DNA from: Treponema sp.
GTDB taxonomy: Bacteria > Spirochaetota > Spirochaetia > Treponematales > Treponemataceae
Assembly (NCBI GenBank): GCA_016281495.1
Contig: JAEEIU010000002.1
Span: 1 to 64,000 of the forward strand
DNA: 64,000 bases
Direction of reading: 5' to 3'
Under the pieces are notes generated by a model, which ran no database searches, had not been told where the DNA came from, and worked only from the letters and a program-made list of their open reading frames with translations. Positions 1 to 64,000 of the stretch are shown here, piece after piece. Position 1 is the first letter of the stretch; each line of letters begins with the position of its first letter. A program made the translations under genes and the position numbers.

Positions 1-67
1 GAGTTTGTATATTTAGAGCCACACAATTAAATCAAACCATAAAGAAAAACGCTAAGGTAGGACACAA

Positions 68-751
68 ATGAATAAAGACTGGTCAGACAAAAACAAAGAG
101 ATGCAAAAACTGATCTCAAAGGAAGCGACTTTCAAAAAAGGAATTAAGGTCCTTATTGAACTGAGGAAGGACATTTTCGCTCAGATTACTCATATTGTCA
201 AGGATTATCCAGAGGAAGCATTTTCTCAGATGCCCTTTGGTGGTGGAGACGGAAACCACAATGCCACGCTTGCCTTTTCCATCTGGCACACATTCAGAAT
301 CGAGGACATAGTCGCACACGAAATGATCGCGGGTGATTCTCAGATTTTTTTCAAAGAAGATTTTTCCAAAGCCATTCATTCTCCAATCATAACGACGGCA
401 AATGAAATTCCAGATGACAAAATGGAAGAGTTCTCCAAAAAGCTGGATATCAAGGAACTTTACCGTTACGCCGAAGCCGTGATGGAATCTTCAAACCAAA
501 TGCTGAAGAAGCTTGAGTATTCCGACTTGAAGCGGAAATTCGGTGATGATATGGTTTTAAAGCTGAAGAAGACAAAATACATAAGTGAAGATGAAAAATC
601 GGCCTGGCTCATTGACTACTGGTGTTCCAAGGATGTCCTTGGTCTGATCAAGATGCCTTTTTCAAGACATTGGATCATGCATGTGGAAGCGATGCGGAAG
701 ATTGCAAACAAACTCAGCCTAATTGCCAATAAAAAGGGGGGTAAGAAATGA
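68..751 (+). CDS. DinB-like helical bundle protein
   Basis: The 227-residue soluble protein has no signal peptide. A histidine-containing helix near residue 77 (IWHTFRIED) and a second near residue 203 (SRHWIMHVEA) fit the spaced histidines of the DinB/YfiT four-helix fold, which often binds a metal and in some members transfers thiols. Very similar proteins in Firmicutes are annotated as DinB family or, misleadingly, phage adaptors; this comes from memory and was not searched. A TAAGGTAGGA ribosome site precedes the ATG. The stop overlaps the next acetyltransferase start (ATGA), so the two are probably cotranslated. The substrate is unknown. Confidence 0.7.
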   Translation: MNKDWSDKNKEMQKLISKEATFKKGIKVLIELRKDIFAQITHIVKDYPEEAFSQMPFGGGDGNHNATLAFSIWHTFRIEDIVAHEMIAGDSQIFFKEDFSKAIHSPIITTANEIPDDKMEEFSKKLDIKELYRYAEAVMESSNQMLKKLEYSDLKRKFGDDMVLKLKKTKYISEDEKSAWLIDYWCSKDVLGLIKMPFSRHWIMHVEAMRKIANKLSLIANKKGGKK

Positions 752-1191
752 TAATCCAAGTTGACGAAAACAACATTAATGAAGCCGCAAGAATACATTC
801 AATTTCCTGGCAGGACTCGCACCGTTCGTTTTGCGAAAAGGAATTTGTAGAGCTGCATAGTATTGAGCATCAGAGAAAATATCTTTTGGACAAACTAAAT
901 GACGCATACGAGATTTTCATGCTTTTGGATGGAGAGCCTGTTGGGATTGTGTCTGTAAAGGATAATCTGATTGAAGACCTTTACGTACTTCCACAGATGC
1001 AGAACAAGGGTTACGGGACAGAACTTTTGAAATATGCATGCCAAAAATGCATTGGAAAACCTACTCTGTGGATTTTGGAAAACAATGTGAATGCCGCACG
1101 ACTTTACAAAAGATTCGGTTTTACAGAAACGGGTCGCCGTCAAGCCATAACAGAAAATCTTGATGAAATTGAATTTGAATTGTCAAAGTGA
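748..1191 (+). CDS. GNAT family N-acetyltransferase
   Basis: The 147-residue protein has a GNAT fold. The acetyl-CoA binding segment is near residue 80 (LYVLPQMQNKGYGTELL, matching the V-x-P-x-x-x-x-x-G-x-G motif A), followed by the typical C-terminal NxxAxxLYxxxGF segment (NNVNAARLYKRFGF). It likely acetylates an amine on a small molecule or protein; the acceptor cannot be told from sequence. Its start overlaps the stop of the DinB-like gene, and a kinase-like gene follows 10 nt downstream, so it is in a run of small-molecule-modifying genes. Confidence 0.85.
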   Translation: MIIQVDENNINEAARIHSISWQDSHRSFCEKEFVELHSIEHQRKYLLDKLNDAYEIFMLLDGEPVGIVSVKDNLIEDLYVLPQMQNKGYGTELLKYACQKCIGKPTLWILENNVNAARLYKRFGFTETGRRQAITENLDEIEFELSK

Positions 1192-1201
1192 GGATTGAAA
1201 T

Positions 1202-1912
1202 ATGACATTCGACGGAACTCAAAAAGTTATCGGAAAGGGGGCACAGGCAGAAGTGCTTTTGTATCACGGTTTTGCATACAAGGTTTATAAGGAATCATAT
1301 CCAGCAGAATGGATCGATTTTGAAAAACAACAGCAGCAGGCAGTAAACAAGGCATGCCTATGCGATGTAAAATACTACGACACTGATGACCCCCACATAA
1401 TCAAGATGGATTTGGTAGAAGGAGACCAACTTGAAAAATCCGTTCCAAAGAATCCTGAACAGGGCTTTATGCTTCTTTCCCGTGCATTCCGTTTTGTACA
1501 TGAGGCAGATTCCACAGGCACAACAATTCCGCCGCTTAGCGCAACGGCAGGACTTGTGCTTACAGATGAAGAAAAACCACAAGTGCTTCCAATTATCGAT
1601 CGTCTTTCTCAAAAATACAAGAGCTGCATCTGCCATCTGGACATGCATTTTCTTAACATCATGATTCCAAATGATGCCGAACTCATTGCAGATAAAATTA
1701 AATACACAATCATCGACTGGATGAACGCCCGACTTGCCCCACCAGTTTTCGATTATGCCCGGACTTATGTGATTTTTGATGAGTTTGCAAAAGAGGCAGT
1801 TGAATATTATAAGGCAGCGGTATGGCCGGATATCCTTTCCCTTGGCATTGGTGAAGACGATTTCTTTGATGCGGTAAAAGCTTGCAAAATTTTACGGAGC
1901 CATGAAAAATGA
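1202..1912 (+). CDS. APH/choline-kinase-like phosphotransferase
   Basis: The 236-residue protein is a member of the protein-kinase-like phosphotransferase superfamily. An N-terminal glycine-rich stretch (residues 8-14) and a lysine at about 27 would form the ATP site. The catalytic loop is HLDMHFLN (H145, D147, N152) and the metal-binding aspartate is D172 in IIDW. It transfers phosphate from ATP to a small hydroxylated substrate that cannot be identified here. It is shorter than classical aminoglycoside kinases and resembles the TIGR02172-type putative kinases. The stop overlaps the start of the next gene by 4 nt. Confidence 0.75.
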   Translation: MTFDGTQKVIGKGAQAEVLLYHGFAYKVYKESYPAEWIDFEKQQQQAVNKACLCDVKYYDTDDPHIIKMDLVEGDQLEKSVPKNPEQGFMLLSRAFRFVHEADSTGTTIPPLSATAGLVLTDEEKPQVLPIIDRLSQKYKSCICHLDMHFLNIMIPNDAELIADKIKYTIIDWMNARLAPPVFDYARTYVIFDEFAKEAVEYYKAAVWPDILSLGIGEDDFFDAVKACKILRSHEK

Positions 1913-2745
1913 TAAATGACATGCAGTTTGGAATGCCTACTTTGATAGAAAATAAAACACTTGATGACAACATCGCTTTGTGCAAAAGGTTAGGCCTCAA
2001 ATTCATCGAGTTGAACATGAACTTTCCGGAATACCAGCTTGAACAACTTGAACAGACGGAAACATTTATCAAAGCCGCAGAACAGGCCAAGATTTACTAT
2101 ACAATTCATCTTGATGAAAACCTGAATATCGCAGACTTCAATTCCCTTGTAACGGATGCGTATCTTGAGACAGTCCGGCGTACAATCGAAATTGCAAAAA
2201 AACTTCTTCCCTTGCGAGATAAATATGGCAATCCGACTCAACCCCTTACACTCAACATGCACATGCATCATGGAATCTACATCACCCTGCCGGATAAAAA
2301 GGTCCAGATGTATGAACGTGATTTTGATACGTATATGAAATCATTTGAGCGATTCAGGAAATGCTGTGAAAAGTGGATTGGAGAATCAGACATAAAGATT
2401 GTAGTAGAAAATACAGATGGCTTTAGGGATTACGAAAAGAAATCAATTGAATTCCTTCTGGAAAGCCCTTTCTTTGCGCTGACCTGGGACATTGGACATT
2501 CAAAGGCAATCGGTGAAAAAGACGTGCCGTTTATAAAATCACATGTAGATCGGCTCATTCATTTTCACATTCATGACGGTTCAGAAAATCCACCAAAAAA
2601 TCATCTGGCCTTGGGAGACGGAGAAATCGACCTTGATGACAGACTTAAGCTGGCAGAATCATGCAATGCAAGATGTGTGCTTGAAACAAAAACTGTAGCG
2701 GCCCTGGAAAAATCTGTTGAATATTTGAAAAAACAAATTCAATAG
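1909..2745 (+). CDS. Sugar phosphate isomerase/epimerase-like TIM barrel
   Basis: The 278-residue protein resembles the xylose isomerase-like/AP endonuclease 2 TIM-barrel family. Acidic and histidine residues at strand ends fit the metal site: E35 in FIELNM, the HMHMHHG cluster near 118, VVENTDG near 166, TWDIGH near 192, HFHIHDG near 219 and a late VLETK. Members isomerise or epimerise sugars or cleave abasic DNA; the substrate is undefined. ATGA overlap with the upstream kinase suggests translational coupling and possibly a shared sugar or cyclitol substrate, which is inference. Confidence 0.75.
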   Translation: MINDMQFGMPTLIENKTLDDNIALCKRLGLKFIELNMNFPEYQLEQLEQTETFIKAAEQAKIYYTIHLDENLNIADFNSLVTDAYLETVRRTIEIAKKLLPLRDKYGNPTQPLTLNMHMHHGIYITLPDKKVQMYERDFDTYMKSFERFRKCCEKWIGESDIKIVVENTDGFRDYEKKSIEFLLESPFFALTWDIGHSKAIGEKDVPFIKSHVDRLIHFHIHDGSENPPKNHLALGDGEIDLDDRLKLAESCNARCVLETKTVAALEKSVEYLKKQIQ

Positions 2746-2857
2746 TACACGTGGACAATGGCATGAAATTTTGCTATCATTTTTCTATAAATTGTGTCAG
2801 CAAAATAAAATGACATGGATTACAAGATAATTGATATAATTCAGAAAGGAGAAAAAG

Positions 2858-3427
2858 ATGTCAAACATTTATGATTTAGTACCGGTTTTTGAAAACGACA
2901 GATGGCTTTTGCGCTTTGTGGAAAAGTCTGATGCAGAAGATTTAATTGAGGTTTATGGTGATAAAAATGCTCTTCCGTTTTTTAACAGCGATAATTGTGA
3001 TGGTGACAATTTTTATTATCATACAAAAGAGCAGATGGATAAGGCCATGGATTTTTGGCTTTCTTCATATAAAGAAAAATGGTTTGTACGCTGGGCAATT
3101 ATTGATAAGATGAACAACAAAGCAATTGGCACAATTGAATCTTTCAAGAGGCTTTCGGAAGATGCGTTTAATGAAAGCGGCGTCCTTCGGCTTGATGTGG
3201 GAAGCAGTTATGAAAGGTCTGATGTCCTGGAAGAAATCATGTCGCTCATTGTCCCCCACATTTTTGAAATGTTTGAATGCAGGCAAGTTGTAACCAAAGT
3301 TCCGATTTATGCAATTGAACGTATGGAAGCCGCAAAGAAGTTTGGTTTTGAAAAGACGGATGCCCTTCTTGTTGCTAAAGATGGTGTAGCATTCAACGGT
3401 TATTGGGTTTATAAGTCGAGAGGTTAA
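2858..3427 (+). CDS. GNAT family N-acetyltransferase (RimJ/RimL-like)
   Basis: The 189-residue protein opens with a RimJ/RimL-like beta strand (NDRWLLRFVEKSDAEDL) and ends with the AxxKFGFEKT segment typical of ribosomal-protein and antibiotic acetyltransferases. A clear AGAAAGGAG ribosome site lies 8 nt upstream and a TATAAT box lies about 25 nt upstream of the start. The gene is separated by only 2 nt from the APH(3')-like kinase downstream, so the two are almost certainly one transcript. The acceptor substrate is unknown. Confidence 0.8.
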   Translation: MSNIYDLVPVFENDRWLLRFVEKSDAEDLIEVYGDKNALPFFNSDNCDGDNFYYHTKEQMDKAMDFWLSSYKEKWFVRWAIIDKMNNKAIGTIESFKRLSEDAFNESGVLRLDVGSSYERSDVLEEIMSLIVPHIFEMFECRQVVTKVPIYAIERMEAAKKFGFEKTDALLVAKDGVAFNGYWVYKSRG

Positions 3428-3429
3428 AA

Positions 3430-4236
3430 ATGCTTGATTCCATACCGGAAAACATACAGAAACTGATAACAGGAAAACAATACACAAGTGATGACATAGG
3501 AAAGTCTGACTCCACGGTTTTTCTGTTTGATGATTGTGTCTTGAAAATTCTGGTGGCAGAAGACGAGGCAGTACGCAAGAAAAATGATTTGAACGTACAG
3601 GTTATGCGCTGGCTAAAAGGAAAAATCCCTGTGCCGGAAGTTCTTGCCTATGAGAGTGACGATAAAAAACAATATCTTCTTATGAGCCGCATACAGGGAA
3701 AAATGCTGTGTGATGAATATTATCTTGAGCATCCGCGTGAATTGTGCAGGCTGCTGGCTGACGCTTTTAAAATACTATGGAGTGTTGATGTCTCAGGCTG
3801 CCCATACGAAAGGAGAATGGATACCGAACTTGAACAAGCAAAATACCGTGTGGAAAATAATCTTGTAGACTTGGAAGATGCAGAACCCGAAACTTTTGGC
3901 GAAGGCGGCTTTGAAAATCCAGAGGCCCTGCTCAAGTGGCTGGAAGAAAACCGTCCTGTCTATGAGCCTGTCCTCTCGCATGGAGATTTTTGCCTCCCGA
4001 ACATTTTTGCTCAGAATGGAAAAATCAGCGGCTTTATAGATTTGGGTGACACTGGAATTGGCGACAAATGGCGCGACATAGCCTTATGTTACCGGAGTTT
4101 AAAGCATAATGTTGACGGAACCTTTGGCGGCAAGGTTTACCCAGACGTAAATCCCGACATGCTTTTTGAAGAACTGGGCATTGAGCCAAATAAGGAAAAA
4201 CACAAGTTTTACATTTTGCTGGATGAGTTGTTTTAA
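3430..4236 (+). CDS. APH(3')-type aminoglycoside phosphotransferase
   Basis: At 268 residues this is the usual APH(3') length. The catalytic loop LSHGDFCLPN places H184 and D186 in the canonical HGDxxxxN motif, followed by SGFIDLGDTGIGDKWRDIA, the DxG metal site and flanking sequence. The protein ends in KFYILLDELF, nearly the same ending as I recall for enterococcal APH(3')-IIIa, and the WLxGKxPVPxVL segment near residue 58 also matches. The family phosphorylates the 3' hydroxyl of kanamycin and neomycin. It is cotranscribed with a GNAT gene. Activity in this host is inferred; a housekeeping kinase paralogue is less likely. Confidence 0.85.
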   Translation: MLDSIPENIQKLITGKQYTSDDIGKSDSTVFLFDDCVLKILVAEDEAVRKKNDLNVQVMRWLKGKIPVPEVLAYESDDKKQYLLMSRIQGKMLCDEYYLEHPRELCRLLADAFKILWSVDVSGCPYERRMDTELEQAKYRVENNLVDLEDAEPETFGEGGFENPEALLKWLEENRPVYEPVLSHGDFCLPNIFAQNGKISGFIDLGDTGIGDKWRDIALCYRSLKHNVDGTFGGKVYPDVNPDMLFEELGIEPNKEKHKFYILLDELF

Positions 4237-4253
4237 TCATGAGGAGAAAAACT

Positions 4254-5189
4254 ATGAAAAAAGGAATAATATCATTGGTAATGAGTTTGTTCATTGTATT
4301 TTCAACAGCAGCACAAACTGATAAGAATTATAATAATTTTATAAATATTGTAAAAAAAGAATTAAAAGAAATTCACATACAAAATTATGAGGAACATTTT
4401 AAAGAACAGTATTTCATTATCAAAGAAGAGAATGATTATTTTGATGTAGGAACAGAAGTTGGATTGACAAATTTATATAATATCTGCACTCAAAATGATA
4501 AGTCACAATGGAAAAAGATAATTAAGGATTATTTTTCTCAAGTAAAAGTAAGCAGGGATGAAGAAAAGAGCATACTTCCTAAATTAGAAAAATTTGAAAC
4601 AGCAAAAGAATATCTTAAACTACGAATATACCCAATTGATTATAAGGAACAGATTTCAAAATCATCAATATTCGAATCTGACACTGGTGATTACATCAGC
4701 GTTGTTGTTTTAGATTTCCCGAGTGCCATAAGAAATTTAACAAAAGAATATACGGAAAAATGGAATTTAAGTGAAAAAGAAATTTTTGAAGTTGCAAAAG
4801 AAAACACACTAAAAAACAATAAGGAAGAATTTGAAGAATATAAAATTACGGATACATTTTCTGTTTCAGTAATGCTTTCTGATACAAACATTTTTGTTAC
4901 TTCTTCAATTTATGATTTAAATAAAAAATGTAATTCAATTTCAAAACATGGTGCTTTTGTCGCTATTCCAAACCGATATGGAATAGTATTAAAAAATGTA
5001 AATAAAGAAACAATAAACAATGATATTGTGCAAATGATGGGACTTGTAAATTATATGTATCAGCAAGGACCGACAAGCATTACAAATACAATATACTGGT
5101 TTGATGGAAATAACTTTTTCAAGGTTATCCACGACCCTTCAAAAGGACTGATAAAACTTCCTGATGAATTAATGAAGGTTTTGGAATAA
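4254..5189 (+). CDS. Secreted hypothetical protein
   Basis: The start is placed at 4254 because GAGGAG at 4241-4246 is correctly spaced from it; an in-frame ATG at 4239 lies upstream of that site. The product has about 311 residues, begins with a signal peptide (MKKGIISLVMSLFIVFSTAA) and is then charged and AT-rich in codon use (many AAA, GAA, ATT). No family was recognised. It contains a DUF1444-like feel (FVAIPNRYGIVLKNV), but that is not a confident match. It sits 17 nt after the APH gene stop and may share its transcript. Confidence 0.7.
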   Translation: MKKGIISLVMSLFIVFSTAAQTDKNYNNFINIVKKELKEIHIQNYEEHFKEQYFIIKEENDYFDVGTEVGLTNLYNICTQNDKSQWKKIIKDYFSQVKVSRDEEKSILPKLEKFETAKEYLKLRIYPIDYKEQISKSSIFESDTGDYISVVVLDFPSAIRNLTKEYTEKWNLSEKEIFEVAKENTLKNNKEEFEEYKITDTFSVSVMLSDTNIFVTSSIYDLNKKCNSISKHGAFVAIPNRYGIVLKNVNKETINNDIVQMMGLVNYMYQQGPTSITNTIYWFDGNNFFKVIHDPSKGLIKLPDELMKVLE

Positions 5190-5254
5190 AAACATACAAC
5201 AGCCAGAACATTTTAATTTGATGTGACAAAGTAAATGACAGGAGAAGAAAAAGA

Positions 5255-6367
5255 ATGAAGAAATCAAAAATTCTTACACTAAGCATAATATGTTGTGTTG
5301 TTTTTCTTTTTGTAATTTTATTTTTCTATAATTTTGGATATTTATTTTTTGAAAAAGAAGAAAAGGGACATCTTGCATCATTTATATTTGATATGAACAA
5401 ATATGTTATTGAAATTCCTGAAGATAAGAAAGAATCTCTTAATATATCCTGGAATGGCGAAACCATTTATGAAAACGAGACATTTAATAAAAAGAATATA
5501 AGTTATTCAAGATATATATATGGAGATAATTATTTTTTAATAACACTAGATAATGTTTCAAAAGAATATTATTTTTTTAAGCCAAACAATTGGGAATTCC
5601 ATGAGTTTAAAATCACGATAAATAGCAATGAAGAAATTCAATTTTGGATTGACAATACACTTCAAAGCGAATCTAGCTCAATTATGAGCAAAAAAAATGA
5701 AATGATAACTGTTGAAGAAATAAATGAAAGATTAAATTTTAACAATCAAGAAGTAAAAGAATATTTTAAACCATTTTATGACAAATTAAAAAAAATGGAT
5801 TTGGAAAAACCAACTCCTGAAGATCAGATTAAATTGTTTTATGAAACAATAAAAGTTTTGGATGAGGAATATTATTTTAATATTTTTGATTTTGATTATA
5901 CACCAAGTGATGAATTAACAGAAATATTTCATAAAATCTTTTCTGAAGATGAAATTTGGCAGAATATCATTTCAAATTTACATACTAAAGCATCCCAGCA
6001 ACCAGACAGGTTTCTTGATACGATTAAAACGATTAAGATAAAAGATATTTCAGTAACATCGATTGATGACAAAGAATGCACATGCCTGGTACGAGCAGAA
6101 GCGAGCCATTGGTTTTATGCTGATTGGGGCTTAGAGTCGGTAAAATATAATTATTTTAAATACTACGATGATATTTGTATAAATGAAAAAGATTTAGAAA
6201 GATATGATCAAAAAGCTTTAGAAGAATATGAAGAAATTGGTGAAGGGAAACCTTGGGGAACCACCATAAATTCGGAAGAAAATCATGTATTCCACTTAGT
6301 TAAGAAAGATGGAATATTTAAAATTAAAGATTTTATTTTTAACATTACATCAATTAGCGATTATTAA
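5255..6367 (+). CDS. Membrane-anchored hypothetical protein
   Basis: The 370-residue protein has one N-terminal transmembrane helix (residues 7-31) and a large acidic, lysine-rich extracytoplasmic part. An AGGAGAAG ribosome site precedes the start. The region around residues 185-260 is predicted helical by eye, followed by beta-rich sequence. No conserved domain was recognised. Strong AT bias matches the neighbouring secreted proteins rather than the enzymes upstream, suggesting separate acquisition or relaxed codon selection. Confidence 0.65.
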   Translation: MKKSKILTLSIICCVVFLFVILFFYNFGYLFFEKEEKGHLASFIFDMNKYVIEIPEDKKESLNISWNGETIYENETFNKKNISYSRYIYGDNYFLITLDNVSKEYYFFKPNNWEFHEFKITINSNEEIQFWIDNTLQSESSSIMSKKNEMITVEEINERLNFNNQEVKEYFKPFYDKLKKMDLEKPTPEDQIKLFYETIKVLDEEYYFNIFDFDYTPSDELTEIFHKIFSEDEIWQNIISNLHTKASQQPDRFLDTIKTIKIKDISVTSIDDKECTCLVRAEASHWFYADWGLESVKYNYFKYYDDICINEKDLERYDQKALEEYEEIGEGKPWGTTINSEENHVFHLVKKDGIFKIKDFIFNITSISDY

Positions 6368-6550
6368 AGGATTTATTCAAATTTGGCAAAACGAAGTACC
6401 TTTACGCATAAAACTCTTGAATAATCTGTGGATTGTGTTATCATTGGAATGTAGGATATCCAGTTTTTTCTTATATTGACATAATGCTGATGCTGGATAG
6501 TGAGAAATTGTTATGTAGCCACCTTTACAGGACCTTTAGTGAGGGAAAAT

Positions 6551-7408
6551 ATGAAAAGAGTAATTGTTTTTGTATCACTAATCTTTTTATGTGCGAACAT
6601 ATTCTGCAAAGAAATAATCAGAGATGATATGATTGGAAAGAACAATCGATTTGAAATAAATGAAACCTTCTATTTTATTGAATTCATAAATGAATCAGAG
6701 TTTACTTTTTATTACCCCTATGGAGGTTACAATGGTAAAAACCTTCATTATACGTTAAAAAACAACAAGCTCACATTAATCAGTGAAAATGGAAAACCTT
6801 TTGATGATGATAAAATGAACAAGCTTCTTTTTCCAAAGGGGAATAAAACTGTTCTTATTTACGAAGAGAATTCAGATGACTTTTGGTGCAAGGAACTTTT
6901 TAGAAATGAGAATATCTGTTTAAGAAATTTCAAGAATAATACAGAAGTCGGTTCAAAATGCTCTTTAGATGGAACAAAAGTTATCAAGCACAATGGAAGA
7001 GAATTTGTTTTGGCAAATGAAAATTTACGATTACGTGAAAAACCGGATTTAAAGGCTGCAACAGGAACATTCAATTATCAATCATATTTCGGAACTGCAG
7101 AATCATTATTAACGGGAAAATACACATATAAAGGATATAAAGTGAACTCCTTTACCGACTATCCATTATTGTTAAAGGGCATGACCGTTAAATATGAAGC
7201 CGTAACAGTGGATCAACAAACAATCGACGGAATAACGGCACCATGGTATAGAATCGTGCTTGAAGACAACAGGGAAGAAGGTGCATGGCCTCAAAGATAT
7301 TGGGTTTTTGGCGGATATTTATCTGAAATCGATGACCCAAAAAATCCTGAATATGAAAAACAGTTAATACAGAGTTCTGTTGAGAAAGGCATTTTGGTAA
7401 AACAATGA
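6551..7408 (+). CDS. Secreted protein with SH3b-like segment
   Basis: The start at 6551 is chosen for GAGGG at 6541-6545 and because it gives a signal peptide (MKRVIVFVSLIFLCANIFC) in a 285-residue product. The Cys at the end of that segment might make it a lipoprotein. From about residue 155 the sequence ANENLRLREKPDLKAAT begins an SH3b-like fold, ending with WVFGGYLSE, as in other genes nearby. SH3b domains commonly bind cell-wall or protein ligands; the role here is unknown. The 183-bp upstream gap is gene-free. Confidence 0.7.
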   Translation: MKRVIVFVSLIFLCANIFCKEIIRDDMIGKNNRFEINETFYFIEFINESEFTFYYPYGGYNGKNLHYTLKNNKLTLISENGKPFDDDKMNKLLFPKGNKTVLIYEENSDDFWCKELFRNENICLRNFKNNTEVGSKCSLDGTKVIKHNGREFVLANENLRLREKPDLKAATGTFNYQSYFGTAESLLTGKYTYKGYKVNSFTDYPLLLKGMTVKYEAVTVDQQTIDGITAPWYRIVLEDNREEGAWPQRYWVFGGYLSEIDDPKNPEYEKQLIQSSVEKGILVKQ

Positions 7409-7428
7409 AAAGAGAATAGGGAGTAAGA

Positions 7429-8325
7429 ATGAAGAAATATTTTACATTACTTTTAACATTTTTAATGATAGGCTCAGCATTTTGTGGCGACAAAGCTTCG
7501 TTAAAATTTAGGTTTGTTAATGGAAACGTTGCCCCAGGCGAACCTATCCCAGAAAACTGCGAGAAAATATCAGTCTATAATGATCTTGATAAAATTGATT
7601 ATGTTGTAGAAAAAGAAATAGTTTTTGACGGAAGCCACATTAAACAGATAGAATTACAAAGTGACCAATTTTTTTCAGGAGTATATGAAATAATCCTAAC
7701 CCTTGACGTGGAAGGGACAAAAATATTTTCCGACATTACCGAACATAATATTGGAAGATCCCTACTTGCCCAGATTGACAACTCCTATCTTTTTAATGCC
7801 ATAATCAGAGATAAAATTACTTCAGGCTCTGTTTCAGTTTCAGGATTTACTAACATCACGCTTTTAATGAAGATAAAAGAAAATTTTGACTGCATCGATA
7901 ATACAAATATAAATTATGATGGATTTAAATTTGTAAAATCATCTTTCACGCCTGACAGCAATCAAACTGTAGATAAAAAAGACCCCATACAGGTTATGGA
8001 AGCCTTCCTGTATTACTACAAGCAAAATGATCCCCAGTGGAAAAACTATGTTTACTCTTATCCGAACCTTAGCACAGAAGACAATAGATTCATTAAAAAT
8101 ATGGAAAATAATAGAAAAAATAATTTTTCATCCATAAATCAATATGATGTTTATGTTGAAGAGGTGTTAAAACCTGCAAAAAAGCCATCTTCTTTCTTTT
8201 TCCGCAACAAAGATTATATCGATGTCTATATTCCTTTTAAACTTGAAAATCAAGAAAATACATTTATTCGATACATCGATCTTGTAATAAACAAAAAGGG
8301 AGAATATTTCGTTAAGAATTTTTAA
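7429..8325 (+). CDS. Secreted hypothetical protein
   Basis: The 298-residue product has a signal peptide (MKKYFTLLLTFLMIGSAFCG) and follows the previous gene by 20 nt with GGGAG as ribosome site, so the pair is likely one operon. The C-terminal third contains DPIQVMEAFLYYYKQNDPQWKNYV, which resembles DPSATLAAFFISYLSQTDEWKDLI in the next gene, indicating a shared paralogous domain of roughly 100 residues. No known family was recognised. The domain could be a small NTF2-like or immunity-type fold, but this is a guess. Confidence 0.7.
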   Translation: MKKYFTLLLTFLMIGSAFCGDKASLKFRFVNGNVAPGEPIPENCEKISVYNDLDKIDYVVEKEIVFDGSHIKQIELQSDQFFSGVYEIILTLDVEGTKIFSDITEHNIGRSLLAQIDNSYLFNAIIRDKITSGSVSVSGFTNITLLMKIKENFDCIDNTNINYDGFKFVKSSFTPDSNQTVDKKDPIQVMEAFLYYYKQNDPQWKNYVYSYPNLSTEDNRFIKNMENNRKNNFSSINQYDVYVEEVLKPAKKPSSFFFRNKDYIDVYIPFKLENQENTFIRYIDLVINKKGEYFVKNF

Positions 8326-8388
8326 AGCTGCAATCCGGCTTGTTGGGTAAATGAACAATGGAGCCATAATAAAACATAAGGAGATAGT

Positions 8389-9099
8389 ATGAAATTAAAG
8401 AAAACCATTATTTTAATTATATCAGCAGTTCTTTTGTTCGCTTCATGTGCTAGTGCTGAAAAGGCAAATAAAATAGACACAAACATAATCTACAAATCCC
8501 CTTCTCTATCAGCAAAACAAATCGGTTACCAAAATGAATTGGAAGCTTCAGAAGTATTAGAAATTGGTGAAAATGCAATTGTTAACGGATCCGAGTATTT
8601 TTTTTGGATCAAGATTCGCACGAAAGATGATGTTGAAGGCTGGGTAATAATGAAGAAGCGTAATAAAACGAACTCGGACAGTTATTACAACATCGAGCGA
8701 AATGGCACGAAAATTACAGCAAGCAAAAACAGTAAAGAACTTACAGGCAACGAATGGAAAGACTTTAAAGACCCTTCTGCAACTCTTGCTGCTTTTTTCA
8801 TAAGCTATTTGTCTCAGACCGATGAATGGAAAGATTTGATTGCCGACTTTGGCGATTTTGACAGCAAGGAAGAATTGATAGCCGAAAGAAACAGGCCTTA
8901 TGAAGAATTCTATGGACGAGTTGACAGTTTAAGCATTACAATCAACCCTCTGTATTTTAAAAACTACGGCAATGGGACTGCATTATACACGGTGAGCTTT
9001 GGTTTTTCATATGACGGAAATCTTGGCGCAGGAGACGATCAAGTCAGCATGATAATGGACGAAAATGGAAACTGGCTCATCGTGAAACTACCCATGTAG
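8389..9099 (+). CDS. Lipoprotein with SH3b-like domain
   Basis: The 236-residue product has a lipobox ending at Cys20 (LLFASC). Residues 30-85 look like an SH3b domain (IIYKSPSLSAKQIGY ending in EGWVIMKK). The C-terminal part shares the AFxxxYxxxxDxWKD pattern with the preceding secreted protein. The ribosome site AAGGAG lies 8 nt before the ATG. Surface location is inferred from the lipobox. The function is unknown. Confidence 0.75.
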   Translation: MKLKKTIILIISAVLLFASCASAEKANKIDTNIIYKSPSLSAKQIGYQNELEASEVLEIGENAIVNGSEYFFWIKIRTKDDVEGWVIMKKRNKTNSDSYYNIERNGTKITASKNSKELTGNEWKDFKDPSATLAAFFISYLSQTDEWKDLIADFGDFDSKEELIAERNRPYEEFYGRVDSLSITINPLYFKNYGNGTALYTVSFGFSYDGNLGAGDDQVSMIMDENGNWLIVKLPM

Positions 9100-9129
9100 A
9101 ATATGTCATATTTTTTTTTGGAGGATTAA

Positions 9130-9672
9130 ATGATACTGCTGGTTGTAGACACACAAAAAGGATGCTTTAATGAAAATCTTTATGCATTTGAAACTGTGAG
9201 GAAAAACATAAAACTGTTAATTAAAACAGCAAGAGAAAACGGTGTAGAGGTCGTATATGTCCAGCATGATGACGGTCCTGGCACTGATCTGGACAAATCT
9301 GCGGACAACTATGAAATATACGAGGACTTTGCCCCAAGAGACGGTGAACGGCGTTTTGAAAAGAATGTAAACAGCGCATTCCACCCTATGACAGGACTGA
9401 CAGAATACCTGCGTTCAAAAGGAGAAAAAGACATCATAACAATCGGAGTGTCAACAGACTATTGCATGGATGCCACAATCAAAAGTGGATTTGAAAATGG
9501 ATTCAACATATTGGTTCCTGCATACACAAATTCAACCTTTGACAATCCATATTTTGACAAGGAAACCGCCTACAAATATTACAACGAATTCATGTGGGGA
9601 AAACGTTACGCAAAAATCATCACCGTCGACGAGGCCATCCTGCTACTTCAATCAAAAAGAGTTTCAAATTAA
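9130..9672 (+). CDS. Isochorismatase-like cysteine hydrolase
   Basis: The 180-residue protein has the full cysteine-hydrolase triad of the isochorismatase superfamily: D7 in LLVVDTQKG, K78 in RFEKNVNSAF and C112 in GVSTDYCMDAT. Members hydrolyse isochorismate, nicotinamide, N-carbamoylsarcosine or ureido compounds; the short form without extra domains is compatible with a nicotinamidase-like or general amidohydrolase role. Cytoplasmic. TTGGAGG ahead of the ATG follows a run of nine T residues at the end of the upstream intergenic region. Confidence 0.85.
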   Translation: MILLVVDTQKGCFNENLYAFETVRKNIKLLIKTARENGVEVVYVQHDDGPGTDLDKSADNYEIYEDFAPRDGERRFEKNVNSAFHPMTGLTEYLRSKGEKDIITIGVSTDYCMDATIKSGFENGFNILVPAYTNSTFDNPYFDKETAYKYYNEFMWGKRYAKIITVDEAILLLQSKRVSN

Positions 9673-9680
9673 ACTGAGTA

Positions 9681-9709
9681 TAGAACTTTTAGTTCATTTT
9701 TGATAAAAT
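9681..9709 (+). promoter_or_regulatory. Promoter, TAGAAC-N17-TAAAAT
   Basis: A TAGAAC -35 hexamer at 9681-9686 and TAAAAT -10 at 9704-9709 are spaced by 17 nt. The -10 ends 6 nt before the ATG at 9716 and no purine-rich ribosome site intervenes, so the mRNA is probably leaderless. The same -35 variant recurs at 12456 and 14026. Confidence 0.6.
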
Positions 9710-9715
9710 AAAATA

Positions 9716-10234
9716 ATGGATGGAAAATTAAAAATACGTGATGCACAAATTGAAGATGCAGAACGTCTTGTTGAAATATACTCTTATTATGTCTTGAATA
9801 CGGCAGTTTCTTTTGAATATAAAGTGCCGTCTGTTGAAGAGTTCAAGGATAGAATCATAAAAGTTAAGAAAAAATTTCCGTACCTTGTATGCGAAAAAAA
9901 CGGCACTATTGTAGGTTATGTTTATGCCAGTGCCTATAGCGAACGGGAAGCATACAGCTGGACAGTTTCAACATCAATCTATGTCGATAAGGATAACCGG
10001 CGGCAAGGAATAGGTTCTTTCCTTTATGCCAACCTTGAAGAAAAGCTTAAGCATATGGGGATAAAAAACATTCTTGCTGGAGCGGCCTTTACTGAAACAG
10101 AGGATGAATATCTTACTCATGACAGCCCTAAGTTTCATGAAAAAATGGGATATATGCGTGTTGCCCAATTTAAGGAAGTCGGTAAAAAGTTCGACCGATG
10201 GTATGACCTTGTCTGGCAGCAGAAAAAGATTTAG
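9716..10234 (+). CDS. GNAT acetyltransferase, phosphinothricin-acetyltransferase type
   Basis: The 172-residue protein matches the Pat/Bar-like GNAT subgroup: IRDAQIEDAERLVEIYSYYV near the N-terminus, a VSFEY segment, YVYASAYSEREAYSWTVSTSIYV in mid-protein, the acetyl-CoA loop DNRRQGIGSFLY near residue 92 and a C-terminal YDLVW. Members acetylate phosphinothricin, methionine sulfoximine or other amino acid analogues. No ribosome binding site is visible; the start lies directly after a -10 box. Substrate specificity cannot be read from sequence. Confidence 0.85.
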   Translation: MDGKLKIRDAQIEDAERLVEIYSYYVLNTAVSFEYKVPSVEEFKDRIIKVKKKFPYLVCEKNGTIVGYVYASAYSEREAYSWTVSTSIYVDKDNRRQGIGSFLYANLEEKLKHMGIKNILAGAAFTETEDEYLTHDSPKFHEKMGYMRVAQFKEVGKKFDRWYDLVWQQKKI

Positions 10235-10318
10235 GAGGCCGAATCAAATGCTTGACTGTCTAGCCGTTGCTCTTGTATGTCCTTGCATATATTGTTAAAC
10301 TTTAACTAGAGGTGTTTT

Positions 10319-10393
10319 ATGAAAAAAAAAGTTGGAATAATAAACAGCAATAAAAATCTTTTCATGATAGAAAAAGATATTGAAGAATTGTAA
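10319..10393 (+). CDS. Orphan 24-codon reading frame, possible gene remnant
   Basis: An AGAGGTG ribosome-like site is followed by ATG and 24 codons starting MKKKVGIINSNKNLF and ending at TAA. The N-terminal hydrophobic strand followed by an S/N-rich turn is like the start of a Rossmann-type protein, so this may be the surviving 5' end of a deleted gene. The next promoter (-35 at 10380) begins inside it. Expression is unproven. Confidence 0.25.
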   Translation: MKKKVGIINSNKNLFMIEKDIEEL

Positions 10394-10409
10394 AAATGTG
10401 TTTTATAAT
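10380..10409 (+). promoter_or_regulatory. Promoter, TTGAAG-N18-TATAAT
   Basis: TTGAAG at 10380-10385 and a perfect TATAAT at 10404-10409 are separated by 18 nt. Transcription would start near 10416, leaving a leader of about 117 nt before the gene at 10533. Confidence 0.6.
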
Positions 10410-10415
10410 ATAGAC

Positions 10416-10532
10416 AACAAGATATCTGGTACTTCTGCCTTTACTTACCTTAACTGACTGCATAAGGTTTTATACCTGATATTGGAAAAATCATTATTAA
10501 GACACCCAAACTGAGGGGTCGAGGAGAAAAAA
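10416..10532 (+). promoter_or_regulatory. Structured 5' leader
   Basis: The leader can fold into a long interrupted hairpin: ATATC at 10422-10426 with GATAT at 10478-10482, GGTA at 10428-10431 with TACC at 10473-10476, and an inner CCTTA (10448-10452) with TAAGG (10463-10467). A second stem pairs GAC-CCC around 10501-10507 with GGGGTC at 10515-10520, directly against the GAGGAG ribosome site. This could be a regulatory RNA element; no known riboswitch class was recognised. Confidence 0.35.
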
Positions 10533-11096
10533 ATGAAAAAATTCTTTTTATTATTGGCATTGGTAATGGCTGGAACTTTTGTTTTTGCAAATGATTACGA
10601 ACCGGAAAAGAAAGTTACTGAATTAAATGATGATGTTGCCATGTACTTTGGAGGAATGGTTTCAAAGGGAATAGGAGTAACAGCCTTACAGAGCAATGTC
10701 TTTCCCCAAGGAAAGTCTGATATCACAATTGCATCCGCTACTGGAAAAAAGTTTGAGATAACAGGACTTAAATGCACTTCCATGGTACAGGCTTTGGATA
10801 ATGATAATAATGAAGTGGCTTACATGGTCACATTTTATACCCTAAAGAAATCTTCATTAAAAAAATTGAACAAGTTGATTAAGAAAAATCAAGTAAAGTT
10901 CTCCACCCTTATTGAAGCAATTGGTGACAAGGATTTAGATTCAGAAACAGCAGGAACAGAAGAAGAGCCTGATACGGATACTTTTTCAACACTCAGAAAC
11001 CTTCAGGTATATGATATTTTTGTAAAGCCATCAGGTGGAAAAGAGATACAGCTTCAAGTCTATCTGGAAGATTTCCAGAATGCCGAGGATTTGTAA
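10533..11096 (+). CDS. Secreted hypothetical protein
   Basis: The 187-residue product has a clear signal peptide (MKKFFLLLALVMAGTFVFAND) and GAGGAG 6 nt before its ATG. The mature part is beta-rich by eye with an acidic stretch (TAGTEEEPDTD) near residue 150. No domain was recognised. It has its own promoter and a structured leader, so it is probably regulated separately from its neighbours. It is followed by two palindromic elements before the next gene. Confidence 0.7.
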   Translation: MKKFFLLLALVMAGTFVFANDYEPEKKVTELNDDVAMYFGGMVSKGIGVTALQSNVFPQGKSDITIASATGKKFEITGLKCTSMVQALDNDNNEVAYMVTFYTLKKSSLKKLNKLIKKNQVKFSTLIEAIGDKDLDSETAGTEEEPDTDTFSTLRNLQVYDIFVKPSGGKEIQLQVYLEDFQNAEDL

Positions 11097-11110
11097 TTAT
11101 TTTTTGCGAT

Positions 11111-11137
11111 GGTCATTCCGGACTTGATCCGGAATCC
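11111..11137. repeat. Dispersed palindromic repeat, copy 1
   Basis: ATTCCGGA (11115-11122) and TCCGGAAT (11128-11135) form a perfect 8-bp stem around CTTGA. The whole 25-27 nt unit is the exact reverse complement of the copy at 18866-18891, and a variant sits at 29314. This is the pattern of a REP-like intergenic element. It is known in kind from many bacterial genomes. Confidence 0.8.
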
Positions 11138-11139
11138 AA

Positions 11140-11177
11140 TTACATGAGAAATGTATATTTTTACTTTTCTCATGTAA
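11140..11177. repeat. Perfect 12-bp inverted repeat
   Basis: TTACATGAGAAA at 11140-11151 pairs perfectly with TTTCTCATGTAA at 11166-11177, with a 14-nt AT-rich loop. It abuts the REP-like repeat. No terminal T-run follows on the + strand, so it is not a classical terminator; it may be a stabilising hairpin on the upstream mRNA or part of a composite mobile repeat. Confidence 0.6.
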
Positions 11178-11210
11178 AAATGAAGACAAAAACGTTGGAG
11201 ATTATTAAAA

Positions 11211-12431
11211 ATGAGAAAAAGATTATTGATGATTCAGTTATTATTTATTTCTTTATTTATGGCTTTTAGTGCACCAAATGTTAGTTTGAATAAGGAAATG
11301 TATGTTAAAGAGAACCTTAGATTGCGCTCCAAAGAATCTACTTCTAGTTCTATTGTTGCAGTGATGAGGACCGGCTCCAAAGTAAAGATTGTAAAATTGG
11401 GGAAAGAAGAAACAATTGATTCAATCAAAAGCAATTGGGTAAAAATCGAAGTCCTTGATGGAAAAACCAACAAAGGAGAAACCATAGCAAAGGGAACTAC
11501 AGGCTGGTGTTTTGGCGGTTATTTGGCCGATTATGTAGGAAGGTATGATTATCTTGATTTAAGCAATAATAATTTTAAGATTAAAAAAATAGACTTCAAA
11601 AACGACATAGATGCATCTGCCTGGAATAAATTAGCAGGATATTATTTTTTGGGTGGCCCACACCAGACAATTCCGGACCCAATTGAAATAGACACTCCAT
11701 GGGGCAAGGATTACGGTGGATTCAGCTTAGGCTGTAGTTCAATTTCATATGAAAATGGTATATGGAATCTTGGTGGCGACGGAGATGCGGAGATCTTTGA
11801 ATTGGTAAGCATTTCTAAGGACGGAAAGTCTTTTACCATGAAAAATGAATATTATTCACAAGTATGGAAAATTGACGGTGAGTATTTATATATCAATAAT
11901 ACAAAATATTACAAAATCACTGGACCTGATTGCTATAAAAGATTTTTAAAAGAATTTGTGCGAAAATACAACGAATCCGTTAAACCATTTATACAGAACA
12001 ATAATGAAACAACGAAAAAAATTGAAACCATCTCATATGAAATCCTGAAGGCACTTGCTGATGGAAATATAAAAGAATATTCAAAATACGTAAGCAAAGA
12101 TTTGTTTGTAAATTTAAAAATAGGTGATTATAGGGAAAAGTCTCTTTTCACATATAAAGAATTAACTGACGAATCTGAAGATGTTAAAAAAGCCTTCGAC
12201 TTTATGAAATCAGATTTATCATCTCACACAAACAACATTGACACATTACAGCCTAAGGTAAATGAATTTTTAAGAATAACAACAGAAAAATTCAAAGCCA
12301 ACTACCCTTCTGCAAATTATCTTGTTGAATATATTTTCAATGATTATGAAGCGATTGATTTATTTTTTAAGGTAGAAAATGACAAGATAATCCTCGTTGG
12401 ACTAAATGAATATTCCGTGTTTAGAAGGTAA
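11211..12431 (+). CDS. Secreted SH3b-domain protein
   Basis: The 406-residue product has a signal peptide ending at about residue 20 (MAFSA). An SH3b-like domain spans roughly residues 28-108 (YVKENLRLRSKESTSSSIVA to TGWCFGGYLADY). A middle segment (residues 140-240) resembles a small beta-barrel that senses or stores a ligand, and the C-terminal 160 residues are helical and charged. TTGGAG lies 10 nt upstream. Its SH3b domain with the TISSIKGNW/DSIKSNWV insertion closely parallels the gene at 13038. Function is unknown; an envelope role is inferred. Confidence 0.75.
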   Translation: MRKRLLMIQLLFISLFMAFSAPNVSLNKEMYVKENLRLRSKESTSSSIVAVMRTGSKVKIVKLGKEETIDSIKSNWVKIEVLDGKTNKGETIAKGTTGWCFGGYLADYVGRYDYLDLSNNNFKIKKIDFKNDIDASAWNKLAGYYFLGGPHQTIPDPIEIDTPWGKDYGGFSLGCSSISYENGIWNLGGDGDAEIFELVSISKDGKSFTMKNEYYSQVWKIDGEYLYINNTKYYKITGPDCYKRFLKEFVRKYNESVKPFIQNNNETTKKIETISYEILKALADGNIKEYSKYVSKDLFVNLKIGDYREKSLFTYKELTDESEDVKKAFDFMKSDLSSHTNNIDTLQPKVNEFLRITTEKFKANYPSANYLVEYIFNDYEAIDLFFKVENDKIILVGLNEYSVFRR

Positions 12432-12455
12432 AATGCAGCGGGTTAAATTGAATAT

Positions 12456-12484
12456 GGAACTTTTAGCTCCTTTTTGTTATGATG
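12456..12484 (+). promoter_or_regulatory. Promoter, TGGAAC-N17-TATGAT
   Basis: TGGAAC at 12456-12461 and TATGAT at 12479-12484 with 17-nt spacing lie upstream of the gene at 12519. The spacer is nearly identical to that of the promoter at 9681, apart from a few bases, suggesting common descent of these intergenic blocks. Confidence 0.55.
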
Positions 12485-12518
12485 AAAAGTGAAATAACCT
12501 ATTTTGCAGGTGTGTTTT

Positions 12519-12995
12519 ATGAAAAAGAAATTGCTTACCATTTTTATACTTTTTATTCCCTTCTTTGTCTGGACAGAAACAGTCCAAAAGCAAAAAACAT
12601 TTGATAACTGGACGGTTACTTTAAATGAAAAGGAAAAAACTCTTCAAATAATTGACTCTGACGGGACAACCAGTGTTCCTAAGGAGTATTTAGAAAAAAA
12701 AGAATCTTCTGACGAACAATCATCTGAATCAAAGAAAAGATCCATAAAAAAATTGAATGCAAAGAAAGAACGTGTGGTTATAAAGTGCATTCAAGTTACA
12801 CTCATTCATGGTCAAATTGAAGACCTTGAACTAATTTACAATTCACTAAATTCCGTTTCAGATTGCAAGAATCTAGATTTACAAAAAATGGGATTTTATA
12901 CTGGTGTCGCCAAAAGTATAAGCAAAAATTCTAAAACAGGCGAAATTACATCTCTTACTGACCTTATAATCAGCAATGATATTGAATGGGAATAG
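12519..12995 (+). CDS. Secreted hypothetical protein
   Basis: The start at 12519 is chosen because AGGTG at 12508-12512 is well spaced and the product then begins with a signal peptide (MKKKLLTIFILFIPFFVWTE). The 158-residue protein is lysine-rich with a polar low-complexity stretch (residues 60-85, many S, E, K). No family was recognised. An in-frame ATG at 12504 would put the ribosome site inside the coding region and is rejected. Confidence 0.65.
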   Translation: MKKKLLTIFILFIPFFVWTETVQKQKTFDNWTVTLNEKEKTLQIIDSDGTTSVPKEYLEKKESSDEQSSESKKRSIKKLNAKKERVVIKCIQVTLIHGQIEDLELIYNSLNSVSDCKNLDLQKMGFYTGVAKSISKNSKTGEITSLTDLIISNDIEWE

Positions 12996-13037
12996 GGTTT
13001 GTTATAGAACAACACTTACTTGAATATTGGAGGAAAT

Positions 13038-14018
13038 ATGAGAAAAACTTTTTTCATTTCAACAGTTTTATTAATTCTTTTATTCTGCTCCTGCACACCC
13101 AAAAATAAAGAAGAAGTTGAACTGAACACTATTAAAACTGAACCACAAAATACTATATCAAGCCCAACTAAAGAAACAGAAACTGAAATTCAACCTGTAA
13201 AGAAAGAATACAAAAATTATTTATCCATTACTTCCGACAAAATCTTTCTTGTAACAGATGGACCATTAAACGTAAGAAAAGAATCATCTACTACGTCTGA
13301 TATTCTTACACAATTACAGACTTTTGAAGTTGTTGAAATCTTAGAAATTGAAAAAGAGGATACTATTTCATCGATAAAAGGAAACTGGCTTAAAATAAAA
13401 AAAGAAAAGAAAGAAGGATTCATTTTTTCTGGTTATGGTTTGATCTTGAATGGGAAAAATTATATTAATAAGTTTGACGATTTTTCTAAAATATTTCCAG
13501 AAAATTGGATTGTTGATAATACAAAAAACTATTTATTCGAAGATTCTGGAGAATGTGTCGTTAGATTAGATTACTTAATTACAACTCTACAAGATCATTA
13601 TATAAATTTGAAAATATATTTAAAACCTAAAGACATGGAAAATACAGACTCTCTCATCCAGAAATATAATTTGGAATTCAAAAATTCCAACCCAAATTTC
13701 GGCATGGGAGATTCATACAAGAGAGTAATAAAATCCGAAAAATTTCAAACATTAACTTCTGACAATATTCTTTACTTTTGCGACGATTGGGGTTCAGGAG
13801 TTTCTTACGATATATTTGCTTTCTTAAGGGAAAAAGAGTTTTTAAATGATTTTGAGGCAATTCAGTTTGTCTATACAAACCTCTGGGCCAAGAACAACGA
13901 GGACGTCTATTTGATTGACAATGACTACATCAAGGAATGCAGGGAAAATGGAAATCTTGATTCAATAAATTATCAAGTTATAACAGAGATAATGCAGAGA
14001 CTGATATATAGTGAATAA
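13038..14018 (+). CDS. Lipoprotein with SH3b domain
   Basis: The start at 13038 follows GGAGG at 13029-13033. The 326-residue product has a lipobox LLFCSC (Cys19), then a Thr/Glu/Lys-rich linker of about 40 residues, then an SH3b-like domain (VTDGPLNVRKESSTTSDIL to GFIFSGYG) closely resembling that of the gene at 11211. The last 180 residues are unrelated to any family recognised. It is predicted to be surface or periplasm exposed. Confidence 0.75.
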   Translation: MRKTFFISTVLLILLFCSCTPKNKEEVELNTIKTEPQNTISSPTKETETEIQPVKKEYKNYLSITSDKIFLVTDGPLNVRKESSTTSDILTQLQTFEVVEILEIEKEDTISSIKGNWLKIKKEKKEGFIFSGYGLILNGKNYINKFDDFSKIFPENWIVDNTKNYLFEDSGECVVRLDYLITTLQDHYINLKIYLKPKDMENTDSLIQKYNLEFKNSNPNFGMGDSYKRVIKSEKFQTLTSDNILYFCDDWGSGVSYDIFAFLREKEFLNDFEAIQFVYTNLWAKNNEDVYLIDNDYIKECRENGNLDSINYQVITEIMQRLIYSE

Positions 14019-14025
14019 AACCACA

Positions 14026-14054
14026 TAGAACTTATTGCAATATTCTGTTATGAT
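14026..14054 (+). promoter_or_regulatory. Promoter, TAGAAC-N17-TATGAT
   Basis: TAGAAC at 14026-14031 and TATGAT at 14049-14054 with 17-nt spacing precede the gene at 14078. This is the third copy of this -35 variant in the array. Confidence 0.55.
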
Positions 14055-14077
14055 GAAAATTTTTATGAAGGAAAACA

Positions 14078-14515
14078 ATGGATAAAGGATTTTTTGAAAA
14101 TTGGTTCACTTGCTTGAATGATGGACTTGAAAAAATGAGCGGAGAAGAATGCAGCCGACTTTTTTCTGAATGTGCAAACTTCTGCTCCCATGATGCCCTT
14201 AAGTATTTATATTTGTCCTTGTTTAATGAATGCGGAAAGAATTTTGACAAGTTTTTCCCCAGACTATCGGAAAAGAAAGACCTTGATGGCAAAGTAATTG
14301 AACCAGGGAAAGTTTACGAATTGACTTTTACAAAATGTGGTTGTCCATTACATTCTCAGATGAATGTTGACTCCGAACGTCTATGCGAATGTTCCACCCA
14401 AAGCATGATTTGTGTTTTTGAATCTCTTGCTCCTGAAAAAGAATTTAAAATCGAACGCATTGAATCAATCCTTGTCGGTGGAGAAAAATGTATTCACAGG
14501 ATAACAATTGAATAA
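14078..14515 (+). CDS. Cysteine-rich hypothetical protein
   Basis: The 145-residue cytoplasmic protein has an unusually high cysteine count. Paired cysteines in the C-terminal half (CGCPLHSQM near residue 90 and CECS near 108) and others at the N-terminal half (CANFC) suggest a metal or Fe-S site, although this is not proven. AAGGAA lies just before the ATG. Similar small Cys-rich proteins of unknown function occur in anaerobic gut bacteria. No activity can be assigned. Confidence 0.65.
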   Translation: MDKGFFENWFTCLNDGLEKMSGEECSRLFSECANFCSHDALKYLYLSLFNECGKNFDKFFPRLSEKKDLDGKVIEPGKVYELTFTKCGCPLHSQMNVDSERLCECSTQSMICVFESLAPEKEFKIERIESILVGGEKCIHRITIE

Positions 14516-14548
14516 TAAACCAAACTAACCGCCCGGAGGTTATTTATC

Positions 14549-15238
14549 ATGAAGAAAAACACCATATTTTTATTGTTCTGTATTATAATCACTGGTTGTT
14601 ATAAAAACACACCCAAGTCAGATTTAGAAATTAATGATGTTGTACCACAAGAAACCAATAACACTGAGTTAACGGATATCCCTGATGAATTAAAACTTCC
14701 AAAAGTTGATGTTGAAAAAGAACTGGCAGAATATTTTTATACGGAAAAACCTGATTATTATGTGATTAATAATATCTTACAATATCCGAAAGTTCAGTCA
14801 GCCGATAAAATAGATCACAAACATATTTCTCATGAATTCGACGGAGCGCTAACAGATAAGAACACATTCAAATTTAAGTATAATGATGATGAAATTACCG
14901 TTGAAATTATTTGTGAATATCTTAATACATCTGTAAAACACTTTCTATTCTCTTTTGACACCCATATCGAAGCAACAAAAGGTTATTACGAATACGGAGA
15001 TGCAATCGATGCATTAAAAAACCGAAACTTTGAGACCAATTCAAAAGAAGTAAAAATCAAATCTTCTCTGAATGAAGACAAAAAGACAGGATATATCTTT
15101 TTAGACAGAATCTCAAAAACCTATGAGTCCGCACATGATATTTACGGTTCGTTTTATATAATTATATCTTCTGATGGAGACATTGAAAACCTTAAAGATT
15201 ATTTCGACAAGGTTAAAAATGAAATCTGTTATTGGTGA
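14549..15238 (+). CDS. Hypothetical lipoprotein
   Basis: The 229-residue product has the lipobox IITGC (Cys17) and a CGGAGG ribosome site 10 nt upstream. The mature protein starts with a polar linker and then a mixed alpha/beta domain with many K, D, Y. No domain was recognised. It is part of the AT-rich secreted set. Confidence 0.7.
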   Translation: MKKNTIFLLFCIIITGCYKNTPKSDLEINDVVPQETNNTELTDIPDELKLPKVDVEKELAEYFYTEKPDYYVINNILQYPKVQSADKIDHKHISHEFDGALTDKNTFKFKYNDDEITVEIICEYLNTSVKHFLFSFDTHIEATKGYYEYGDAIDALKNRNFETNSKEVKIKSSLNEDKKTGYIFLDRISKTYESAHDIYGSFYIIISSDGDIENLKDYFDKVKNEICYW

Positions 15239-15319
15239 TTTTTTAATGAAATTTAAGTTTCATATAAATATATCAATTATCATGTTGACATTCATACCAA
15301 TGCGTTTTGGAGGGGAAAA

Positions 15320-16003
15320 TTGAAAATAGGAATTATTTGTGCAGGAGATACAGAGCTTGAGCCTTTTTTGGAAAAGCTTACCGACGAATCTCCTGTTGAC
15401 AAAGCCATGCTCAAATTTCATAAATCAACTTTTGCCGGACATGAAATAACCTTTCTTTACAGTGGTGTCTGCAAGGTGAATGCCGCTATTGCTACTCAGA
15501 TTTTAATCGATGAATTTAAGGTGGATGCCGTCATCAATTCAGGAGTGGCGGGAGGAATGGATCCCAAGCTCAAAATATTTGACACAGTAATTTCCACGGA
15601 AGTTGCCTATCACGATGTTTCAGAAAACATCCTCACGGAATTCCACCCATGGATGAAATCAATTTTCTTTGATGCGGACAAAACTTTGCTTGAAAAATCA
15701 AGGACAGCCGTCAAAAACATTAAAGCAGATAGAAATATTTTCTGGGGAAGAATGGTAACAGGAGAAGCTTTTATCACCGATGACGGACGCAAGGAAATTC
15801 TTGATAAATACTCTCCCCTCTCCGTTGACATGGAAACAGCGGGCATTGCCCATGTATGTTATGTAAACAGGATTCCATTCATCGCCATAAGATGCATTAC
15901 CGACACGGCGGATCACAGCGGCGCAGAATATTTTGAGATGAACTGCAAGAAGGCATCCCAAACCGCAAGTGAAATTACCCTAGCCTTGATTGCCGAGATA
16001 TAG
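15320..16003 (+). CDS. mtnN: 5'-methylthioadenosine/S-adenosylhomocysteine nucleosidase
   Basis: The 227-residue protein cleaves MTA and SAH to adenine and the thio-ribose product, recycling methionine-pathway by-products. It has E12 in the N-terminal GIICAGDTELEP segment, the VNSGVAGG glycine-rich turn, SVDMETAGIAHVC (the purine/ribose-binding MExxA motif) and IRCITDTADH (catalytic Asp). The start codon is TTG at 15320, supported by GGAGGGG at 15310-15315 and by the expected family N-terminus. Length matches the family. It stands alone, 82 nt after the preceding lipoprotein gene. Confidence 0.85.
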   Translation: MKIGIICAGDTELEPFLEKLTDESPVDKAMLKFHKSTFAGHEITFLYSGVCKVNAAIATQILIDEFKVDAVINSGVAGGMDPKLKIFDTVISTEVAYHDVSENILTEFHPWMKSIFFDADKTLLEKSRTAVKNIKADRNIFWGRMVTGEAFITDDGRKEILDKYSPLSVDMETAGIAHVCYVNRIPFIAIRCITDTADHSGAEYFEMNCKKASQTASEITLALIAEI

Positions 16004-16040
16004 TAAAATATTCTTATAATTTACACGGAAAAGGATTTGT

Positions 16041-16835
16041 ATGGAAATAAGGGAGATTTCACAGACAGGCAACAGGGACTTTTGGCTCAACAAGATAGCA
16101 GAAGCTGACTGGTCGGCCGGAAAATATCTTTATGTTCTATTGAATGACGGCTCTTTTTATAATATTTATGGAACAAAATCAAAAGTTTTTCTTCTTACTC
16201 AAGGTGAAGATTTGATTTCATTTTGTACTTTCTCGGAAACAGATGACATACCGGATACAGAATTAACACCATGGATTGGATTTGTCTATACCTACCCTGC
16301 TTTCCGTGGCAAAAGGTGCATTGGAAAACTGATTGAATACATTTATCATATTGCAAAAGAACAAGGACATAAATCCATCTTTATTTCAACAGACCAAAAG
16401 GGATTGTACGAAAACTTTGGCTTTAAGTTTTTCAAGGAAATGAAAGACCGCCGCAACGAAATGTCTCTGGTCTATAAAATTGACATTGAAACAAAAGATT
16501 ACAGCAGCATAATCGGCCGTACCGTAAAGGGAAAAATTGACCGCCCATTGGGAAGTCATCATCCACGCCACAGGGAAATGGTTTACCCAATCAATTATGG
16601 TTATGTTGACAATGTTTTTGCCGGAGATGGAGCCGAACAGGATGTCTACGTTTTTGGAACAAACGAAACCCTTGAAACATATCAAGGAAAAGTGATAGCC
16701 GTCCTGCACCGCCTTAATGATGTGGAAGACAAGTGGATTGTTGCCATTGACGGAAAGGATCATTCAAACGAAGAAATCCTACAAGCCGTTTCATTTCAAG
16801 AGCAATATTTCATGAGTGAATTGTACAGGGCATAA
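16041..16835 (+). CDS. GNAT acetyltransferase fused to inorganic-pyrophosphatase-like domain
   Basis: The 264-residue protein has two modules. Residues 1-150 are a GNAT fold (ISFCTFSETDD strand, YPAFRGKRCIGKLIEYI acetyl-CoA loop, GLYENFGFKFFKEM). Residues 160-255 carry VKGKIDRPLGSHHPRH, YPINYGYVD and GDGAEQDVYVFG, the pattern of a family related to soluble inorganic pyrophosphatase that I know as a stand-alone protein in Firmicutes. The join is in one unbroken frame. TATAAT at about 16013 and AAAAGGA precede the ATG. Whether the second domain hydrolyses pyrophosphate or another phosphate is unknown. Confidence 0.75.
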   Translation: MEIREISQTGNRDFWLNKIAEADWSAGKYLYVLLNDGSFYNIYGTKSKVFLLTQGEDLISFCTFSETDDIPDTELTPWIGFVYTYPAFRGKRCIGKLIEYIYHIAKEQGHKSIFISTDQKGLYENFGFKFFKEMKDRRNEMSLVYKIDIETKDYSSIIGRTVKGKIDRPLGSHHPRHREMVYPINYGYVDNVFAGDGAEQDVYVFGTNETLETYQGKVIAVLHRLNDVEDKWIVAIDGKDHSNEEILQAVSFQEQYFMSELYRA

Positions 16836-16860
16836 CCACCTTGAAATATTTCTAATTATA

Positions 16861-16890
16861 TTGACACTTAAAGGCTTTATCCCATAAAAT
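16861..16890 (+). promoter_or_regulatory. Promoter, TTGACA-N18-TAAAAT
   Basis: A consensus TTGACA at 16861-16866 and TAAAAT at 16885-16890 with 18-nt spacing precede the lipoprotein gene at 16921. Confidence 0.6.
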
Positions 16891-16920
16891 TATAATTAGA
16901 TGAGAAAAGATGGGGGCAAC

Positions 16921-17949
16921 ATGAAAAGATTATTATTTGTTATTACAAGCTTTATCTTCTGTCTTTCAGCATGCAATAAAACTGGTAATTCTGTCGTTGA
17001 GCAAACAAATGAAGTAAAAGCTGAAGAAATAAAAATTGACGAATCAAAAGCGGCTAAAGAAGAATTAGAAAATAATAATGAAAGTAAAAAGAAGGATTCA
17101 TTTCAAACTTTAGACCCCATGCGTTCTGACTATAAGGAATCTGATTCTGACGGATATTCCTGGCGCTACAGAGACTGTACTTACGACAAAAATGATAAGG
17201 TTCTGACAAAAGAAAAACTCCTTTCAACTTCCTGGTCAATGGACAGTGAGGTCAACCAGTATTATAAATTATGTTTTTATACAGATGATGTCTTCAAGGC
17301 TGGAACTCGGCAGGCCGGCGTAAACTGCATCGGCACTTATGAGGTTCGAGACGGCAAAGTCTTTATGAAAACCACACAGCAGGGCGATATCGGTATTGAA
17401 CAATATTTCCCGGCATCCGAAGAAGAATATTACGGCGACTTTCATCCATATTCGGACAGCGTAATCTTTTCACATGAACTTGTAATAAACGGCTACCGCT
17501 TTTTCCCCGGCAACTGCTATAAAGAAGACGGAGAATCTGCCTTGGTTCAGGATATTCCACTTGTTGTTGAATCGAAAAAGGCCATTGTAACGGACAACGT
17601 TAAACTCCGTTCAGGACCTGGCACTAACTACAAACAGCTTGACTGTTATTTAACTATTAACTTAATCGCCGAGGGGTATCCTAATTCTAACATTGAAAGG
17701 CCGGCACCCCTTCTAAAATATTCTGATTTTCACACCCTTGGGCACACATTAAAAAAAGATAAAATCGGAGATGACGAAGCCTACTGGTATTATATTGTCT
17801 ACAGCGACGGTTTTGAAAGCTCGTTTAACGCCTGGATATATGGAGCCTGGATCGAAGACTTTGACGAATCCTTGAGTGATGACTATTGGAAAAAATGGTG
17901 GGAATTGGCGAAAGAAAAATACAACCTTAAACAATATGACGAACTTTAA
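16921..17949 (+). CDS. Lipoprotein with SH3b domain
   Basis: The start at 16921 gives a clean lipobox (CLSAC, Cys18) and is preceded by GGGGG; an upstream in-frame ATG at 16900 would add a charged leader. The 342-residue product has a Lys/Glu/Asn-rich linker (residues 20-60), a central domain with SWSMDSEVNQYYKLCFYTDD, and an SH3b-like domain from about residue 220 (AIVTDNVKLRSGPGTNYKQL to NAWIYGAWIED). Envelope location is inferred. The ligand is unknown. Confidence 0.75.
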   Translation: MKRLLFVITSFIFCLSACNKTGNSVVEQTNEVKAEEIKIDESKAAKEELENNNESKKKDSFQTLDPMRSDYKESDSDGYSWRYRDCTYDKNDKVLTKEKLLSTSWSMDSEVNQYYKLCFYTDDVFKAGTRQAGVNCIGTYEVRDGKVFMKTTQQGDIGIEQYFPASEEEYYGDFHPYSDSVIFSHELVINGYRFFPGNCYKEDGESALVQDIPLVVESKKAIVTDNVKLRSGPGTNYKQLDCYLTINLIAEGYPNSNIERPAPLLKYSDFHTLGHTLKKDKIGDDEAYWYYIVYSDGFESSFNAWIYGAWIEDFDESLSDDYWKKWWELAKEKYNLKQYDEL

Positions 17950-18114
17950 ATGAAGTATGAAAAGAGAACCTTGACAACTCATTTAGTTACATTAACGGCT
18001 TTTCTTCACCGATGGAAATGTTAAAATCGTCGATTGACAAAAAGATGGAAATTTGTCATTTTAAACTCATGAAAATTTCAAGAGGGTCAACTTTCCCTGT
18101 GCAGGAGTTATAAA

Positions 18115-18834
18115 ATGATTATTGACTTTGAATATCAACCGGTTCTGGAAGACTACAAGAAAAACGGCGACATGCTGCTCGGCTCCATCCTTAAAATCCT
18201 GGAGAATTCCGGCAACAAGCATTCGGATACGGCCGGAGATGCGATTCTGGAAGGCTCTAACAACGGAAAGGCATGGGTTCTTACGGACTGGATGATAGAC
18301 ATTATCACCTATCCCAAATACGGAGACAAGATTCTTGCCCGCACATGGTCAGAAACCGTAAACCATCCGCTCATCTGCACACGAGACTTTGAGATGTACT
18401 GCAACGGAGAACTTTCGGTAAAGGGAACCACAAAATGGATTCTGCTTGACCTTGCCACAAACCGCCCGTGCAAGCTAACTCCCGAAATCATTGACAAATA
18501 TCAGCCCGAAGACAGGCACACCTACGAAGACAACAAGCTTCCCCGCCTTGTCGCACCGGAAAATTTTTCACGCGAAACACCAATTGCAATCCGCCGCCTT
18601 GACATTGACTTTAACGATCACGTCCACAACCTTACATACCTTGATTATGCACTTGAAGGCCTGCCGGAAGAGGTATTCAACAAGCGCGACTTTAAGAAAC
18701 TCCGCATCAGTTACAAGCTTGCTGTAAAGGCAGGAGAAGAAATTGTATGCAAGTATGCCCAAATTGAAGGCCGCCACATCTGCTGCATCTACGGTAAGGA
18801 CAATGACCTTAGGACTCAGATTGAATTTGACTGA
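18115..18834 (+). CDS. Acyl-ACP thioesterase
   Basis: The 239-residue protein fits the bacterial acyl-ACP thioesterase family (double hot-dog, plant FatA/FatB related), which releases fatty acids from acyl carrier protein. Seen features are the N-terminal hot-dog with WVLTDWMIDI and YPKYGDKILARTW, the loop RDFEMYCNGE, and the second-domain segment DIDFNDHVHNLTYLDYAL with the asparagine/histidine positions expected in the active site. CAGGAG precedes the ATG. Base composition is noticeably richer in G+C than the neighbouring secreted genes. Confidence 0.85.
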   Translation: MIIDFEYQPVLEDYKKNGDMLLGSILKILENSGNKHSDTAGDAILEGSNNGKAWVLTDWMIDIITYPKYGDKILARTWSETVNHPLICTRDFEMYCNGELSVKGTTKWILLDLATNRPCKLTPEIIDKYQPEDRHTYEDNKLPRLVAPENFSRETPIAIRRLDIDFNDHVHNLTYLDYALEGLPEEVFNKRDFKKLRISYKLAVKAGEEIVCKYAQIEGRHICCIYGKDNDLRTQIEFD

Positions 18835-18865
18835 GAAAAATTTTAGGGATATCTAAATAGAGATT

Positions 18866-18891
18866 GGATTCCGGATCAAGTCCGGAATGAC
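18866..18891. repeat. Dispersed palindromic repeat, copy 2
   Basis: ATTCCGGA (18868-18875) and TCCGGAAT (18881-18888) flank TCAAG. The unit is the exact reverse complement of the copy at 11111-11137 and sits 20 nt before the start of the next gene. Confidence 0.8.
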
Positions 18892-18908
18892 ACAAGTTGG
18901 AGGCTTCC

Positions 18909-21044
18909 ATGAAAAGGACATTTTTGATTTCACTTCTTGCATTTTTTGTTCCATCTTTATTTTTTGGTGCAACATTCAAAGACATGTCCTTTGAGGAATT
19001 CTACAATCAGGACGCAAAGGATTATGTAAAAAAAGAAGCAGGCTTCTGGTGGGATGATGAAGACATAGCAGAATTTGAACCGGTATTGGGAAAGGATTTT
19101 AATGCAAATCATCCTGTGGCAAGAGATTTTTTCAAATCCATACCAGAGGATTATGACGTAAAGCCAATTTTGTTGTTCTCTTATGATGATGAAGGCAACA
19201 TCATTTTTCTATACGCCCTTGAAATACAGAAAGGCACATTCAACATCAACCTCTTTAATTTTTCCAGGGATGAATCAGGCTTGCACGGTAGGGCGACAGT
19301 AGATGTTGACCCGGACAATGATGCCTTCATCGACCTGTATTTTACTGATTTTCGCATTCATAATGACGGATCTTTTGAAAGCGGGTTTTCTTATGAGGAA
19401 GATGGTTTTTACGAGAACTGCTATACGGGTGGCAAAGGCTTTTTCATCAATCTATTCAAATCATATCTTGAAAAGGCAGGTGATGATTATAATATTGTCA
19501 CACTCTTCCCCACCCTTGACACCGAGGCCTTCTACGATTTGGAAAATGATGAACTGCAGGTACGCTTAGGAAAAACAGTTTTTGATTCAAACGGCAACAT
19601 TGTTTCCTGCGAACCATACAATGAACTCCAGGGCTTTGACGAATCTGAATGGACTTTCGGAGCATGGTTTACTTCCGTCATCTGGAACAGCGAAACCAAT
19701 TCATTCCTCGCAAAGGGAAAGATTGAAATTCCATCATTGGGCATTCAGGAAGAATTCAACAATTACGAGATTGAGATAACGAACAAAACACTTACCATGA
19801 CAGACTCGCGGACAATAAATTTCAACTACATCGGATATCCCATGTCCACAGAAACCTTTATCCTTAATCCATGGAAACTTACTACAGACCTTACAGACAT
19901 TCACATAAACGACAAGACAATTACCCTTCCGCTTACTTTTAAATGCACAAGCTCAGATGACGAATGGTTTTTGGAAAATCCCACAAAAAAAGAAGTCGAG
20001 GAATTTGACCACTATCTATGTGAAGACGATCTTGTCCTTGAATACCTTATGGATAATGACGGGCTTAAGGTTACGTTCAAGTCAAGGTTTCCAAAAGGTG
20101 GTGGATACATGGACAAATACTTCTTCCTCTTAAAACCGGACGGCAGAATGGAATATCTGTGGAGTGGTTCAGAAAAAAATTTCGGCATTGGGCTTACATG
20201 CCTTAAGGCTGAATATATTACCTGGAACAGCGACAAAAATAACATCTATATCGCTTATCCGACTTTTTATTTCCCAGAAAGCAGCAAGCTTGGCCCAGTG
20301 GGATTCAACTTTAAGAACCTTTACATGGACATGGACGGAAACTTTGAGATAACTGAAAGCACTTACCTTCCAAGATCAACAACTTTCTTTGACCGTCCTA
20401 TAATTATTGACCATTTTGAATTTGCAGACGACGGCATAATCATGTCAGGAACACATTACCCTTCAGAAAACCTGACAAGATTTATCGCCTTTTCAAAATT
20501 GAACATCGATAAACTTTATGTCGGATATGACGGAACCATCAAGGAACTCGTCTCCAAGAGCGACCAGAAGAATTCATTCTATCTTCCTGGAAACGCGTTT
20601 TATGTTTTGTCGGCAAAGGGAAATCACCTGGAACTAGAACAGACGGAAAACGGACCTAAATGCTGGCTTTATCTTGATGACTCAAGGCTTTTGGTGTCCC
20701 TGACCTATTTTTCTACAGATTCCGACATACAGCTCAAGAACGTAAGGTTCAACTACGACAACGGCGAAGAAGACTATGAAAGCATTTACATTCAGGGCGG
20801 TTTCTCCCTTTTCCTGAACGGCCGAAAATATGAAGTCTCAGAGGGAAAAATCATCAGCCTTCAAACCGAAGAAAAAACTGTCCATTGCCTTGAGTTCACC
20901 GGTGACATGGTAATCTCCGATGAAGAAAAAGCCCCCTTTGTTATGGACATAGATTTTGACGGAAAACTCCACAGGCTTCAAGTTGAACAGGATGGAAAGG
21001 CAATTGAGTTACGGACGCTGAACAGAATATTCAGGTTAATATAG
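18909..21044 (+). CDS. Large secreted hypothetical protein
   Basis: The ATG at 18909 follows GGAGG at 18899-18903; the product has about 711 residues with a signal peptide (MKRTFLISLLAFFVPSLFFG). The remainder is beta-rich with repeated acidic and aromatic strands (for example FNFSRDESGLHGRATVDVD, VTFKSRFPKGGGYMDKYF), with no cysteine-rich or catalytic motif seen. It may be a multi-domain envelope or outer-membrane-associated beta protein. No family was recognised. It is convincingly coding because the frame is open for 2.1 kb and codon use matches core genes. Confidence 0.75.
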   Translation: MKRTFLISLLAFFVPSLFFGATFKDMSFEEFYNQDAKDYVKKEAGFWWDDEDIAEFEPVLGKDFNANHPVARDFFKSIPEDYDVKPILLFSYDDEGNIIFLYALEIQKGTFNINLFNFSRDESGLHGRATVDVDPDNDAFIDLYFTDFRIHNDGSFESGFSYEEDGFYENCYTGGKGFFINLFKSYLEKAGDDYNIVTLFPTLDTEAFYDLENDELQVRLGKTVFDSNGNIVSCEPYNELQGFDESEWTFGAWFTSVIWNSETNSFLAKGKIEIPSLGIQEEFNNYEIEITNKTLTMTDSRTINFNYIGYPMSTETFILNPWKLTTDLTDIHINDKTITLPLTFKCTSSDDEWFLENPTKKEVEEFDHYLCEDDLVLEYLMDNDGLKVTFKSRFPKGGGYMDKYFFLLKPDGRMEYLWSGSEKNFGIGLTCLKAEYITWNSDKNNIYIAYPTFYFPESSKLGPVGFNFKNLYMDMDGNFEITESTYLPRSTTFFDRPIIIDHFEFADDGIIMSGTHYPSENLTRFIAFSKLNIDKLYVGYDGTIKELVSKSDQKNSFYLPGNAFYVLSAKGNHLELEQTENGPKCWLYLDDSRLLVSLTYFSTDSDIQLKNVRFNYDNGEEDYESIYIQGGFSLFLNGRKYEVSEGKIISLQTEEKTVHCLEFTGDMVISDEEKAPFVMDIDFDGKLHRLQVEQDGKAIELRTLNRIFRLI

Positions 21045-21072
21045 ATTTCCTTGGTCTGTTCCAAAAAAAACA

Positions 21073-21101
21073 TAGACAAATATAGCATAATATTATAGAA
21101 T
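21073..21101 (+). promoter_or_regulatory. rnf operon promoter, TAGACA-N17-TAGAAT
   Basis: TAGACA at 21073-21078 and TAGAAT at 21096-21101 are spaced by 17 nt. The -10 ends 7 nt before the rnfC ATG and no ribosome site is present, predicting a leaderless transcript. Confidence 0.6.
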
Positions 21102-21108
21102 ATTCCGC

Positions 21109-22465
21109 ATGAAAACGCACACATTTAAGGGCGGAATTCACCCTGATGAATTCAAGGAAATGAGCAACAAATGCCCAATAACCGATGTCTTTCCTTCTAC
21201 AAAGACAGTGACTATACCGGTTACAATGGGCGGTGCTCCCAATACCCCTGTCGTACAGGTCGGAGACAGTGTCAAGCGCGGGCAGTTGATTGCAAAAAAT
21301 GATGCCTTCATGTCCGCTCCAGTTCATTCTTCAATTTCTGGCAAGGTAAAGAAAATCCAGTCATGTCTTGTAACCGGAAACCTTGAAGTACCATGCATCA
21401 CAATCGAGGCAGATGATTCAAATGAGACAGACTTTATGCCTCCTCTGGATCCTTTTGCATGCTCAAAGGAAGACGCACTCAAGCGTATAAAAGATGCAGG
21501 AATTGTCGGTATGGGTGGAGCATCTTTCCCGGCTCACGTAAAACTGAATCCCCCCGGCAGACAAAAAGATTGACTATGTGCTTCTTAATGCAGCTGAATG
21601 TGAACCATATCTTACTGTTGACGAAAGGACCCTGCAGGAAAACCCTGACAAAATAATTGACGGCCTTAAAATCGTATGCCACATTCTTGGTGGATGTCCG
21701 GCCATCATCGTTCTTGAAAACAACAAGGAATACATAGTTCCAGAATTGAACAAGGCGATTCAAAATGCAGGCGCACAAAAACAGATTGCGGTTTCCCTTG
21801 TAAAGACAAAGTATCCCCAGGGATGTGAAAAAAACATCGTGGATGCGGTATTAAAGGTCCATGTACCCGCAGGAAAACTTCCGGCTGATGCTGGTGCGGT
21901 AATCTGCAACGTGGGAACTGTCTGTGCCATAAGCGATGCATTCAGGCTTGGCATGCCTTTAATCGACAGGGCATTGACCATTAGCGGTGGTGCAGTTGAA
22001 AAACCATGCAACATTCGTGTTCCGGTTGGCACCCTTGTGGGAGACTTGATTCCTGACGTGTTCAAGCTCAAGGAAGGCCAGACTGCAAAGATTGTGTCCG
22101 GCGGTCCGATGATGGGTTTTGCCATGACAAACGCCCAGTTTCCAATTGCAAAGGGAACAAGCGGTGTAACTTTCCTTACGAAAAATGAAACATATCTTGT
22201 TGACGAAAGCCAGTGTATAAGCTGCGGAAAATGTATCAACGCATGTCCGATGAATCTTAGCCCGGTCCTGATGGTTCGCGAAATAAAGGCAGAACATCTG
22301 GAAAAGGCAAAGAAATTCGGCCTTATGGATTGCATTGAGTGCGGATGCTGTTCCTACATGTGTCCTGCCAACGTGCGTCTTGTGCAGCACTTCCGTCTTG
22401 GAAAAATGCAGGTCAGAGCCCTTATGGCACTGGAAAAAGCCAAAGCGGCGGGAGGTGCAAAATGA
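21109..22465 (+). pseudogene. rnfC: Rnf complex subunit RnfC, frame broken at C6 run
   Basis: RnfC is the peripheral subunit that receives or delivers electrons at the NAD side of the Rnf complex. Residues 1-149 are in one frame (starting MKTHTFKGGIHP, with the GGASFPAHVKLNPP motif), then a stop is met at 21571-21573. Removing one C from the six C at 21550-21555 restores PPADKKIDYVLLNAAECEPYL and a continuous product of about 452 residues, the usual length. The downstream part has two 4Fe-4S motifs, CISCGKCINACP and CIECGCCSYMCP. Sequencing error, phase variation or a true mutation are all possible. The end overlaps rnfD (ATGA). Confidence 0.85.
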
Positions 22466-23556
22466 GCACTGAAAAAACAAATGTAAATGAAATATTCTTA
22501 TCATCAAGTCCGCATTTCACAAAGGGACTTTCCACACAAAAAATCATGGCTATGGTTTTGTTTGCCATGCTCCCAGAATGCATTTACGGCGTAGTGATTT
22601 TTGGAATCCGTGCTCTTGTAACGATTCTTGTTTCTGTTGCAAGCTGCGTTCTGTTTGAGTTTTTGTTTCAGAAGATTACAAAAAAGCAGGTGGTGGTTTC
22701 AAACCTTTCTGCGGCGGTTACAGGCGTTCTTCTTGCCCTTGTACTTCCTTCCACAATTCCAGTATGGATGGTCATAATCGGTGACTTTGTTGCCATCGTG
22801 ATTGCAAAGGGTCTCTTTGGTGGAATAGGCAGCAACGTGTTCAACCCTGCTCTTACGGGAAGGGCCTTTATGGTCATGTCCTTTACTTCGGTCATGGGTG
22901 CGTCATGGTTCGATCCAAACTCTCTTGTAAACAAATGGAGTTATGCGCTTACTGGTGCGGGAAACGTGGATGCAATTTCTTCCGCTACACTTCTTTCCCA
23001 AATCAAGTCTGGTGCAGCGGTGATGGACAGCTCAACCTTGTGGCAGTACTTCCTTGGTAATCGCGCAGGCTGTATCGGTGAAACTTCCATCGCATTGATT
23101 TTGGTTTCATTCCTCTTCCTGCTTGTTTGCCACATAATCGACTGGCGTGCTCCCGTTGCAATGGTTGTAACTGTTGCGGCAGGAACATTCATTTCATCTC
23201 TGGCAGGTGGAGCGGGCGTTGCTGGTGCGGGCTACGACGTTCTTGTTGCCATGGTTACCGGTGGTCTTTTGTTTGGTGCGACTTTCATGGTCACTGACTA
23301 TGCCACTACCCCTGTTACAAAACCAGGTCGTCTTGCATTTGGATTTGGATGTGGTTTGATTACGTTCCTGATTAGGCGTTTCGGTGGATATCCGGAAGGC
23401 GTCATGTTCAGTATTTTGATTATGAACTCTGTGGCTCCATTCCTGAACAACCTTACCTCAAAGAAATATGGCTACGGCAAGAAGGCTTTAAGTCATGCGG
23501 ATACAGCTAAAATCAACTCCGAATATGGACTTGAATCAAAGGAGGCTGCTAAATGA
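22462..23556 (+). CDS. rnfD: Rnf complex membrane subunit RnfD
   Basis: The 364-residue protein is a polytopic membrane subunit homologous to NqrB, with about ten hydrophobic segments. The likely covalent FMN attachment residue is Thr176 in DAISSATLLS, corresponding to the S-x-A-T motif of RnfD/NqrB. PALTGRAFMVMSF and TDYATTPVTKPGRL are family-typical. GGAGG precedes the start and the gene overlaps rnfC and rnfG by ATGA, so the operon is tightly coupled. Its role is ion translocation together with RnfA and RnfE. Confidence 0.93.
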   Translation: MSTEKTNVNEIFLSSSPHFTKGLSTQKIMAMVLFAMLPECIYGVVIFGIRALVTILVSVASCVLFEFLFQKITKKQVVVSNLSAAVTGVLLALVLPSTIPVWMVIIGDFVAIVIAKGLFGGIGSNVFNPALTGRAFMVMSFTSVMGASWFDPNSLVNKWSYALTGAGNVDAISSATLLSQIKSGAAVMDSSTLWQYFLGNRAGCIGETSIALILVSFLFLLVCHIIDWRAPVAMVVTVAAGTFISSLAGGAGVAGAGYDVLVAMVTGGLLFGATFMVTDYATTPVTKPGRLAFGFGCGLITFLIRRFGGYPEGVMFSILIMNSVAPFLNNLTSKKYGYGKKALSHADTAKINSEYGLESKEAAK

Positions 23557-24161
23557 CAGAAAAAAAAGACGGAATCGGAAGCATGATAAAGCTTGGACTT
23601 ACGCTTGCAATCTTTGCGGTTGCATCATGTACGGTTCTTGCACTTGTAAACAACGTTACTTCACCTGTAATTAAAGAGAACAACATAAGAAAGGCCAACG
23701 AAGCGATGAAGGCTGTTTTCCCAGAGGCAGAAAACTTTGACATTCCCGATGCAGTTTGCGGAACGACAAAGAGCGGAAAGACTACGATTGATTCAATCCA
23801 CCTTGCAAAAAAAGGCGGTGAAACAGTTGGTGCAGTCGTGCAGATTTCAGGCCCCACCTACGACCGTTCAACAATCATGGTAGGACTCGACATGAAGGGA
23901 ACAGTTACTGGAATGCAGTTTCTTGAAAACACTGACACTCCGGGCTTTGGACAAAAGGCAAGCGATCCTACGTTCAAGGTAAAGAGCGGTCATACATTCT
24001 ACGGACAGTTTACCAATGCAGATTCATTCAGGGGATTTGTAGCGGGCGAAACATTTGATGCAATTTCAGGAGCGACAATTACTTCTGTAGGAGTTGCAAC
24101 AATGATGGACGACGCCTGTGAATTCATGAAGGAATGCCTGAACATCGGAGGCATAAAATGA
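23553..24161 (+). CDS. rnfG: Rnf complex FMN-binding subunit RnfG
   Basis: The 202-residue protein has one N-terminal transmembrane helix (residues 11-30) and a periplasmic FMN-binding domain. The flavin is expected on Thr175 in DAISGATITS, the canonical SGAT motif. The TPGFGQKASDP segment is also conserved. It relays electrons across the complex. It overlaps rnfD and rnfE by ATGA. Confidence 0.93.
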   Translation: MTEKKDGIGSMIKLGLTLAIFAVASCTVLALVNNVTSPVIKENNIRKANEAMKAVFPEAENFDIPDAVCGTTKSGKTTIDSIHLAKKGGETVGAVVQISGPTYDRSTIMVGLDMKGTVTGMQFLENTDTPGFGQKASDPTFKVKSGHTFYGQFTNADSFRGFVAGETFDAISGATITSVGVATMMDDACEFMKECLNIGGIK

Positions 24162-24940
24162 ACAGAAAACTTTCTATATTTTCAAACGGAATCATTCGTG
24201 AAAATCCGCTTTTGATTCTTAACATCGGCTTGTGTTCTGCGCTTGGAATCACCACTTCCGTATTCAACGGTTTGGGCATGGGCATGGGTATGACTTTCGT
24301 TCTTGTGATGAGCGAACTTGTCATCTCCATATTCAGGAAATTCATTCCCAAGGCAATCCGCCTTCCAGTATTCATCATCATCATCGCATCCTTCACAACA
24401 ATTGTACAGCTGGTATTGCAGGCTTATGTAACATCGCTTTACAACGCGCTTGGTGTATTCATTCCACTTATCGTTGTAAACTGCATCATCATGGGACGTG
24501 TTGAGGCATTTGCATCCAAGAACAAACCTCTTGATGCCGTGCTTGATGCCGTGGGTATGGGAATCGGTTACACACTCGTTTTGCTTTCAATTTCACTCAT
24601 CAGGGAACTCTTTGGCGGTGGAACCCTTTTTGCAGGAACAGCACTTAAAATCGAATTAATACCTGAAGCATACAGGATTGGAGTCTTGAACTCTGCTCCG
24701 GGCGGATTCATGGTATTCGGTATTTTGGGCGCACTGATGCAGGCAATCAAACAGCACTCAGCGGCAAAAAAGGCAGAAGCCAGAAAAACCGAAATTGAAA
24801 ATTCAATTGAAGAGAAAAAGCGCATAGCCCTTGAAAAAGAAGCAGAAGAAAAGAAGCGCATTGCAGAGGCAAAAAAGGCGGCACTTGAAAAAGCTGAAAA
24901 AGCAAAGGCAAATGAGGCAAATGCGGAGGAAACAAAATGA
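24158..24940 (+). CDS. rnfE: Rnf complex membrane subunit RnfE with charged C-terminal tail
   Basis: The first 195 or so residues of this 260-residue protein are the six-helix RnfE/NqrD core (FSNGIIRENPLLILNIGLC, LIVVNCIIMGRVEAFASKN). From about residue 200 the protein carries a K/E/A-rich, probably coiled-coil tail (KKAEARKTEIENSIEEKKR onward). RnfE normally ends near 200-230 residues, so the tail is an extension. GGAGG precedes the start; it overlaps rnfG and rnfA by ATGA. Confidence 0.92.
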   Translation: MNRKLSIFSNGIIRENPLLILNIGLCSALGITTSVFNGLGMGMGMTFVLVMSELVISIFRKFIPKAIRLPVFIIIIASFTTIVQLVLQAYVTSLYNALGVFIPLIVVNCIIMGRVEAFASKNKPLDAVLDAVGMGIGYTLVLLSISLIRELFGGGTLFAGTALKIELIPEAYRIGVLNSAPGGFMVFGILGALMQAIKQHSAAKKAEARKTEIENSIEEKKRIALEKEAEEKKRIAEAKKAALEKAEKAKANEANAEETK

Positions 24941-25515
24941 GCGGAATACTTAGCATATTGATAAAATCGATGCTGGTGGACAATGTTGTTTTCATCCAGT
25001 ATCTTGCAATCTGTCCCTTTATCGGAATGACTAGCGAAACCGGAAAGGCAACAGGCATGGGAATTGCAACTTCTTTTGTAATCCTTCTTGCAACCGCGGT
25101 AACATGGCCATTGTATCAGTTCGTAATGATTCCTCTTGGACTTGAATTCCTCCAGACCCTGATTTTCATCCTTGTAATCGCATCTCTGGTTCAGCTCGTT
25201 GAATTCTACCTTAAGAAATCTTCACCGGGACTTTACAGCAGCATGGGCATTTACCTTTCTTTGATTACAACAAACTGTGCGGTTCTTGGCGTTACAATCA
25301 ACTGCATCAGCAAGGGATACAACTACGGCGAAAGCATTGTCTATGCACTTGGAAGCGCCTTGGGATTCCTCTTGAGCATGGTAGTAATGTCCAGCGTAAG
25401 AAGCAGGCTTCAGACGGCAGACGTACCAAAGGCATTCAAGGGAACTCCAATGCTTTATGTTGCGGCAGGCCTTTTGTCCCTGGCATTCCTTGGATTCAAG
25501 GGATTGATTAAATAG
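24937..25515 (+). CDS. rnfA: Rnf complex membrane subunit RnfA
   Basis: The 192-residue protein with six membrane helices is homologous to NqrE. Conserved segments include DNVVFIQYLAICPFIGMT, LVQLVEFYLKKSSPGLYSSMG and LITTNCAVLG; the cysteines in the two half-channel helices (C26 region and TNCAV) would help hold the intramembrane Fe-S centre. It pairs with RnfE in an inverted topology. It is followed 16 nt later by rnfB. Confidence 0.93.
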   Translation: MSGILSILIKSMLVDNVVFIQYLAICPFIGMTSETGKATGMGIATSFVILLATAVTWPLYQFVMIPLGLEFLQTLIFILVIASLVQLVEFYLKKSSPGLYSSMGIYLSLITTNCAVLGVTINCISKGYNYGESIVYALGSALGFLLSMVVMSSVRSRLQTADVPKAFKGTPMLYVAAGLLSLAFLGFKGLIK

Positions 25516-25531
25516 GCGGGAGGAAGCAGAT

Positions 25532-26341
25532 ATGAAAATCATTCTTTTTACGGTAATCGTTTCCCTCTGTGTTGCGTTTGTTTTAGGTTTGCTTCTGGGA
25601 CTCTTTAAGAAAATATTTGCAGTAGAAGTTGACCCGAAGGTTCAGGCAATTGCAGACGTTCTTAGCGGCGGTAACTGCGGTGGCTGTGGTTTTGCGGGAT
25701 GTGCGGCATTTGCCCAGGCTGTTGTTGACGGTACTGCTCCTGCCAACGGATGTATTGCCGGTGGTCCAAGCGTTGCGGCCAAAGTCGGCGAGATTATGGG
25801 TGTTTCCGTAAGTGCCACAAAAAAGGTTGCGATTCTTGCATGTAAGGGTAACAATGACTGTGCGGCTCCCCGTGGAACATACAACGGCATCAAGACCTGT
25901 GCGGCGGCAAGTCAGAGCATCAACGGAACAAAACTCTGTTCATTCGGATGCATCGGTTACGGTGACTGTGTTGAGGCATGTCAGTTCGGTGCCCTGTTCA
26001 TGGGAAAGGACGGACTTCCTGTAATCGACTATGAAAAATGTGTCGGCTGCGGAAAATGTTCAAGGACCTGTCCAAAGAAGCTTTTTGTCATTGTTGACGG
26101 CGATAAAAAAGGTTCTGTTGCATTGTGTTCAAACAGAAGCGACAACAAGACAGTCATAAAAAAGAACTGTTCCTTCGGATGCATCAAATGCGGAATCTGC
26201 GTAAAGAAGTGTCCGGAAAAATGTCTTGAACTTGTAAACGGCATTCCTGTGGTTGACTACGAAAAATGTACGAGCTGCGGCGAATGCATAAAGGCTTGTC
26301 CAGACAAAGTGCTTGATCTTGTACAGAACGTAATTGCATAA
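25532..26341 (+). CDS. rnfB: Rnf complex ferredoxin-type subunit RnfB
   Basis: The 269-residue protein has an N-terminal membrane helix, then a four-cysteine cluster (GGNCGGCGFAGC with C around residue 75) and several ferredoxin-like motifs: CVGCGKCSRTCPK, CIKCGICVKKCPEKC and CTSCGECIKACP. It accepts electrons from ferredoxin for transfer through the complex to NAD. GGGAGG precedes the start. It is the last gene of rnfCDGEAB, the order usual in clostridial-type operons, and is followed by a terminator. Confidence 0.93.
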   Translation: MKIILFTVIVSLCVAFVLGLLLGLFKKIFAVEVDPKVQAIADVLSGGNCGGCGFAGCAAFAQAVVDGTAPANGCIAGGPSVAAKVGEIMGVSVSATKKVAILACKGNNDCAAPRGTYNGIKTCAAASQSINGTKLCSFGCIGYGDCVEACQFGALFMGKDGLPVIDYEKCVGCGKCSRTCPKKLFVIVDGDKKGSVALCSNRSDNKTVIKKNCSFGCIKCGICVKKCPEKCLELVNGIPVVDYEKCTSCGECIKACPDKVLDLVQNVIA

Positions 26342-26369
26342 ACTGTAATATCAAAACGATTCAGATAAC

Positions 26370-26419
26370 GGCCCTTTAATCAACGATTGTTTCAATCATA
26401 CGGTTAGAGGGTCTTTTTT
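26370..26419 (+). terminator. Rho-independent terminator of rnf operon
   Basis: GGCCCTTT (26370-26377) pairs with AGAGGGTC (26406-26413), allowing two G-U pairs; GATTG/CAATC inside the loop can extend the hairpin. Six T residues follow at 26414-26419. Confidence 0.65.
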
Positions 26420-26499
26420 CGTTATAATTCTTTCCTAATAGAAAAACAGGTGTTTTTTTTTCTAAACTTATGATATAATATGCAATGAAGGAGGATTTT

Positions 26500-26706
26500 A
26501 TGGCAGAAGCATTGATTAAAATGTTTGACACAATGACTGCAATAGAACAGAAAGAATTATATGATTTTGCATTGTTCATTATCTCTCAACGAAAAGAGAA
26601 GAAGAATCCTCTTGAGGATTTTTGTGGTGTTATAAGCAACGAGGATGCCCAAATTATGATGGATGCAGTTGAAGAATGCAGGAGAATAGAACCTGATGAA
26701 TGGTAA
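26500..26706 (+). CDS. VapB-like antitoxin
   Basis: The start at 26500 has AAGGAGG at 26488-26494; the in-frame ATG at 26485 lies before it. The 68-residue acidic protein (MAEALIKMFDTMTAIEQKELYDFA...) has the short helical layout of DUF2281/VapB-type antitoxins that neutralise a PIN-domain toxin. Its stop overlaps the toxin start by 11 nt (26696-26706), the classic toxin-antitoxin arrangement. A DNA-binding domain is not obvious, so autoregulation is inferred from family behaviour only. Confidence 0.7.
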   Translation: MAEALIKMFDTMTAIEQKELYDFALFIISQRKEKKNPLEDFCGVISNEDAQIMMDAVEECRRIEPDEW

Positions 26707-27082
26707 TCTTCTTGACACAAATGTTGTTGTTAGAATTCTTAATGGTGACAAACCCCTGATCAAAACTCTTTCAGAAATGCAGGGTTTTTGTACATGTACT
26801 ATTGTCCTTGGAGAGCTTTTATTTGGAGCGGCAAAATCAATTCACAAAGAAGAGAATAAAAGAAAAGCTAGAGATTTCTGCTCTCATTACCCATTTATTC
26901 ATCTAACAGAATCTGTATCTTATGCATATGGAGACTTAAAGAAAGATTTGCAGTCACATGGACTTACCCTACCCGAAAACGACATGTGGATAGCTGCTAC
27001 AGCGCTGGCAAATAACTTGACAGTCATTACTCAGGATAAACATTTCGATTCAATTCCAAATTTGACGGTTATAAAGCTATGA
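26696..27082 (+). CDS. vapC: PIN-domain toxin, VapC family
   Basis: The 128-residue PIN-domain ribonuclease has the four acidic metal ligands D7 (LLDTNV), E40 (GELLFG), D96 (ENDMWIAA) and D114 (TQDKHFD). Family members cut tRNA or mRNA when not held by their antitoxin. The ATG overlaps the antitoxin gene, so translation is coupled. Specificity cannot be read from sequence. Confidence 0.88.
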   Translation: MNGNLLDTNVVVRILNGDKPLIKTLSEMQGFCTCTIVLGELLFGAAKSIHKEENKRKARDFCSHYPFIHLTESVSYAYGDLKKDLQSHGLTLPENDMWIAATALANNLTVITQDKHFDSIPNLTVIKL

Positions 27083-27121
27083 TACCCCCCATCGTTTTCT
27101 TTTTGACTTTCAACACACAAG

Positions 27122-27979
27122 CTATAAATCCTTTGCGTCGGGGTCTGTGTTATTGTCTACGCCGGAATGGTCGCGGTTATATTTAAAAAGTCCGATGCCG
27201 GCCGCATTCAGTTTTTTAAGCCTTGCAATGTAGTTGCTTCCAGGACAGATTGCCTCCGCCATTTTCATGTAGCCTGAGCATTCTTCTTTTTTTCCGCTTT
27301 CAAAGAGGAATTGGGCGTAGTAGGAATAGGTGTAGAATTTTTCATAATCGGTTTGTGATGCCTTAATTGCGTCAAGAAAATATTTCTCCGCCTTTTTAAC
27401 TCCACCGCCAAATATTCCAGGGGCATAGTACATCCACTGTGCAAGACCAAGATTTGCGGCCCACATGTTTGTACCCTCTTCCACCGCGGTTTGGTACAGC
27501 TTCTTTACACGCATTCCATGGAACATAGATGAGGCTACGGAAAAACTCATGTAGCATGATGTCGTATCTGCCGTAATCATGTAGAACAGAGGTGCAACCC
27601 CATCCTTTTTCTTGTGCGCGCTTATGTATTTTTCGTTGCGGTTCATCTGGTCTTTCATCAAAAGACGTTCCTGCTTTATGTCGGAGCTTACGTTAAATAC
27701 ATATTCAAACTTTGCAAGGTGAACACAGCTTTCCCAAAAAAGCTTTTCCTGTTCAAGGTCAATTGCACGTGACGGAAGCTGAGCCTGTACTTCTTCCTCA
27801 AAGTCACTGTATTTCTTTAATATCGCCTTGTAGTCACTCGATTTTGAGGCCTGAACCCTGCATTCCGTAAAGTCCTGGTATTTCTGCATTGTATACGATG
27901 ACATGGATTTTGCGGCGAATGTGGAGACTTGACATGCAAATGCAAAAACAATCAAAAAACAGTTTTTCAGCCTTTTCAT
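27122..27979 (-). CDS. Secreted TPR-like protein
   Basis: The 285-residue product has a signal peptide (MKRLKNCFLIVFAFACQVSTFA). The C-terminal half has helical pairs resembling TPRs (NMWAANLGLAQWMYYAPG...GVKKAEKYFLDAI, YSYYAQFLFESGKKEECSGYMKMAEAICPG). This recalls spirochaete periplasmic TPR proteins such as TatT, but the match is not strong enough to name it. GAGGTTG lies upstream of the start on the minus strand. It is transcribed divergently from the repeat lipoprotein at 28261. Confidence 0.7.
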   Translation of the reverse strand: MKRLKNCFLIVFAFACQVSTFAAKSMSSYTMQKYQDFTECRVQASKSSDYKAILKKYSDFEEEVQAQLPSRAIDLEQEKLFWESCVHLAKFEYVFNVSSDIKQERLLMKDQMNRNEKYISAHKKKDGVAPLFYMITADTTSCYMSFSVASSMFHGMRVKKLYQTAVEEGTNMWAANLGLAQWMYYAPGIFGGGVKKAEKYFLDAIKASQTDYEKFYTYSYYAQFLFESGKKEECSGYMKMAEAICPGSNYIARLKKLNAAGIGLFKYNRDHSGVDNNTDPDAKDL

Positions 27980-28260
27980 TTTTCAACCTCTAGAAATTCT
28001 TTTCCCTTTTATATCACTATAACAAATTCAATGAAAAAAAGTAACTATTCCGGTCATTTAAAAGGAAAAAGTCGGTCTTCAATCCATAGTAATTATGCTG
28101 AAAGTGTGTTAAAATAATATTTAAGTTTAGTCCCTGCTTTATATTCTTTTGTGCTAAAACATTATACCAAGGATCTTAACTTGAAAAAAACATGCTTGCT
28201 AAATTGGACAGAATTGGTCAAGCATGAATAAGATGTAATAAATGCATCAAAGGAGACTGT

Positions 28261-29310
28261 ATGAATAATGTAAAAAAGGTTGGGCACAGATACTTCGTTG
28301 TACATGCCCCATTGGTTTTTCTGCTAGTTATTGTTTCTCTTGTTTCTATGACCTTGATGTCGTGTAATAAATCGACTTTGATAAAAAAAGATTTCGATGA
28401 AAGTTTTTATGCACAGATAAAGGAACGCCTTGATGTCAAAGTCGGCAACAGAGTATTCAAAGAAATATCATTAAACGACGAGAAAACCTCAAAATGGATG
28501 ACTGTAGAATCTATTAATCTATACGACAGCAATGGAAATACTATTTATATTCAAGGCGGCACGTTGGTTGATGAAATGTGGACTGAATACGATGACAAGG
28601 GAAATATGATTCATCGTAAATGTTTAGTTGATTCTTCCTATGGTCCTGAATTTTGGTATGGATATGATGACAAAGGTAATATGGTTTATTACGAAGACAG
28701 TTATGATATTAGAGAATGGCATAAGTACGACAGCAAAGGAAATGAGATATATTTTAAGAATAACCTTGGTGATAGAGAATGGAATGAATATGACAGCGAT
28801 GGGAAGATAATTTATAGCAAAAACAACAGATATGGTCATGAAAAGTGGTATGAAGAATGGCATGAATACGACATCAATGGAAATCTAGTTCATTCCAAGG
28901 CCAATAATGGCGATGAGTGGTGGATTGAGTATGATGACAAAGGAAATCGGATTCATTATAAGGATACTTTGGGTTTTGAAATATGGTATGAATATGAAAG
29001 CAATGGAAATAAAATGAGTCATACAAAAAATTACAAGCAGGGAGATGAATGGTGGGAAGAATATGACAGCAGAGGAAATTTGATTTATGAGAAAGACAAA
29101 TATGGCCGGAAAAGATTTGGAAAATACGATGGTAACGGAAATATGATTTATGAGCAAAGAAAAGATGGCGTGGAGTGTTGGTATCAATTTGAAGGAGATA
29201 ATCTGATTTATAAATCAAGCAGCGATGGAGATGTTTATTGGTATGATTATGCTTTCTGGGATAACGGAAATATAAAAAGCTGTGTTTGCTATAAGGTAGA
29301 GGAAAAGTGA
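28261..29310 (+). CDS. Lipoprotein of tandem YD/MORN-like repeats
   Basis: The 349-residue product has a hydrophobic N-terminus ending at a lipobox-like SMTLMSC, then about ten imperfect repeats of roughly 20-26 residues. Each has a W-x-E-Y-D-x-x-G-N-x-I/M core (for example WTEYDDKGNMIHRK, WNEYDSDGKIIYSK, WWEEYDSRGNLIYEK). Such strand-turn repeats are seen in YwqK/MORN-type and Rhs-like surface proteins and probably form an elongated beta solenoid. AAAGGAG precedes the ATG. The upstream 280 nt contain no gene. Confidence 0.75.
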   Translation: MNNVKKVGHRYFVVHAPLVFLLVIVSLVSMTLMSCNKSTLIKKDFDESFYAQIKERLDVKVGNRVFKEISLNDEKTSKWMTVESINLYDSNGNTIYIQGGTLVDEMWTEYDDKGNMIHRKCLVDSSYGPEFWYGYDDKGNMVYYEDSYDIREWHKYDSKGNEIYFKNNLGDREWNEYDSDGKIIYSKNNRYGHEKWYEEWHEYDINGNLVHSKANNGDEWWIEYDDKGNRIHYKDTLGFEIWYEYESNGNKMSHTKNYKQGDEWWEEYDSRGNLIYEKDKYGRKRFGKYDGNGNMIYEQRKDGVECWYQFEGDNLIYKSSSDGDVYWYDYAFWDNGNIKSCVCYKVEEK

Positions 29311-29399
29311 TAGATTGCCGGATCAAGTCCGGCAATGACGGTTTTTATTCCACTCGGGCAATGACGGTTATCATTCCATTTGGGTAGTGACGGTTTATT
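29311..29399. repeat. Dispersed palindromic repeat, copy 3, with decayed partial copies
   Basis: ATTGCCGGA (29314-29322) and TCCGGCAAT (29328-29336) flank TCAAG. Compared with copies 1 and 2 the stem has an extra matched G/C pair on both sides, a compensated change. Two shortened copies ending in GCAATGACGGTT- or GTAGTGACGGTTT-like sequence follow at about 29350 and 29375. Confidence 0.75.
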
Positions 29400-30960
29400 T
29401 TTCCTCATCCGTAAGGACATTGCGTACCTGAACCGTTACCTTGCGGTCATAGCACTGGAACATTTCGTCAACCTTTGAAGGTCTTGTCTTTTGGGTCAAG
29501 ATGCTTACAAGCGGAACAATCACTATTGAGGCAAGCATTGTGAAAACTCCTGAATAGAGAGAATTCTTGAAGACCAGTGAAAGGAATGCACCTGACACCT
29601 TAAAGAGTCCGAGTGAAATGCAGAGCTGAACAATCATCATGCCCACACCGAAGATAAAGCTTACGACGACAGAGGCCTTTGTGGTTTTCTTCCAGTAGAG
29701 GCCATAAAGGAATGGAGCAAGGAATGCACCGGAAAGGGCACCCCAAGAGATTCCCATGAGCTGTGCGATGAACGTAACCTTTGATTTTGCCTGAACGATT
29801 GCAATCACAGCAGAAATGACGATGAATACGGCTACGAAAATGCGGAGGACAAACATGTTGCCCTTTTCGCTCATCTTCTTTTTCTTGTAGCCACCGATGA
29901 AGTCAAGTGTAAGGGTTGAGCTTGACGTAAGCACCAGTGAAGAAAGCGTTGACATAGACGCGGACAAAACCAGAATCAAAACGATTGCAATAAGGAAATC
30001 TCCCAAACCGGAAAGCATTGTCGGAACCACGGAGTCAAATCCCTGAGCGCTTACGACATCCTGAGTCGTAAAGAGGCGGCCGAATCCACCAAGGAAGTAA
30101 CATCCGCCTGCAACAACGATTGCAAAGAATGTTGAAATGACGGTACCGATTTTGATTGACTCTTCATTTTTGATGGCATAAAATTTTCCAACCATCTGAG
30201 GAAGTCCCCATGTACCAAGAGATGTAAGGAGGACGACTATCAAAAGGTAGAATGGCTGTGGTCCCAGGAATGAAACGAAGCCACCCTGAAGTCCGTTTCC
30301 TGCATCAACCTTTGACATTTCGATGATGGAGCCCATAAGTCCACCGTGTTTTGAAAGAACGGCAAGGATTACGGCGACAATGCCAATCAGCATGATGATG
30401 CCCTGGATAAAGTCGTTGATTGCCGTTGCCATGTATCCACCCACGATGACGTAGATTGCGGTAAGGACAGCCATGACGATTACACAGACGGAATAGTCCA
30501 CGTTGAATGCCATGCGGAAAAGACGTGAAAGACCGTTGAAAAGGGATGCAGTATATGGAATCAAAAACAGGAATGTAATTGCAGATGCGGCTATCTTGAG
30601 TGACTTTGACTCATAGCGGTTTCCGAAATATTCAGGCATGGTTTTTGAACCCAGGTGCTGGGTCATGATGCGGGTGCGGCGGCCAAGGATGACCCATGGT
30701 AAAAGGGAGCCGATGAATGCGTTGCCAAGACCAATCCAAGTGGAGGCCATACCAAAGCTCCAGCCGAACTGTCCTGCGTAACCGACAAAAATGACGGCGG
30801 AAAAATAAGACGTTCCGTATGCGAAAGCCGTTAACCAGGGACCTACAGTGCGTCCCCCCAAAACGAATCCGTTGACATCCTTGCTCTGTCTGCGGCAGAT
30901 GATTCCTACTGCGATGAACACAGCAAAGAAAATAACCAGCAATGAAATCTTGATTGCCAT
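29395..30960 (-). CDS. Sodium:solute symporter family permease
   Basis: The 521-residue protein has about 13 hydrophobic segments and the SSS/PutP-PanF family layout: GGRTVGPWLTAFAYGTSYFSAV near the N-terminus (substrate/Na-binding helix region) and SASMSTLSSLVLTSSSTLT in TM8. It likely imports a solute such as proline, pantothenate or a carboxylate with Na. AGAAGGA lies upstream. Substrate is not deducible. The gene is divergent from neither neighbour and its 3' end abuts the palindromic repeat. Confidence 0.88.
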   Translation of the reverse strand: MAIKISLLVIFFAVFIAVGIICRRQSKDVNGFVLGGRTVGPWLTAFAYGTSYFSAVIFVGYAGQFGWSFGMASTWIGLGNAFIGSLLPWVILGRRTRIMTQHLGSKTMPEYFGNRYESKSLKIAASAITFLFLIPYTASLFNGLSRLFRMAFNVDYSVCVIVMAVLTAIYVIVGGYMATAINDFIQGIIMLIGIVAVILAVLSKHGGLMGSIIEMSKVDAGNGLQGGFVSFLGPQPFYLLIVVLLTSLGTWGLPQMVGKFYAIKNEESIKIGTVISTFFAIVVAGGCYFLGGFGRLFTTQDVVSAQGFDSVVPTMLSGLGDFLIAIVLILVLSASMSTLSSLVLTSSSTLTLDFIGGYKKKKMSEKGNMFVLRIFVAVFIVISAVIAIVQAKSKVTFIAQLMGISWGALSGAFLAPFLYGLYWKKTTKASVVVSFIFGVGMMIVQLCISLGLFKVSGAFLSLVFKNSLYSGVFTMLASIVIVPLVSILTQKTRPSKVDEMFQCYDRKVTVQVRNVLTDEEK

Positions 30961-31078
30961 AATTAAATCCTTCTGCTACGTTGATAAAGTTTGTGAAAGA
31001 AGTTTCTTTCAATAGTAGCGTCAGTCATTATGCCACGTCTGGGAAAATATGTCAACTTGAAAGGCGGAGGCGTTCAGG

Positions 31079-32002
31079 CTACTTTAAGAGCTTATCCAGA
31101 ACCTTGTCCTTTTGCCGCCAGTTTTTGTCCACCTTTACCCTAAGGTCTATGTCCACACGGTAGGGGAAAATCTTCCGGCATTCCTTTATGCTTTCAACAC
31201 GGATTTCCTTTATCATCGAGGCCTTTTTGCCTATGACGATTCCCTTCTGGCTTTCACGTTCCACACAGAGGTAAGCGCAGACTGCCATGTGGTTGGGGCC
31301 TGTCATCCTTATGTCCTCTATGCTTACGTAGAGGGCGTGGGGTATTTCCTGCTTGAGCCTGTTGATTGCCTGACCGCGGATTATCTCTGCAATGCGGAAT
31401 TCGACTTCCTGGTCCGTGTAAAACTCCTCGGGATAGAGGTGGGGGCCTTCTTCCGCAAGATCATAGAGGGCCTTGAGCACCTGGTTTATGTTCCTGTCTT
31501 CAAGAGCACTGATTTCTATTATGCGTTCTTCCGGGAAATCCGGAAACAGTTTTTTTATGAATGAACGTGCCGCATCGACTTTTGCACCGGGAGCCTCGGT
31601 CTTGTTTATTGCGATTACGGTCTTGTCCGCATGTGGGAGAGCCAGATTTGCAATGAGTTCCTCTTCCTCGCCATGGTCGCGGGTTGAATCAATCATATAT
31701 AGGATTGCGTCACTGTCGGCTATCTGGTCGGAGGCAATTTTTGTAAGCCTAAGGTTCATCTTTTTGTCGCTAAGGTGAAGTCCGGGCGTGTCCACGAAAA
31801 CGAGCTGTCCCAGGGAAGTGTTCACTATGCCGCGAATTGTATTCCTTGTGGTCTGTGGAATTGAAGAAACTATGCTGATTTTTTCTCCGCTTGCCGTATT
31901 CAGAAAAGTTGATTTTCCCGCAGAAGGACGCCCAATAATTGAAACAAGGGCAGTCTTTGGTCCGACGGGTGGAATTTCATCCTGTACATTTTCTTCACTC
32001 AT
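31079..32002 (-). CDS. era: GTPase Era
   Basis: The start at 32002 (MSEENVQDE...) is chosen over ATGs at 32026-32029 because GGAG lies 6 nt before it on the coding strand. In the 307-residue product G1 is GRPSAGKST (24-32), the switch region is TTRN, G3 is DTPGLH, G4 is NKTE and G5 is ISALE, followed by a C-terminal KH domain (GIVIGKKASMIKEI). Era binds 16S rRNA and acts in 30S subunit assembly. It is divergent from gatC with a 120-bp intergenic region. Confidence 0.93.
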   Translation of the reverse strand: MSEENVQDEIPPVGPKTALVSIIGRPSAGKSTFLNTASGEKISIVSSIPQTTRNTIRGIVNTSLGQLVFVDTPGLHLSDKKMNLRLTKIASDQIADSDAILYMIDSTRDHGEEEELIANLALPHADKTVIAINKTEAPGAKVDAARSFIKKLFPDFPEERIIEISALEDRNINQVLKALYDLAEEGPHLYPEEFYTDQEVEFRIAEIIRGQAINRLKQEIPHALYVSIEDIRMTGPNHMAVCAYLCVERESQKGIVIGKKASMIKEIRVESIKECRKIFPYRVDIDLRVKVDKNWRQKDKVLDKLLK

Positions 32003-32086
32003 ATTTGCTCCATCTTGAATATTCATCATATAAAAGTATCATAAATTCAAAAGCTTTTCCAGTTGAACGCTTCAAAATCCCCCTAC

Positions 32087-32115
32087 TTCACTAAATGCGA
32101 TTTTTTCTATATAAT
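32087..32115 (+). promoter_or_regulatory. gatCA promoter, TTCACT-N17-TATAAT
   Basis: TTCACT at 32087-32092 and perfect TATAAT at 32110-32115 with 17-nt spacing. The -10 ends 7 nt before the gatC ATG, predicting a leaderless mRNA. Confidence 0.65.
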
Positions 32116-32122
32116 AGCCGGC

Positions 32123-32440
32123 ATGAGTGACTCTAAAAAAACTGAAGTAAACGAAGATACTCTTGAAAAACTCCTGTATCTTTCAAGGCTTTCCCCTGAA
32201 AGCACTGACATGGCAACCCTGAAAAAGCAGGTTGATGACATTGTAGGCTATTTCGACATCCTTTCAAAATACGATGACAGCGAAAATCCTTATGACGCCT
32301 ACCCCACCACAAAGGCAGACGCACTTCGCGAGGACGAGGTTGTTCCAGGCCTTGAAATGCACGACGTAAAGAAAATAAATGAGGGACACTTCCTTGACGG
32401 ATATTTCCAGGTTCCCAAAGTACTTGGGGAGGGTGCGTGA
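32123..32440 (+). CDS. gatC: Asp/Glu-tRNA amidotransferase subunit GatC
   Basis: The 105-residue protein links GatA and GatB in the GatCAB complex that converts Glu-tRNA(Gln) and Asp-tRNA(Asn) to the amide forms. Family signatures are LEKLLYLSRLS near the N-terminus, VDDIVGYFDILSKYD in the middle and LREDEV toward the end. No ribosome site precedes the ATG, which follows the -10 box by 7 nt. The stop overlaps the gatA start (TGATG). Confidence 0.92.
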   Translation: MSDSKKTEVNEDTLEKLLYLSRLSPESTDMATLKKQVDDIVGYFDILSKYDDSENPYDAYPTTKADALREDEVVPGLEMHDVKKINEGHFLDGYFQVPKVLGEGA

Positions 32441-34014
32441 TGCAGACCATAAAAGAAGCTGTTGCAGCCTTAAAGGCAGGTACTGTTACGAGCGAAAAGC
32501 TTGTTCAGGATTCAATCAATACATTTGAATCAGATAAAAAATCATCACTTCCACTCAACGCATTCATAGAAATGTATGACGACGCGCTGGAACTTGCAAA
32601 GGCCGCCGACAAGGAAATTCAGGAAGCAAGAAACGCAGGAAAACTCGACGAACTTTTTGCAGAAAAACCACTGCTTGGACTTCCTTTTGCAAACAAGGAC
32701 AATATTTCAGTACGCGGAAAAAGGCTTACATGCTCTTCCAAGATACTTGCAGGATATGTGGCCCCGTACAACGCAACTGTAATCAACAGGCTCATGAATG
32801 CTGGTGCAATTCCACTCGGACGCTGCAACCAGGATGAATTTGCAATGGGCTCTTCAACTGAATATTCAAGCTACGGACCTACAAGAAACCCGATCAACCG
32901 TGTATACGTTTCAGGAGGTTCTTCCGGTGGTTCTACGGCTGCGGTTGCGGCAAACCAGGCACTCTTTGGCCTTGGAACAGAAACAGGTGGTTCTGTAAGG
33001 CTTCCGGCATCCTACTGCGGCATCTACGGACTTAAACCGACATACGGTGTATTGAGCCGCTGGGGAGTTGTAGCCTACGGTTCATCCCTGGATCAGGTTG
33101 GCATTTTGGGCCACACTCCAGAGGATATCGCACTTCCGCTTTCCCTGATGAGCGGTGTGGACATGTACGACGACACTTCGGCAGACCTTCCTGAATCACA
33201 GAAACTAAAGAAACTTGAGGCCATGAGTGACTCTGATTTTGCAAAACTCAAGGTCGCAATTCCAAAGCAGTTCCTTGAAAGCAAGGGTCTTGATCCTGAC
33301 GTGGGAAAGGTATTTGCCGATACACGAGCATGGTTTGAAGCCAAGGGAGCAAAAATTGACGTGGTGGACTTACCGGTTCTTGAGGCATCCATCGCATCAT
33401 ATTATGTAATCGCCCTTTCCGAGGCCGCATCCAACCTGAGCCGTTTTGACGGAATTCGCTACGGCCAGAGGATTGACAACGGAGAAGGATACGACCAGCT
33501 TTATGTGGACACACGTTCAGCGGGATTTGGTCCTGAGGTAAAGCGAAGAATCATCATCGGAAACTATGTCTTAAGCGAGCAGTTCTCCGGCGACACATAC
33601 AAAAAGGGAATGTCAGTACGCGCAAGAATCCAGAGGGACGTTGCAAAGCTCTTTGAAAGCTACGACCTGATACTCTGCCCCACATGCCCCACCCCATCGT
33701 TCAAGCTGGGAGAAAAGGTGGACGATCCTCTTGAAATGTACCTGAGCGACCTCTTTACCGTATTCGTGAACCTGGCACGTATTCCTTCAATTTCAGTTCC
33801 ATGCGGACACACTGCGGGAAAAGGCGTTGAGGCAGGCATTACCAAGGGATTTGACGGAGAATTTGCGGCTGCGGCGGCACGTGGAGACAGCGACAGCATG
33901 CCTGTTGGCGTTCAGTTTGCCGGTCCAATGTTCAGCGAGGCAAAAATCCTTTCCATAGCACAGGCCTGGGAAAATGACCACCCTGGTTGCGGCAGTCCAG
34001 TAGCGGAAAAATAG
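32440..34014 (+). CDS. gatA: Asp/Glu-tRNA amidotransferase subunit GatA
   Basis: The 524-residue amidase releases ammonia from glutamine for the transamidation. The Ser-cisSer-Lys triad is K86 (FANKDN), S161 (VSGGSSGGS) and S185 (TETGGSVR), with the same spacing (75 and 24) as characterised GatA. The protein is about 35 residues longer than most GatA, partly through an insertion near residues 460-490 (GVEAGITKGFDGEFAAAAARG). GGGGAGG lies ahead of the ATG, which overlaps gatC. Confidence 0.94.
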   Translation: MQTIKEAVAALKAGTVTSEKLVQDSINTFESDKKSSLPLNAFIEMYDDALELAKAADKEIQEARNAGKLDELFAEKPLLGLPFANKDNISVRGKRLTCSSKILAGYVAPYNATVINRLMNAGAIPLGRCNQDEFAMGSSTEYSSYGPTRNPINRVYVSGGSSGGSTAAVAANQALFGLGTETGGSVRLPASYCGIYGLKPTYGVLSRWGVVAYGSSLDQVGILGHTPEDIALPLSLMSGVDMYDDTSADLPESQKLKKLEAMSDSDFAKLKVAIPKQFLESKGLDPDVGKVFADTRAWFEAKGAKIDVVDLPVLEASIASYYVIALSEAASNLSRFDGIRYGQRIDNGEGYDQLYVDTRSAGFGPEVKRRIIIGNYVLSEQFSGDTYKKGMSVRARIQRDVAKLFESYDLILCPTCPTPSFKLGEKVDDPLEMYLSDLFTVFVNLARIPSISVPCGHTAGKGVEAGITKGFDGEFAAAAARGDSDSMPVGVQFAGPMFSEAKILSIAQAWENDHPGCGSPVAEK

Positions 34015-34074
34015 GACAAAAGAATGGGCATCTCCAAAAAATTAAAGGTTTTGGAGTTTTTTTGAATATTTTCT

Positions 34075-34103
34075 TTGATTTCTCTCCAAAACTGTCGTAT
34101 ACT
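34075..34103 (+). promoter_or_regulatory. cheX promoter, TTGATT-N17-TATACT
   Basis: TTGATT at 34075-34080 and TATACT at 34098-34103 are 17 nt apart; the -10 ends 6 nt before the ATG at 34110 with no ribosome site, again suggesting a leaderless transcript. Confidence 0.6.
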
Positions 34104-34109
34104 GTAATT

Positions 34110-34574
34110 ATGGAAGCTTCGTTTCTCAATCCCTTCCTTTCTTCATGTCAGGAAGCCTTTGTAACTATGTTTAACCTGGAGTCTCAGCACAAGCAGCCCT
34201 ACCTGCTAAATCCCATAGGAAACAATTCATGGGAGATTTCGGGATTGGTGGCTGTAAACGGAGAGGAAACGGGCATAGTGGCTTTCCGACTGCACAAGAT
34301 TCTTGCCAACAAGATGCTGGAGCTTTCAGGAATAACGCTGGAATCCCCAAGTGAACAGGAAGCGATGATGAAGGATCTTGTTACCGAGTTTACCAACATC
34401 ATCACAGGAAATGCGGTTTCCTCAATCAAAAAGAACATATTCGTTTCTTCCCCAGACATCCGCTATGGAGAAGACCACGAAATACCATGGCCCCGCTCAA
34501 CAAAGATAATAGCCGTCCCCTTCTACACAAAATTCGGCTCATTTGAAGTTGACCTATGTTTCAAGGGAATGTAA
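34110..34574 (+). CDS. cheX: CheX-type chemotaxis phosphatase
   Basis: The 154-residue CheX/CheC-family protein has the phosphatase motif ExxN as E93 and N96 in LVTEFTNIITGNA. In spirochaetes CheX dephosphorylates CheY-P and so resets flagellar motor signalling. The ATG is placed by the typical family N-terminus (NPFLSSCQEAF) and the -10 position; longer upstream in-frame starts would run into the gatA end region. It stands between gatA and gatB, away from other chemotaxis genes. Confidence 0.85.
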   Translation: MEASFLNPFLSSCQEAFVTMFNLESQHKQPYLLNPIGNNSWEISGLVAVNGEETGIVAFRLHKILANKMLELSGITLESPSEQEAMMKDLVTEFTNIITGNAVSSIKKNIFVSSPDIRYGEDHEIPWPRSTKIIAVPFYTKFGSFEVDLCFKGM

Positions 34575-34580
34575 TTTTTT

Positions 34581-34622
34581 AATTCATAATTCATAATTCA
34601 TAATTCATAATTCTTAATTCTT
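34581..34622 (+). repeat. 7-bp tandem repeat (AATTCAT)x4 (AATTCTT)x2
   Basis: Six consecutive 7-bp units, the first four AATTCAT and the last two AATTCTT, lie between cheX and the gatB promoter. Copy number of such units can vary by slippage. Confidence 0.85.
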
Positions 34623-34638
34623 AATTGTCTTTGACCAA

Positions 34639-34667
34639 TTGTAAAATGTTTGGATTTTTGCTATAAT
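34639..34667 (+). promoter_or_regulatory. gatB promoter, TTGTAA-N17-TATAAT
   Basis: TTGTAA at 34639-34644 and TATAAT at 34662-34667 are 17 nt apart. The leader to the gatB ATG is about 38 nt and carries a normal GGAGG, so this transcript is not leaderless. Confidence 0.6.
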
Positions 34668-34711
34668 CTTCCATTATTGTTTACAAATGGACTCCATGGA
34701 GGTCTCCTTAA

Positions 34712-36250
34712 ATGGCAATTGATAAATGGGAAATCGTAATCGGATGTGAGATTCACACTCAGCTTCTGACAAAGACAAAGGCATTCTGTGCATGCGAAAA
34801 TCGTTATGGTGGAATGCCCAACACCCGCGTATGTCCTGTATGCCTTGGACTGCCAGGTGCAATGCCCCGCATAAGCAAGGGATATGTTGAGCTGGGAGCG
34901 GTTGCCGGACAGGCACTCAACTGCAACATCGCACGCTTTACCAAATTCGACCGCAAGCACTACTTTTATCCGGACTTGACCAAGGGCTATCAGATTACCC
35001 AGTACGACATCCCTTTGTGTACGGACGGCCATGTGGACCTTCCCATGTCAAAGCTTCCCAAGGATCAGCAGGTTGGCGGTGAAAAATGCAGGACAAAGAA
35101 CTTTATCGGAGACGACTGCATCATCGACAACGGAAAATACCGCCGCGTCAGGGTTGAACGCATCCATCTTGAAGAGGACGTAGGAAAATCTCTCCACCTT
35201 CCCGGACAGCACTCTTACATCGACTACAACCGCTCGGGAACACCGCTTATAGAAATCGTAACCAAGCCGGACATGACAAGCCCGGAGGAAGCCGCCCTCT
35301 TTATGGAAACCGTACAGGAAATCCTCCGCTACGTAAAGGTGACCAATGGCAACCTGGAAGAAGGAAACATGAGGTGTGACGCCAACATCAACCTGAATGT
35401 GTGGGAAGACGGAAAGCTCTACCACACTCCTATCAGCGAAATCAAAAACCTGAACTCATTCCGTGTCATCCGTGACGCATGTACATACGAGGCCAAAAGG
35501 CAGCTTGAAGAATTCATCAACGACAGGCAGGAATTCAATCCGGGATTCAAGGTAACCATGGGTTGGGACGAAGCCAAGCAGCAGACAGTTGTTCAGCGTA
35601 CCAAAAACTCATTTGTTGACTACCGCTTTGTAGTTGAGCCGGACATCAAGCCGTTCTCAGTCAGCGATGAACTTGTTAACCGTGCAGGCTCAAGGGTTGG
35701 TGAACTTCCAGAGGCAAAGAGGAACAGGTTCAAGAAGGAATACGGACTATCTGACTTTGACGTGGAAACCCTTACTTCCACACGCGAGCTTTCACTTTGG
35801 TTTGAGGATGCCGCAAAGGGTGCCAAGGACGTTAAGAAGGTTGCCAACTGGATTCTTGCAGAACTCCTTGCCGTTTTGAACGAAAAGAACGAAACGATTG
35901 ACGACGTAAAGATAACTCCCGCACACATCACCGAACTTGTAAACATCATCGCGGAAGGTAAAATCTCCGGCGCACAGGGAAAGACAGTTTTTGCCGAAAT
36001 GCTTGAGACAAACAAGATGCCGTCCGAAATCATAAAGGAAAAGGGTCTGGAAGTTGTAAGCGACAACAGTGCCATCGAAGCGATAGTGGACAAGGTTATA
36101 GAAGCCAACCCCAAGGCAATCGAGGACTTCAAGAGCGGAAAGACAAACGTTATCGGCTGGCTTACGGGTCAGGTAATGAAGGAATCCAAGGGCAAGGCTA
36201 ACCCAAAGATGGCTTCAGAGCTTGTAAACAAAAAGCTTTCAAGCCTTTAA
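34712..36250 (+). CDS. gatB: Asp/Glu-tRNA amidotransferase subunit GatB
   Basis: The 512-residue protein binds the misacylated tRNA and, with ATP, activates its side-chain carboxylate. It shows the N-terminal IGCEIHTQLLTKTKAFC and CPVCLGLPGAMP motifs, the HLEEDVGKSLH and DYNRSGTPLIEIVT segments, EGNMRCDANI, and a C-terminal tRNA-binding YqeY-like tail. A GGAGG ribosome site and an independent promoter are present, so it is expressed separately from gatCA. Confidence 0.95.
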   Translation: MAIDKWEIVIGCEIHTQLLTKTKAFCACENRYGGMPNTRVCPVCLGLPGAMPRISKGYVELGAVAGQALNCNIARFTKFDRKHYFYPDLTKGYQITQYDIPLCTDGHVDLPMSKLPKDQQVGGEKCRTKNFIGDDCIIDNGKYRRVRVERIHLEEDVGKSLHLPGQHSYIDYNRSGTPLIEIVTKPDMTSPEEAALFMETVQEILRYVKVTNGNLEEGNMRCDANINLNVWEDGKLYHTPISEIKNLNSFRVIRDACTYEAKRQLEEFINDRQEFNPGFKVTMGWDEAKQQTVVQRTKNSFVDYRFVVEPDIKPFSVSDELVNRAGSRVGELPEAKRNRFKKEYGLSDFDVETLTSTRELSLWFEDAAKGAKDVKKVANWILAELLAVLNEKNETIDDVKITPAHITELVNIIAEGKISGAQGKTVFAEMLETNKMPSEIIKEKGLEVVSDNSAIEAIVDKVIEANPKAIEDFKSGKTNVIGWLTGQVMKESKGKANPKMASELVNKKLSSL

Positions 36251-36299
36251 GATTGATTTTTTATTGAAATTTGTTTAAAATATAGAGGTAGGATAATTT

Positions 36300-37010
36300 A
36301 TGTTAAGGTTCATAGTTACATTTCTTATTTCTATACCTTCCATCCTCACGCTGGTATGGAAGACAAATTATATAATGGCGCATCAGGATGAGTACAGCGA
36401 ACAGGACAGGTATGACTTCATCAGATATTTCGCCGCAAAGCTAAAGAAAAACGCACACATCAAAACCCACGTATTCGGGCTTGAAAACCTTCCAAAAGAA
36501 GGCGGATACATCATGTTCCCAAACCATCAGGGAAAATACGACGCAATCGGAATCATGGATGCCCACGAAAAACCTCTGTCCATTGTCGTTGACGCAAAAA
36601 GGTCTAAGCTGCTGCTTGTTGATCAGACGGTCAGGGTTCTGGACGGCGTAAGGCTTGACGGAAGTTCAATGAGGAACCAGATTGAAGGCATGAACAAAAT
36701 CTGGCGTGAAGTAAAGAACGGAAGGCGCTACATCATCTTCCCTGAGGGCGGATACAAGAACAACCGCAACAATGTTCAGGAATTCAAGCCGGGTGCATTC
36801 AAGTGTGCAATCAAGGCAAAAAGCCCCATTGTTCCTGTTGCACTCATAGACTCATGGAAACCGTTCACATTGAATTCGCTAAGGACAGTGGAAACCCAGA
36901 TTCATTTTCTGGAACCGTTGAATTATGACGATTACAAGGATTTGAACACACAGCAGATTGCCGACCAGGTGCGGGCTTCCATCGTTAACAAAATAGCCGC
37001 ATGCCTGTAA
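36300..37010 (+). CDS. 1-acylglycerol-3-phosphate acyltransferase-like protein
   Basis: The 236-residue PlsC-type protein has a short N-terminal hydrophobic helix, the acceptor motif FPNHQGKYDA (variant of NHxxxxD) and the FPEGGYKNN block (variant of EGTR). It probably acylates lysophosphatidate during phospholipid synthesis at the membrane. The two-residue divergence from consensus in the second motif could mean a different acceptor. GAGGTAGGA precedes the ATG. It is followed by a HAD phosphatase gene 17 nt later. Confidence 0.8.
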   Translation: MLRFIVTFLISIPSILTLVWKTNYIMAHQDEYSEQDRYDFIRYFAAKLKKNAHIKTHVFGLENLPKEGGYIMFPNHQGKYDAIGIMDAHEKPLSIVVDAKRSKLLLVDQTVRVLDGVRLDGSSMRNQIEGMNKIWREVKNGRRYIIFPEGGYKNNRNNVQEFKPGAFKCAIKAKSPIVPVALIDSWKPFTLNSLRTVETQIHFLEPLNYDDYKDLNTQQIADQVRASIVNKIAACL

Positions 37011-37027
37011 AGATCCGGGTAAATTGA

Positions 37028-37681
37028 ATGAAAATCTACCGCATTCCTCAAAACCTTAAAACAATCCTCTTTGACATTGACGGAACCCTTTACACGAACA
37101 ATGCATGGGTTCTGGAGCAGGTGGACATTCAGGTAAGGCATTATGCCCACATCAGCGGAATAAGCGAGGATGCAGCCCGAGAAAAAATCAGGAATTTCAG
37201 GAAGAAATGGGCGGCAGAACATGACGGGAAAAAAATCAGCCTTGGAAACACCTTTGTCCATCTGGGCATTCCGGTTAAAACCAGTGTTGAATGGAGGAGC
37301 ATGCTTCTTGAGCCGTCACGCTATCTTTCTCCCGATCCAAAACTTAGGGTTGAGCTTGAAGCCCTTAAAGAAAAATATCATCTGATCTGCGTAACGAACA
37401 ATTCAATTTTTGCCGCACAAAAAACACTAAAGACAATTGGAGTTGAAGACCTGCTTACAGACATAATCGGCCTTGATTCATGCTGGAAGTCAAAACCCGA
37501 CAAGGCGATTCTTGAACTTGCTGTTGAACACGGACAGTGCAGTGCAGAAGAATGTCTTTCCATCGGAGACAGATATGACATTGATTTGGACATGCCCCTC
37601 ACTATGGGAATGGGAGGCATACTTGTGGATGGGGTTGAGGACATCTACGGCTTGCATTCAATTCTTGACGGCAAATCTTGA
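37028..37681 (+). CDS. HAD-family hydrolase
   Basis: The 217-residue HAD phosphatase has motif I DIDGTLYTNN, motif II in VTNNS, a lysine in WKSKPD and motif IV GDRYDIDLD, arranged like pyrimidine-5'-nucleotidase/phosphoglycolate phosphatase relatives. Substrate is unknown. It is cotranscribed with the PlsC-like gene and converges on trkH with only 8 bp between stop codons. Confidence 0.82.
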   Translation: MKIYRIPQNLKTILFDIDGTLYTNNAWVLEQVDIQVRHYAHISGISEDAAREKIRNFRKKWAAEHDGKKISLGNTFVHLGIPVKTSVEWRSMLLEPSRYLSPDPKLRVELEALKEKYHLICVTNNSIFAAQKTLKTIGVEDLLTDIIGLDSCWKSKPDKAILELAVEHGQCSAEECLSIGDRYDIDLDMPLTMGMGGILVDGVEDIYGLHSILDGKS

Positions 37682-37689
37682 AGATTCCA

Positions 37690-39159
37690 CTACTTTTTCC
37701 AGAACGACGGAGTAAAGAAGATTATCATCGTATAGAATTCAAGACGGCCTGTCAGCATGATGAAGCTGTACCACCATTTTACCCCTGCAGGTAGCCATCC
37801 GTAATTGCATGCAGGACCAAGCATTCCAAATCCAGGACCGATGTTTCCAATCATGCTGAGTGCACCCGTAAACGAAGTGAATACATCCATTTTTCCAAGG
37901 CAACCGACAAAGGTTGTGATGAAAATCAGGCACAGATAGACAAAGAAGAACGAAACGACGGTATAACCCAAATCCTTTTTGACAGGCTGTTTGTTGAGCC
38001 GCAAAGTGAATACCCCATGAGGATGGAGCATGCGGAGGATTTCGTTTTTGGCAATCTTATACAAAACAACCCAGCGTATGACCTTTACGCCTCCGGAAGT
38101 TGATCCTGCACTACCACCGATAAAGAACAGCATAAGTATTATGACCTGGCTTGCAGTTGACCATGTGGTAAAGTCATCAGTTGCAAAACCTGTTGTAGAA
38201 GTAATCGACATTGTCTGGAATGAAGAATACCTTAGCGACTGGAAGAACCCGCCGTATTTGCCCATCTCAAACAGTGTTATCAAAATCATGGCAGTAAAGC
38301 AGATTCCGATGTAGGCCTTTAATTCCGAATTGTCCTTTATGTCCGTAAAGTTTCTTTTTATAAGTGAATAATAGAGCGAAAAGTTTATTCCCGCAAGGAA
38401 CATGAACACGGTGATGATCACATCAATAGCAACGGAATTGTATCCACCGATGCTTGCGTTCCTGGTGGAAAAACCTCCAGTTCCCAAAGTTGCAAGGGCA
38501 TGACACAATGCATCATACAGGGACATTCCCGCAACCTTAAGCAAAACGAATTCAAGCACGGTAAATCCCAGGTACATGAACCAAAGCCATTTTGCGGTAT
38601 CCGTAATCTTTGCAGTAAGCTTTCCCTTTTCAGGTCCTGTAGTTTCCGCCTTGATCAGCTGGAATCCACCGACCCCAAGAATCGGAAGGAGAGCCACAGT
38701 CAAGGCCACAATTCCCATACCGCCAAGCCAGTGGGTAGTACATCTCCACAGGTTTATGCTGTAGGTATATGGTATCTGTTCAATTTCACTAAGGATGGTC
38801 GCACCCGTTGTGGAAAATCCTGATGCACTTTCAAAAAATGCGTCGGTAAAGCTTGGAATCGCACGGCTGAACCACATCGGAAGGGCACCAAACAAACTCA
38901 CGGAAACCCATGCAAGGGCAACGACAACAAATGAGGCACGTGTGGAAAGAACGGACCTCTTACCCTTTCCTGCAAAAAAGAAGATTCCGCCAAGGACAAA
39001 ACTTACAATCATTGGAATCACAAACGCGGGCAATACCTTTGTCTCTCCATGGACCACAGCTGAAACTATCGGAAACAAAAATGCAAGACCTACAATCGCA
39101 AGAATCAAAAATGTAATACGAAACACCGTAAAAACGACGGACGCCTTATTCTTTTCCAC
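37690..39159 (-). CDS. trkH: Trk-type potassium uptake channel subunit TrkH
   Basis: The 489-residue membrane protein has four pore-loop units of the TrkH/KtrB superfamily: TTGATILSEIEQ, ATLGTGGFSTRNAS, TSTTGFATDDFT and GNIGPGFGMLGPA. The selectivity-filter glycines are present. It moves K across the inner membrane with its regulatory partner TrkA, encoded upstream with a 14-nt overlap on the minus strand. The gene is the distal member of the trkAH operon. Confidence 0.93.
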   Translation of the reverse strand: MEKNKASVVFTVFRITFLILAIVGLAFLFPIVSAVVHGETKVLPAFVIPMIVSFVLGGIFFFAGKGKRSVLSTRASFVVVALAWVSVSLFGALPMWFSRAIPSFTDAFFESASGFSTTGATILSEIEQIPYTYSINLWRCTTHWLGGMGIVALTVALLPILGVGGFQLIKAETTGPEKGKLTAKITDTAKWLWFMYLGFTVLEFVLLKVAGMSLYDALCHALATLGTGGFSTRNASIGGYNSVAIDVIITVFMFLAGINFSLYYSLIKRNFTDIKDNSELKAYIGICFTAMILITLFEMGKYGGFFQSLRYSSFQTMSITSTTGFATDDFTTWSTASQVIILMLFFIGGSAGSTSGGVKVIRWVVLYKIAKNEILRMLHPHGVFTLRLNKQPVKKDLGYTVVSFFFVYLCLIFITTFVGCLGKMDVFTSFTGALSMIGNIGPGFGMLGPACNYGWLPAGVKWWYSFIMLTGRLEFYTMIIFFTPSFWKK

Positions 39160-40591
39160 TGAAGTTCTCCACTATTTTTTTGTCACCGATTTTTTCTATC
39201 AAGACAAGATGGTCACCGACATTAAAGACAGTATCACCGTTTGGAAGCTGATATCCTGTGCTACCCGGCTTTTTTATCAGGAGCATGAGGAATTCTCCCG
39301 GACGTGCAACTTCCTTTAGGGATTTTCCAAGATACTTGCTTTTAGAAGGAATGTCACATTCAACAATCTCAAACTCACCGGAAGACAGGGTATGAACATC
39401 GGTTACGTTCTTTCCGCGCAGATGGCTCATGATGCTGTCTACAACGGTATCACGTATTGGAACGGTAACATCAACACCAAGCCTCTGGGCAATATCCGTG
39501 AATGTAGAATTCGTTATGAGGGCGATTGTATTCTTTACGCCAATTGACTCAAAGTATGCGGCAACAACCATATTCATCTCGTGGTTGTGGGTTACGCAGA
39601 TTGCAAGGTTGAATTTGTCAAGGCCTTCTTCCTCAATGAAGCTTTCGTCGGTAATGTCCGCACAGAAAACCTTTGCATCAGGGAATTTTTCGATGGCAGC
39701 ATCACAAAGCTCGTTGTCCTTGTCTACAATAACAAAATCCTGGGTTACACTCTTCTGGTTCTTTTTTCCACCAAAAAGCTTCCTCAAAACTGTTGTCTGC
39801 CTGTGCTGAACAAGACGCTCTGCAACAAGCGTTCCGATTTTGCCTGCGCCAACCATTACGACTTTCTTGATGTTCTTTTTACCGGAACCACAAAGTTCAA
39901 GGAGTGTATTCATATTGTCGCGGTGTGCAAGAACTCCGATTGAATCCCCCGCGTGAAGTACGGTGTCACCAGCAGGAAGCGATGCCCCACCCTTGTCTTT
40001 ATCAACAAAAACAACAATAAGCTTGCATTCGGTCAGGGTACGGATGTTCTTGATTACAATTCCGTCCATCTGGCTGCCTGGTGCTATCTGAACGGTTGAA
40101 AGCTCATATTCTCCGTCACCAAGTGGAACTACATCGGAAACTCCATGTTCAACTGCGGTAACTATTGCTTCTGCAGCCTCTACGTCCGGATGGATCATGT
40201 AGTCTATTCCATACAGAGGCCTGTGGTTGTTTGCAAAAGTTTCGGCATGATGTTTGGCGGCCTCATTTGTATTCACGTAATAGGCATAATTCCGCACGCG
40301 CGCAATCTTGAGCACATTGGGATAAACCGCATCCACAAGGGAACAGGTAATCATGTTTATCTCATCGTTTTCAGTTACGGCAACCAATGCATCCGCATTT
40401 TGAATTCCCGCATCCTCAAGATTGTTCAGGTTGTTACCGTCTGCCTGAATTACAGTACAGTCCAGCATGTTCCTTGCATGGCGCACGGTATCCTCATCGT
40501 TCTCCAGAATGGTTACGATATTCTTTTCTTCTATAAGCCTTTTTGCCAGCTGTACACCCGTAAAGCCGGCACCAACAATTACAATGTTCAT
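39146..40591 (-). CDS. trkA: Trk potassium uptake regulatory subunit TrkA
   Basis: The 481-residue protein has two RCK units. The N-terminal NAD(H)-binding fold shows VGAGFTGVQLAKRL (GxGxxG) and a second VGAGKIGTLVAERL near residue 248, each followed by a TrkA-C domain. It gates TrkH in response to nucleotides. It starts 6 nt after a perfect -10 box and has no ribosome site, so its mRNA is probably leaderless. It overlaps trkH by 14 nt. Confidence 0.93.
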   Translation of the reverse strand: MNIVIVGAGFTGVQLAKRLIEEKNIVTILENDEDTVRHARNMLDCTVIQADGNNLNNLEDAGIQNADALVAVTENDEINMITCSLVDAVYPNVLKIARVRNYAYYVNTNEAAKHHAETFANNHRPLYGIDYMIHPDVEAAEAIVTAVEHGVSDVVPLGDGEYELSTVQIAPGSQMDGIVIKNIRTLTECKLIVVFVDKDKGGASLPAGDTVLHAGDSIGVLAHRDNMNTLLELCGSGKKNIKKVVMVGAGKIGTLVAERLVQHRQTTVLRKLFGGKKNQKSVTQDFVIVDKDNELCDAAIEKFPDAKVFCADITDESFIEEEGLDKFNLAICVTHNHEMNMVVAAYFESIGVKNTIALITNSTFTDIAQRLGVDVTVPIRDTVVDSIMSHLRGKNVTDVHTLSSGEFEIVECDIPSKSKYLGKSLKEVARPGEFLMLLIKKPGSTGYQLPNGDTVFNVGDHLVLIEKIGDKKIVENFSGKE

Positions 40592-40597
40592 AATTTC

Positions 40598-40627
40598 ATT
40601 ATACCATAAAATTAAAGATTACTTCAA
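40598..40627 (-). promoter_or_regulatory. trkAH promoter, TTGAAG-N18-TATAAT (minus strand)
   Basis: On the minus strand TTGAAG at 40627-40622 and TATAAT at 40603-40598 are spaced by 18 nt. The -10 ends 6 nt before the trkA ATG. Confidence 0.6.
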
Positions 40628-40640
40628 GAATAATGACAGA

Positions 40641-40669
40641 TTGACATCAATTCATTTTTATGGGATATT
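40641..40669 (+). promoter_or_regulatory. Promoter, TTGACA-N17-GATATT
   Basis: A consensus TTGACA at 40641-40646 and GATATT at 40664-40669 with 17-nt spacing precede the GH16 gene, which has GAGGTGG as ribosome site. It is divergent from the trkAH promoter. Confidence 0.55.
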
Positions 40670-40686
40670 TTTTTTGAGGTGGTATT

Positions 40687-41493
40687 ATGAAGATTTTGAA
40701 AATTTCCGCATTTGCATGTCTTTCTCTCGTCATGCTTTTGGTCTGTTCATGCAAGGAAAAGGATGGCGCATTTGTCCCCGAAGGATATTCACTTGTGTGG
40801 TCAGATGAATTTGATGTGGACGGAGCCCCCAACAAGGAAGACTGGGATTATTCACTTGGCGGCGGTGGCTGGGGAAATGGAGAGCTGCAGAAATACACTG
40901 ACTCAAGGGATAATTCTTACATAAAGGACGGTCATCTTGCCATTGTGGCCCTCAAGGAAGGAAGCAAATGGACAAGCGCAAGGCTTAAGACCCAGTACAA
41001 GCATTCATGGACATACGGATATTTCGAGATAAAGGCAAAGCTGCCAACAGGAGTGGGAACATGGCCTGCAATTTGGATGATGCCGGAATTTGACAAGCAT
41101 GGCGGATGGCCACGCTCAGGAGAAATAGACATCATGGAATCTGTGGGCTTTGATCCGGACAGGATTCACACAACTGCGCACACTGGAGCCTACAACCACA
41201 AGAAAAACACCCAGAAGAACAACAACGACATAATCAAAAATACCACGACAAAATATCATGTCTACGCAATTGAATGGACCGAAGAATACATACAGTGGTT
41301 TGTTGACGGAAAGCCTTTCTTCAAGTTCGACAAATTGAGCGATGATTCCGAGGAATGGCCGTTTGACCACAATTTCTACATGATTCTGAACGTAGCTATA
41401 GGCGGAAGCTGGGGCGGTCAGGAAGGTGTTGCAAAAGACCTGGAAAAGGCGGAGATGGACATAGATTACGTAAGGGTTTACCAGAAAAACTGA
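40687..41493 (+). CDS. GH16 beta-glucanase lipoprotein (laminarinase-like)
   Basis: The 268-residue product has a lipobox LLVCSC at the signal end and a single GH16 domain. The catalytic block RSGEIDIMESVG has nucleophile E146, D148 and acid/base E151. The opening LVWSDEFDVDGAPNKEDWDY and the TAHTG and ATKYHVYAIEWTEE-like segments match endo-1,3(4)-beta-glucanases. It hydrolyses laminarin or lichenin-type glucans outside the cell, fitting a fibre-rich or gut habitat. Confidence 0.92.
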   Translation: MKILKISAFACLSLVMLLVCSCKEKDGAFVPEGYSLVWSDEFDVDGAPNKEDWDYSLGGGGWGNGELQKYTDSRDNSYIKDGHLAIVALKEGSKWTSARLKTQYKHSWTYGYFEIKAKLPTGVGTWPAIWMMPEFDKHGGWPRSGEIDIMESVGFDPDRIHTTAHTGAYNHKKNTQKNNNDIIKNTTTKYHVYAIEWTEEYIQWFVDGKPFFKFDKLSDDSEEWPFDHNFYMILNVAIGGSWGGQEGVAKDLEKAEMDIDYVRVYQKN

Positions 41494-41558
41494 TTCACGC
41501 GTAACCTGAGTTCAATCTGATTGTTTTAGCTATAAGAGCAAAAATTTTAAGGAAGGGT

Positions 41559-42053
41559 ATGTATCAATTTATGAAAAAATGGTACACTAGAAAAATGAAA
41601 GATTCAAGATTTATTGGAAAAAGATTAGTTAAACTCACATTCGTATCCGTATTTGTCCTGTCAGCTTTCATGGCAGTATCATGTACTTCAATTCCGGAAA
41701 CAGTTCCTGATGACGCACACCAGCTAATTCAGCTTGCACAAAACGCAACTGACCAGGGAAACACAAAGCTTGCACGCTATTACTATGAGCAGCTTTTGGA
41801 AAAGCACGGAAACGAAGCGGACATTTACATCGAGGCAAATTTCGAGCTTGCCCATCTTGACATCAAGAATAAGAATTACGATGACGCTGTTCCACGTTTG
41901 GATCAGATTCTTCTGATATATGACAGTGTGGCACCTGGTGTTCTCCCAGGCAAATTCAAGAAGCTTGCGGCCATTGATCTGGCAAAAATACCGGAAGAGG
42001 AAGCTGCAAGAATCAGGGCAGAAAAACAGGCGGCACAGACCACACAGCAGTAA
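41559..42053 (+). CDS. TPR-like lipoprotein
   Basis: The 164-residue product has an extended N-region, a signal helix and lipobox MAVSC near residue 42. The mature part contains two or more TPR-like helix pairs (LIQLAQNATDQGNTKLARYYYEQLL, YIEANFELAHLDIKNKNYDDA). AAGGAAGGG favours the first ATG, though 41571 or 41595 are also possible. It may assist an envelope complex; no partner is evident. Confidence 0.75.
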   Translation: MYQFMKKWYTRKMKDSRFIGKRLVKLTFVSVFVLSAFMAVSCTSIPETVPDDAHQLIQLAQNATDQGNTKLARYYYEQLLEKHGNEADIYIEANFELAHLDIKNKNYDDAVPRLDQILLIYDSVAPGVLPGKFKKLAAIDLAKIPEEEAARIRAEKQAAQTTQQ

Positions 42054-42065
42054 AAGACATCATAC

Positions 42066-42094
42066 TTGACACAGGCGTGGGTTTTTGATATTAT
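42066..42094 (+). promoter_or_regulatory. tRNA-Cys promoter, TTGACA-N17-TATTAT
   Basis: Consensus TTGACA at 42066-42071 and TATTAT at 42089-42094 with 17-nt spacing. The tRNA begins 14 nt after the -10. Confidence 0.75.
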
Positions 42095-42107
42095 TTTTAC
42101 ATTATTT

Positions 42108-42179
42108 GGCGTCTTACCCAAGCGGTAAGGGACAGGTCTGCAAAACCTTCATGCGGCGGTTCGATTCCGCCAGACGCCT
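42108..42179 (+). tRNA. tRNA-Cys(GCA)
   Basis: The acceptor stem GGCGTCT (42108-42114) pairs with AGACGCC (42172-42178), and the discriminator base is T, as expected for tRNA-Cys. The anticodon loop CTGCAAA carries GCA, and the T arm is GGCGG-TTCGATT-CCGCC. The outermost anticodon-stem pair is C-T mismatched. No CCA is encoded. A terminator follows directly. Confidence 0.92.
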
Positions 42180-42183
42180 TAGA

Positions 42184-42217
42184 GGGGCTGTTTTAGGAAT
42201 ACTTGGCAGCCCTTTTT
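42184..42217 (+). terminator. Terminator after tRNA-Cys
   Basis: GGGCTG (42185-42190) pairs with CAGCCC (42207-42212) and is followed by five T residues, ending the tRNA transcript. Confidence 0.75.
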
Positions 42218-42227
42218 GTTTTTTAAA

Positions 42228-42328
42228 TCAGGGGCATGCAGCTTTTTAACGGGCCGCTGCTCCTTAACAGGTTGTATTGCCAAGCAGCAACCTGAAGCAT
42301 TACCGGTGACGGTTTTGCACATATATTT
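42228..42328 (+). promoter_or_regulatory. Structured, switch-like leader RNA candidate
   Basis: The segment contains competing stems. GCTGC(T) at 42256-42261 can pair either with GCAGC at 42238-42242 or with AGCAGC at 42283-42288, while CAGGTTG (42268-42274) pairs perfectly with CAACCTG (42288-42294). A short hairpin ACCG-GTGA-CGGT at 42302-42313 has a GNRA-type loop. This is followed by a terminator just before the next gene, an attenuator-like layout. It matches no riboswitch class I recognise. Confidence 0.4.
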
Positions 42329-42358
42329 GCCGGCTACATTTTGTGGTCGGCTTTTTTT
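42329..42358 (+). terminator. Terminator/attenuator upstream of the gene at 42378
   Basis: GCCGGCTAC (42329-42337) and GTGGTCGGC (42343-42351) form a 9-bp stem with two G-U pairs, followed by seven T residues. It ends 19 nt before the ATG of the next gene, so it may be an attenuator rather than a gene end. Confidence 0.75.
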
Positions 42359-42377
42359 GTACACGGCGGGAGAAAAG

Positions 42378-45302
42378 ATGGCTTGGAAAAACATGATTAA
42401 GAGATGCATTACCCTTTTACTGACATGCTTTCTTGCAATCACAAACGCACAGTCCCATGACGGCCTCATGACAGGGGAAAAAGACCTTAAGTGCATCAAG
42501 ACTGAATTTTTTGACATAATCTATCCTGAAAGCTCAAAGGAAAGTGCCGCCGAGCTCTACCTGCATGCCGACGACATCTACCGTGAGTTATGTGCCGACT
42601 ACGGAATGACTCCAACCCTCAGAATGCCTGTAACCATTACAGGGGCTCCGGAAACGTACAACGCTTATTTTTCAACATTCACATACAACCACATCATCCT
42701 TTACGACACCACCCCACAAGAGAGCCTGAATGTCTTTGAGTCAACAATTTGTGACACGTTCAAGCACGAGATGACACACGCACTAACCATAAACATGAAG
42801 AATCCGTTCTGGACTTTCATGGCAAAAGTATTCGGGGATGTTGCCATAGTCGGTGACTATCTGAACATGACCACAGCGATAAAGGAAGGTGCATCGGTTG
42901 CAGCGGAAAGCAAGGGTGGATACGGCCGCTTAAACAATCCCTATTACATGCACACTGTAAGGCAGGCAAAAATCCAGGGAACATTTCCGTCTCATGCAGA
43001 CATTATGGGTTCCAGGGACATTTATCCGAACGGCAACATGTCGTATACCTTTGGAGGCCCGTTTACCAAATGGCTGCAGGATAAATACGGCATGGAAAAA
43101 TACGCCGAATTCTGGCATGCAGGAATCAATAACGAGGCAGTGACATATCAGCTGGTATTCAGGAAGATATACGGACAAAGCATCAGCACTGCATGGAAGG
43201 AATTCCAGGAATCACTTTTTGTTCCGGAAAATATCCTTCAACTTGAAGGTGCAGATTATGTTCAGGCTGTACCGGGAACAAGCGCCAACGGTTTCCTTTA
43301 CTCTTCAATCACTGCGGGTAAAAATAAAATTGCATGGCTTGAACAAAAGACATCAACTGTATGGATGAGCGAAAAAGATGAAAATGGAAACATGAAAAAG
43401 GCAAAAAAATTCCTTAGCATGTTTTACATTGAATCAATATCACTTTCCACGGACGGACGTTATCTGGCAGTATCATATTACACCCCAAACGCGGCAGAGG
43501 CTGACTATCACATAATGGTTTATGACACGGAGAACAAAAGTCATGCCACAGTAAAAGACAGGTCTTTAAAGAATCCATTTATCATGCAGACGGAGGAAGG
43601 CTCATTCCTCTGTGCAATAAAAAACCACGGACAAAGTGAAAGCCTTGTAAAATACAGGATCATTGAAAAGGGAAACACAAAGTCAACGAAGATAAAAGGC
43701 TTGGAGGAATATTCCATCTATGATTTTCCCAGAGGCGACTACATTTATTCTCCGGTGGATTTTGGACATGGACGCATGGCCTGCATATTCAAGAAAGACG
43801 GCAAATCTCAAATAAGGATTTTTGATTCCGACATGAACTATCAGGAAATCGATTTGTCGGGAAACAATCTTTTTGTGCAGGGATTGTCTGCAAATGATGA
43901 TTCCACCCTGGTGTTCTCATGGGCAAGGATGGATACCCTTCCACGTCTTGGCCGTCTTACCGTTGCTGGGGACAGTGCAATTCTTGAGCTCAGCGGAACT
44001 GATATCTCCGGCGGCATCTATAATCCTGTTTCATTCAACGGCAAGTATTTTTATTCCGGAAATTTCGTTGACAGAACAAGACTGTTCATGCAGGATCAGG
44101 ACAAAGCGGACTTCATGCAAACTTCCGTTAAAGTCAGCCGGCACATGGGACAGGAAGCAGACAGGGAACAAAGCCTTTCCAATGCGGACGAGATTCTTTC
44201 TGATGCGAAAAAATGGAATACAATTCTTTATGGAAAAGGCATAACAGCACCCTTCACGCTCATTCAGGAATACAAGCAGACAGGAGACACAGACGAGATA
44301 GTATTTCTCGGACTTACTTGGATAAGCTCAAACCCATGGGATGGAAACCATTTTGCTTTTGGTGGCGGCATTACTCCATGGGGCAACAAAAAAGGCGGAT
44401 TCATGACCCTGATCAGAGGAGGCGGAAACAGCACGGCATTCAACTACCAGATTATTCCTTCAGTATTATTCAATAAAGACGGATTCATGCAGGCTACGGC
44501 AAGCACCACAGTCAACGCAAAATTTTATCTTGGCAATCAATTTTACATCTTGGCACAGGACAAATCCCTGCTTTTTCTTGGGCATCAGGAAACAAACAAA
44601 AACGGACTATTCATAAATGCATTTGGAAACATTGATCATTCATCAGACAACATTGATCCTGCATTTTACCTTTCGTTCAAAAACAATTTCGTACTCATGC
44701 TGTCCAACGTAAAACAAATGGGAACAGGCATCTACAACACGGGTGGATTCAGTGCCCAGCTGAACTACAACATATACTCAAGCAATTACATAGACGAAAA
44801 AGAAGGCTTTGTCAAGGGAAATTTTGAACAGAGCCTTTACCCGGTACTTAGCGTCTCAATTCCAAGGCTTCTTCCACTTGAATGCTCAAACACTCTGAGT
44901 TACAACCTTCCGTTAAAAGCGACAGCATTTTTTGCCCCTTCAAATTCAACTTTACTTGCAGCATCCTTTAATTCCGTTTTATTCTCTGCGGAAATTCAAA
45001 AGGGCCTTACTTTTTTTCCGCTATATTTTAACCGCATTACCTTGAGGGGAGAATATGCATTTCATCTTGATGACAGAAATTCAAATGTATCCCTGTTCAA
45101 CTTATATGATTCAATCAATGGCGCCCAGTTAAGCTACAAGGATTACCTGAGTTTTACAGCTACAATATCGGGAGCGATAAACACCGGTATTTTTGCCTCT
45201 GCATCCATGGTCCAGGATATTGGCGTAAGGTTCATTTATTACCCCAGGGACAAATCAAGCAAACCGTACAGGGTTTCCTTTGTTACATCTTTAAACTTTT
45301 AG
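42378..45302 (+). CDS. Large exported HEMTH-motif metalloprotease-like protein
   Basis: The start at 42378 follows GGGAG and gives a signal peptide (MAWKNMIKRCITLLLTCFLAITNA) in a 974-residue product. H130-E131-M-T-H134 is a zinc-metalloprotease motif, with EGASVAAES about 50 residues later as a plausible third ligand site. The middle (about residues 300-560) has repeated beta-propeller-like blades, and the last 250 residues are alternating strands ending in the aromatic VSFVTSLNF, like an outer-membrane barrel. It is inferred to be an outer-membrane protease or processing protein. A structured leader and terminator precede it. Confidence 0.7.
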   Translation: MAWKNMIKRCITLLLTCFLAITNAQSHDGLMTGEKDLKCIKTEFFDIIYPESSKESAAELYLHADDIYRELCADYGMTPTLRMPVTITGAPETYNAYFSTFTYNHIILYDTTPQESLNVFESTICDTFKHEMTHALTINMKNPFWTFMAKVFGDVAIVGDYLNMTTAIKEGASVAAESKGGYGRLNNPYYMHTVRQAKIQGTFPSHADIMGSRDIYPNGNMSYTFGGPFTKWLQDKYGMEKYAEFWHAGINNEAVTYQLVFRKIYGQSISTAWKEFQESLFVPENILQLEGADYVQAVPGTSANGFLYSSITAGKNKIAWLEQKTSTVWMSEKDENGNMKKAKKFLSMFYIESISLSTDGRYLAVSYYTPNAAEADYHIMVYDTENKSHATVKDRSLKNPFIMQTEEGSFLCAIKNHGQSESLVKYRIIEKGNTKSTKIKGLEEYSIYDFPRGDYIYSPVDFGHGRMACIFKKDGKSQIRIFDSDMNYQEIDLSGNNLFVQGLSANDDSTLVFSWARMDTLPRLGRLTVAGDSAILELSGTDISGGIYNPVSFNGKYFYSGNFVDRTRLFMQDQDKADFMQTSVKVSRHMGQEADREQSLSNADEILSDAKKWNTILYGKGITAPFTLIQEYKQTGDTDEIVFLGLTWISSNPWDGNHFAFGGGITPWGNKKGGFMTLIRGGGNSTAFNYQIIPSVLFNKDGFMQATASTTVNAKFYLGNQFYILAQDKSLLFLGHQETNKNGLFINAFGNIDHSSDNIDPAFYLSFKNNFVLMLSNVKQMGTGIYNTGGFSAQLNYNIYSSNYIDEKEGFVKGNFEQSLYPVLSVSIPRLLPLECSNTLSYNLPLKATAFFAPSNSTLLAASFNSVLFSAEIQKGLTFFPLYFNRITLRGEYAFHLDDRNSNVSLFNLYDSINGAQLSYKDYLSFTATISGAINTGIFASASMVQDIGVRFIYYPRDKSSKPYRVSFVTSLNF

Positions 45303-45318
45303 GCATATAGTTTATAAT
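45290..45318 (+). promoter_or_regulatory. trxB promoter, TTTAAA-N17-TATAAT
   Basis: TTTAAA at 45290-45295 and perfect TATAAT at 45313-45318 are spaced by 17 nt and overlap the end of the preceding gene. The -10 ends 6 nt before the trxB ATG with no ribosome site. Confidence 0.6.
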
Positions 45319-45324
45319 CTCGTT

Positions 45325-46272
45325 ATGGAAAATTCAGAAACAAATGAATACGAATTGATTGTAATCGGTGCTGGTCCTGCGGGTCTGGCAGCTGCCCAGT
45401 ATTCAGCAAGGGCAAATTTAAGGACACTTATCCTGGACCAAGGTCTTGGAGGCGGTCAGGTTGCAAACATATTCAATCTTGAAAATTACCCCGGTGTGTT
45501 CCCCCCAGTTCAGGGCCACCAGTGGATTTCCACAATGAAAAATCAGGCTGAATCTTTTGGCGCGATAATCAAGCAGGCCATTGTCAGCTCAATAGATAAA
45601 ATTGACGGTCATTTTGCGGTTAAGACAAACAGCACGGAATACACTTCCCTTGCATTGATAGTTGCCACAGGTGCGGAACACAGGAGTCTTGGTGTCGCAG
45701 GTGAAAAAGAATTCAGCGGACGCGGTGTATCCTACTGTGCCACTTGCGACGGTCCTTTTTTCAGGAACAAGGAAGTTGTTGTCGTAGGCGGCGGAGATTC
45801 TGCATGTGATGAGGCATCTTATCTTTCAACCCTGTGCAGTCATGTAACCGTGGTCCACAGGAAAAGTCAGTTCAGGGCCCAAAAGGCTGTTGCCCAGAGG
45901 GTTCTTTCCAACCCAAAGATTTCCGTAAAATTCAATTCTTCAGTAACTCAGATTATGGGAGACACAAAGGTTTCCTCAGTTGAATTGACGGATACTGTCA
46001 CCGGGGAAAAATCCACATTGCAAACCTCGGCTGTTTTTATTTTTGTAGGCATGATTCCGCAGGTCTCACTTTTCTCAAACCTCAAGACAGATGAAGCGGG
46101 ATACATCATAACTGGAGAAGACATGGAAACATCCATTCCAGGATTATATGCGGCTGGTGATGTCCGTTCTAAAACATTCAGGCAGATTGTCACGGCATGT
46201 TCCGATGGAGCCATTGCGGCTAACTCTGCCCTAAACTACATTCGGCTATTACGAAACGAGGAATACAAATAA
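45325..46272 (+). CDS. trxB: Thioredoxin reductase
   Basis: The 315-residue flavoprotein reduces thioredoxin with NADPH. FAD binds at IGAGPAGLAAAQYSA (residues 14-28), the redox disulfide is C138-A-T-C141 (YCATCDGPFF), NADPH binds at VVGGGDSACDEA and a C-terminal FAD segment is GLYAAGDVR. Length is as expected for bacterial TrxR. No ribosome site is present because the start follows a -10 box by 6 nt. The GH3 gene begins immediately after the stop. Confidence 0.95.
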   Translation: MENSETNEYELIVIGAGPAGLAAAQYSARANLRTLILDQGLGGGQVANIFNLENYPGVFPPVQGHQWISTMKNQAESFGAIIKQAIVSSIDKIDGHFAVKTNSTEYTSLALIVATGAEHRSLGVAGEKEFSGRGVSYCATCDGPFFRNKEVVVVGGGDSACDEASYLSTLCSHVTVVHRKSQFRAQKAVAQRVLSNPKISVKFNSSVTQIMGDTKVSSVELTDTVTGEKSTLQTSAVFIFVGMIPQVSLFSNLKTDEAGYIITGEDMETSIPGLYAAGDVRSKTFRQIVTACSDGAIAANSALNYIRLLRNEEYK

Positions 46273-48021
46273 ATGAAAATAAAAAGATTACTTGCTTACA
46301 TTTCAATTCCGCTTGCAATAAGTGCCGGGCTCTTCTGTCAGGGCAGTTCTTTGTCAGTATCAAGACAGGCTGCGGCAGATGCACTTCCGGCAAACATAAC
46401 ATTCTGGAGCAATTACGAAAATGACGTTCTTGCACAGGCTATAGTTGACCGCATGGACGACAGCGAGCTTTTGGCACAGACACTGATGTTCGGATGGGCT
46501 GGAGCTGAACCGAGTCCTCTTCTTAATGCATGGGTAACACAAAGGAGTCTTGGCAGCGTCAAGGTTTTCGGCTGGAACACAAACAACATACAGCAGGTTG
46601 CAAAATCAATAAAGCTGCTTCAGGAAGAAGCACAGACATGCAGGTTCAAGATTCCACTGTTTGTAGCCACAGACCAGGAAGGCGGATGGATAAGGCACGT
46701 AAAGGGAGAAACAACAGAAACTCCTGGCAACATGGCAATCGGTGCATCTGGTTATCCGATCGACGCATATTATTCAGGCTATTACCTGAACCGTGAGATA
46801 AAGGCCCTTGGCATCAACATGAACTTTGCACCAACCGTAGACTTGTACACGGATCTTGACTCAACCGTAATCGGCCCACGTTCGTTCGGATCAAATCCAA
46901 AGAATGCTGGAATACTTGGAGAAGCATTTTCAAGGGGTTCCATCGCAGCAGGAGTAATCCCCACGGCAAAACATTTTCCCGGACACGGAGACACAAGTCT
47001 GGACAGTCATGGCAGGCTCCCTCAGATAAACATATCAAAGGACACCCTCATGAACAGGGAGCTTGTTCCATTTAAATATCTGATTCAGTCGGGTATTCCG
47101 GCAATAATGAGCGGTCATCTTTCTTTCCCCCAGATTGAAACAGACGGTACACCAGCTTCCCTTTCACGCTACATGCTTACTGATGTTCTTCGTGATGAAC
47201 TTGGATACGAGGGGCTCATCATAACAGATGACATGCAGATGAACGGTGCAACAAATTTTGCAGGATCTTTCTCCCGCTCCGTGACCATGGCATTGGAGGC
47301 AGGCAACGACATCATAATCAGTTCCTCAACAGCAGGACTCAGCAGTGCAATGTGGACAGAAAACCTTAACCGCATGCAGTCTGTCCCCGAATTCAAGGCA
47401 AGGGTAAAGGATGCGGCATATCGAGTAATCCTTTCAAAGCTGAATTATTTCAAGGGTGGAAACGCAGCACCGCTTTATCCAGATGCCGCCACAATCTACG
47501 AAAGCATACCGGACAAGGAAGGCCAGCAATTCTTCATGGACCAGGCATGCCGTTCAATTACCCTTTACAAGCAGGGAAGTGCTTATCCCCTAAAACCATC
47601 AGACGAAGACAGGGTTCTTATAGCAGGCCCATTCCTTTCGCTTTATGAAGAGGGAAGAAAACGTTTCCCGAACGCCGACACATTCCACTACAGTTACGAG
47701 CTTGCGGATGACCAGAGCAATTATTCAGACTGGAATGCAGAGGGAATCGAAAGCGTTGCACGACGATACGACACCATCATAGTTACGGTATACGACTGGC
47801 ATACGGCAAACATAGCACGGAGACTTCAGTATCTGAACAAAAGGGTAATCATCTTTTCAATACTGTCACCGGTTTATGTTCTGGATGGATTTGAATGGGC
47901 AGACACAATCCTGTTCGGCTATTCATACTCATCATTCTCGTTTGCGGCCTTGTGGGGTGCATTGCATGGCGAATTTACACCAGCAGGCATCGTACCACTT
48001 TCGATCTCTAACCAAAATTAA
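46273..48021 (+). CDS. GH3 beta-N-acetylhexosaminidase-like glycosidase
   Basis: The 582-residue exported protein has a signal peptide and a GH3 N-terminal domain. KHFPGHGDTSLDSHGRLPQ carries the catalytic histidine dyad typical of NagZ-type hexosaminidases, and EGLIITDDMQMNGA holds the nucleophile Asp. A second alpha/beta domain follows from about residue 400, longer than in minimal NagZ. It likely removes GlcNAc from cell-wall fragments or chitooligosaccharides. The start immediately follows the trxB stop, so they form one transcript. Confidence 0.9.
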   Translation: MKIKRLLAYISIPLAISAGLFCQGSSLSVSRQAAADALPANITFWSNYENDVLAQAIVDRMDDSELLAQTLMFGWAGAEPSPLLNAWVTQRSLGSVKVFGWNTNNIQQVAKSIKLLQEEAQTCRFKIPLFVATDQEGGWIRHVKGETTETPGNMAIGASGYPIDAYYSGYYLNREIKALGINMNFAPTVDLYTDLDSTVIGPRSFGSNPKNAGILGEAFSRGSIAAGVIPTAKHFPGHGDTSLDSHGRLPQINISKDTLMNRELVPFKYLIQSGIPAIMSGHLSFPQIETDGTPASLSRYMLTDVLRDELGYEGLIITDDMQMNGATNFAGSFSRSVTMALEAGNDIIISSSTAGLSSAMWTENLNRMQSVPEFKARVKDAAYRVILSKLNYFKGGNAAPLYPDAATIYESIPDKEGQQFFMDQACRSITLYKQGSAYPLKPSDEDRVLIAGPFLSLYEEGRKRFPNADTFHYSYELADDQSNYSDWNAEGIESVARRYDTIIVTVYDWHTANIARRLQYLNKRVIIFSILSPVYVLDGFEWADTILFGYSYSSFSFAALWGALHGEFTPAGIVPLSISNQN

Positions 48022-48046
48022 TCTTGCAGCATAATCGGAGCGTAAA

Positions 48047-48673
48047 ATGAAAAAGGATATTGCAGTTTTAGTAAGCGGTGGCGGAACAAACCTTCAGGCC
48101 CTGATCGACTGGGAAAAGGAAAACGATGACTGTCCGTATCACGTTGCAATCGTCATCTCAAACACAAAAAACGCATACGCATTGGAGAGGGCAAAACAGG
48201 CAGACATTCCGGCTTTTATACGGAGTCCATATTCTGTTCTTGGCGCGGAAATTGCAAAGACTGCTGACCGTGACACAAAAAGGATTGCAGTTTCCGATGC
48301 CATACTTGAGCTTTGCCGTGAATACAAAATCTGTGCGATTGTAGAGGCCGGATTCCTTACTGTTCTTGGTGGGAAAATAATCGACGAATATTCGGGACGC
48401 ATCATAAACCTTCACCCTGCCCTGCTTCCAAAATTCGGTGGTGTGGGAATGTGGGGTCACGCGGTTCACGAGGCCGTCATTGCAGCAGGAGAAAAGGAAA
48501 GCGGATGTACGGTCCACATTGCGGATTCAGGCTGCGATACGGGAAAAATTCTTGTACAGAAAAAAGTGCCTGTGCTTGAAGGCGACACTCCCGACACCCT
48601 TTATGAACGCATTGCACCTGTTGAACACGATGCGATTGTAGAAGGGACATGCATGCTGGTCCGGGGCCTGTAA
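48047..48673 (+). CDS. purN: Phosphoribosylglycinamide formyltransferase
   Basis: The 208-residue enzyme transfers the formyl group from 10-formyl-THF to GAR in purine synthesis. The active-site residues N121, H123 (INLHPALLP) and D164 (DSGCDTGKIL) are present, and the N-terminal VSGGGTNLQALID binds the substrate phosphate. CGGAG precedes the ATG. Length is as for the family. It converges on the TPR lipoprotein gene with 12 bp between stops. Confidence 0.94.
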   Translation: MKKDIAVLVSGGGTNLQALIDWEKENDDCPYHVAIVISNTKNAYALERAKQADIPAFIRSPYSVLGAEIAKTADRDTKRIAVSDAILELCREYKICAIVEAGFLTVLGGKIIDEYSGRIINLHPALLPKFGGVGMWGHAVHEAVIAAGEKESGCTVHIADSGCDTGKILVQKKVPVLEGDTPDTLYERIAPVEHDAIVEGTCMLVRGL

Positions 48674-48685
48674 AAAAAGGCCTGT

Positions 48686-50542
48686 TTATCTCAGGAGGTT
48701 TTCCAGTTCTGCGTTTTGTGCCTGGTATGTGGAGTCATTTGGATTTAATGCAATGACCTGCTTGAGGTAATACTGCGCGCGCCTCCAGTCCTTCCTGCCA
48801 TAGTAGATCCTGTAAAGGCGATAGAGCGAATCCTGGTTTCTTGGGTTTGCGGTCAAGCTTGAGCGGAGATCTTCCAGTGCTGCATCACTTGCTCCCTCGG
48901 TAAGACTCTTCTGGTAATAGAGGAAACTTTTCATCTGTGTGCTTGCATTCGGCAACAGTGAATTGATAAGGGAAAGTGCCTGACTTGTCCGCCCCGTACC
49001 AACAAGGACTTTTATATACACCTGAATGTTTTCTTCCAGAGTGCTATCGTTCTTATAAAGTTCATCGGCAATGTTCCATGCCTCATTGTTTTTTCCAAGC
49101 GAAAGGCAGATGTCAACATGATTGTACAGAACGGAAAGCGGAACATCCTCTGCCTTAATCATTTCTGAGCTCATCGAATATGCCTCGTTGTACCGGCGGG
49201 CCTTGTTCAGCTCCTTTACATAAACTTCCTTTGCCTCCATATTCTGTCCGTCCATCGCCAGAACCCTAGATGCAAGATCTAGCGCTGTTTTTCCCGCAAT
49301 GGAAGAATTGGACTCCGATGCAATCTGTGCGGAAAGCAGGAGGGTATCCTTGTCGTCAGGATAGAGGGACAGGGCCTTTGCCATTGTATTGGATGCAAGG
49401 GACAGGTTTTTATTCCAGTTTTTCTGAAGCTGAGCCCTAAGCAGCAGGTAATAGCGGTCGTTTGACGAAGTCCTTGAATAAGAGTCAAGCAGGGAAGATG
49501 CCTTTATGTAATCGCCCTTTGCCATGAGTATGGAAGCACGCACAAGAGTAAAGTTGGAGTTGGTAGGCTCAAACTGAAGAACCCTAAGTACAAATCCCTC
49601 TGCCTTGTCGTAAAGCCCCAGGGAAATGGCAGACTGTGTGCAAAGCTCAAGATAGTCAATGTTCTGTGCAACAGCAGAAAGAAGTTCCTCGCCCATATCC
49701 AGGGCCTTCTGGTATTCGCCTATGCCCTGATACGACTGTGCCAGTGCAAAAAGAATCTCACGGTTTTTTGGAGCGGATGCCAAGGCCTTGTTCAGATATG
49801 TGATTGCAGTCCTGTAGTCTTCCTTTCTGACAAGCAAAAGCCCCATCATGTAGTTTGCAAGACATGAGTCCGGTTTTAGGGCAAGGGCCTTGGTAATGGC
49901 CTTCTCGTATTCCGGATAATAATCGCTTTTTGCAGGTCTTGTTACCAAAAGCAGTGTCGGAAGCAAAAGCGTGTAAAAATCTGAGTTTCCCGTGCTTGAG
50001 TCAAATATGCCTTTTTCCGCAGAATCAATTGCGGGTGTATATGGATTTGAATGAGTGACACGGCTGTAGTCATAGTTCATTATCTCGGAGGGCCACACGA
50101 TTTTCATTACACGCACGCATATCTCAAGCAAAACCTGTTCTACCGGCGTATATTCCTCCGAGGCAGGTTTATGGAGTTCAGATATCGCAAGCTTGAATGA
50201 TGACGGAGAACCGTTTTCCGCATAGTCCAATGCCTTTTTGTCTATTGAATAAAAATATGTCCCTTTAGTCTTTGGAAATGAAATGCTTACACCAAGGCTG
50301 GTCCCTGTTCCTGTTGAACCAGAAGAACCTCCGATAGAACCAGCAACAGACTGACCGTTTCCAGAACCAGCATTTGAGCCTGAACCTGAATCTGACGCTC
50401 CATCACCCCACTTGTGTCCTGTAGATGAGGTTTCCTGAGAATTATCCTGCGGCTTATTGGGATCAGGTGTACTTGCACATGAGGAAAACAAGAATGCCAA
50501 AACAGCTGCAATCGCAACAACAGCATGCCGCCTAAAATTCAA
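48686..50542 (-). CDS. TPR-repeat lipoprotein
   Basis: The 618-residue product has a lipobox FLFSSC, then a Gly/Ser-rich, low-complexity linker (residues 35-90) and many TPR motifs from about residue 200 to the end (for example ALALKPDSCLANYMMGLLLVRKEDYRTAITYLNKAL). It likely acts as an envelope scaffold. It is two nt downstream of the membrane protein at 50545-51156 and so is cotranscribed. Confidence 0.8.
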   Translation of the reverse strand: MNFRRHAVVAIAAVLAFLFSSCASTPDPNKPQDNSQETSSTGHKWGDGASDSGSGSNAGSGNGQSVAGSIGGSSGSTGTGTSLGVSISFPKTKGTYFYSIDKKALDYAENGSPSSFKLAISELHKPASEEYTPVEQVLLEICVRVMKIVWPSEIMNYDYSRVTHSNPYTPAIDSAEKGIFDSSTGNSDFYTLLLPTLLLVTRPAKSDYYPEYEKAITKALALKPDSCLANYMMGLLLVRKEDYRTAITYLNKALASAPKNREILFALAQSYQGIGEYQKALDMGEELLSAVAQNIDYLELCTQSAISLGLYDKAEGFVLRVLQFEPTNSNFTLVRASILMAKGDYIKASSLLDSYSRTSSNDRYYLLLRAQLQKNWNKNLSLASNTMAKALSLYPDDKDTLLLSAQIASESNSSIAGKTALDLASRVLAMDGQNMEAKEVYVKELNKARRYNEAYSMSSEMIKAEDVPLSVLYNHVDICLSLGKNNEAWNIADELYKNDSTLEENIQVYIKVLVGTGRTSQALSLINSLLPNASTQMKSFLYYQKSLTEGASDAALEDLRSSLTANPRNQDSLYRLYRIYYGRKDWRRAQYYLKQVIALNPNDSTYQAQNAELENLLR

Positions 50543-50544
50543 TT

Positions 50545-51156
50545 CTAGTCATCCTCCATAAGGGAATCATCATCCATGTACGGGAAATCCTTGCGCCTGA
50601 TCTGCTGGATGAAATACAATACCACAAGAATGACCCCGATAATGACGAAAAACAGCGGCCACCACTGATGTATGAACGTGGACAGCGAAACTTTAAGTAT
50701 GTGGAAAGAAAAAAGGGAAAAGAAAATCCCCAGAACTATAAGGCTGATTGCGGGAAAAAGATATATGCTCTTCATTCGCCTGAGCTTATAGAGGCCTGCA
50801 GGAACAAGGGATATGCCTGCGGCAATTACCATGACAGGCCAAGTCTGCCTCATGGTATATGGAATGACATGCAAGTCGATAAGCAGGTGCAAGAGCCCCA
50901 TCTGAAGGAAAAACAGGCCAAGCAGAATCAACAGCCAGTTGGAGAAAGGCCCCAGCCCAAGGAACAGGAACAAGGCACCCACAATGATGTTGACGATAAC
51001 CCTCGTTGTGATGGTTTCGCCAGAAGCAAAGGAATGGGTCGCCATCAGGAAGATTCCCACTATTACCAGTACAATTCCCAGCACCAGCGCAATGGTTTTC
51101 CCCGATATTTCCCTGAGTTTCTTGAGTTTCTTGTTTTCTGATGAATCATCGCTCAT
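50545..51156 (-). CDS. LiaI/LiaF-type multi-pass membrane protein
   Basis: The 203-residue protein has a charged N-terminus, about six hydrophobic helices and the WWPLFFVIIGVILVVLYF signature of the DUF5668/LiaF-TM type, ending in an acidic tail. The family often senses or modulates envelope stress; the role here is unproven. It is the first gene of a minus-strand pair with the TPR lipoprotein. Confidence 0.7.
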   Translation of the reverse strand: MSDDSSENKKLKKLREISGKTIALVLGIVLVIVGIFLMATHSFASGETITTRVIVNIIVGALFLFLGLGPFSNWLLILLGLFFLQMGLLHLLIDLHVIPYTMRQTWPVMVIAAGISLVPAGLYKLRRMKSIYLFPAISLIVLGIFFSLFSFHILKVSLSTFIHQWWPLFFVIIGVILVVLYFIQQIRRKDFPYMDDDSLMEDD

Positions 51157-51213
51157 TTTTGACCGCTTCCTTACCTTGAATTCCTCTCTATAGAATATAA
51201 TACTTTTGACATC

Positions 51214-51242
51214 TTGCCAATATCTATTTCCTTTGTTACAAT
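51214..51242 (+). promoter_or_regulatory. Promoter, TTGCCA-N17-TACAAT
   Basis: TTGCCA at 51214-51219 and TACAAT at 51237-51242 are 17 nt apart, and the -10 ends 7 nt before the ATG at 51250. No ribosome site lies between. Confidence 0.55.
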
Positions 51243-51249
51243 CAATAAT

Positions 51250-52317
51250 ATGAAAGATAAGTTACATAGTTTTTATATATTTGCCTCAGCCGCATTCATT
51301 TTTCTGCTTGCCTCATGCTCACAGAGTACAGGACCCGTTCAGGAAAGGGCATTCACCAGGGAATTCCAGGAGGAACAGGCCCAGTACAAGCACATCCTGG
51401 AGAACGAGGACTTACCGTCACAGACAAGATTCGGCGTCATAAACCAGCTTTCAAAGAACATGCTCGCCGTAAAAGACTATAACAACCTTATTATTTTTCT
51501 AACCGACTGGGTGGAAGCCCACCCTGATGATGAGTACAATGCCTACTGGCTCCTGATGACAGCCTTTGCCTATCTTGAGAATGAGGCTGATCCCATGGCA
51601 CAGTATTATTTTGAGCGCATACTCATTAATTACGAGGACCTTATTGTTGATGGCACATCCGTCCATTACCGCTGCCTGATGCACCTGATAAAGCTCTGTG
51701 ACACCCCGGCAACACGCATAAAATACTTCAACCAGCTGATAGCACGCTTCCCCAACGAAGTGAGCACGACAGAACTATATGTCCGCATGGCACTTGAATA
51801 CGAGAAGGAAGGAGACTGGAAACAGGCCCTTAAATGCCTGCAGCTCTTTTTGGATCAGGAAGACGCCGCCACGATACAGATCACCGACATTCCAAACGCA
51901 TACATGATGGCACGCCAGCTCATCAACTTCAACAACTCAAGCAAGGACTGGACATATTCAAGTCTGGACAGGCTCATACGTGACATAAAGGTCGCCATAA
52001 ACGACTACGACCCGTATACGCTGGACACCTTGAAATCCAAGGTCAACTTCTTTGCAATGTCATGGAGGCAGGACGAGACAGCCGCCAATGCGCAGGATGA
52101 GTTTACCATGGACTCCTACATGATCGGAAACACAATCCACTACGCCTCTACCATAGACGAATCATCCACGCCAAACGAAGCCTACCTCAAGACCTGGGGA
52201 TGGACTTCCTATTTGAACGTATGGTACTTCTACTTCCGCAGGGTAAACTTCCCCGCCGACCCCGACATCCACGGCCGCTGGGAATGGGCTGGCATCTACT
52301 ACGGCGAAAAAATGTAA
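51250..52317 (+). CDS. TPR-like lipoprotein
   Basis: The start at 51250 yields a lipobox FLLASC (Cys23) in a 355-residue product; the longer frame upstream lacks an ATG and is rejected. Helical repeats with TPR character run from about residue 60 to 250 (for example ALEYEKEGDWKQALKCLQLFL). The last 80 residues end in an aromatic-rich segment (WTSYLNVWYFYFRRVNFP). No function is assignable. It is predicted to be translated from a leaderless mRNA. Confidence 0.72.
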   Translation: MKDKLHSFYIFASAAFIFLLASCSQSTGPVQERAFTREFQEEQAQYKHILENEDLPSQTRFGVINQLSKNMLAVKDYNNLIIFLTDWVEAHPDDEYNAYWLLMTAFAYLENEADPMAQYYFERILINYEDLIVDGTSVHYRCLMHLIKLCDTPATRIKYFNQLIARFPNEVSTTELYVRMALEYEKEGDWKQALKCLQLFLDQEDAATIQITDIPNAYMMARQLINFNNSSKDWTYSSLDRLIRDIKVAINDYDPYTLDTLKSKVNFFAMSWRQDETAANAQDEFTMDSYMIGNTIHYASTIDESSTPNEAYLKTWGWTSYLNVWYFYFRRVNFPADPDIHGRWEWAGIYYGEKM

Positions 52318-52364
52318 TTTTTTGCAGCTAAGCACAATCAGACAATGACATCCCTCCCCCATAC

Positions 52365-52393
52365 TTGACGATTTTCCATGTTGGTTTTATAAT
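52365..52393 (+). promoter_or_regulatory. Promoter, TTGACG-N17-TATAAT
   Basis: TTGACG at 52365-52370 and perfect TATAAT at 52388-52393 with 17-nt spacing. The -10 ends 6 nt before the ATG at 52400. Confidence 0.7.
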
Positions 52394-52399
52394 GAATTT

Positions 52400-52882
52400 A
52401 TGGAAAGCAATGAGGCTTTGACAAAGGTTTTGAATTCTTACCGCGGCTATTACAACATCAAAACTGATGATGTTGAGCCTCCTTTTGTCGCAGAAGCTGT
52501 TTTCCAGTCCCACACAGAAAAATACCTTTTGGTCAAGGCGGCCCACGTCGCTGACATAGACTCCAACGAGTTCGTTTTTTTCGCAAAGGAATCCACTCTC
52601 ACCCAGGAAAAGCTTTCTGAACTGGATGCCATAGCATGGGAGCGCGGCATTTCAAGAGTCCAGCCAAATTCCAACCACAGGAATTCAGACGTGATTCTTA
52701 TCGTCATTGCAGATTCAATTGAAGAATCTGTCTTTACGACGGCAAAAAAGCTCAAGCACTACAAGTCATATAGATTTTCATTTTGGGGATGGAGTCAGTA
52801 CAGGCTAATAGCATATGACTGTTCTACGGGAAGATTCGCATGCAACCGCATGGGAAAGGACCTGAAGAAAGTCTTTGCATAA
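52400..52882 (+). CDS. Hypothetical cytoplasmic protein
   Basis: The 160-residue soluble protein has alternating alpha and beta segments (ILIVIADSIEESVFTTAKKLKHYKSYRFSFWGW) and no signal peptide. It resembles spirochaete-restricted conserved hypotheticals in layout, but no family could be named. It lies 27 nt before the cstA start and so may share its transcript. The start follows a -10 box by 6 nt, with no ribosome site. Confidence 0.7.
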   Translation: MESNEALTKVLNSYRGYYNIKTDDVEPPFVAEAVFQSHTEKYLLVKAAHVADIDSNEFVFFAKESTLTQEKLSELDAIAWERGISRVQPNSNHRNSDVILIVIADSIEESVFTTAKKLKHYKSYRFSFWGWSQYRLIAYDCSTGRFACNRMGKDLKKVFA

Positions 52883-52909
52883 AATAAGTTCTCTATGGAG
52901 GAGAAAAAA

Positions 52910-54604
52910 ATGACAGCATTACTTATTATTCTTGCTGCAATTGCTTTGCTTTTCCTGGGCTATGTTTTCTATGGCTCATGGCTTGCAAAACAGTGGGGAA
53001 TCGACCCCAAAAGGACAACACCGGCCAAAGAAATGAAGGACGGAGTTGACTATGTTGCCGCAAAACCGGCGGTTCTCATGGGACACCACTTCTCATCAAT
53101 TGCAGGTGCCGGTCCAATCAACGGTCCTATTCAGGCGGCCGCATTCGGATGGGTTCCCGTATTCCTGTGGTGTGTTATCGGAGGTATCTTCTTCGGAGGA
53201 CTTCAGGACTTCGGCTCACTGTTTGCTTCTGTAAGAAACGGCGGTAAATCAGTAGGCGAAATCATCAAGTCTTCAATGGGCAAGACAGCTAAAAAGCTCT
53301 TCATCATCTTTGCCCTTTTGGTTTTGATCCTTGTTATCGCATCTTTCGTAAACGTTGTTGCAGGTACTTTCTTTACTGCTGAAGGTGCTAAGATGGGATT
53401 TGTAACAAACCCAACCAACAACCAGACAACAGCACTCATTTCAGTTCTGTTCATCATCCTTGCGGTTATCTACGGAATCCTCACAAACAAGTGCGGAGTA
53501 AAGACTCTTCCGGCTACCATCATCGGCATTGCAGGCATCGTAGTTTCCATCATCGTGGGACTTAAGTTCGGTCTTGCCATGACAAGGACAACATGGATCA
53601 TCCTCATCGGTGTATACATCGCAGTAGCTTCTTTGATTCCTGTATGGATCATGCTTCAGCCACGCGACTACCTCTCATCATTCCTCCTTTACGGCATGAT
53701 GGCGGTTGCTATCGTGGGTATCGTAATCTCTGCATTTACAGGCAGCGCTAAATTCACTGTTCCTGCCTTCAACAATGCTAAGCTCGGCTCAATGTTCCCG
53801 ACACTCTTCATCACTGTTGCATGTGGCGCATGTTCAGGCTTCCACTCATTGATTTCTACTGGAACATCCTCAAAGCAGCTTGACAACGAAAAGAACGCAA
53901 AGGCCATCGGTTACGGTTCAATGCTCATCGAGTCAGCCCTCGGTATCATCTCTTTGATCGCCGTCGGTATGGTTTACAGCAAGTGGTCAGACGGTGGATT
54001 CGGTTCTCCATCAGCCGCTTTCGGTGCAGGTATCGCAACAATGTTCGGTGCAGAGGGAACGACTGTATACAACACAATCAGCGCCCTTCTTACCCTTGCA
54101 GTTTCTGTATTCGCCCTTACATCACTTGACACAGGTACACGCTTGAGCCGCTTCATGTTCTCTGAGCTCTTCCTCAAGGACAGCGAAAAGACATGGAAGG
54201 AAGCAAAGGGTGCCCGCAAGCTTCTTGCACATCCTCTCTTCGGTACAACTCTGATGGTTGTAGTAGGCTGTATCCTCGGTGGACTCTCACTGTCTCAGAT
54301 CTGGGGTCTCTTCGGTGCAGCAAACCAGCTCCTTGCAGGTATCGCATTGATGGCAGTTGCAGCATGGCTCGGTGAAGTCGGAAAGAACAACAAGATGTTC
54401 TTCATCCCGACAATCTTCATGCTCGCAGCAACACTTACATTCCTTGTAAAGACAATCATCGCAAAGGTTCAGGCAGTTGCAGCAGGTGCTCCATGGGGCG
54501 ACTGGTTCCAGCTTGTCTTTGCCGTAGCAATGGTAATCCTTGCAGTCATCCTCGTAATCGAAGGAATCAAGACTTTCAGCAAGCAGGGAAAAAAGGCAAA
54601 ATAA
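52910..54604 (+). CDS. cstA: Carbon starvation protein A (CstA) family transporter
   Basis: The start at 52910 has GGAGGAG at 52897-52902. The 564-residue protein has about 14 hydrophobic segments and the family motifs PINGPIQAAAFGWVPV, RNGGKSVGEI, ACGACSGFHSLISTGTSSKQL and TRLSRFMFSELF. This is the short CstA form, known from studies as pyruvate or peptide importers; the substrate here is unproven. A terminator follows. Confidence 0.9.
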   Translation: MTALLIILAAIALLFLGYVFYGSWLAKQWGIDPKRTTPAKEMKDGVDYVAAKPAVLMGHHFSSIAGAGPINGPIQAAAFGWVPVFLWCVIGGIFFGGLQDFGSLFASVRNGGKSVGEIIKSSMGKTAKKLFIIFALLVLILVIASFVNVVAGTFFTAEGAKMGFVTNPTNNQTTALISVLFIILAVIYGILTNKCGVKTLPATIIGIAGIVVSIIVGLKFGLAMTRTTWIILIGVYIAVASLIPVWIMLQPRDYLSSFLLYGMMAVAIVGIVISAFTGSAKFTVPAFNNAKLGSMFPTLFITVACGACSGFHSLISTGTSSKQLDNEKNAKAIGYGSMLIESALGIISLIAVGMVYSKWSDGGFGSPSAAFGAGIATMFGAEGTTVYNTISALLTLAVSVFALTSLDTGTRLSRFMFSELFLKDSEKTWKEAKGARKLLAHPLFGTTLMVVVGCILGGLSLSQIWGLFGAANQLLAGIALMAVAAWLGEVGKNNKMFFIPTIFMLAATLTFLVKTIIAKVQAVAAGAPWGDWFQLVFAVAMVILAVILVIEGIKTFSKQGKKAK

Positions 54605-54620
54605 GCTAATACATTAGCTT
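54603..54620. repeat. 8-bp inverted repeat at cstA stop
   Basis: AAGCTAAT (54603-54610) and ATTAGCTT (54613-54620) form a near-perfect palindrome overlapping the cstA stop codon, ahead of the terminator. Confidence 0.7.
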
Positions 54621-54627
54621 AACCATA

Positions 54628-54663
54628 ATCCCGTCCGTCCTTGTGATGTGGCGGGATTTTTTT
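54628..54663 (+). terminator. Terminator of cstA
   Basis: ATCCCG (54628-54633) pairs with CGGGAT (54652-54657) and is followed by a run of seven T residues, including the last stem base. Confidence 0.75.
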
Positions 54664-54724
54664 ATGTTTCAAGATGTTTCATTATTGATTTTTTTTCATT
54701 TATCTGCTGTAATTTAAGGCGGAT

Positions 54725-55207
54725 ATGACGAAGACAAAATTGAATGCACTAAAAGCCGTACTCCTCATCCTGCCCGCAGTTTTGTTCATATCCTGCATGA
54801 CTTCACAAAAATCAGCCAAAAGCACTTCTTCAAAATCTTCTGATATGGGGGAATACTACACCGGAATAGGCCGCACACCCCAGATTGTCGAACTCTTTTT
54901 TGCGGAAGAACTTGGGACTGCCACCAACCCCAACATCAAATCGATAAAAACCGGCAAACCCGCCGTCCTTAACACAAAAATCAATGACCCGGACTGGGAC
55001 ATAAAGAGCCTTACCGTCCAGATGGAAATCAACGGAAAAGCCCAGGCCCCCGTCACCACCACATTCGACTATCAGTATCAGGAAACCTTTGTCTTCAGCA
55101 CCCCCCTGGACCCAAAGGAAAAAGGAAAATGGAAGGCCAAGGTCTGGCTAACCGACTGGCAGGGCAACCGCAGCGAAACCAAAACAATAAGCATCACCGT
55201 AAACTGA
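54725..55207 (+). CDS. Small lipoprotein with Ig-like fold
   Basis: The 160-residue product has lipobox LFISC and a beta-rich region (DWDIKSLTVQMEINGKAQAPVTTTFDYQYQ, KWKAKVWLTDWQGNRSETKTISITVN) that reads like a bacterial Ig-like/fibronectin-type domain. Function is unknown; the envelope location is inferred. AAGG sits ahead of the ATG. A 770-bp gene-free stretch follows. Confidence 0.7.
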   Translation: MTKTKLNALKAVLLILPAVLFISCMTSQKSAKSTSSKSSDMGEYYTGIGRTPQIVELFFAEELGTATNPNIKSIKTGKPAVLNTKINDPDWDIKSLTVQMEINGKAQAPVTTTFDYQYQETFVFSTPLDPKEKGKWKAKVWLTDWQGNRSETKTISITVN

Positions 55208-55306
55208 AAAGTGAGGAATTAATTGTAATAACTACTTGATTTTTATGCATCATTGATTTATATTTAAACAAAGGCATTCGCAATCTAGCGTCTTGCCCCA
55301 TATTTG

Positions 55307-55366
55307 CGTGCCAAGATAACTTGGCTATACGCCCGCCGGTGCTGTAACACTATGGCGGGCTATTTT
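55307..55366. repeat. Double-hairpin intergenic element
   Basis: GCCAAG-ATAA-CTTGGC (55310-55325), with outer GCGT/ACGC pairs, is followed by GCCCGCC (55331-55337) pairing with GGCGGGC (55354-55360) and then a T-rich tail. It could be a strong terminator pair or an end of a mobile repeat. No gene immediately upstream needs it. Confidence 0.55.
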
Positions 55367-55490
55367 CTTTTCTTACGTTTCTTCCTCTTTTTAGTGGAAA
55401 GGCGCGTAATAATGTCAATGAAAAGTTGAATCGCTGTAAACAGCAAATCCAAGAATACGCCTTCGCAGCCTAGCTGCTCGGAGACTCGCT

Positions 55491-55515
55491 AAAAACAGTC
55501 CACTGGACTGTTTTT
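55491..55515. repeat. Perfect 12-bp inverted repeat
   Basis: AAAAACAGTCCA (55491-55502) and TGGACTGTTTTT (55504-55515) around one central C. The A/T-flanked arms could terminate transcription in both directions. The region shows features of a dispersed palindromic element. Confidence 0.75.
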
Positions 55516-55744
55516 GCCCTGCAAAGCAGTGCCGCTCCCTACATACTCACTCATAACAGCCTCCTAGTCTTACGTAATCCATCCTGATTTCTCAGAACAG
55601 TCGAATTCTGGAGGCAAGGACCGCCATTGATTGCAAATGCCTATACTATATATATAGTATCAGACCTTCATTTTTAACAATTATTGGGAGGAATTTTTGA
55701 TTTTTTTATGTTTTCGTGTAGAGAATTGGCAGGAGATATTTTTT

Positions 55745-55837
55745 TTATGGTCTAGGGTAAAAATATACCTTGTCATCACCGCGTCTTATCCTTGCGCCAT
55801 TTGCATGAAGCTCGTAGTAATCCTCTTTAAATGAATT
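55745..55837 (-). pseudogene. Short coding remnant
   Basis: Read on the minus strand an open stretch of 30 codons (NSFKEDYYELHANGARI to KVYFYPRP) ends at a TAA and is bounded upstream by another stop. It has coding-like composition and the look of a C-terminal gene end. No parent gene could be identified. Confidence 0.3.
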
Positions 55838-55938
55838 TTAACTGGTATTTTGTATGGTGTCAAGTGGAACATTCCGCATTCACAATTCTGCATCCGAAAT
55901 TCCCCATTATTCTCAAATTTCTTGAAAATAACTTGAAT

Positions 55939-55968
55939 TTCACAACAAATTGCACTATCATTTATAAT
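55939..55968 (+). promoter_or_regulatory. Promoter, TTCACA-N18-TATAAT
   Basis: TTCACA at 55939-55944 and TATAAT at 55963-55968 with 18-nt spacing precede the gene at 55982, which also has a GGAGG site. Confidence 0.55.
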
Positions 55969-55981
55969 ATGGAGGTATAAC

Positions 55982-57856
55982 ATGAAGAAAACTTCTATAC
56001 TTTTTGTATCAGCACTGTTCATGATTGCATCAGCTCCTGTTTTTGCTCAGGAGGATTCTCTTTTTCAGATTGAAGATGAACAGCCGGTGGTTCAGCAGGA
56101 AGTGGAGCCAGTACAAGTTACCCAGAGAAGCCTTAATCAGGCAAGCTCAAGGGTTTTAAATGAACTCCGGGATCAAACCCAAACAAAGGCAAGCTCCATA
56201 GCAAATAGAAACAAGAACCGCACAAACCCGCAGGATTTGATCAACGGAATAGAAAGCCTAAAGCAGCAGTACCTGCAGCTAACCTCAGGCCTTAACGGTG
56301 AGGAAGACAGCTACATCCAGGAAATGCAGGACAAATGCGAGGCAGAGATTCAGGCCAGAATGCTGGAAGAACAGAGGATGGCAGAACTTGAATCCGATGG
56401 CGTAACATTGAACTCACGCGGTCAAAAGCGTCTTGAGAACGACATTGCGGGAATCAAGGACAAATATGAGAAACTGATTGACAGTCACAAGAAAAACTCT
56501 GTAAACGCACAGACAGAAAGGGCACTGCTTTCTCAGATCAACTCAGCAATCAGGACACTTGAGTCATCCACTTACACTCAGTCATCAATCTCCGACGAAA
56601 ACCTTAAGCTTAGCATCGGTGAATATGACGGAACTAAGGATGTATGGCCATATACAGTCGTGCTTTACCTGGCAGGACAGCCTGTTGCAACTTTTGCAGG
56701 CAACCTCAGCTATTCGGACATCTCCGGCAAACAGATTCCGGCCGTACCTAGATATTCAGGTGACACAAATGATGCCAAGGCAGTTGAATACAGCAAGTAC
56801 CTTGATTCAGTAGAAATCTTTGACACATCGTTCAAGACAGAACCTCTTTTTGTCGAGGCACAGGTCACATACACAGTAAAGGCAAAGAATCCTTCTGAAC
56901 CTTCATCATACACTGTAACTGTAAACGGCGTTCAGCTCAAGAACATAATCACCGAAAAGATCATCAACACATACAACTGCAGGGATCAGTTTGACTTGAA
57001 CTACAGTCCTGCAAGCCCGGTTGAATGGACAGCAAGCCCGGCACAAACACCAGCAGCACCAAACAAGACTGTTGCCGCAAACCCGCAGATAGTTGAATCT
57101 CCAAAGACTGAGGCCAATTCCGGCACTACAGTAAATATTTTCCCACCGATATCAATCGTAATCAACGTACCGGACTCAGACAAGAAGGACAACAGTCCAA
57201 AGCACAACATCGTTGAACCACAGCAGAAACAAGAGCCAAAAAGGGAAGCTCCTGTAGAAAACAGAAAAAACAACACTGCTCCTAATGCAAATGTTGAGAA
57301 CACAAGGACAACAGCCAAGCTTGTAGAGGATCCAAAAGGCAAAAAATCAGTTTCTGCCCTCCTCTATTGTCTTCCTGGAACCATCAACTTCTACTCAACA
57401 CCAGACGGATCAGACGGTGCCCTGTCATTGGGATACAACCTTCAGTTCACTGTATGCCCACGCCTTTTCCTGGGTGTCAACCTTGAATTCGGTTTATTCC
57501 AGAGCGACATGTTCAATTTCAACCGCTATTCTGGAGGTGGCTCAGACTCATCATCAGGCGGGTCTTCAATGAATTACTTCTCTGATGATTTCTTTGATTA
57601 CTGCGGAGACGGTTTTGGATTCTATCTTATTACCGCACAGATCGGTTCTTTCGTAAACCTTAACAACAACATCCGCTTCAACTATTTTGGTGAGGCTGGA
57701 ATCTGCTCTGACAATTTTGTGGCAGGCGCAGGATGCAACTTTGAGTTCTATTCAAATACATTGAACTGGGGTGCAACAGTAGGTTATACAGGACTTGTCT
57801 GGGACGATTTAACATACTTGAACAAACTGAGTTTCGGATTAGAATTCCTGTTCTAG
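55982..57856 (+). CDS. Exported outer-membrane-like protein with coiled coil and barrel
   Basis: The 624-residue product has a signal peptide ending at VFAQ, a Gln/Glu-rich coiled coil (residues 40-170, with SLKQQYLQLTSGL and ERALLSQINSAI), a central beta domain (residues 200-330), a Pro/Ala/Asn-rich linker (340-440) and a C-terminal beta-rich region ending in the aromatic residues of FGLEFLF. This is typical of an outer membrane protein ending. GGAGG precedes the ATG. It is followed 1 nt later by the AddB-like gene. Confidence 0.7.
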   Translation: MKKTSILFVSALFMIASAPVFAQEDSLFQIEDEQPVVQQEVEPVQVTQRSLNQASSRVLNELRDQTQTKASSIANRNKNRTNPQDLINGIESLKQQYLQLTSGLNGEEDSYIQEMQDKCEAEIQARMLEEQRMAELESDGVTLNSRGQKRLENDIAGIKDKYEKLIDSHKKNSVNAQTERALLSQINSAIRTLESSTYTQSSISDENLKLSIGEYDGTKDVWPYTVVLYLAGQPVATFAGNLSYSDISGKQIPAVPRYSGDTNDAKAVEYSKYLDSVEIFDTSFKTEPLFVEAQVTYTVKAKNPSEPSSYTVTVNGVQLKNIITEKIINTYNCRDQFDLNYSPASPVEWTASPAQTPAAPNKTVAANPQIVESPKTEANSGTTVNIFPPISIVINVPDSDKKDNSPKHNIVEPQQKQEPKREAPVENRKNNTAPNANVENTRTTAKLVEDPKGKKSVSALLYCLPGTINFYSTPDGSDGALSLGYNLQFTVCPRLFLGVNLEFGLFQSDMFNFNRYSGGGSDSSSGGSSMNYFSDDFFDYCGDGFGFYLITAQIGSFVNLNNNIRFNYFGEAGICSDNFVAGAGCNFEFYSNTLNWGATVGYTGLVWDDLTYLNKLSFGLEFLF

Positions 57857-57857
57857 A

Positions 57858-60800
57858 ATGAAAACAGTTTTCATAAACTCTGTTAAGGAATGCCTCGAGG
57901 GAAACATCAATAACCTCAAGGCATTCTTTATTTTTTCTACGGACATTGCCTGCAGGACATGGGCAGACTGGTGTGTAATCAACGGGAATACAAAAGCCGT
58001 CGCCATGGAACGCTTTATGGCATGGGACAATTTCAAGGGCACATATTTACGTGCAAAAAAAGAAGGCCAGACTGCCATTCCGTCATTGCTTAGAAAACTA
58101 TTCATCCAGGATTTTATCCGCCAGAATGCAGAAAAAGGCAATGATGACCCATCAAAACTCAGGAAAATAATAGCACCGGAATTTGCCGACACGGCAGGGG
58201 CATTTGCAGATTACCTTAGCAAAAATCTTTCTTCATTAAATCTGTGGAACACCCGCATGGAGATGTACAGGGATGATTACGGAACCTGGGATCTTGAGGA
58301 CAAGGATTACAAGATTCTTTATGAATCATACAAGAGCTTTCTTGAAAAGAACAATCTTTTTGAGCCGTCCTGGGTTCAGGATGTAAAGCTTGAAGAATCT
58401 GACATTGAATTCTACATAGTGTTTCCAGAACTGCTTGAAGATTTTGAAGATTACGAGGAGATACTGGCAGAATCAAACAATGTCACTGTATGCATGCTGA
58501 ATCCCGACATACAGGATCCAAAGGCCTATGAATATCCTGATTCGCGCTCAGAGCTCAGGCAAACCATATTACAGATAATCGATCTTGTGCACAACCAAAA
58601 GCTCTTTGACTGGACCGACATTGCATTGAGTGTTCCAGATTTGGACACATACCGTCCTTATCTTGAACGTGAGCTTGAATTATATGACGTGCCTTTTGTA
58701 ATCAGGGCAGGCATTCCGCTTACCAAAAACAGTTCGGCAAGAATTTTTGAATCAATACAAAACTGCCATCAGACAGATTTTTCCTATGACAGCGTACGGA
58801 ACCTTCTGCTTGACGAATCCATTCCGTGGAAAGACAAAACAGTCCTGACGTTAAACTATACCGAAGACGGAAAAGCCATTCAAAAGAAAATTGAAGTGGA
58901 CCTTACAAAAACAAGGGAATCACTTATACGACACGGCAATGAACTTCACTGCATGTTCCCATACGAAGATAAAGATGACGAGGGAAAGAAAAAAAAGATT
59001 GATCCATGGATAAAGTCTCTTCATGCACAGAGGCGCATGCATGCTTTACAGGGCCTTACGGAAGAAGAACACAAGGATGAACAGGAAATTGCCCTTTACA
59101 CTGCAATTAAAAACTGCGTGTCAAATTTCTACCGCAGGGAAAACAACTCGGCAGGATTTGATGCAATCCTTCAGTTTTGGTTTCAGTTCAAGGAGCATTT
59201 TATAAACGACAGCGATTTTACTTCTGATTCAAACAGGATTTTGAGCCGCTGTATCGTTCACCTTCAGGAAATGCGCAATCTGGAAAAAGACTTTTGCATT
59301 ACCAACAAAATGGAAATTCCATCTCCCTTTGATTTTTTTGTAAAGGAATTGGGTCAGAAAAAATACATCCCGCAAACCGACCAAAGGGGCATTTCGATTT
59401 TCCCCTACAAGCTTTCTGCAGAGGCATGTTTTGCATGTCAATTTGTCATAAACGCAAGCCAAAAGCAAATCGACATCCAATACAAGAGGCTCGATTTCCT
59501 TAATGCAGCAAAGAGGTCCAAGCTGAACCTCATCAACACAAAAAACGGAAACCAGATTTCCAGAATCTTTGCATACCTTTATACCATTTCACCAAACAAG
59601 AAGGCTCCTGAGCTAATTCACATTTCAAGTGCGGTACAGTCCTTTGACGGTTTTTCCATACCACACAGCTGCCTGTCTGTAAGCGATAAAACAACAGAAA
59701 TGGATGCAGGCGATTATCTTCTGAACGAAAAAAAATGGATTTATTCCGGATGCAGGGAAAAGTTTGACACAAGCACACTCCCGCGCAATGAAATAGAAAA
59801 CCTGATTCGCTGGAAAAAAATTGCATCAAAACATTCAGGAAAAACAAACAGGACCGTCTTAACCAGCAGGGCAGAATTCTCATTGATGCAAAACAAGGAC
59901 TATTCGATTAAAAGCGGAATTCAGGAATATGTAGAGCAAATCCAATTCCTTTCTGAAAACAAGAGGGATAAAAACGTTCTTGCATTCATTGAAAACGAAA
60001 AAAACAATCTGGAAAAATACAGTACACCACCTTATGATTCACTGCCAAAAGTTTCTGCACGGGGCGAACTTGAATATTTTTTTCCATGTCCAAGGCGATG
60101 GACTTTGTCGCGTCTGTTAAGGCTCAAGGCTGACTCTCTGGAAATTGATTTGCTTAAAAACTATGAAATGGGACAGCTTAACCATGACATCCTTAAAGAA
60201 TTCATGAGGCAATATCTTGGAACCACCCTTCCCCATTTTAATCAAGTGAACAATTCTTTTGTCATGGAAGGAAAGGATGTAACTGATGCGGTCAGAAATC
60301 AGATTCATGAAGCAGCGGAAAAATCAATAAACAGGTTTTCAAAAAGCCCGCTTGTAAAAAAACTCTTGGACGCCCAGCAAAGGCAGATTTCGGATTCCAT
60401 CTATGACTTTCTATGCATCCTTTTGATTCCATATGGCAGCCTTAATGCAAAAGGCGAAAGGAAGGATATTGCGGGAATAGGGAACTGTACGGTTTATGGA
60501 GTTGAAAACAAATGCATCACCCCTTCGGAAGACGAATCATACTTATACTTTGGCGTAATTGACTGTCTTTTAAAGTCACCCAGGATGAATGATTCAGAGA
60601 CAGAGGGCTGGATAATCATAGATTACAAATCTACTTCCAGTTCGATTCCAGATCCAGATGAAATCAATGTGGACGAAAACGGCCTGCTGCACGATTTTCA
60701 GATGCCGATGTACATCAGTCTTGTACGCCCACAGTCAGAGGAAAAGCAGATTGATGCGGCATATTTTTATTCAATCAAAATAGAACAAAAACAAAAGAGA

Positions 60801-61070
60801 GCCGTCATTGACCGCTACAAAAACAGCGACAAAGACAATTCAACACAAGAAGCCTTTGAACCTACCCTAAAAGCATTCACCGAATACTCAAATGCTTTTT
60901 CTGAAAAATGCATGAACGGCCCTGAACCGTACATTTCCTATGACAACAAGGACCGTCTTGCCGTGCGTGTTGAACGTGACTGCATCACATGTGACTTTAA
61001 GTCAATATGCAGGACCACTTATTCAATTGCACAGCGCAACATTACATCAAAAACGGGGCTTGTCAAATGA
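57858..61070 (+). CDS. AddB-like nuclease/helicase subunit with Fe-S cluster
   Basis: The 1070-residue protein resembles AddB/RecB-family nuclease subunits. A PD-(D/E)xK nuclease domain shows VIDCLLKSPR and then IIIDYKSTS near residue 920. Four cysteines, C744 (FFPCPRRW), C1042, C1045 and C1051 (CITCDFKSIC), are in the arrangement AddB uses to bind a 4Fe-4S cluster. No Walker A is evident in the N-terminus. It would act with AddA in double-strand break repair. The addA-like gene overlaps by ATGA. Confidence 0.85.
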   Translation: MKTVFINSVKECLEGNINNLKAFFIFSTDIACRTWADWCVINGNTKAVAMERFMAWDNFKGTYLRAKKEGQTAIPSLLRKLFIQDFIRQNAEKGNDDPSKLRKIIAPEFADTAGAFADYLSKNLSSLNLWNTRMEMYRDDYGTWDLEDKDYKILYESYKSFLEKNNLFEPSWVQDVKLEESDIEFYIVFPELLEDFEDYEEILAESNNVTVCMLNPDIQDPKAYEYPDSRSELRQTILQIIDLVHNQKLFDWTDIALSVPDLDTYRPYLERELELYDVPFVIRAGIPLTKNSSARIFESIQNCHQTDFSYDSVRNLLLDESIPWKDKTVLTLNYTEDGKAIQKKIEVDLTKTRESLIRHGNELHCMFPYEDKDDEGKKKKIDPWIKSLHAQRRMHALQGLTEEEHKDEQEIALYTAIKNCVSNFYRRENNSAGFDAILQFWFQFKEHFINDSDFTSDSNRILSRCIVHLQEMRNLEKDFCITNKMEIPSPFDFFVKELGQKKYIPQTDQRGISIFPYKLSAEACFACQFVINASQKQIDIQYKRLDFLNAAKRSKLNLINTKNGNQISRIFAYLYTISPNKKAPELIHISSAVQSFDGFSIPHSCLSVSDKTTEMDAGDYLLNEKKWIYSGCREKFDTSTLPRNEIENLIRWKKIASKHSGKTNRTVLTSRAEFSLMQNKDYSIKSGIQEYVEQIQFLSENKRDKNVLAFIENEKNNLEKYSTPPYDSLPKVSARGELEYFFPCPRRWTLSRLLRLKADSLEIDLLKNYEMGQLNHDILKEFMRQYLGTTLPHFNQVNNSFVMEGKDVTDAVRNQIHEAAEKSINRFSKSPLVKKLLDAQQRQISDSIYDFLCILLIPYGSLNAKGERKDIAGIGNCTVYGVENKCITPSEDESYLYFGVIDCLLKSPRMNDSETEGWIIIDYKSTSSSIPDPDEINVDENGLLHDFQMPMYISLVRPQSEEKQIDAAYFYSIKIEQKQKRAVIDRYKNSDKDNSTQEAFEPTLKAFTEYSNAFSEKCMNGPEPYISYDNKDRLAVRVERDCITCDFKSICRTTYSIAQRNITSKTGLVK

Positions 61071-64000
61071 GCAGAAAAAATGAATTCAGCTATCTTAACG
61101 TATTGCCTAAACCTCTTGATGACCATCAGGAAAAAGTCTGCTTTACGGAAAATAATACTGTCATTGCAGCCGGTGCAGGCTCTGGAAAAACTGAAGTACT
61201 GGCAAAGCGATTTGCATGGCTCATAATTTCATGCGGAATAAAAGTTCAGGAAATACTTACGCTCACGTTTACAAACAAAGCCGCCGCAGAGATGTACCAG
61301 AGGATTTACAGGACACTAAAGATTCTTTCTGACAGTCCCGACGTTTCAAACGATGTCCGAAAAAAAGCAGGACAGGCCCTAAGTGATTTTTCTCTTGCAC
61401 ACATTCAGACACTTGATTCATACAACGCATCCATTCTTCGTCAATGTGCAAACCGCTACGGAATCAAGCCGGACTTTAACGTGGACAGCAGCGACGGAAA
61501 CAGGAACATCAAGGATGCCGCACTTAAATTCCTGATTAACAATTTTGACGATGACGTTTTGTCACACTACTGCGACAAGGGCATGATTCAGGATTTTGCG
61601 GAAAGCGTTCTTGCACATACCATAATCAAACACACCAGCATAGCAAGCCCTGATGATTTTTTTACGCAAAAACTCAATCTTCAGACTCAGATAGTCGTAC
61701 AGGTATTCAATCATCTTGTTTTTGGCAAAAAGCTGGACATGGACACTGACTCTCCCATTTACAATGCGATACACAACTTCAGCACGCTCAATGCTTACAG
61801 GGATGCCGTACAAAACGAACTTGAAATTGCAATCGAAACAAAAAAGGATGTATTAAAGAAAAACGCCGAATTCATTAAAGAGATAAAACTCTTTATTGAT
61901 ATGGCAGGTGAGCTAGACGGTAAAGAAGAACTGACGGCAAATGACATAACGGAGCAAAGCCCAAAAACAAAGGAATACATAAACAGCCTCAACTGCATGA
62001 TTAACCAGGCAATAAAATGTGCAACCATGAGCGGGAAGATTGCCTCCGTCAGCAGCATCCTAAAAAAAAGCGGAAGTTTCCACCAGGAATTGGCTTCTTC
62101 TTTACATTCGATTTTTGACTTTTGCATTCAATTCAAGAATACAGAAAAGATGATGGAACTTTTCAACAAGTTTTTGCAGGAAACAAACCATAGCAAGAGG
62201 CAGACAGGGAACCTTTCTTTTACAGATGTAAGCGCCATGGCATTAAAAGTCCTTGTGGAAAATGAAGACATACGCAACCAGGAAAAGCGGGCATATAAAA
62301 AAATCATGATAGATGAATTCCAGGACAACAACGGAATGAACCGAGACCTGCTTTACCTATTGGCATTGAACGATGGAGAATTTGAATCTGAAGATGGAAG
62401 TGCTGTTATAAAATACGATGACGACAATCAGGACAGCCTGCATCAAATGCTAAAGGACAGGCGTTCTCCAGACAAACTCTTTTTTGTTGGTGATGAAAAG
62501 CAGTCAATCTACAGGTTCCGTAATGCAGACGTATCAGTATTCAGGCAGTTGTCCGAGGAAAATGATTCATTGAGCATGACTTACAACTACCGCTCCATTC
62601 CAGAACTTTTGACTTCATTCAACCTGCTGTTTGGTGACTGCCAGATTTTTGATCCAGGCAAATCCGACTTAAAGTTTGAGGCACAGTATACAAAACCCGC
62701 ACTTAAAAAGGACCTGGAAGAACTTCCCGCTCTTGACGGTAAAACTGTTCCAGTTCATGTCTGCATGGTGGACAATGATGCGCTAATGGAGGGAGAGCAT
62801 TTTTTACCGCTTGAAGAACAAAAGGCATATTTCATTGCACGGAAAATCAAGGAAATCGTTCTGAAAGAAAAATGTCCGTATTCTGACATTACGATTCTTG
62901 ACAGAAAAAGAACACACAGAAAGATGATTCAAAAATATCTTGCGATGTTTTCAATTCCTTTTGAGGTTGACCAGTACAAAAACATATTTGAATCAGGTCT
63001 TGTTTCTGACTTTTATTACTTCCTCAAGCTTTGCATCTATCCGTCAGATTCACAGGCCTTTGCGGCATATCTGTGTTCTCCTTTTGCAGGATTAAACGAA
63101 AGCTCTGTTGAAGTAATTGTTTCATACCTCCTCACGGACAACACGGCCTTTAATCCTCTGAATGATTTGCATGACGATGACATAAAGAAAGACATCGGTA
63201 ATGATGAATATGAAAAGTTTACTTCCGCAAGAGATTTTTACAGGACATACCGTACCACAGTCCTAAGGCAAAAGATATGCAGGACAATATCAGAGCTGTT
63301 CCACTTTCATGCATACAAATACGAGACATATCTTTCCAGCGAAACCCAGCTTTATGAAGAGCAGTTTGACCTTTTGTTTGAACTGGCAAGACTTACCGAT
63401 GAAGGAGGCAAGAGTCTGGGATGGTTCCTGGATGAAATGACTACACTGAAAAAGGACAGCTTTATGGACAAGGGTGATCTTGATGCGGCAGAAATCTCAT
63501 ATCCCCTGGAACGCAAGGATTCCGTCAAGATAATGACCATTCACAAAAGCAAGGGACTTCAAAAAGAACATGTCTTTATATGGGGCTGCACAAACGTAAC
63601 TTCCACAGCAGAAAAGAGCCGCATGTTCTTCCAGGAAGAAATCGGACTTTCACTCAAGAACCTGGACATGTCGGATAACTTTTTCCTTTCAATTCAAAAA
63701 GAACATTTTAAGAAACAGGAACTTGCGGAATTCCGCCGTTTGATTTATGTTGCAATAACCCGCGCCGTAAAATCCGTTCACATTGTAGGACAGTGGACCA
63801 AAGAAATAAAAGAAAACAATGATTTTGCAATTCTTGAAAAACTGATCCTACAGCTTTATCCTGAATGCAGGAGTGAGGAATCTGCAGGCAAAACAATTTA
63901 CGCAGACAGAGCTCCGTTTGATTACACAAACATTCAGCCGGTAAAGTATTCTGACTTGATTTTATCAGAAAGCCTTGAATCTATCAGAAACAGGGTTTTG
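61067..64000 (+). CDS. AddA-like UvrD-family helicase, 3' truncated by window
   Basis: The visible 978 codons form a superfamily 1 helicase. Motif I is AGAGSGKTEVL (K41), motif Ia is LTLTFTNKAAAEM, motif II is IMIDEFQDN (D416), motif III is FVGDEKQSIYRFR, motif V is IMTIHKSKGLQKEH and motif VI is LIYVAITRAVKS. AddA normally ends in a second nuclease domain, which would lie beyond the window. It is translationally coupled to the AddB-like gene (ATGA). The pair is the RecBCD-equivalent end-resection complex. Confidence 0.88.
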   Translation, partial: MSRKNEFSYLNVLPKPLDDHQEKVCFTENNTVIAAGAGSGKTEVLAKRFAWLIISCGIKVQEILTLTFTNKAAAEMYQRIYRTLKILSDSPDVSNDVRKKAGQALSDFSLAHIQTLDSYNASILRQCANRYGIKPDFNVDSSDGNRNIKDAALKFLINNFDDDVLSHYCDKGMIQDFAESVLAHTIIKHTSIASPDDFFTQKLNLQTQIVVQVFNHLVFGKKLDMDTDSPIYNAIHNFSTLNAYRDAVQNELEIAIETKKDVLKKNAEFIKEIKLFIDMAGELDGKEELTANDITEQSPKTKEYINSLNCMINQAIKCATMSGKIASVSSILKKSGSFHQELASSLHSIFDFCIQFKNTEKMMELFNKFLQETNHSKRQTGNLSFTDVSAMALKVLVENEDIRNQEKRAYKKIMIDEFQDNNGMNRDLLYLLALNDGEFESEDGSAVIKYDDDNQDSLHQMLKDRRSPDKLFFVGDEKQSIYRFRNADVSVFRQLSEENDSLSMTYNYRSIPELLTSFNLLFGDCQIFDPGKSDLKFEAQYTKPALKKDLEELPALDGKTVPVHVCMVDNDALMEGEHFLPLEEQKAYFIARKIKEIVLKEKCPYSDITILDRKRTHRKMIQKYLAMFSIPFEVDQYKNIFESGLVSDFYYFLKLCIYPSDSQAFAAYLCSPFAGLNESSVEVIVSYLLTDNTAFNPLNDLHDDDIKKDIGNDEYEKFTSARDFYRTYRTTVLRQKICRTISELFHFHAYKYETYLSSETQLYEEQFDLLFELARLTDEGGKSLGWFLDEMTTLKKDSFMDKGDLDAAEISYPLERKDSVKIMTIHKSKGLQKEHVFIWGCTNVTSTAEKSRMFFQEEIGLSLKNLDMSDNFFLSIQKEHFKKQELAEFRRLIYVAITRAVKSVHIVGQWTKEIKENNDFAILEKLILQLYPECRSEESAGKTIYADRAPFDYTNIQPVKYSDLILSESLESIRNRVL

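Follow-up and report, generated by a model that had tools for sequence, protein, structure and literature searches.

Uptake of leaderless mRNA through a 5'-terminal AUG is established in bacteria other than the Treponema considered here. Among 18 genomes of Spirochaetes, 6 were predicted by Zheng et al. (2011) to contain leaderless genes, at 1.8-6.9% of genes (PMC3160421). The TA-led genes of that study share with this Treponema a TANNNT-type -10 element roughly 12 nt upstream of the start codon (a gap of 6 nt) and the lack of a Shine-Dalgarno (SD) site. Its text names no Treponema, whereas here the share of genes is estimated at 7-9%, conservation is followed gene by gene, and the spread of the arrangement is counted over 393 genomes.

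The same phylum holds Leptospira interrogans, for which differential RNA sequencing placed a primary start site at most 10 nt from the start codon in about 440 genes, roughly half of them with a leader shorter than 2 nt (PMC5243855). In that organism RNA was measured and no general promoter motif was found, whereas in this Treponema the -35/-10 motif is clear and the arrangement is read from DNA. Mycobacterium and Deinococcus are cited in the Leptospira report as having many genes with a transcription start at the start codon. Their leaderless share is larger, while this Treponema uses the canonical TTGACA-17-TATAAT in DNA that is mostly 40-46% G+C in the stretch analysed. Among the papers that could be searched, none gave a transcription-start map for Treponema.

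The leaderless arrangement is therefore already known in other bacteria and predicted for the phylum; that it is widespread and conserved in this rumen-type Treponema, even at housekeeping genes, is well supported. What is added to prior knowledge is conservation gene by gene, exchange with SD sites, and an uneven spread in the phylum. Start-site annotation, the design of expression vectors, and studies of regulation usually assume an SD site.

Promoters of eight genes in the window

The window is the whole 64,000-nt stretch of DNA that was analysed. A sequence-only reading had described eight genes in it in which 6 or 7 nt separate the -10 element from the ATG, with 17-18 nt to a -35 box and no SD site. 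All eight arrangements can be read directly, with the GNAT gene at 9716 as the weak case, and no SD site is present upstream of any of the eight ATGs. The elements are as follows.

9681-9686, plus strand: -35 box TAGAAC of the GNAT gene, poor, read from the sequence
9704-9709, plus strand: candidate -10 TAAAAT of the GNAT gene, weak; ATG at 9716, gap 6 nt, score 6.6
21073-21101, plus strand: rnfC promoter TAGACA-17-TAGAAT; ATG at 21109, gap 7 nt
32087-32092, plus strand: gatC -35 box TTCACT, 17 nt 5' of the -10, read from the sequence
32110-32115, plus strand: gatC -10 TATAAT, gap to the ATG 7 nt, read from the sequence
32123-32440, plus strand: gatC coding sequence, predicted to be leaderless; Pfam PF02686
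34075-34103, plus strand: cheX promoter TTGATT-17-TATACT; ATG at 34110, gap 6 nt
40598-40627, minus strand: trkA promoter TTGAAG-18-TATAAT; ATG at 40591, gap 6 nt
45290-45318, plus strand: trxB promoter TTTAAA-17-TATAAT; ATG at 45325, gap 6 nt
51214-51242, plus strand: promoter TTGCCA-17-TACAAT of gene 51250; ATG at 51250, gap 7 nt
52365-52393, plus strand: promoter TTGACG-17-TATAAT of gene 52400; ATG at 52400, gap 6 nt

On direct reading, the -35 boxes of the seven genes other than GNAT are fair to good, and the combined -35/-10 score of these genes is 9.6-13.3. Upstream of the GNAT gene the DNA is AT-rich and TAAAAT is repeated, which with its low score leaves the case ambiguous. Among the 55 genes of the window, seven score at least 8 at gaps of 6-8 nt, where about 0.1 is expected by chance, and a scan of all 55 found no gene with the signature beyond those already listed. 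Pfam supports the identities of GNAT, RnfC, GatC, CheX, TrkA, and the flavoprotein fold of TrxB; 51250 and 52400 matched no Pfam family. By our own reading, the N-terminus of 51250 is lipoprotein-like (MKDKLHSFYIFASAAFIFLLASCS), with a signal peptide directly after the predicted start.

The arrangement is best explained by a sigma-70-type promoter with a -10 element that would serve from 6-8 nt before the ATG. RNA polymerase is expected to start about 7 nt after the -10 element. With that element ending 6-8 nt 5' of the ATG, the first transcribed base would be the A of the start codon or lie no more than 1-2 nt from it. The resulting mRNA would have neither a 5' leader nor an SD site, and ribosomes would bind its 5'-terminal AUG directly, probably as 70S ribosomes or as 30S subunits assisted by IF2, as in other bacteria. 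Downstream genes would use SD sites. The gene that follows gatC at 32440 has the SD-type site GGGGAGGG upstream, and the gene at 34712 (gatB in the sequence-only reading) has GGAGG.

Spacing of -10 elements across the genome

The window and other stretches of the same genome together give 1.62 Mb with 1143 genes, 1099 of which begin with ATG. The genes were called by codon usage, and starts were picked blind to the upstream sequence, with no ribosome-site information. Among the ATG genes, a TANNNT hexamer that differs from TATAAT at no more than one position ends at a gap of 6 nt in 55, of 7 nt in 26, and of 8 nt in 12, whereas most gaps between 10 and 44 hold about 10 each. The exact hexamer TATAAT is present 21 times at gap 6 and nine times at gap 7, against 0-6 times at other gaps. 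A combined score of at least 8 is reached by 51, 20, and 12 of the 1099 genes at gaps 6, 7, and 8, against 0.78 per gap in shuffled upstream sequence; the scoring matrices lean on gap-6 genes, while the TANNNT and TATAAT counts used consensus hexamers only. The excess over shuffled sequence is about 81 genes, or 7.3%, at this threshold and 8.6% at a looser cut. Of the promoters that could be recognised no further than 65 nt from a start, about 30% are close-spaced. A -10 element at 6-8 nt precedes 93 of the 1099 ATG genes and one of the 39 GTG/TTG genes, a class with few members. The same pipeline applied to 300 kb of E. coli K-12 gave no peak, with a -10 element at 6-8 nt in 2 of 245 genes.

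The hexamers are accompanied by other promoter elements. A -35 box with at least four matches is found in 61% of gap 6-8 genes, compared with 21% at random positions, and in 46 of the 57 gap 6-8 genes that have such a TTGACA-like box it lies at exactly 17 nt. These facts bear on the idea that the TATAAT-like hexamer is local AT-richness that avoids RNA structure, with the real promoters further upstream. In several phyla, genes without an SD site show an AT-rich bias at about -20 to -10 that does not have to stem from promoters (PMC5397173). AT-richness would, however, spread over neighbouring gaps, whereas the hexamer peaks at a single gap and is phased with a -35 box at 17 nt. This explanation was ruled out by the narrow peak in spacing together with the phasing of the -35 box, and we consider it extremely improbable.

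Genes with a close promoter also differ from the rest in what surrounds their starts. An SD site precedes 3% of gap 6-8 genes, as against 50% of all genes; SD-led genes, at about 50%, are the larger class. Gap 6-8 genes appear to head transcription units because they are often divergent or first on their strand (55%, versus 25% of SD genes) and seldom lie close behind a co-directional gene (4% have one at most 20 nt upstream, versus 33% of SD genes).

Sequence-only start calls are often off, and the blindness of the caller to ribosome sites leaves room for mis-called start codons, with true starts downstream and ordinary leadered genes. Mis-called starts would not yield a peak at one spacing, however, and gap 6-8 genes show a normal coding signal that begins at codon 2. 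In-frame starts further downstream with an SD site occur in 16% of these genes compared with 18% of SD genes, N-termini align among orthologues, and the start of 51250 stands immediately before its lipoprotein-like signal peptide. Wrong starts were ruled out by the coding signal and by the lack of any excess of later SD-preceded starts, and we regard them as a very improbable source of the pattern.

The exact position of the transcription start is less constrained. A pyrimidine (C or T) stands at -1 in 57 of 61 gap-6 and 24 of 25 gap-7 promoters, compared with about 55% of all genes. A sharp initiator signature at +7 was sought in the leadered promoters of this genome and none was seen; some other constraint close to the ATG could thus account for part of the preference for a pyrimidine at -1. 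Very short leaders of 1-5 nt, or start sites scattered around the ATG, would fit the genes at gaps of 8-9 nt and the 1-2 nt by which start-site choice normally varies, as well as Leptospira, where roughly 440 start sites lie at most 10 nt from the start codon and leaders shorter than 2 nt come from about half of these (PMC5243855). Against such leaders, the mode lies at gap 6, with the pyrimidine at -1 and an A at the predicted +1. We see them as a real possibility, though an unlikely one. By promoter geometry, leaders of 1-3 nt look the same as none, and at any single gene extra upstream promoters may supply leadered transcripts.

Conservation in orthologues and spread in the phylum

If transcription starts at the ATG, the spacing should be kept in orthologues as well. 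The gatC, trkA, cheX, and rnfC loci were compared in 39 genomes of the genus, and trxB in 80 spirochaete contigs. A -10 element at 6-8 nt was found in 26 of 30 genus orthologues of gatC, 19 of 30 of trkA, 8 of 13 of cheX, 14 of 23 of rnfC, and 43 of 80 spirochaete orthologues of trxB. The flanking DNA at these five loci has diverged although the 6-8 nt gap is kept. With the five genes pooled, 110 of 176 sequences have the -10 element at gaps of 6, 7, or 8 nt (41, 47, and 22); none of the remaining gaps between 3 and 39 holds more than seven. For 51250 and 52400, the arrangement is kept in the two nearest relatives (L001 and L002). The genome belongs to a Treponema, with Treponema MAGs as the closest named relatives at 86-87% TrxB identity; one of these MAGs came from yak rumen.

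An SD site is present in 27 of the 66 sequences that lack a close -10 element and in 2 of the 110 that have one (Fisher P ~1e-11, the species not being independent); SD-bearing examples for trxB are L063, L069, L074, and L080. Because a close -10 element and an SD site exclude each other across orthologues, it appears that the mode used at a given gene can differ between species.

In other parts of the genome, genes with the signature match dnaX, murC, aspS, lysS, cardiolipin synthase, an aroD-aroE fusion, cheR, an S41 protease, and an XPB helicase. The signature is therefore not limited to accessory genes, and the earlier suggestion that core genes take part holds. The wider proposal, that leaderless translation is routine in this lineage, finds support in the genome-wide peak at gaps 6-7, the phased -35, the depletion of SD sites, the -1 pyrimidine, and the orthologue spacing. 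Its routine use is very likely, although for a minority of genes, about 7-9%. Judged from promoter geometry, enrichment, and conservation, from which both the transcription start and the mode of translation are inferred, we are highly confident that leaderless initiation stands as a minority mode at about 1 gene in 12, mostly genes that are first in their unit, with housekeeping genes included.

If this is true of about 1/12 of genes, among them those for tRNA-dependent amidation (gatC), DNA polymerase III tau, MurC, and AspS, the organism would offer a test bed for the balance between leaderless and SD-led initiation. These organisms would also suit the question of why a gene that is leaderless in one species is SD-led in a related one, or the reverse.

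To follow the arrangement through the phylum, occurrences of TTG-N20-TANNAT-N6-ATG in 393 of its genomes were compared with those of a control in which N6 is lengthened to N12. In the genus of this Treponema the N6/N12 ratio is 4.5, and N6 exceeds the control in 49 of 49 genomes. Counts of N6 versus N12 are 46 vs 11 and 42 vs 11 in T. socranskii, 48 vs 13, 41 vs 11, and 28 vs 15 in T. bryantii, and 24 vs 10 in T. vincentii. Two other genera of the family have ratios of 3.7 and 2.2. Beyond the family, where the spread is read from pattern counts, the ratio is 8.1 in another family of the order (f2), 4.0 in a family of the class (f12), 1.9 in f29, and 1.2-1.3 in f38 and f49. In f6, a family with genomes of 0.9-1.9 Mb, it is 1.05 and the signature is absent. 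In genome size, f6 resembles Borreliaceae and f29 Brachyspira, which may be what they are. One genome of 26% G+C (G065) has a slight peak only.

A bolder reading, which we hold tentatively and think rather doubtful, is that leaderless initiation is ancient in the class Spirochaetia and maintained by selection. It would have been kept at particular housekeeping genes (gatC, trkA, rnfC, and trxB), would switch with SD sites between species, and would have been lost in one small-genome family (probably Borreliaceae); the genes may form a co-regulated set tied to the state of ribosomes or initiation factors.

Two further layouts were seen among the orthologues. In trxB of T. bryantii and similar genomes (L019, L022, L028, L035, and L043-L045), a TACAAT-like -10 element ends 10-11 nt before the ATG with a GGAG-like SD site between them, an apparent intermediate between the leaderless and SD-led forms. 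In the -35 region of gatC (L175-L204), TTCCATAAA, TTCACTAAA, or TTCCCTAAA often stands in place of TTGACA across species; these recurrent sequences are perhaps a conserved regulator site.

Other features of the window

Within the window, rnfC is split into two open reading frames in different frames, 21109-21573 (the N-terminal domain) and 21578-22465 (the rest). In a near-identical relative (G398) it is one open frame of 457 codons, so the break is due either to a frameshift or to faulty assembly. Between cheX and the gene at 34712 lies a heptanucleotide tandem repeat, TAATTCA in 6.7 copies (34580-34626), about 90 nt 5' of the latter's ATG; its length may vary, which might alter expression. 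The region 4000-16000, which contains the weak GNAT case, has a G+C content of 30-35%, compared with about 40-47% elsewhere, and is possibly acquired DNA. At 57858-64000, a PD-(D/E)XK nuclease protein of 1070 aa is followed by a large overlapping open reading frame that reads like a UvrD/AddA-type helicase, and the two probably form an AddAB-like pair.
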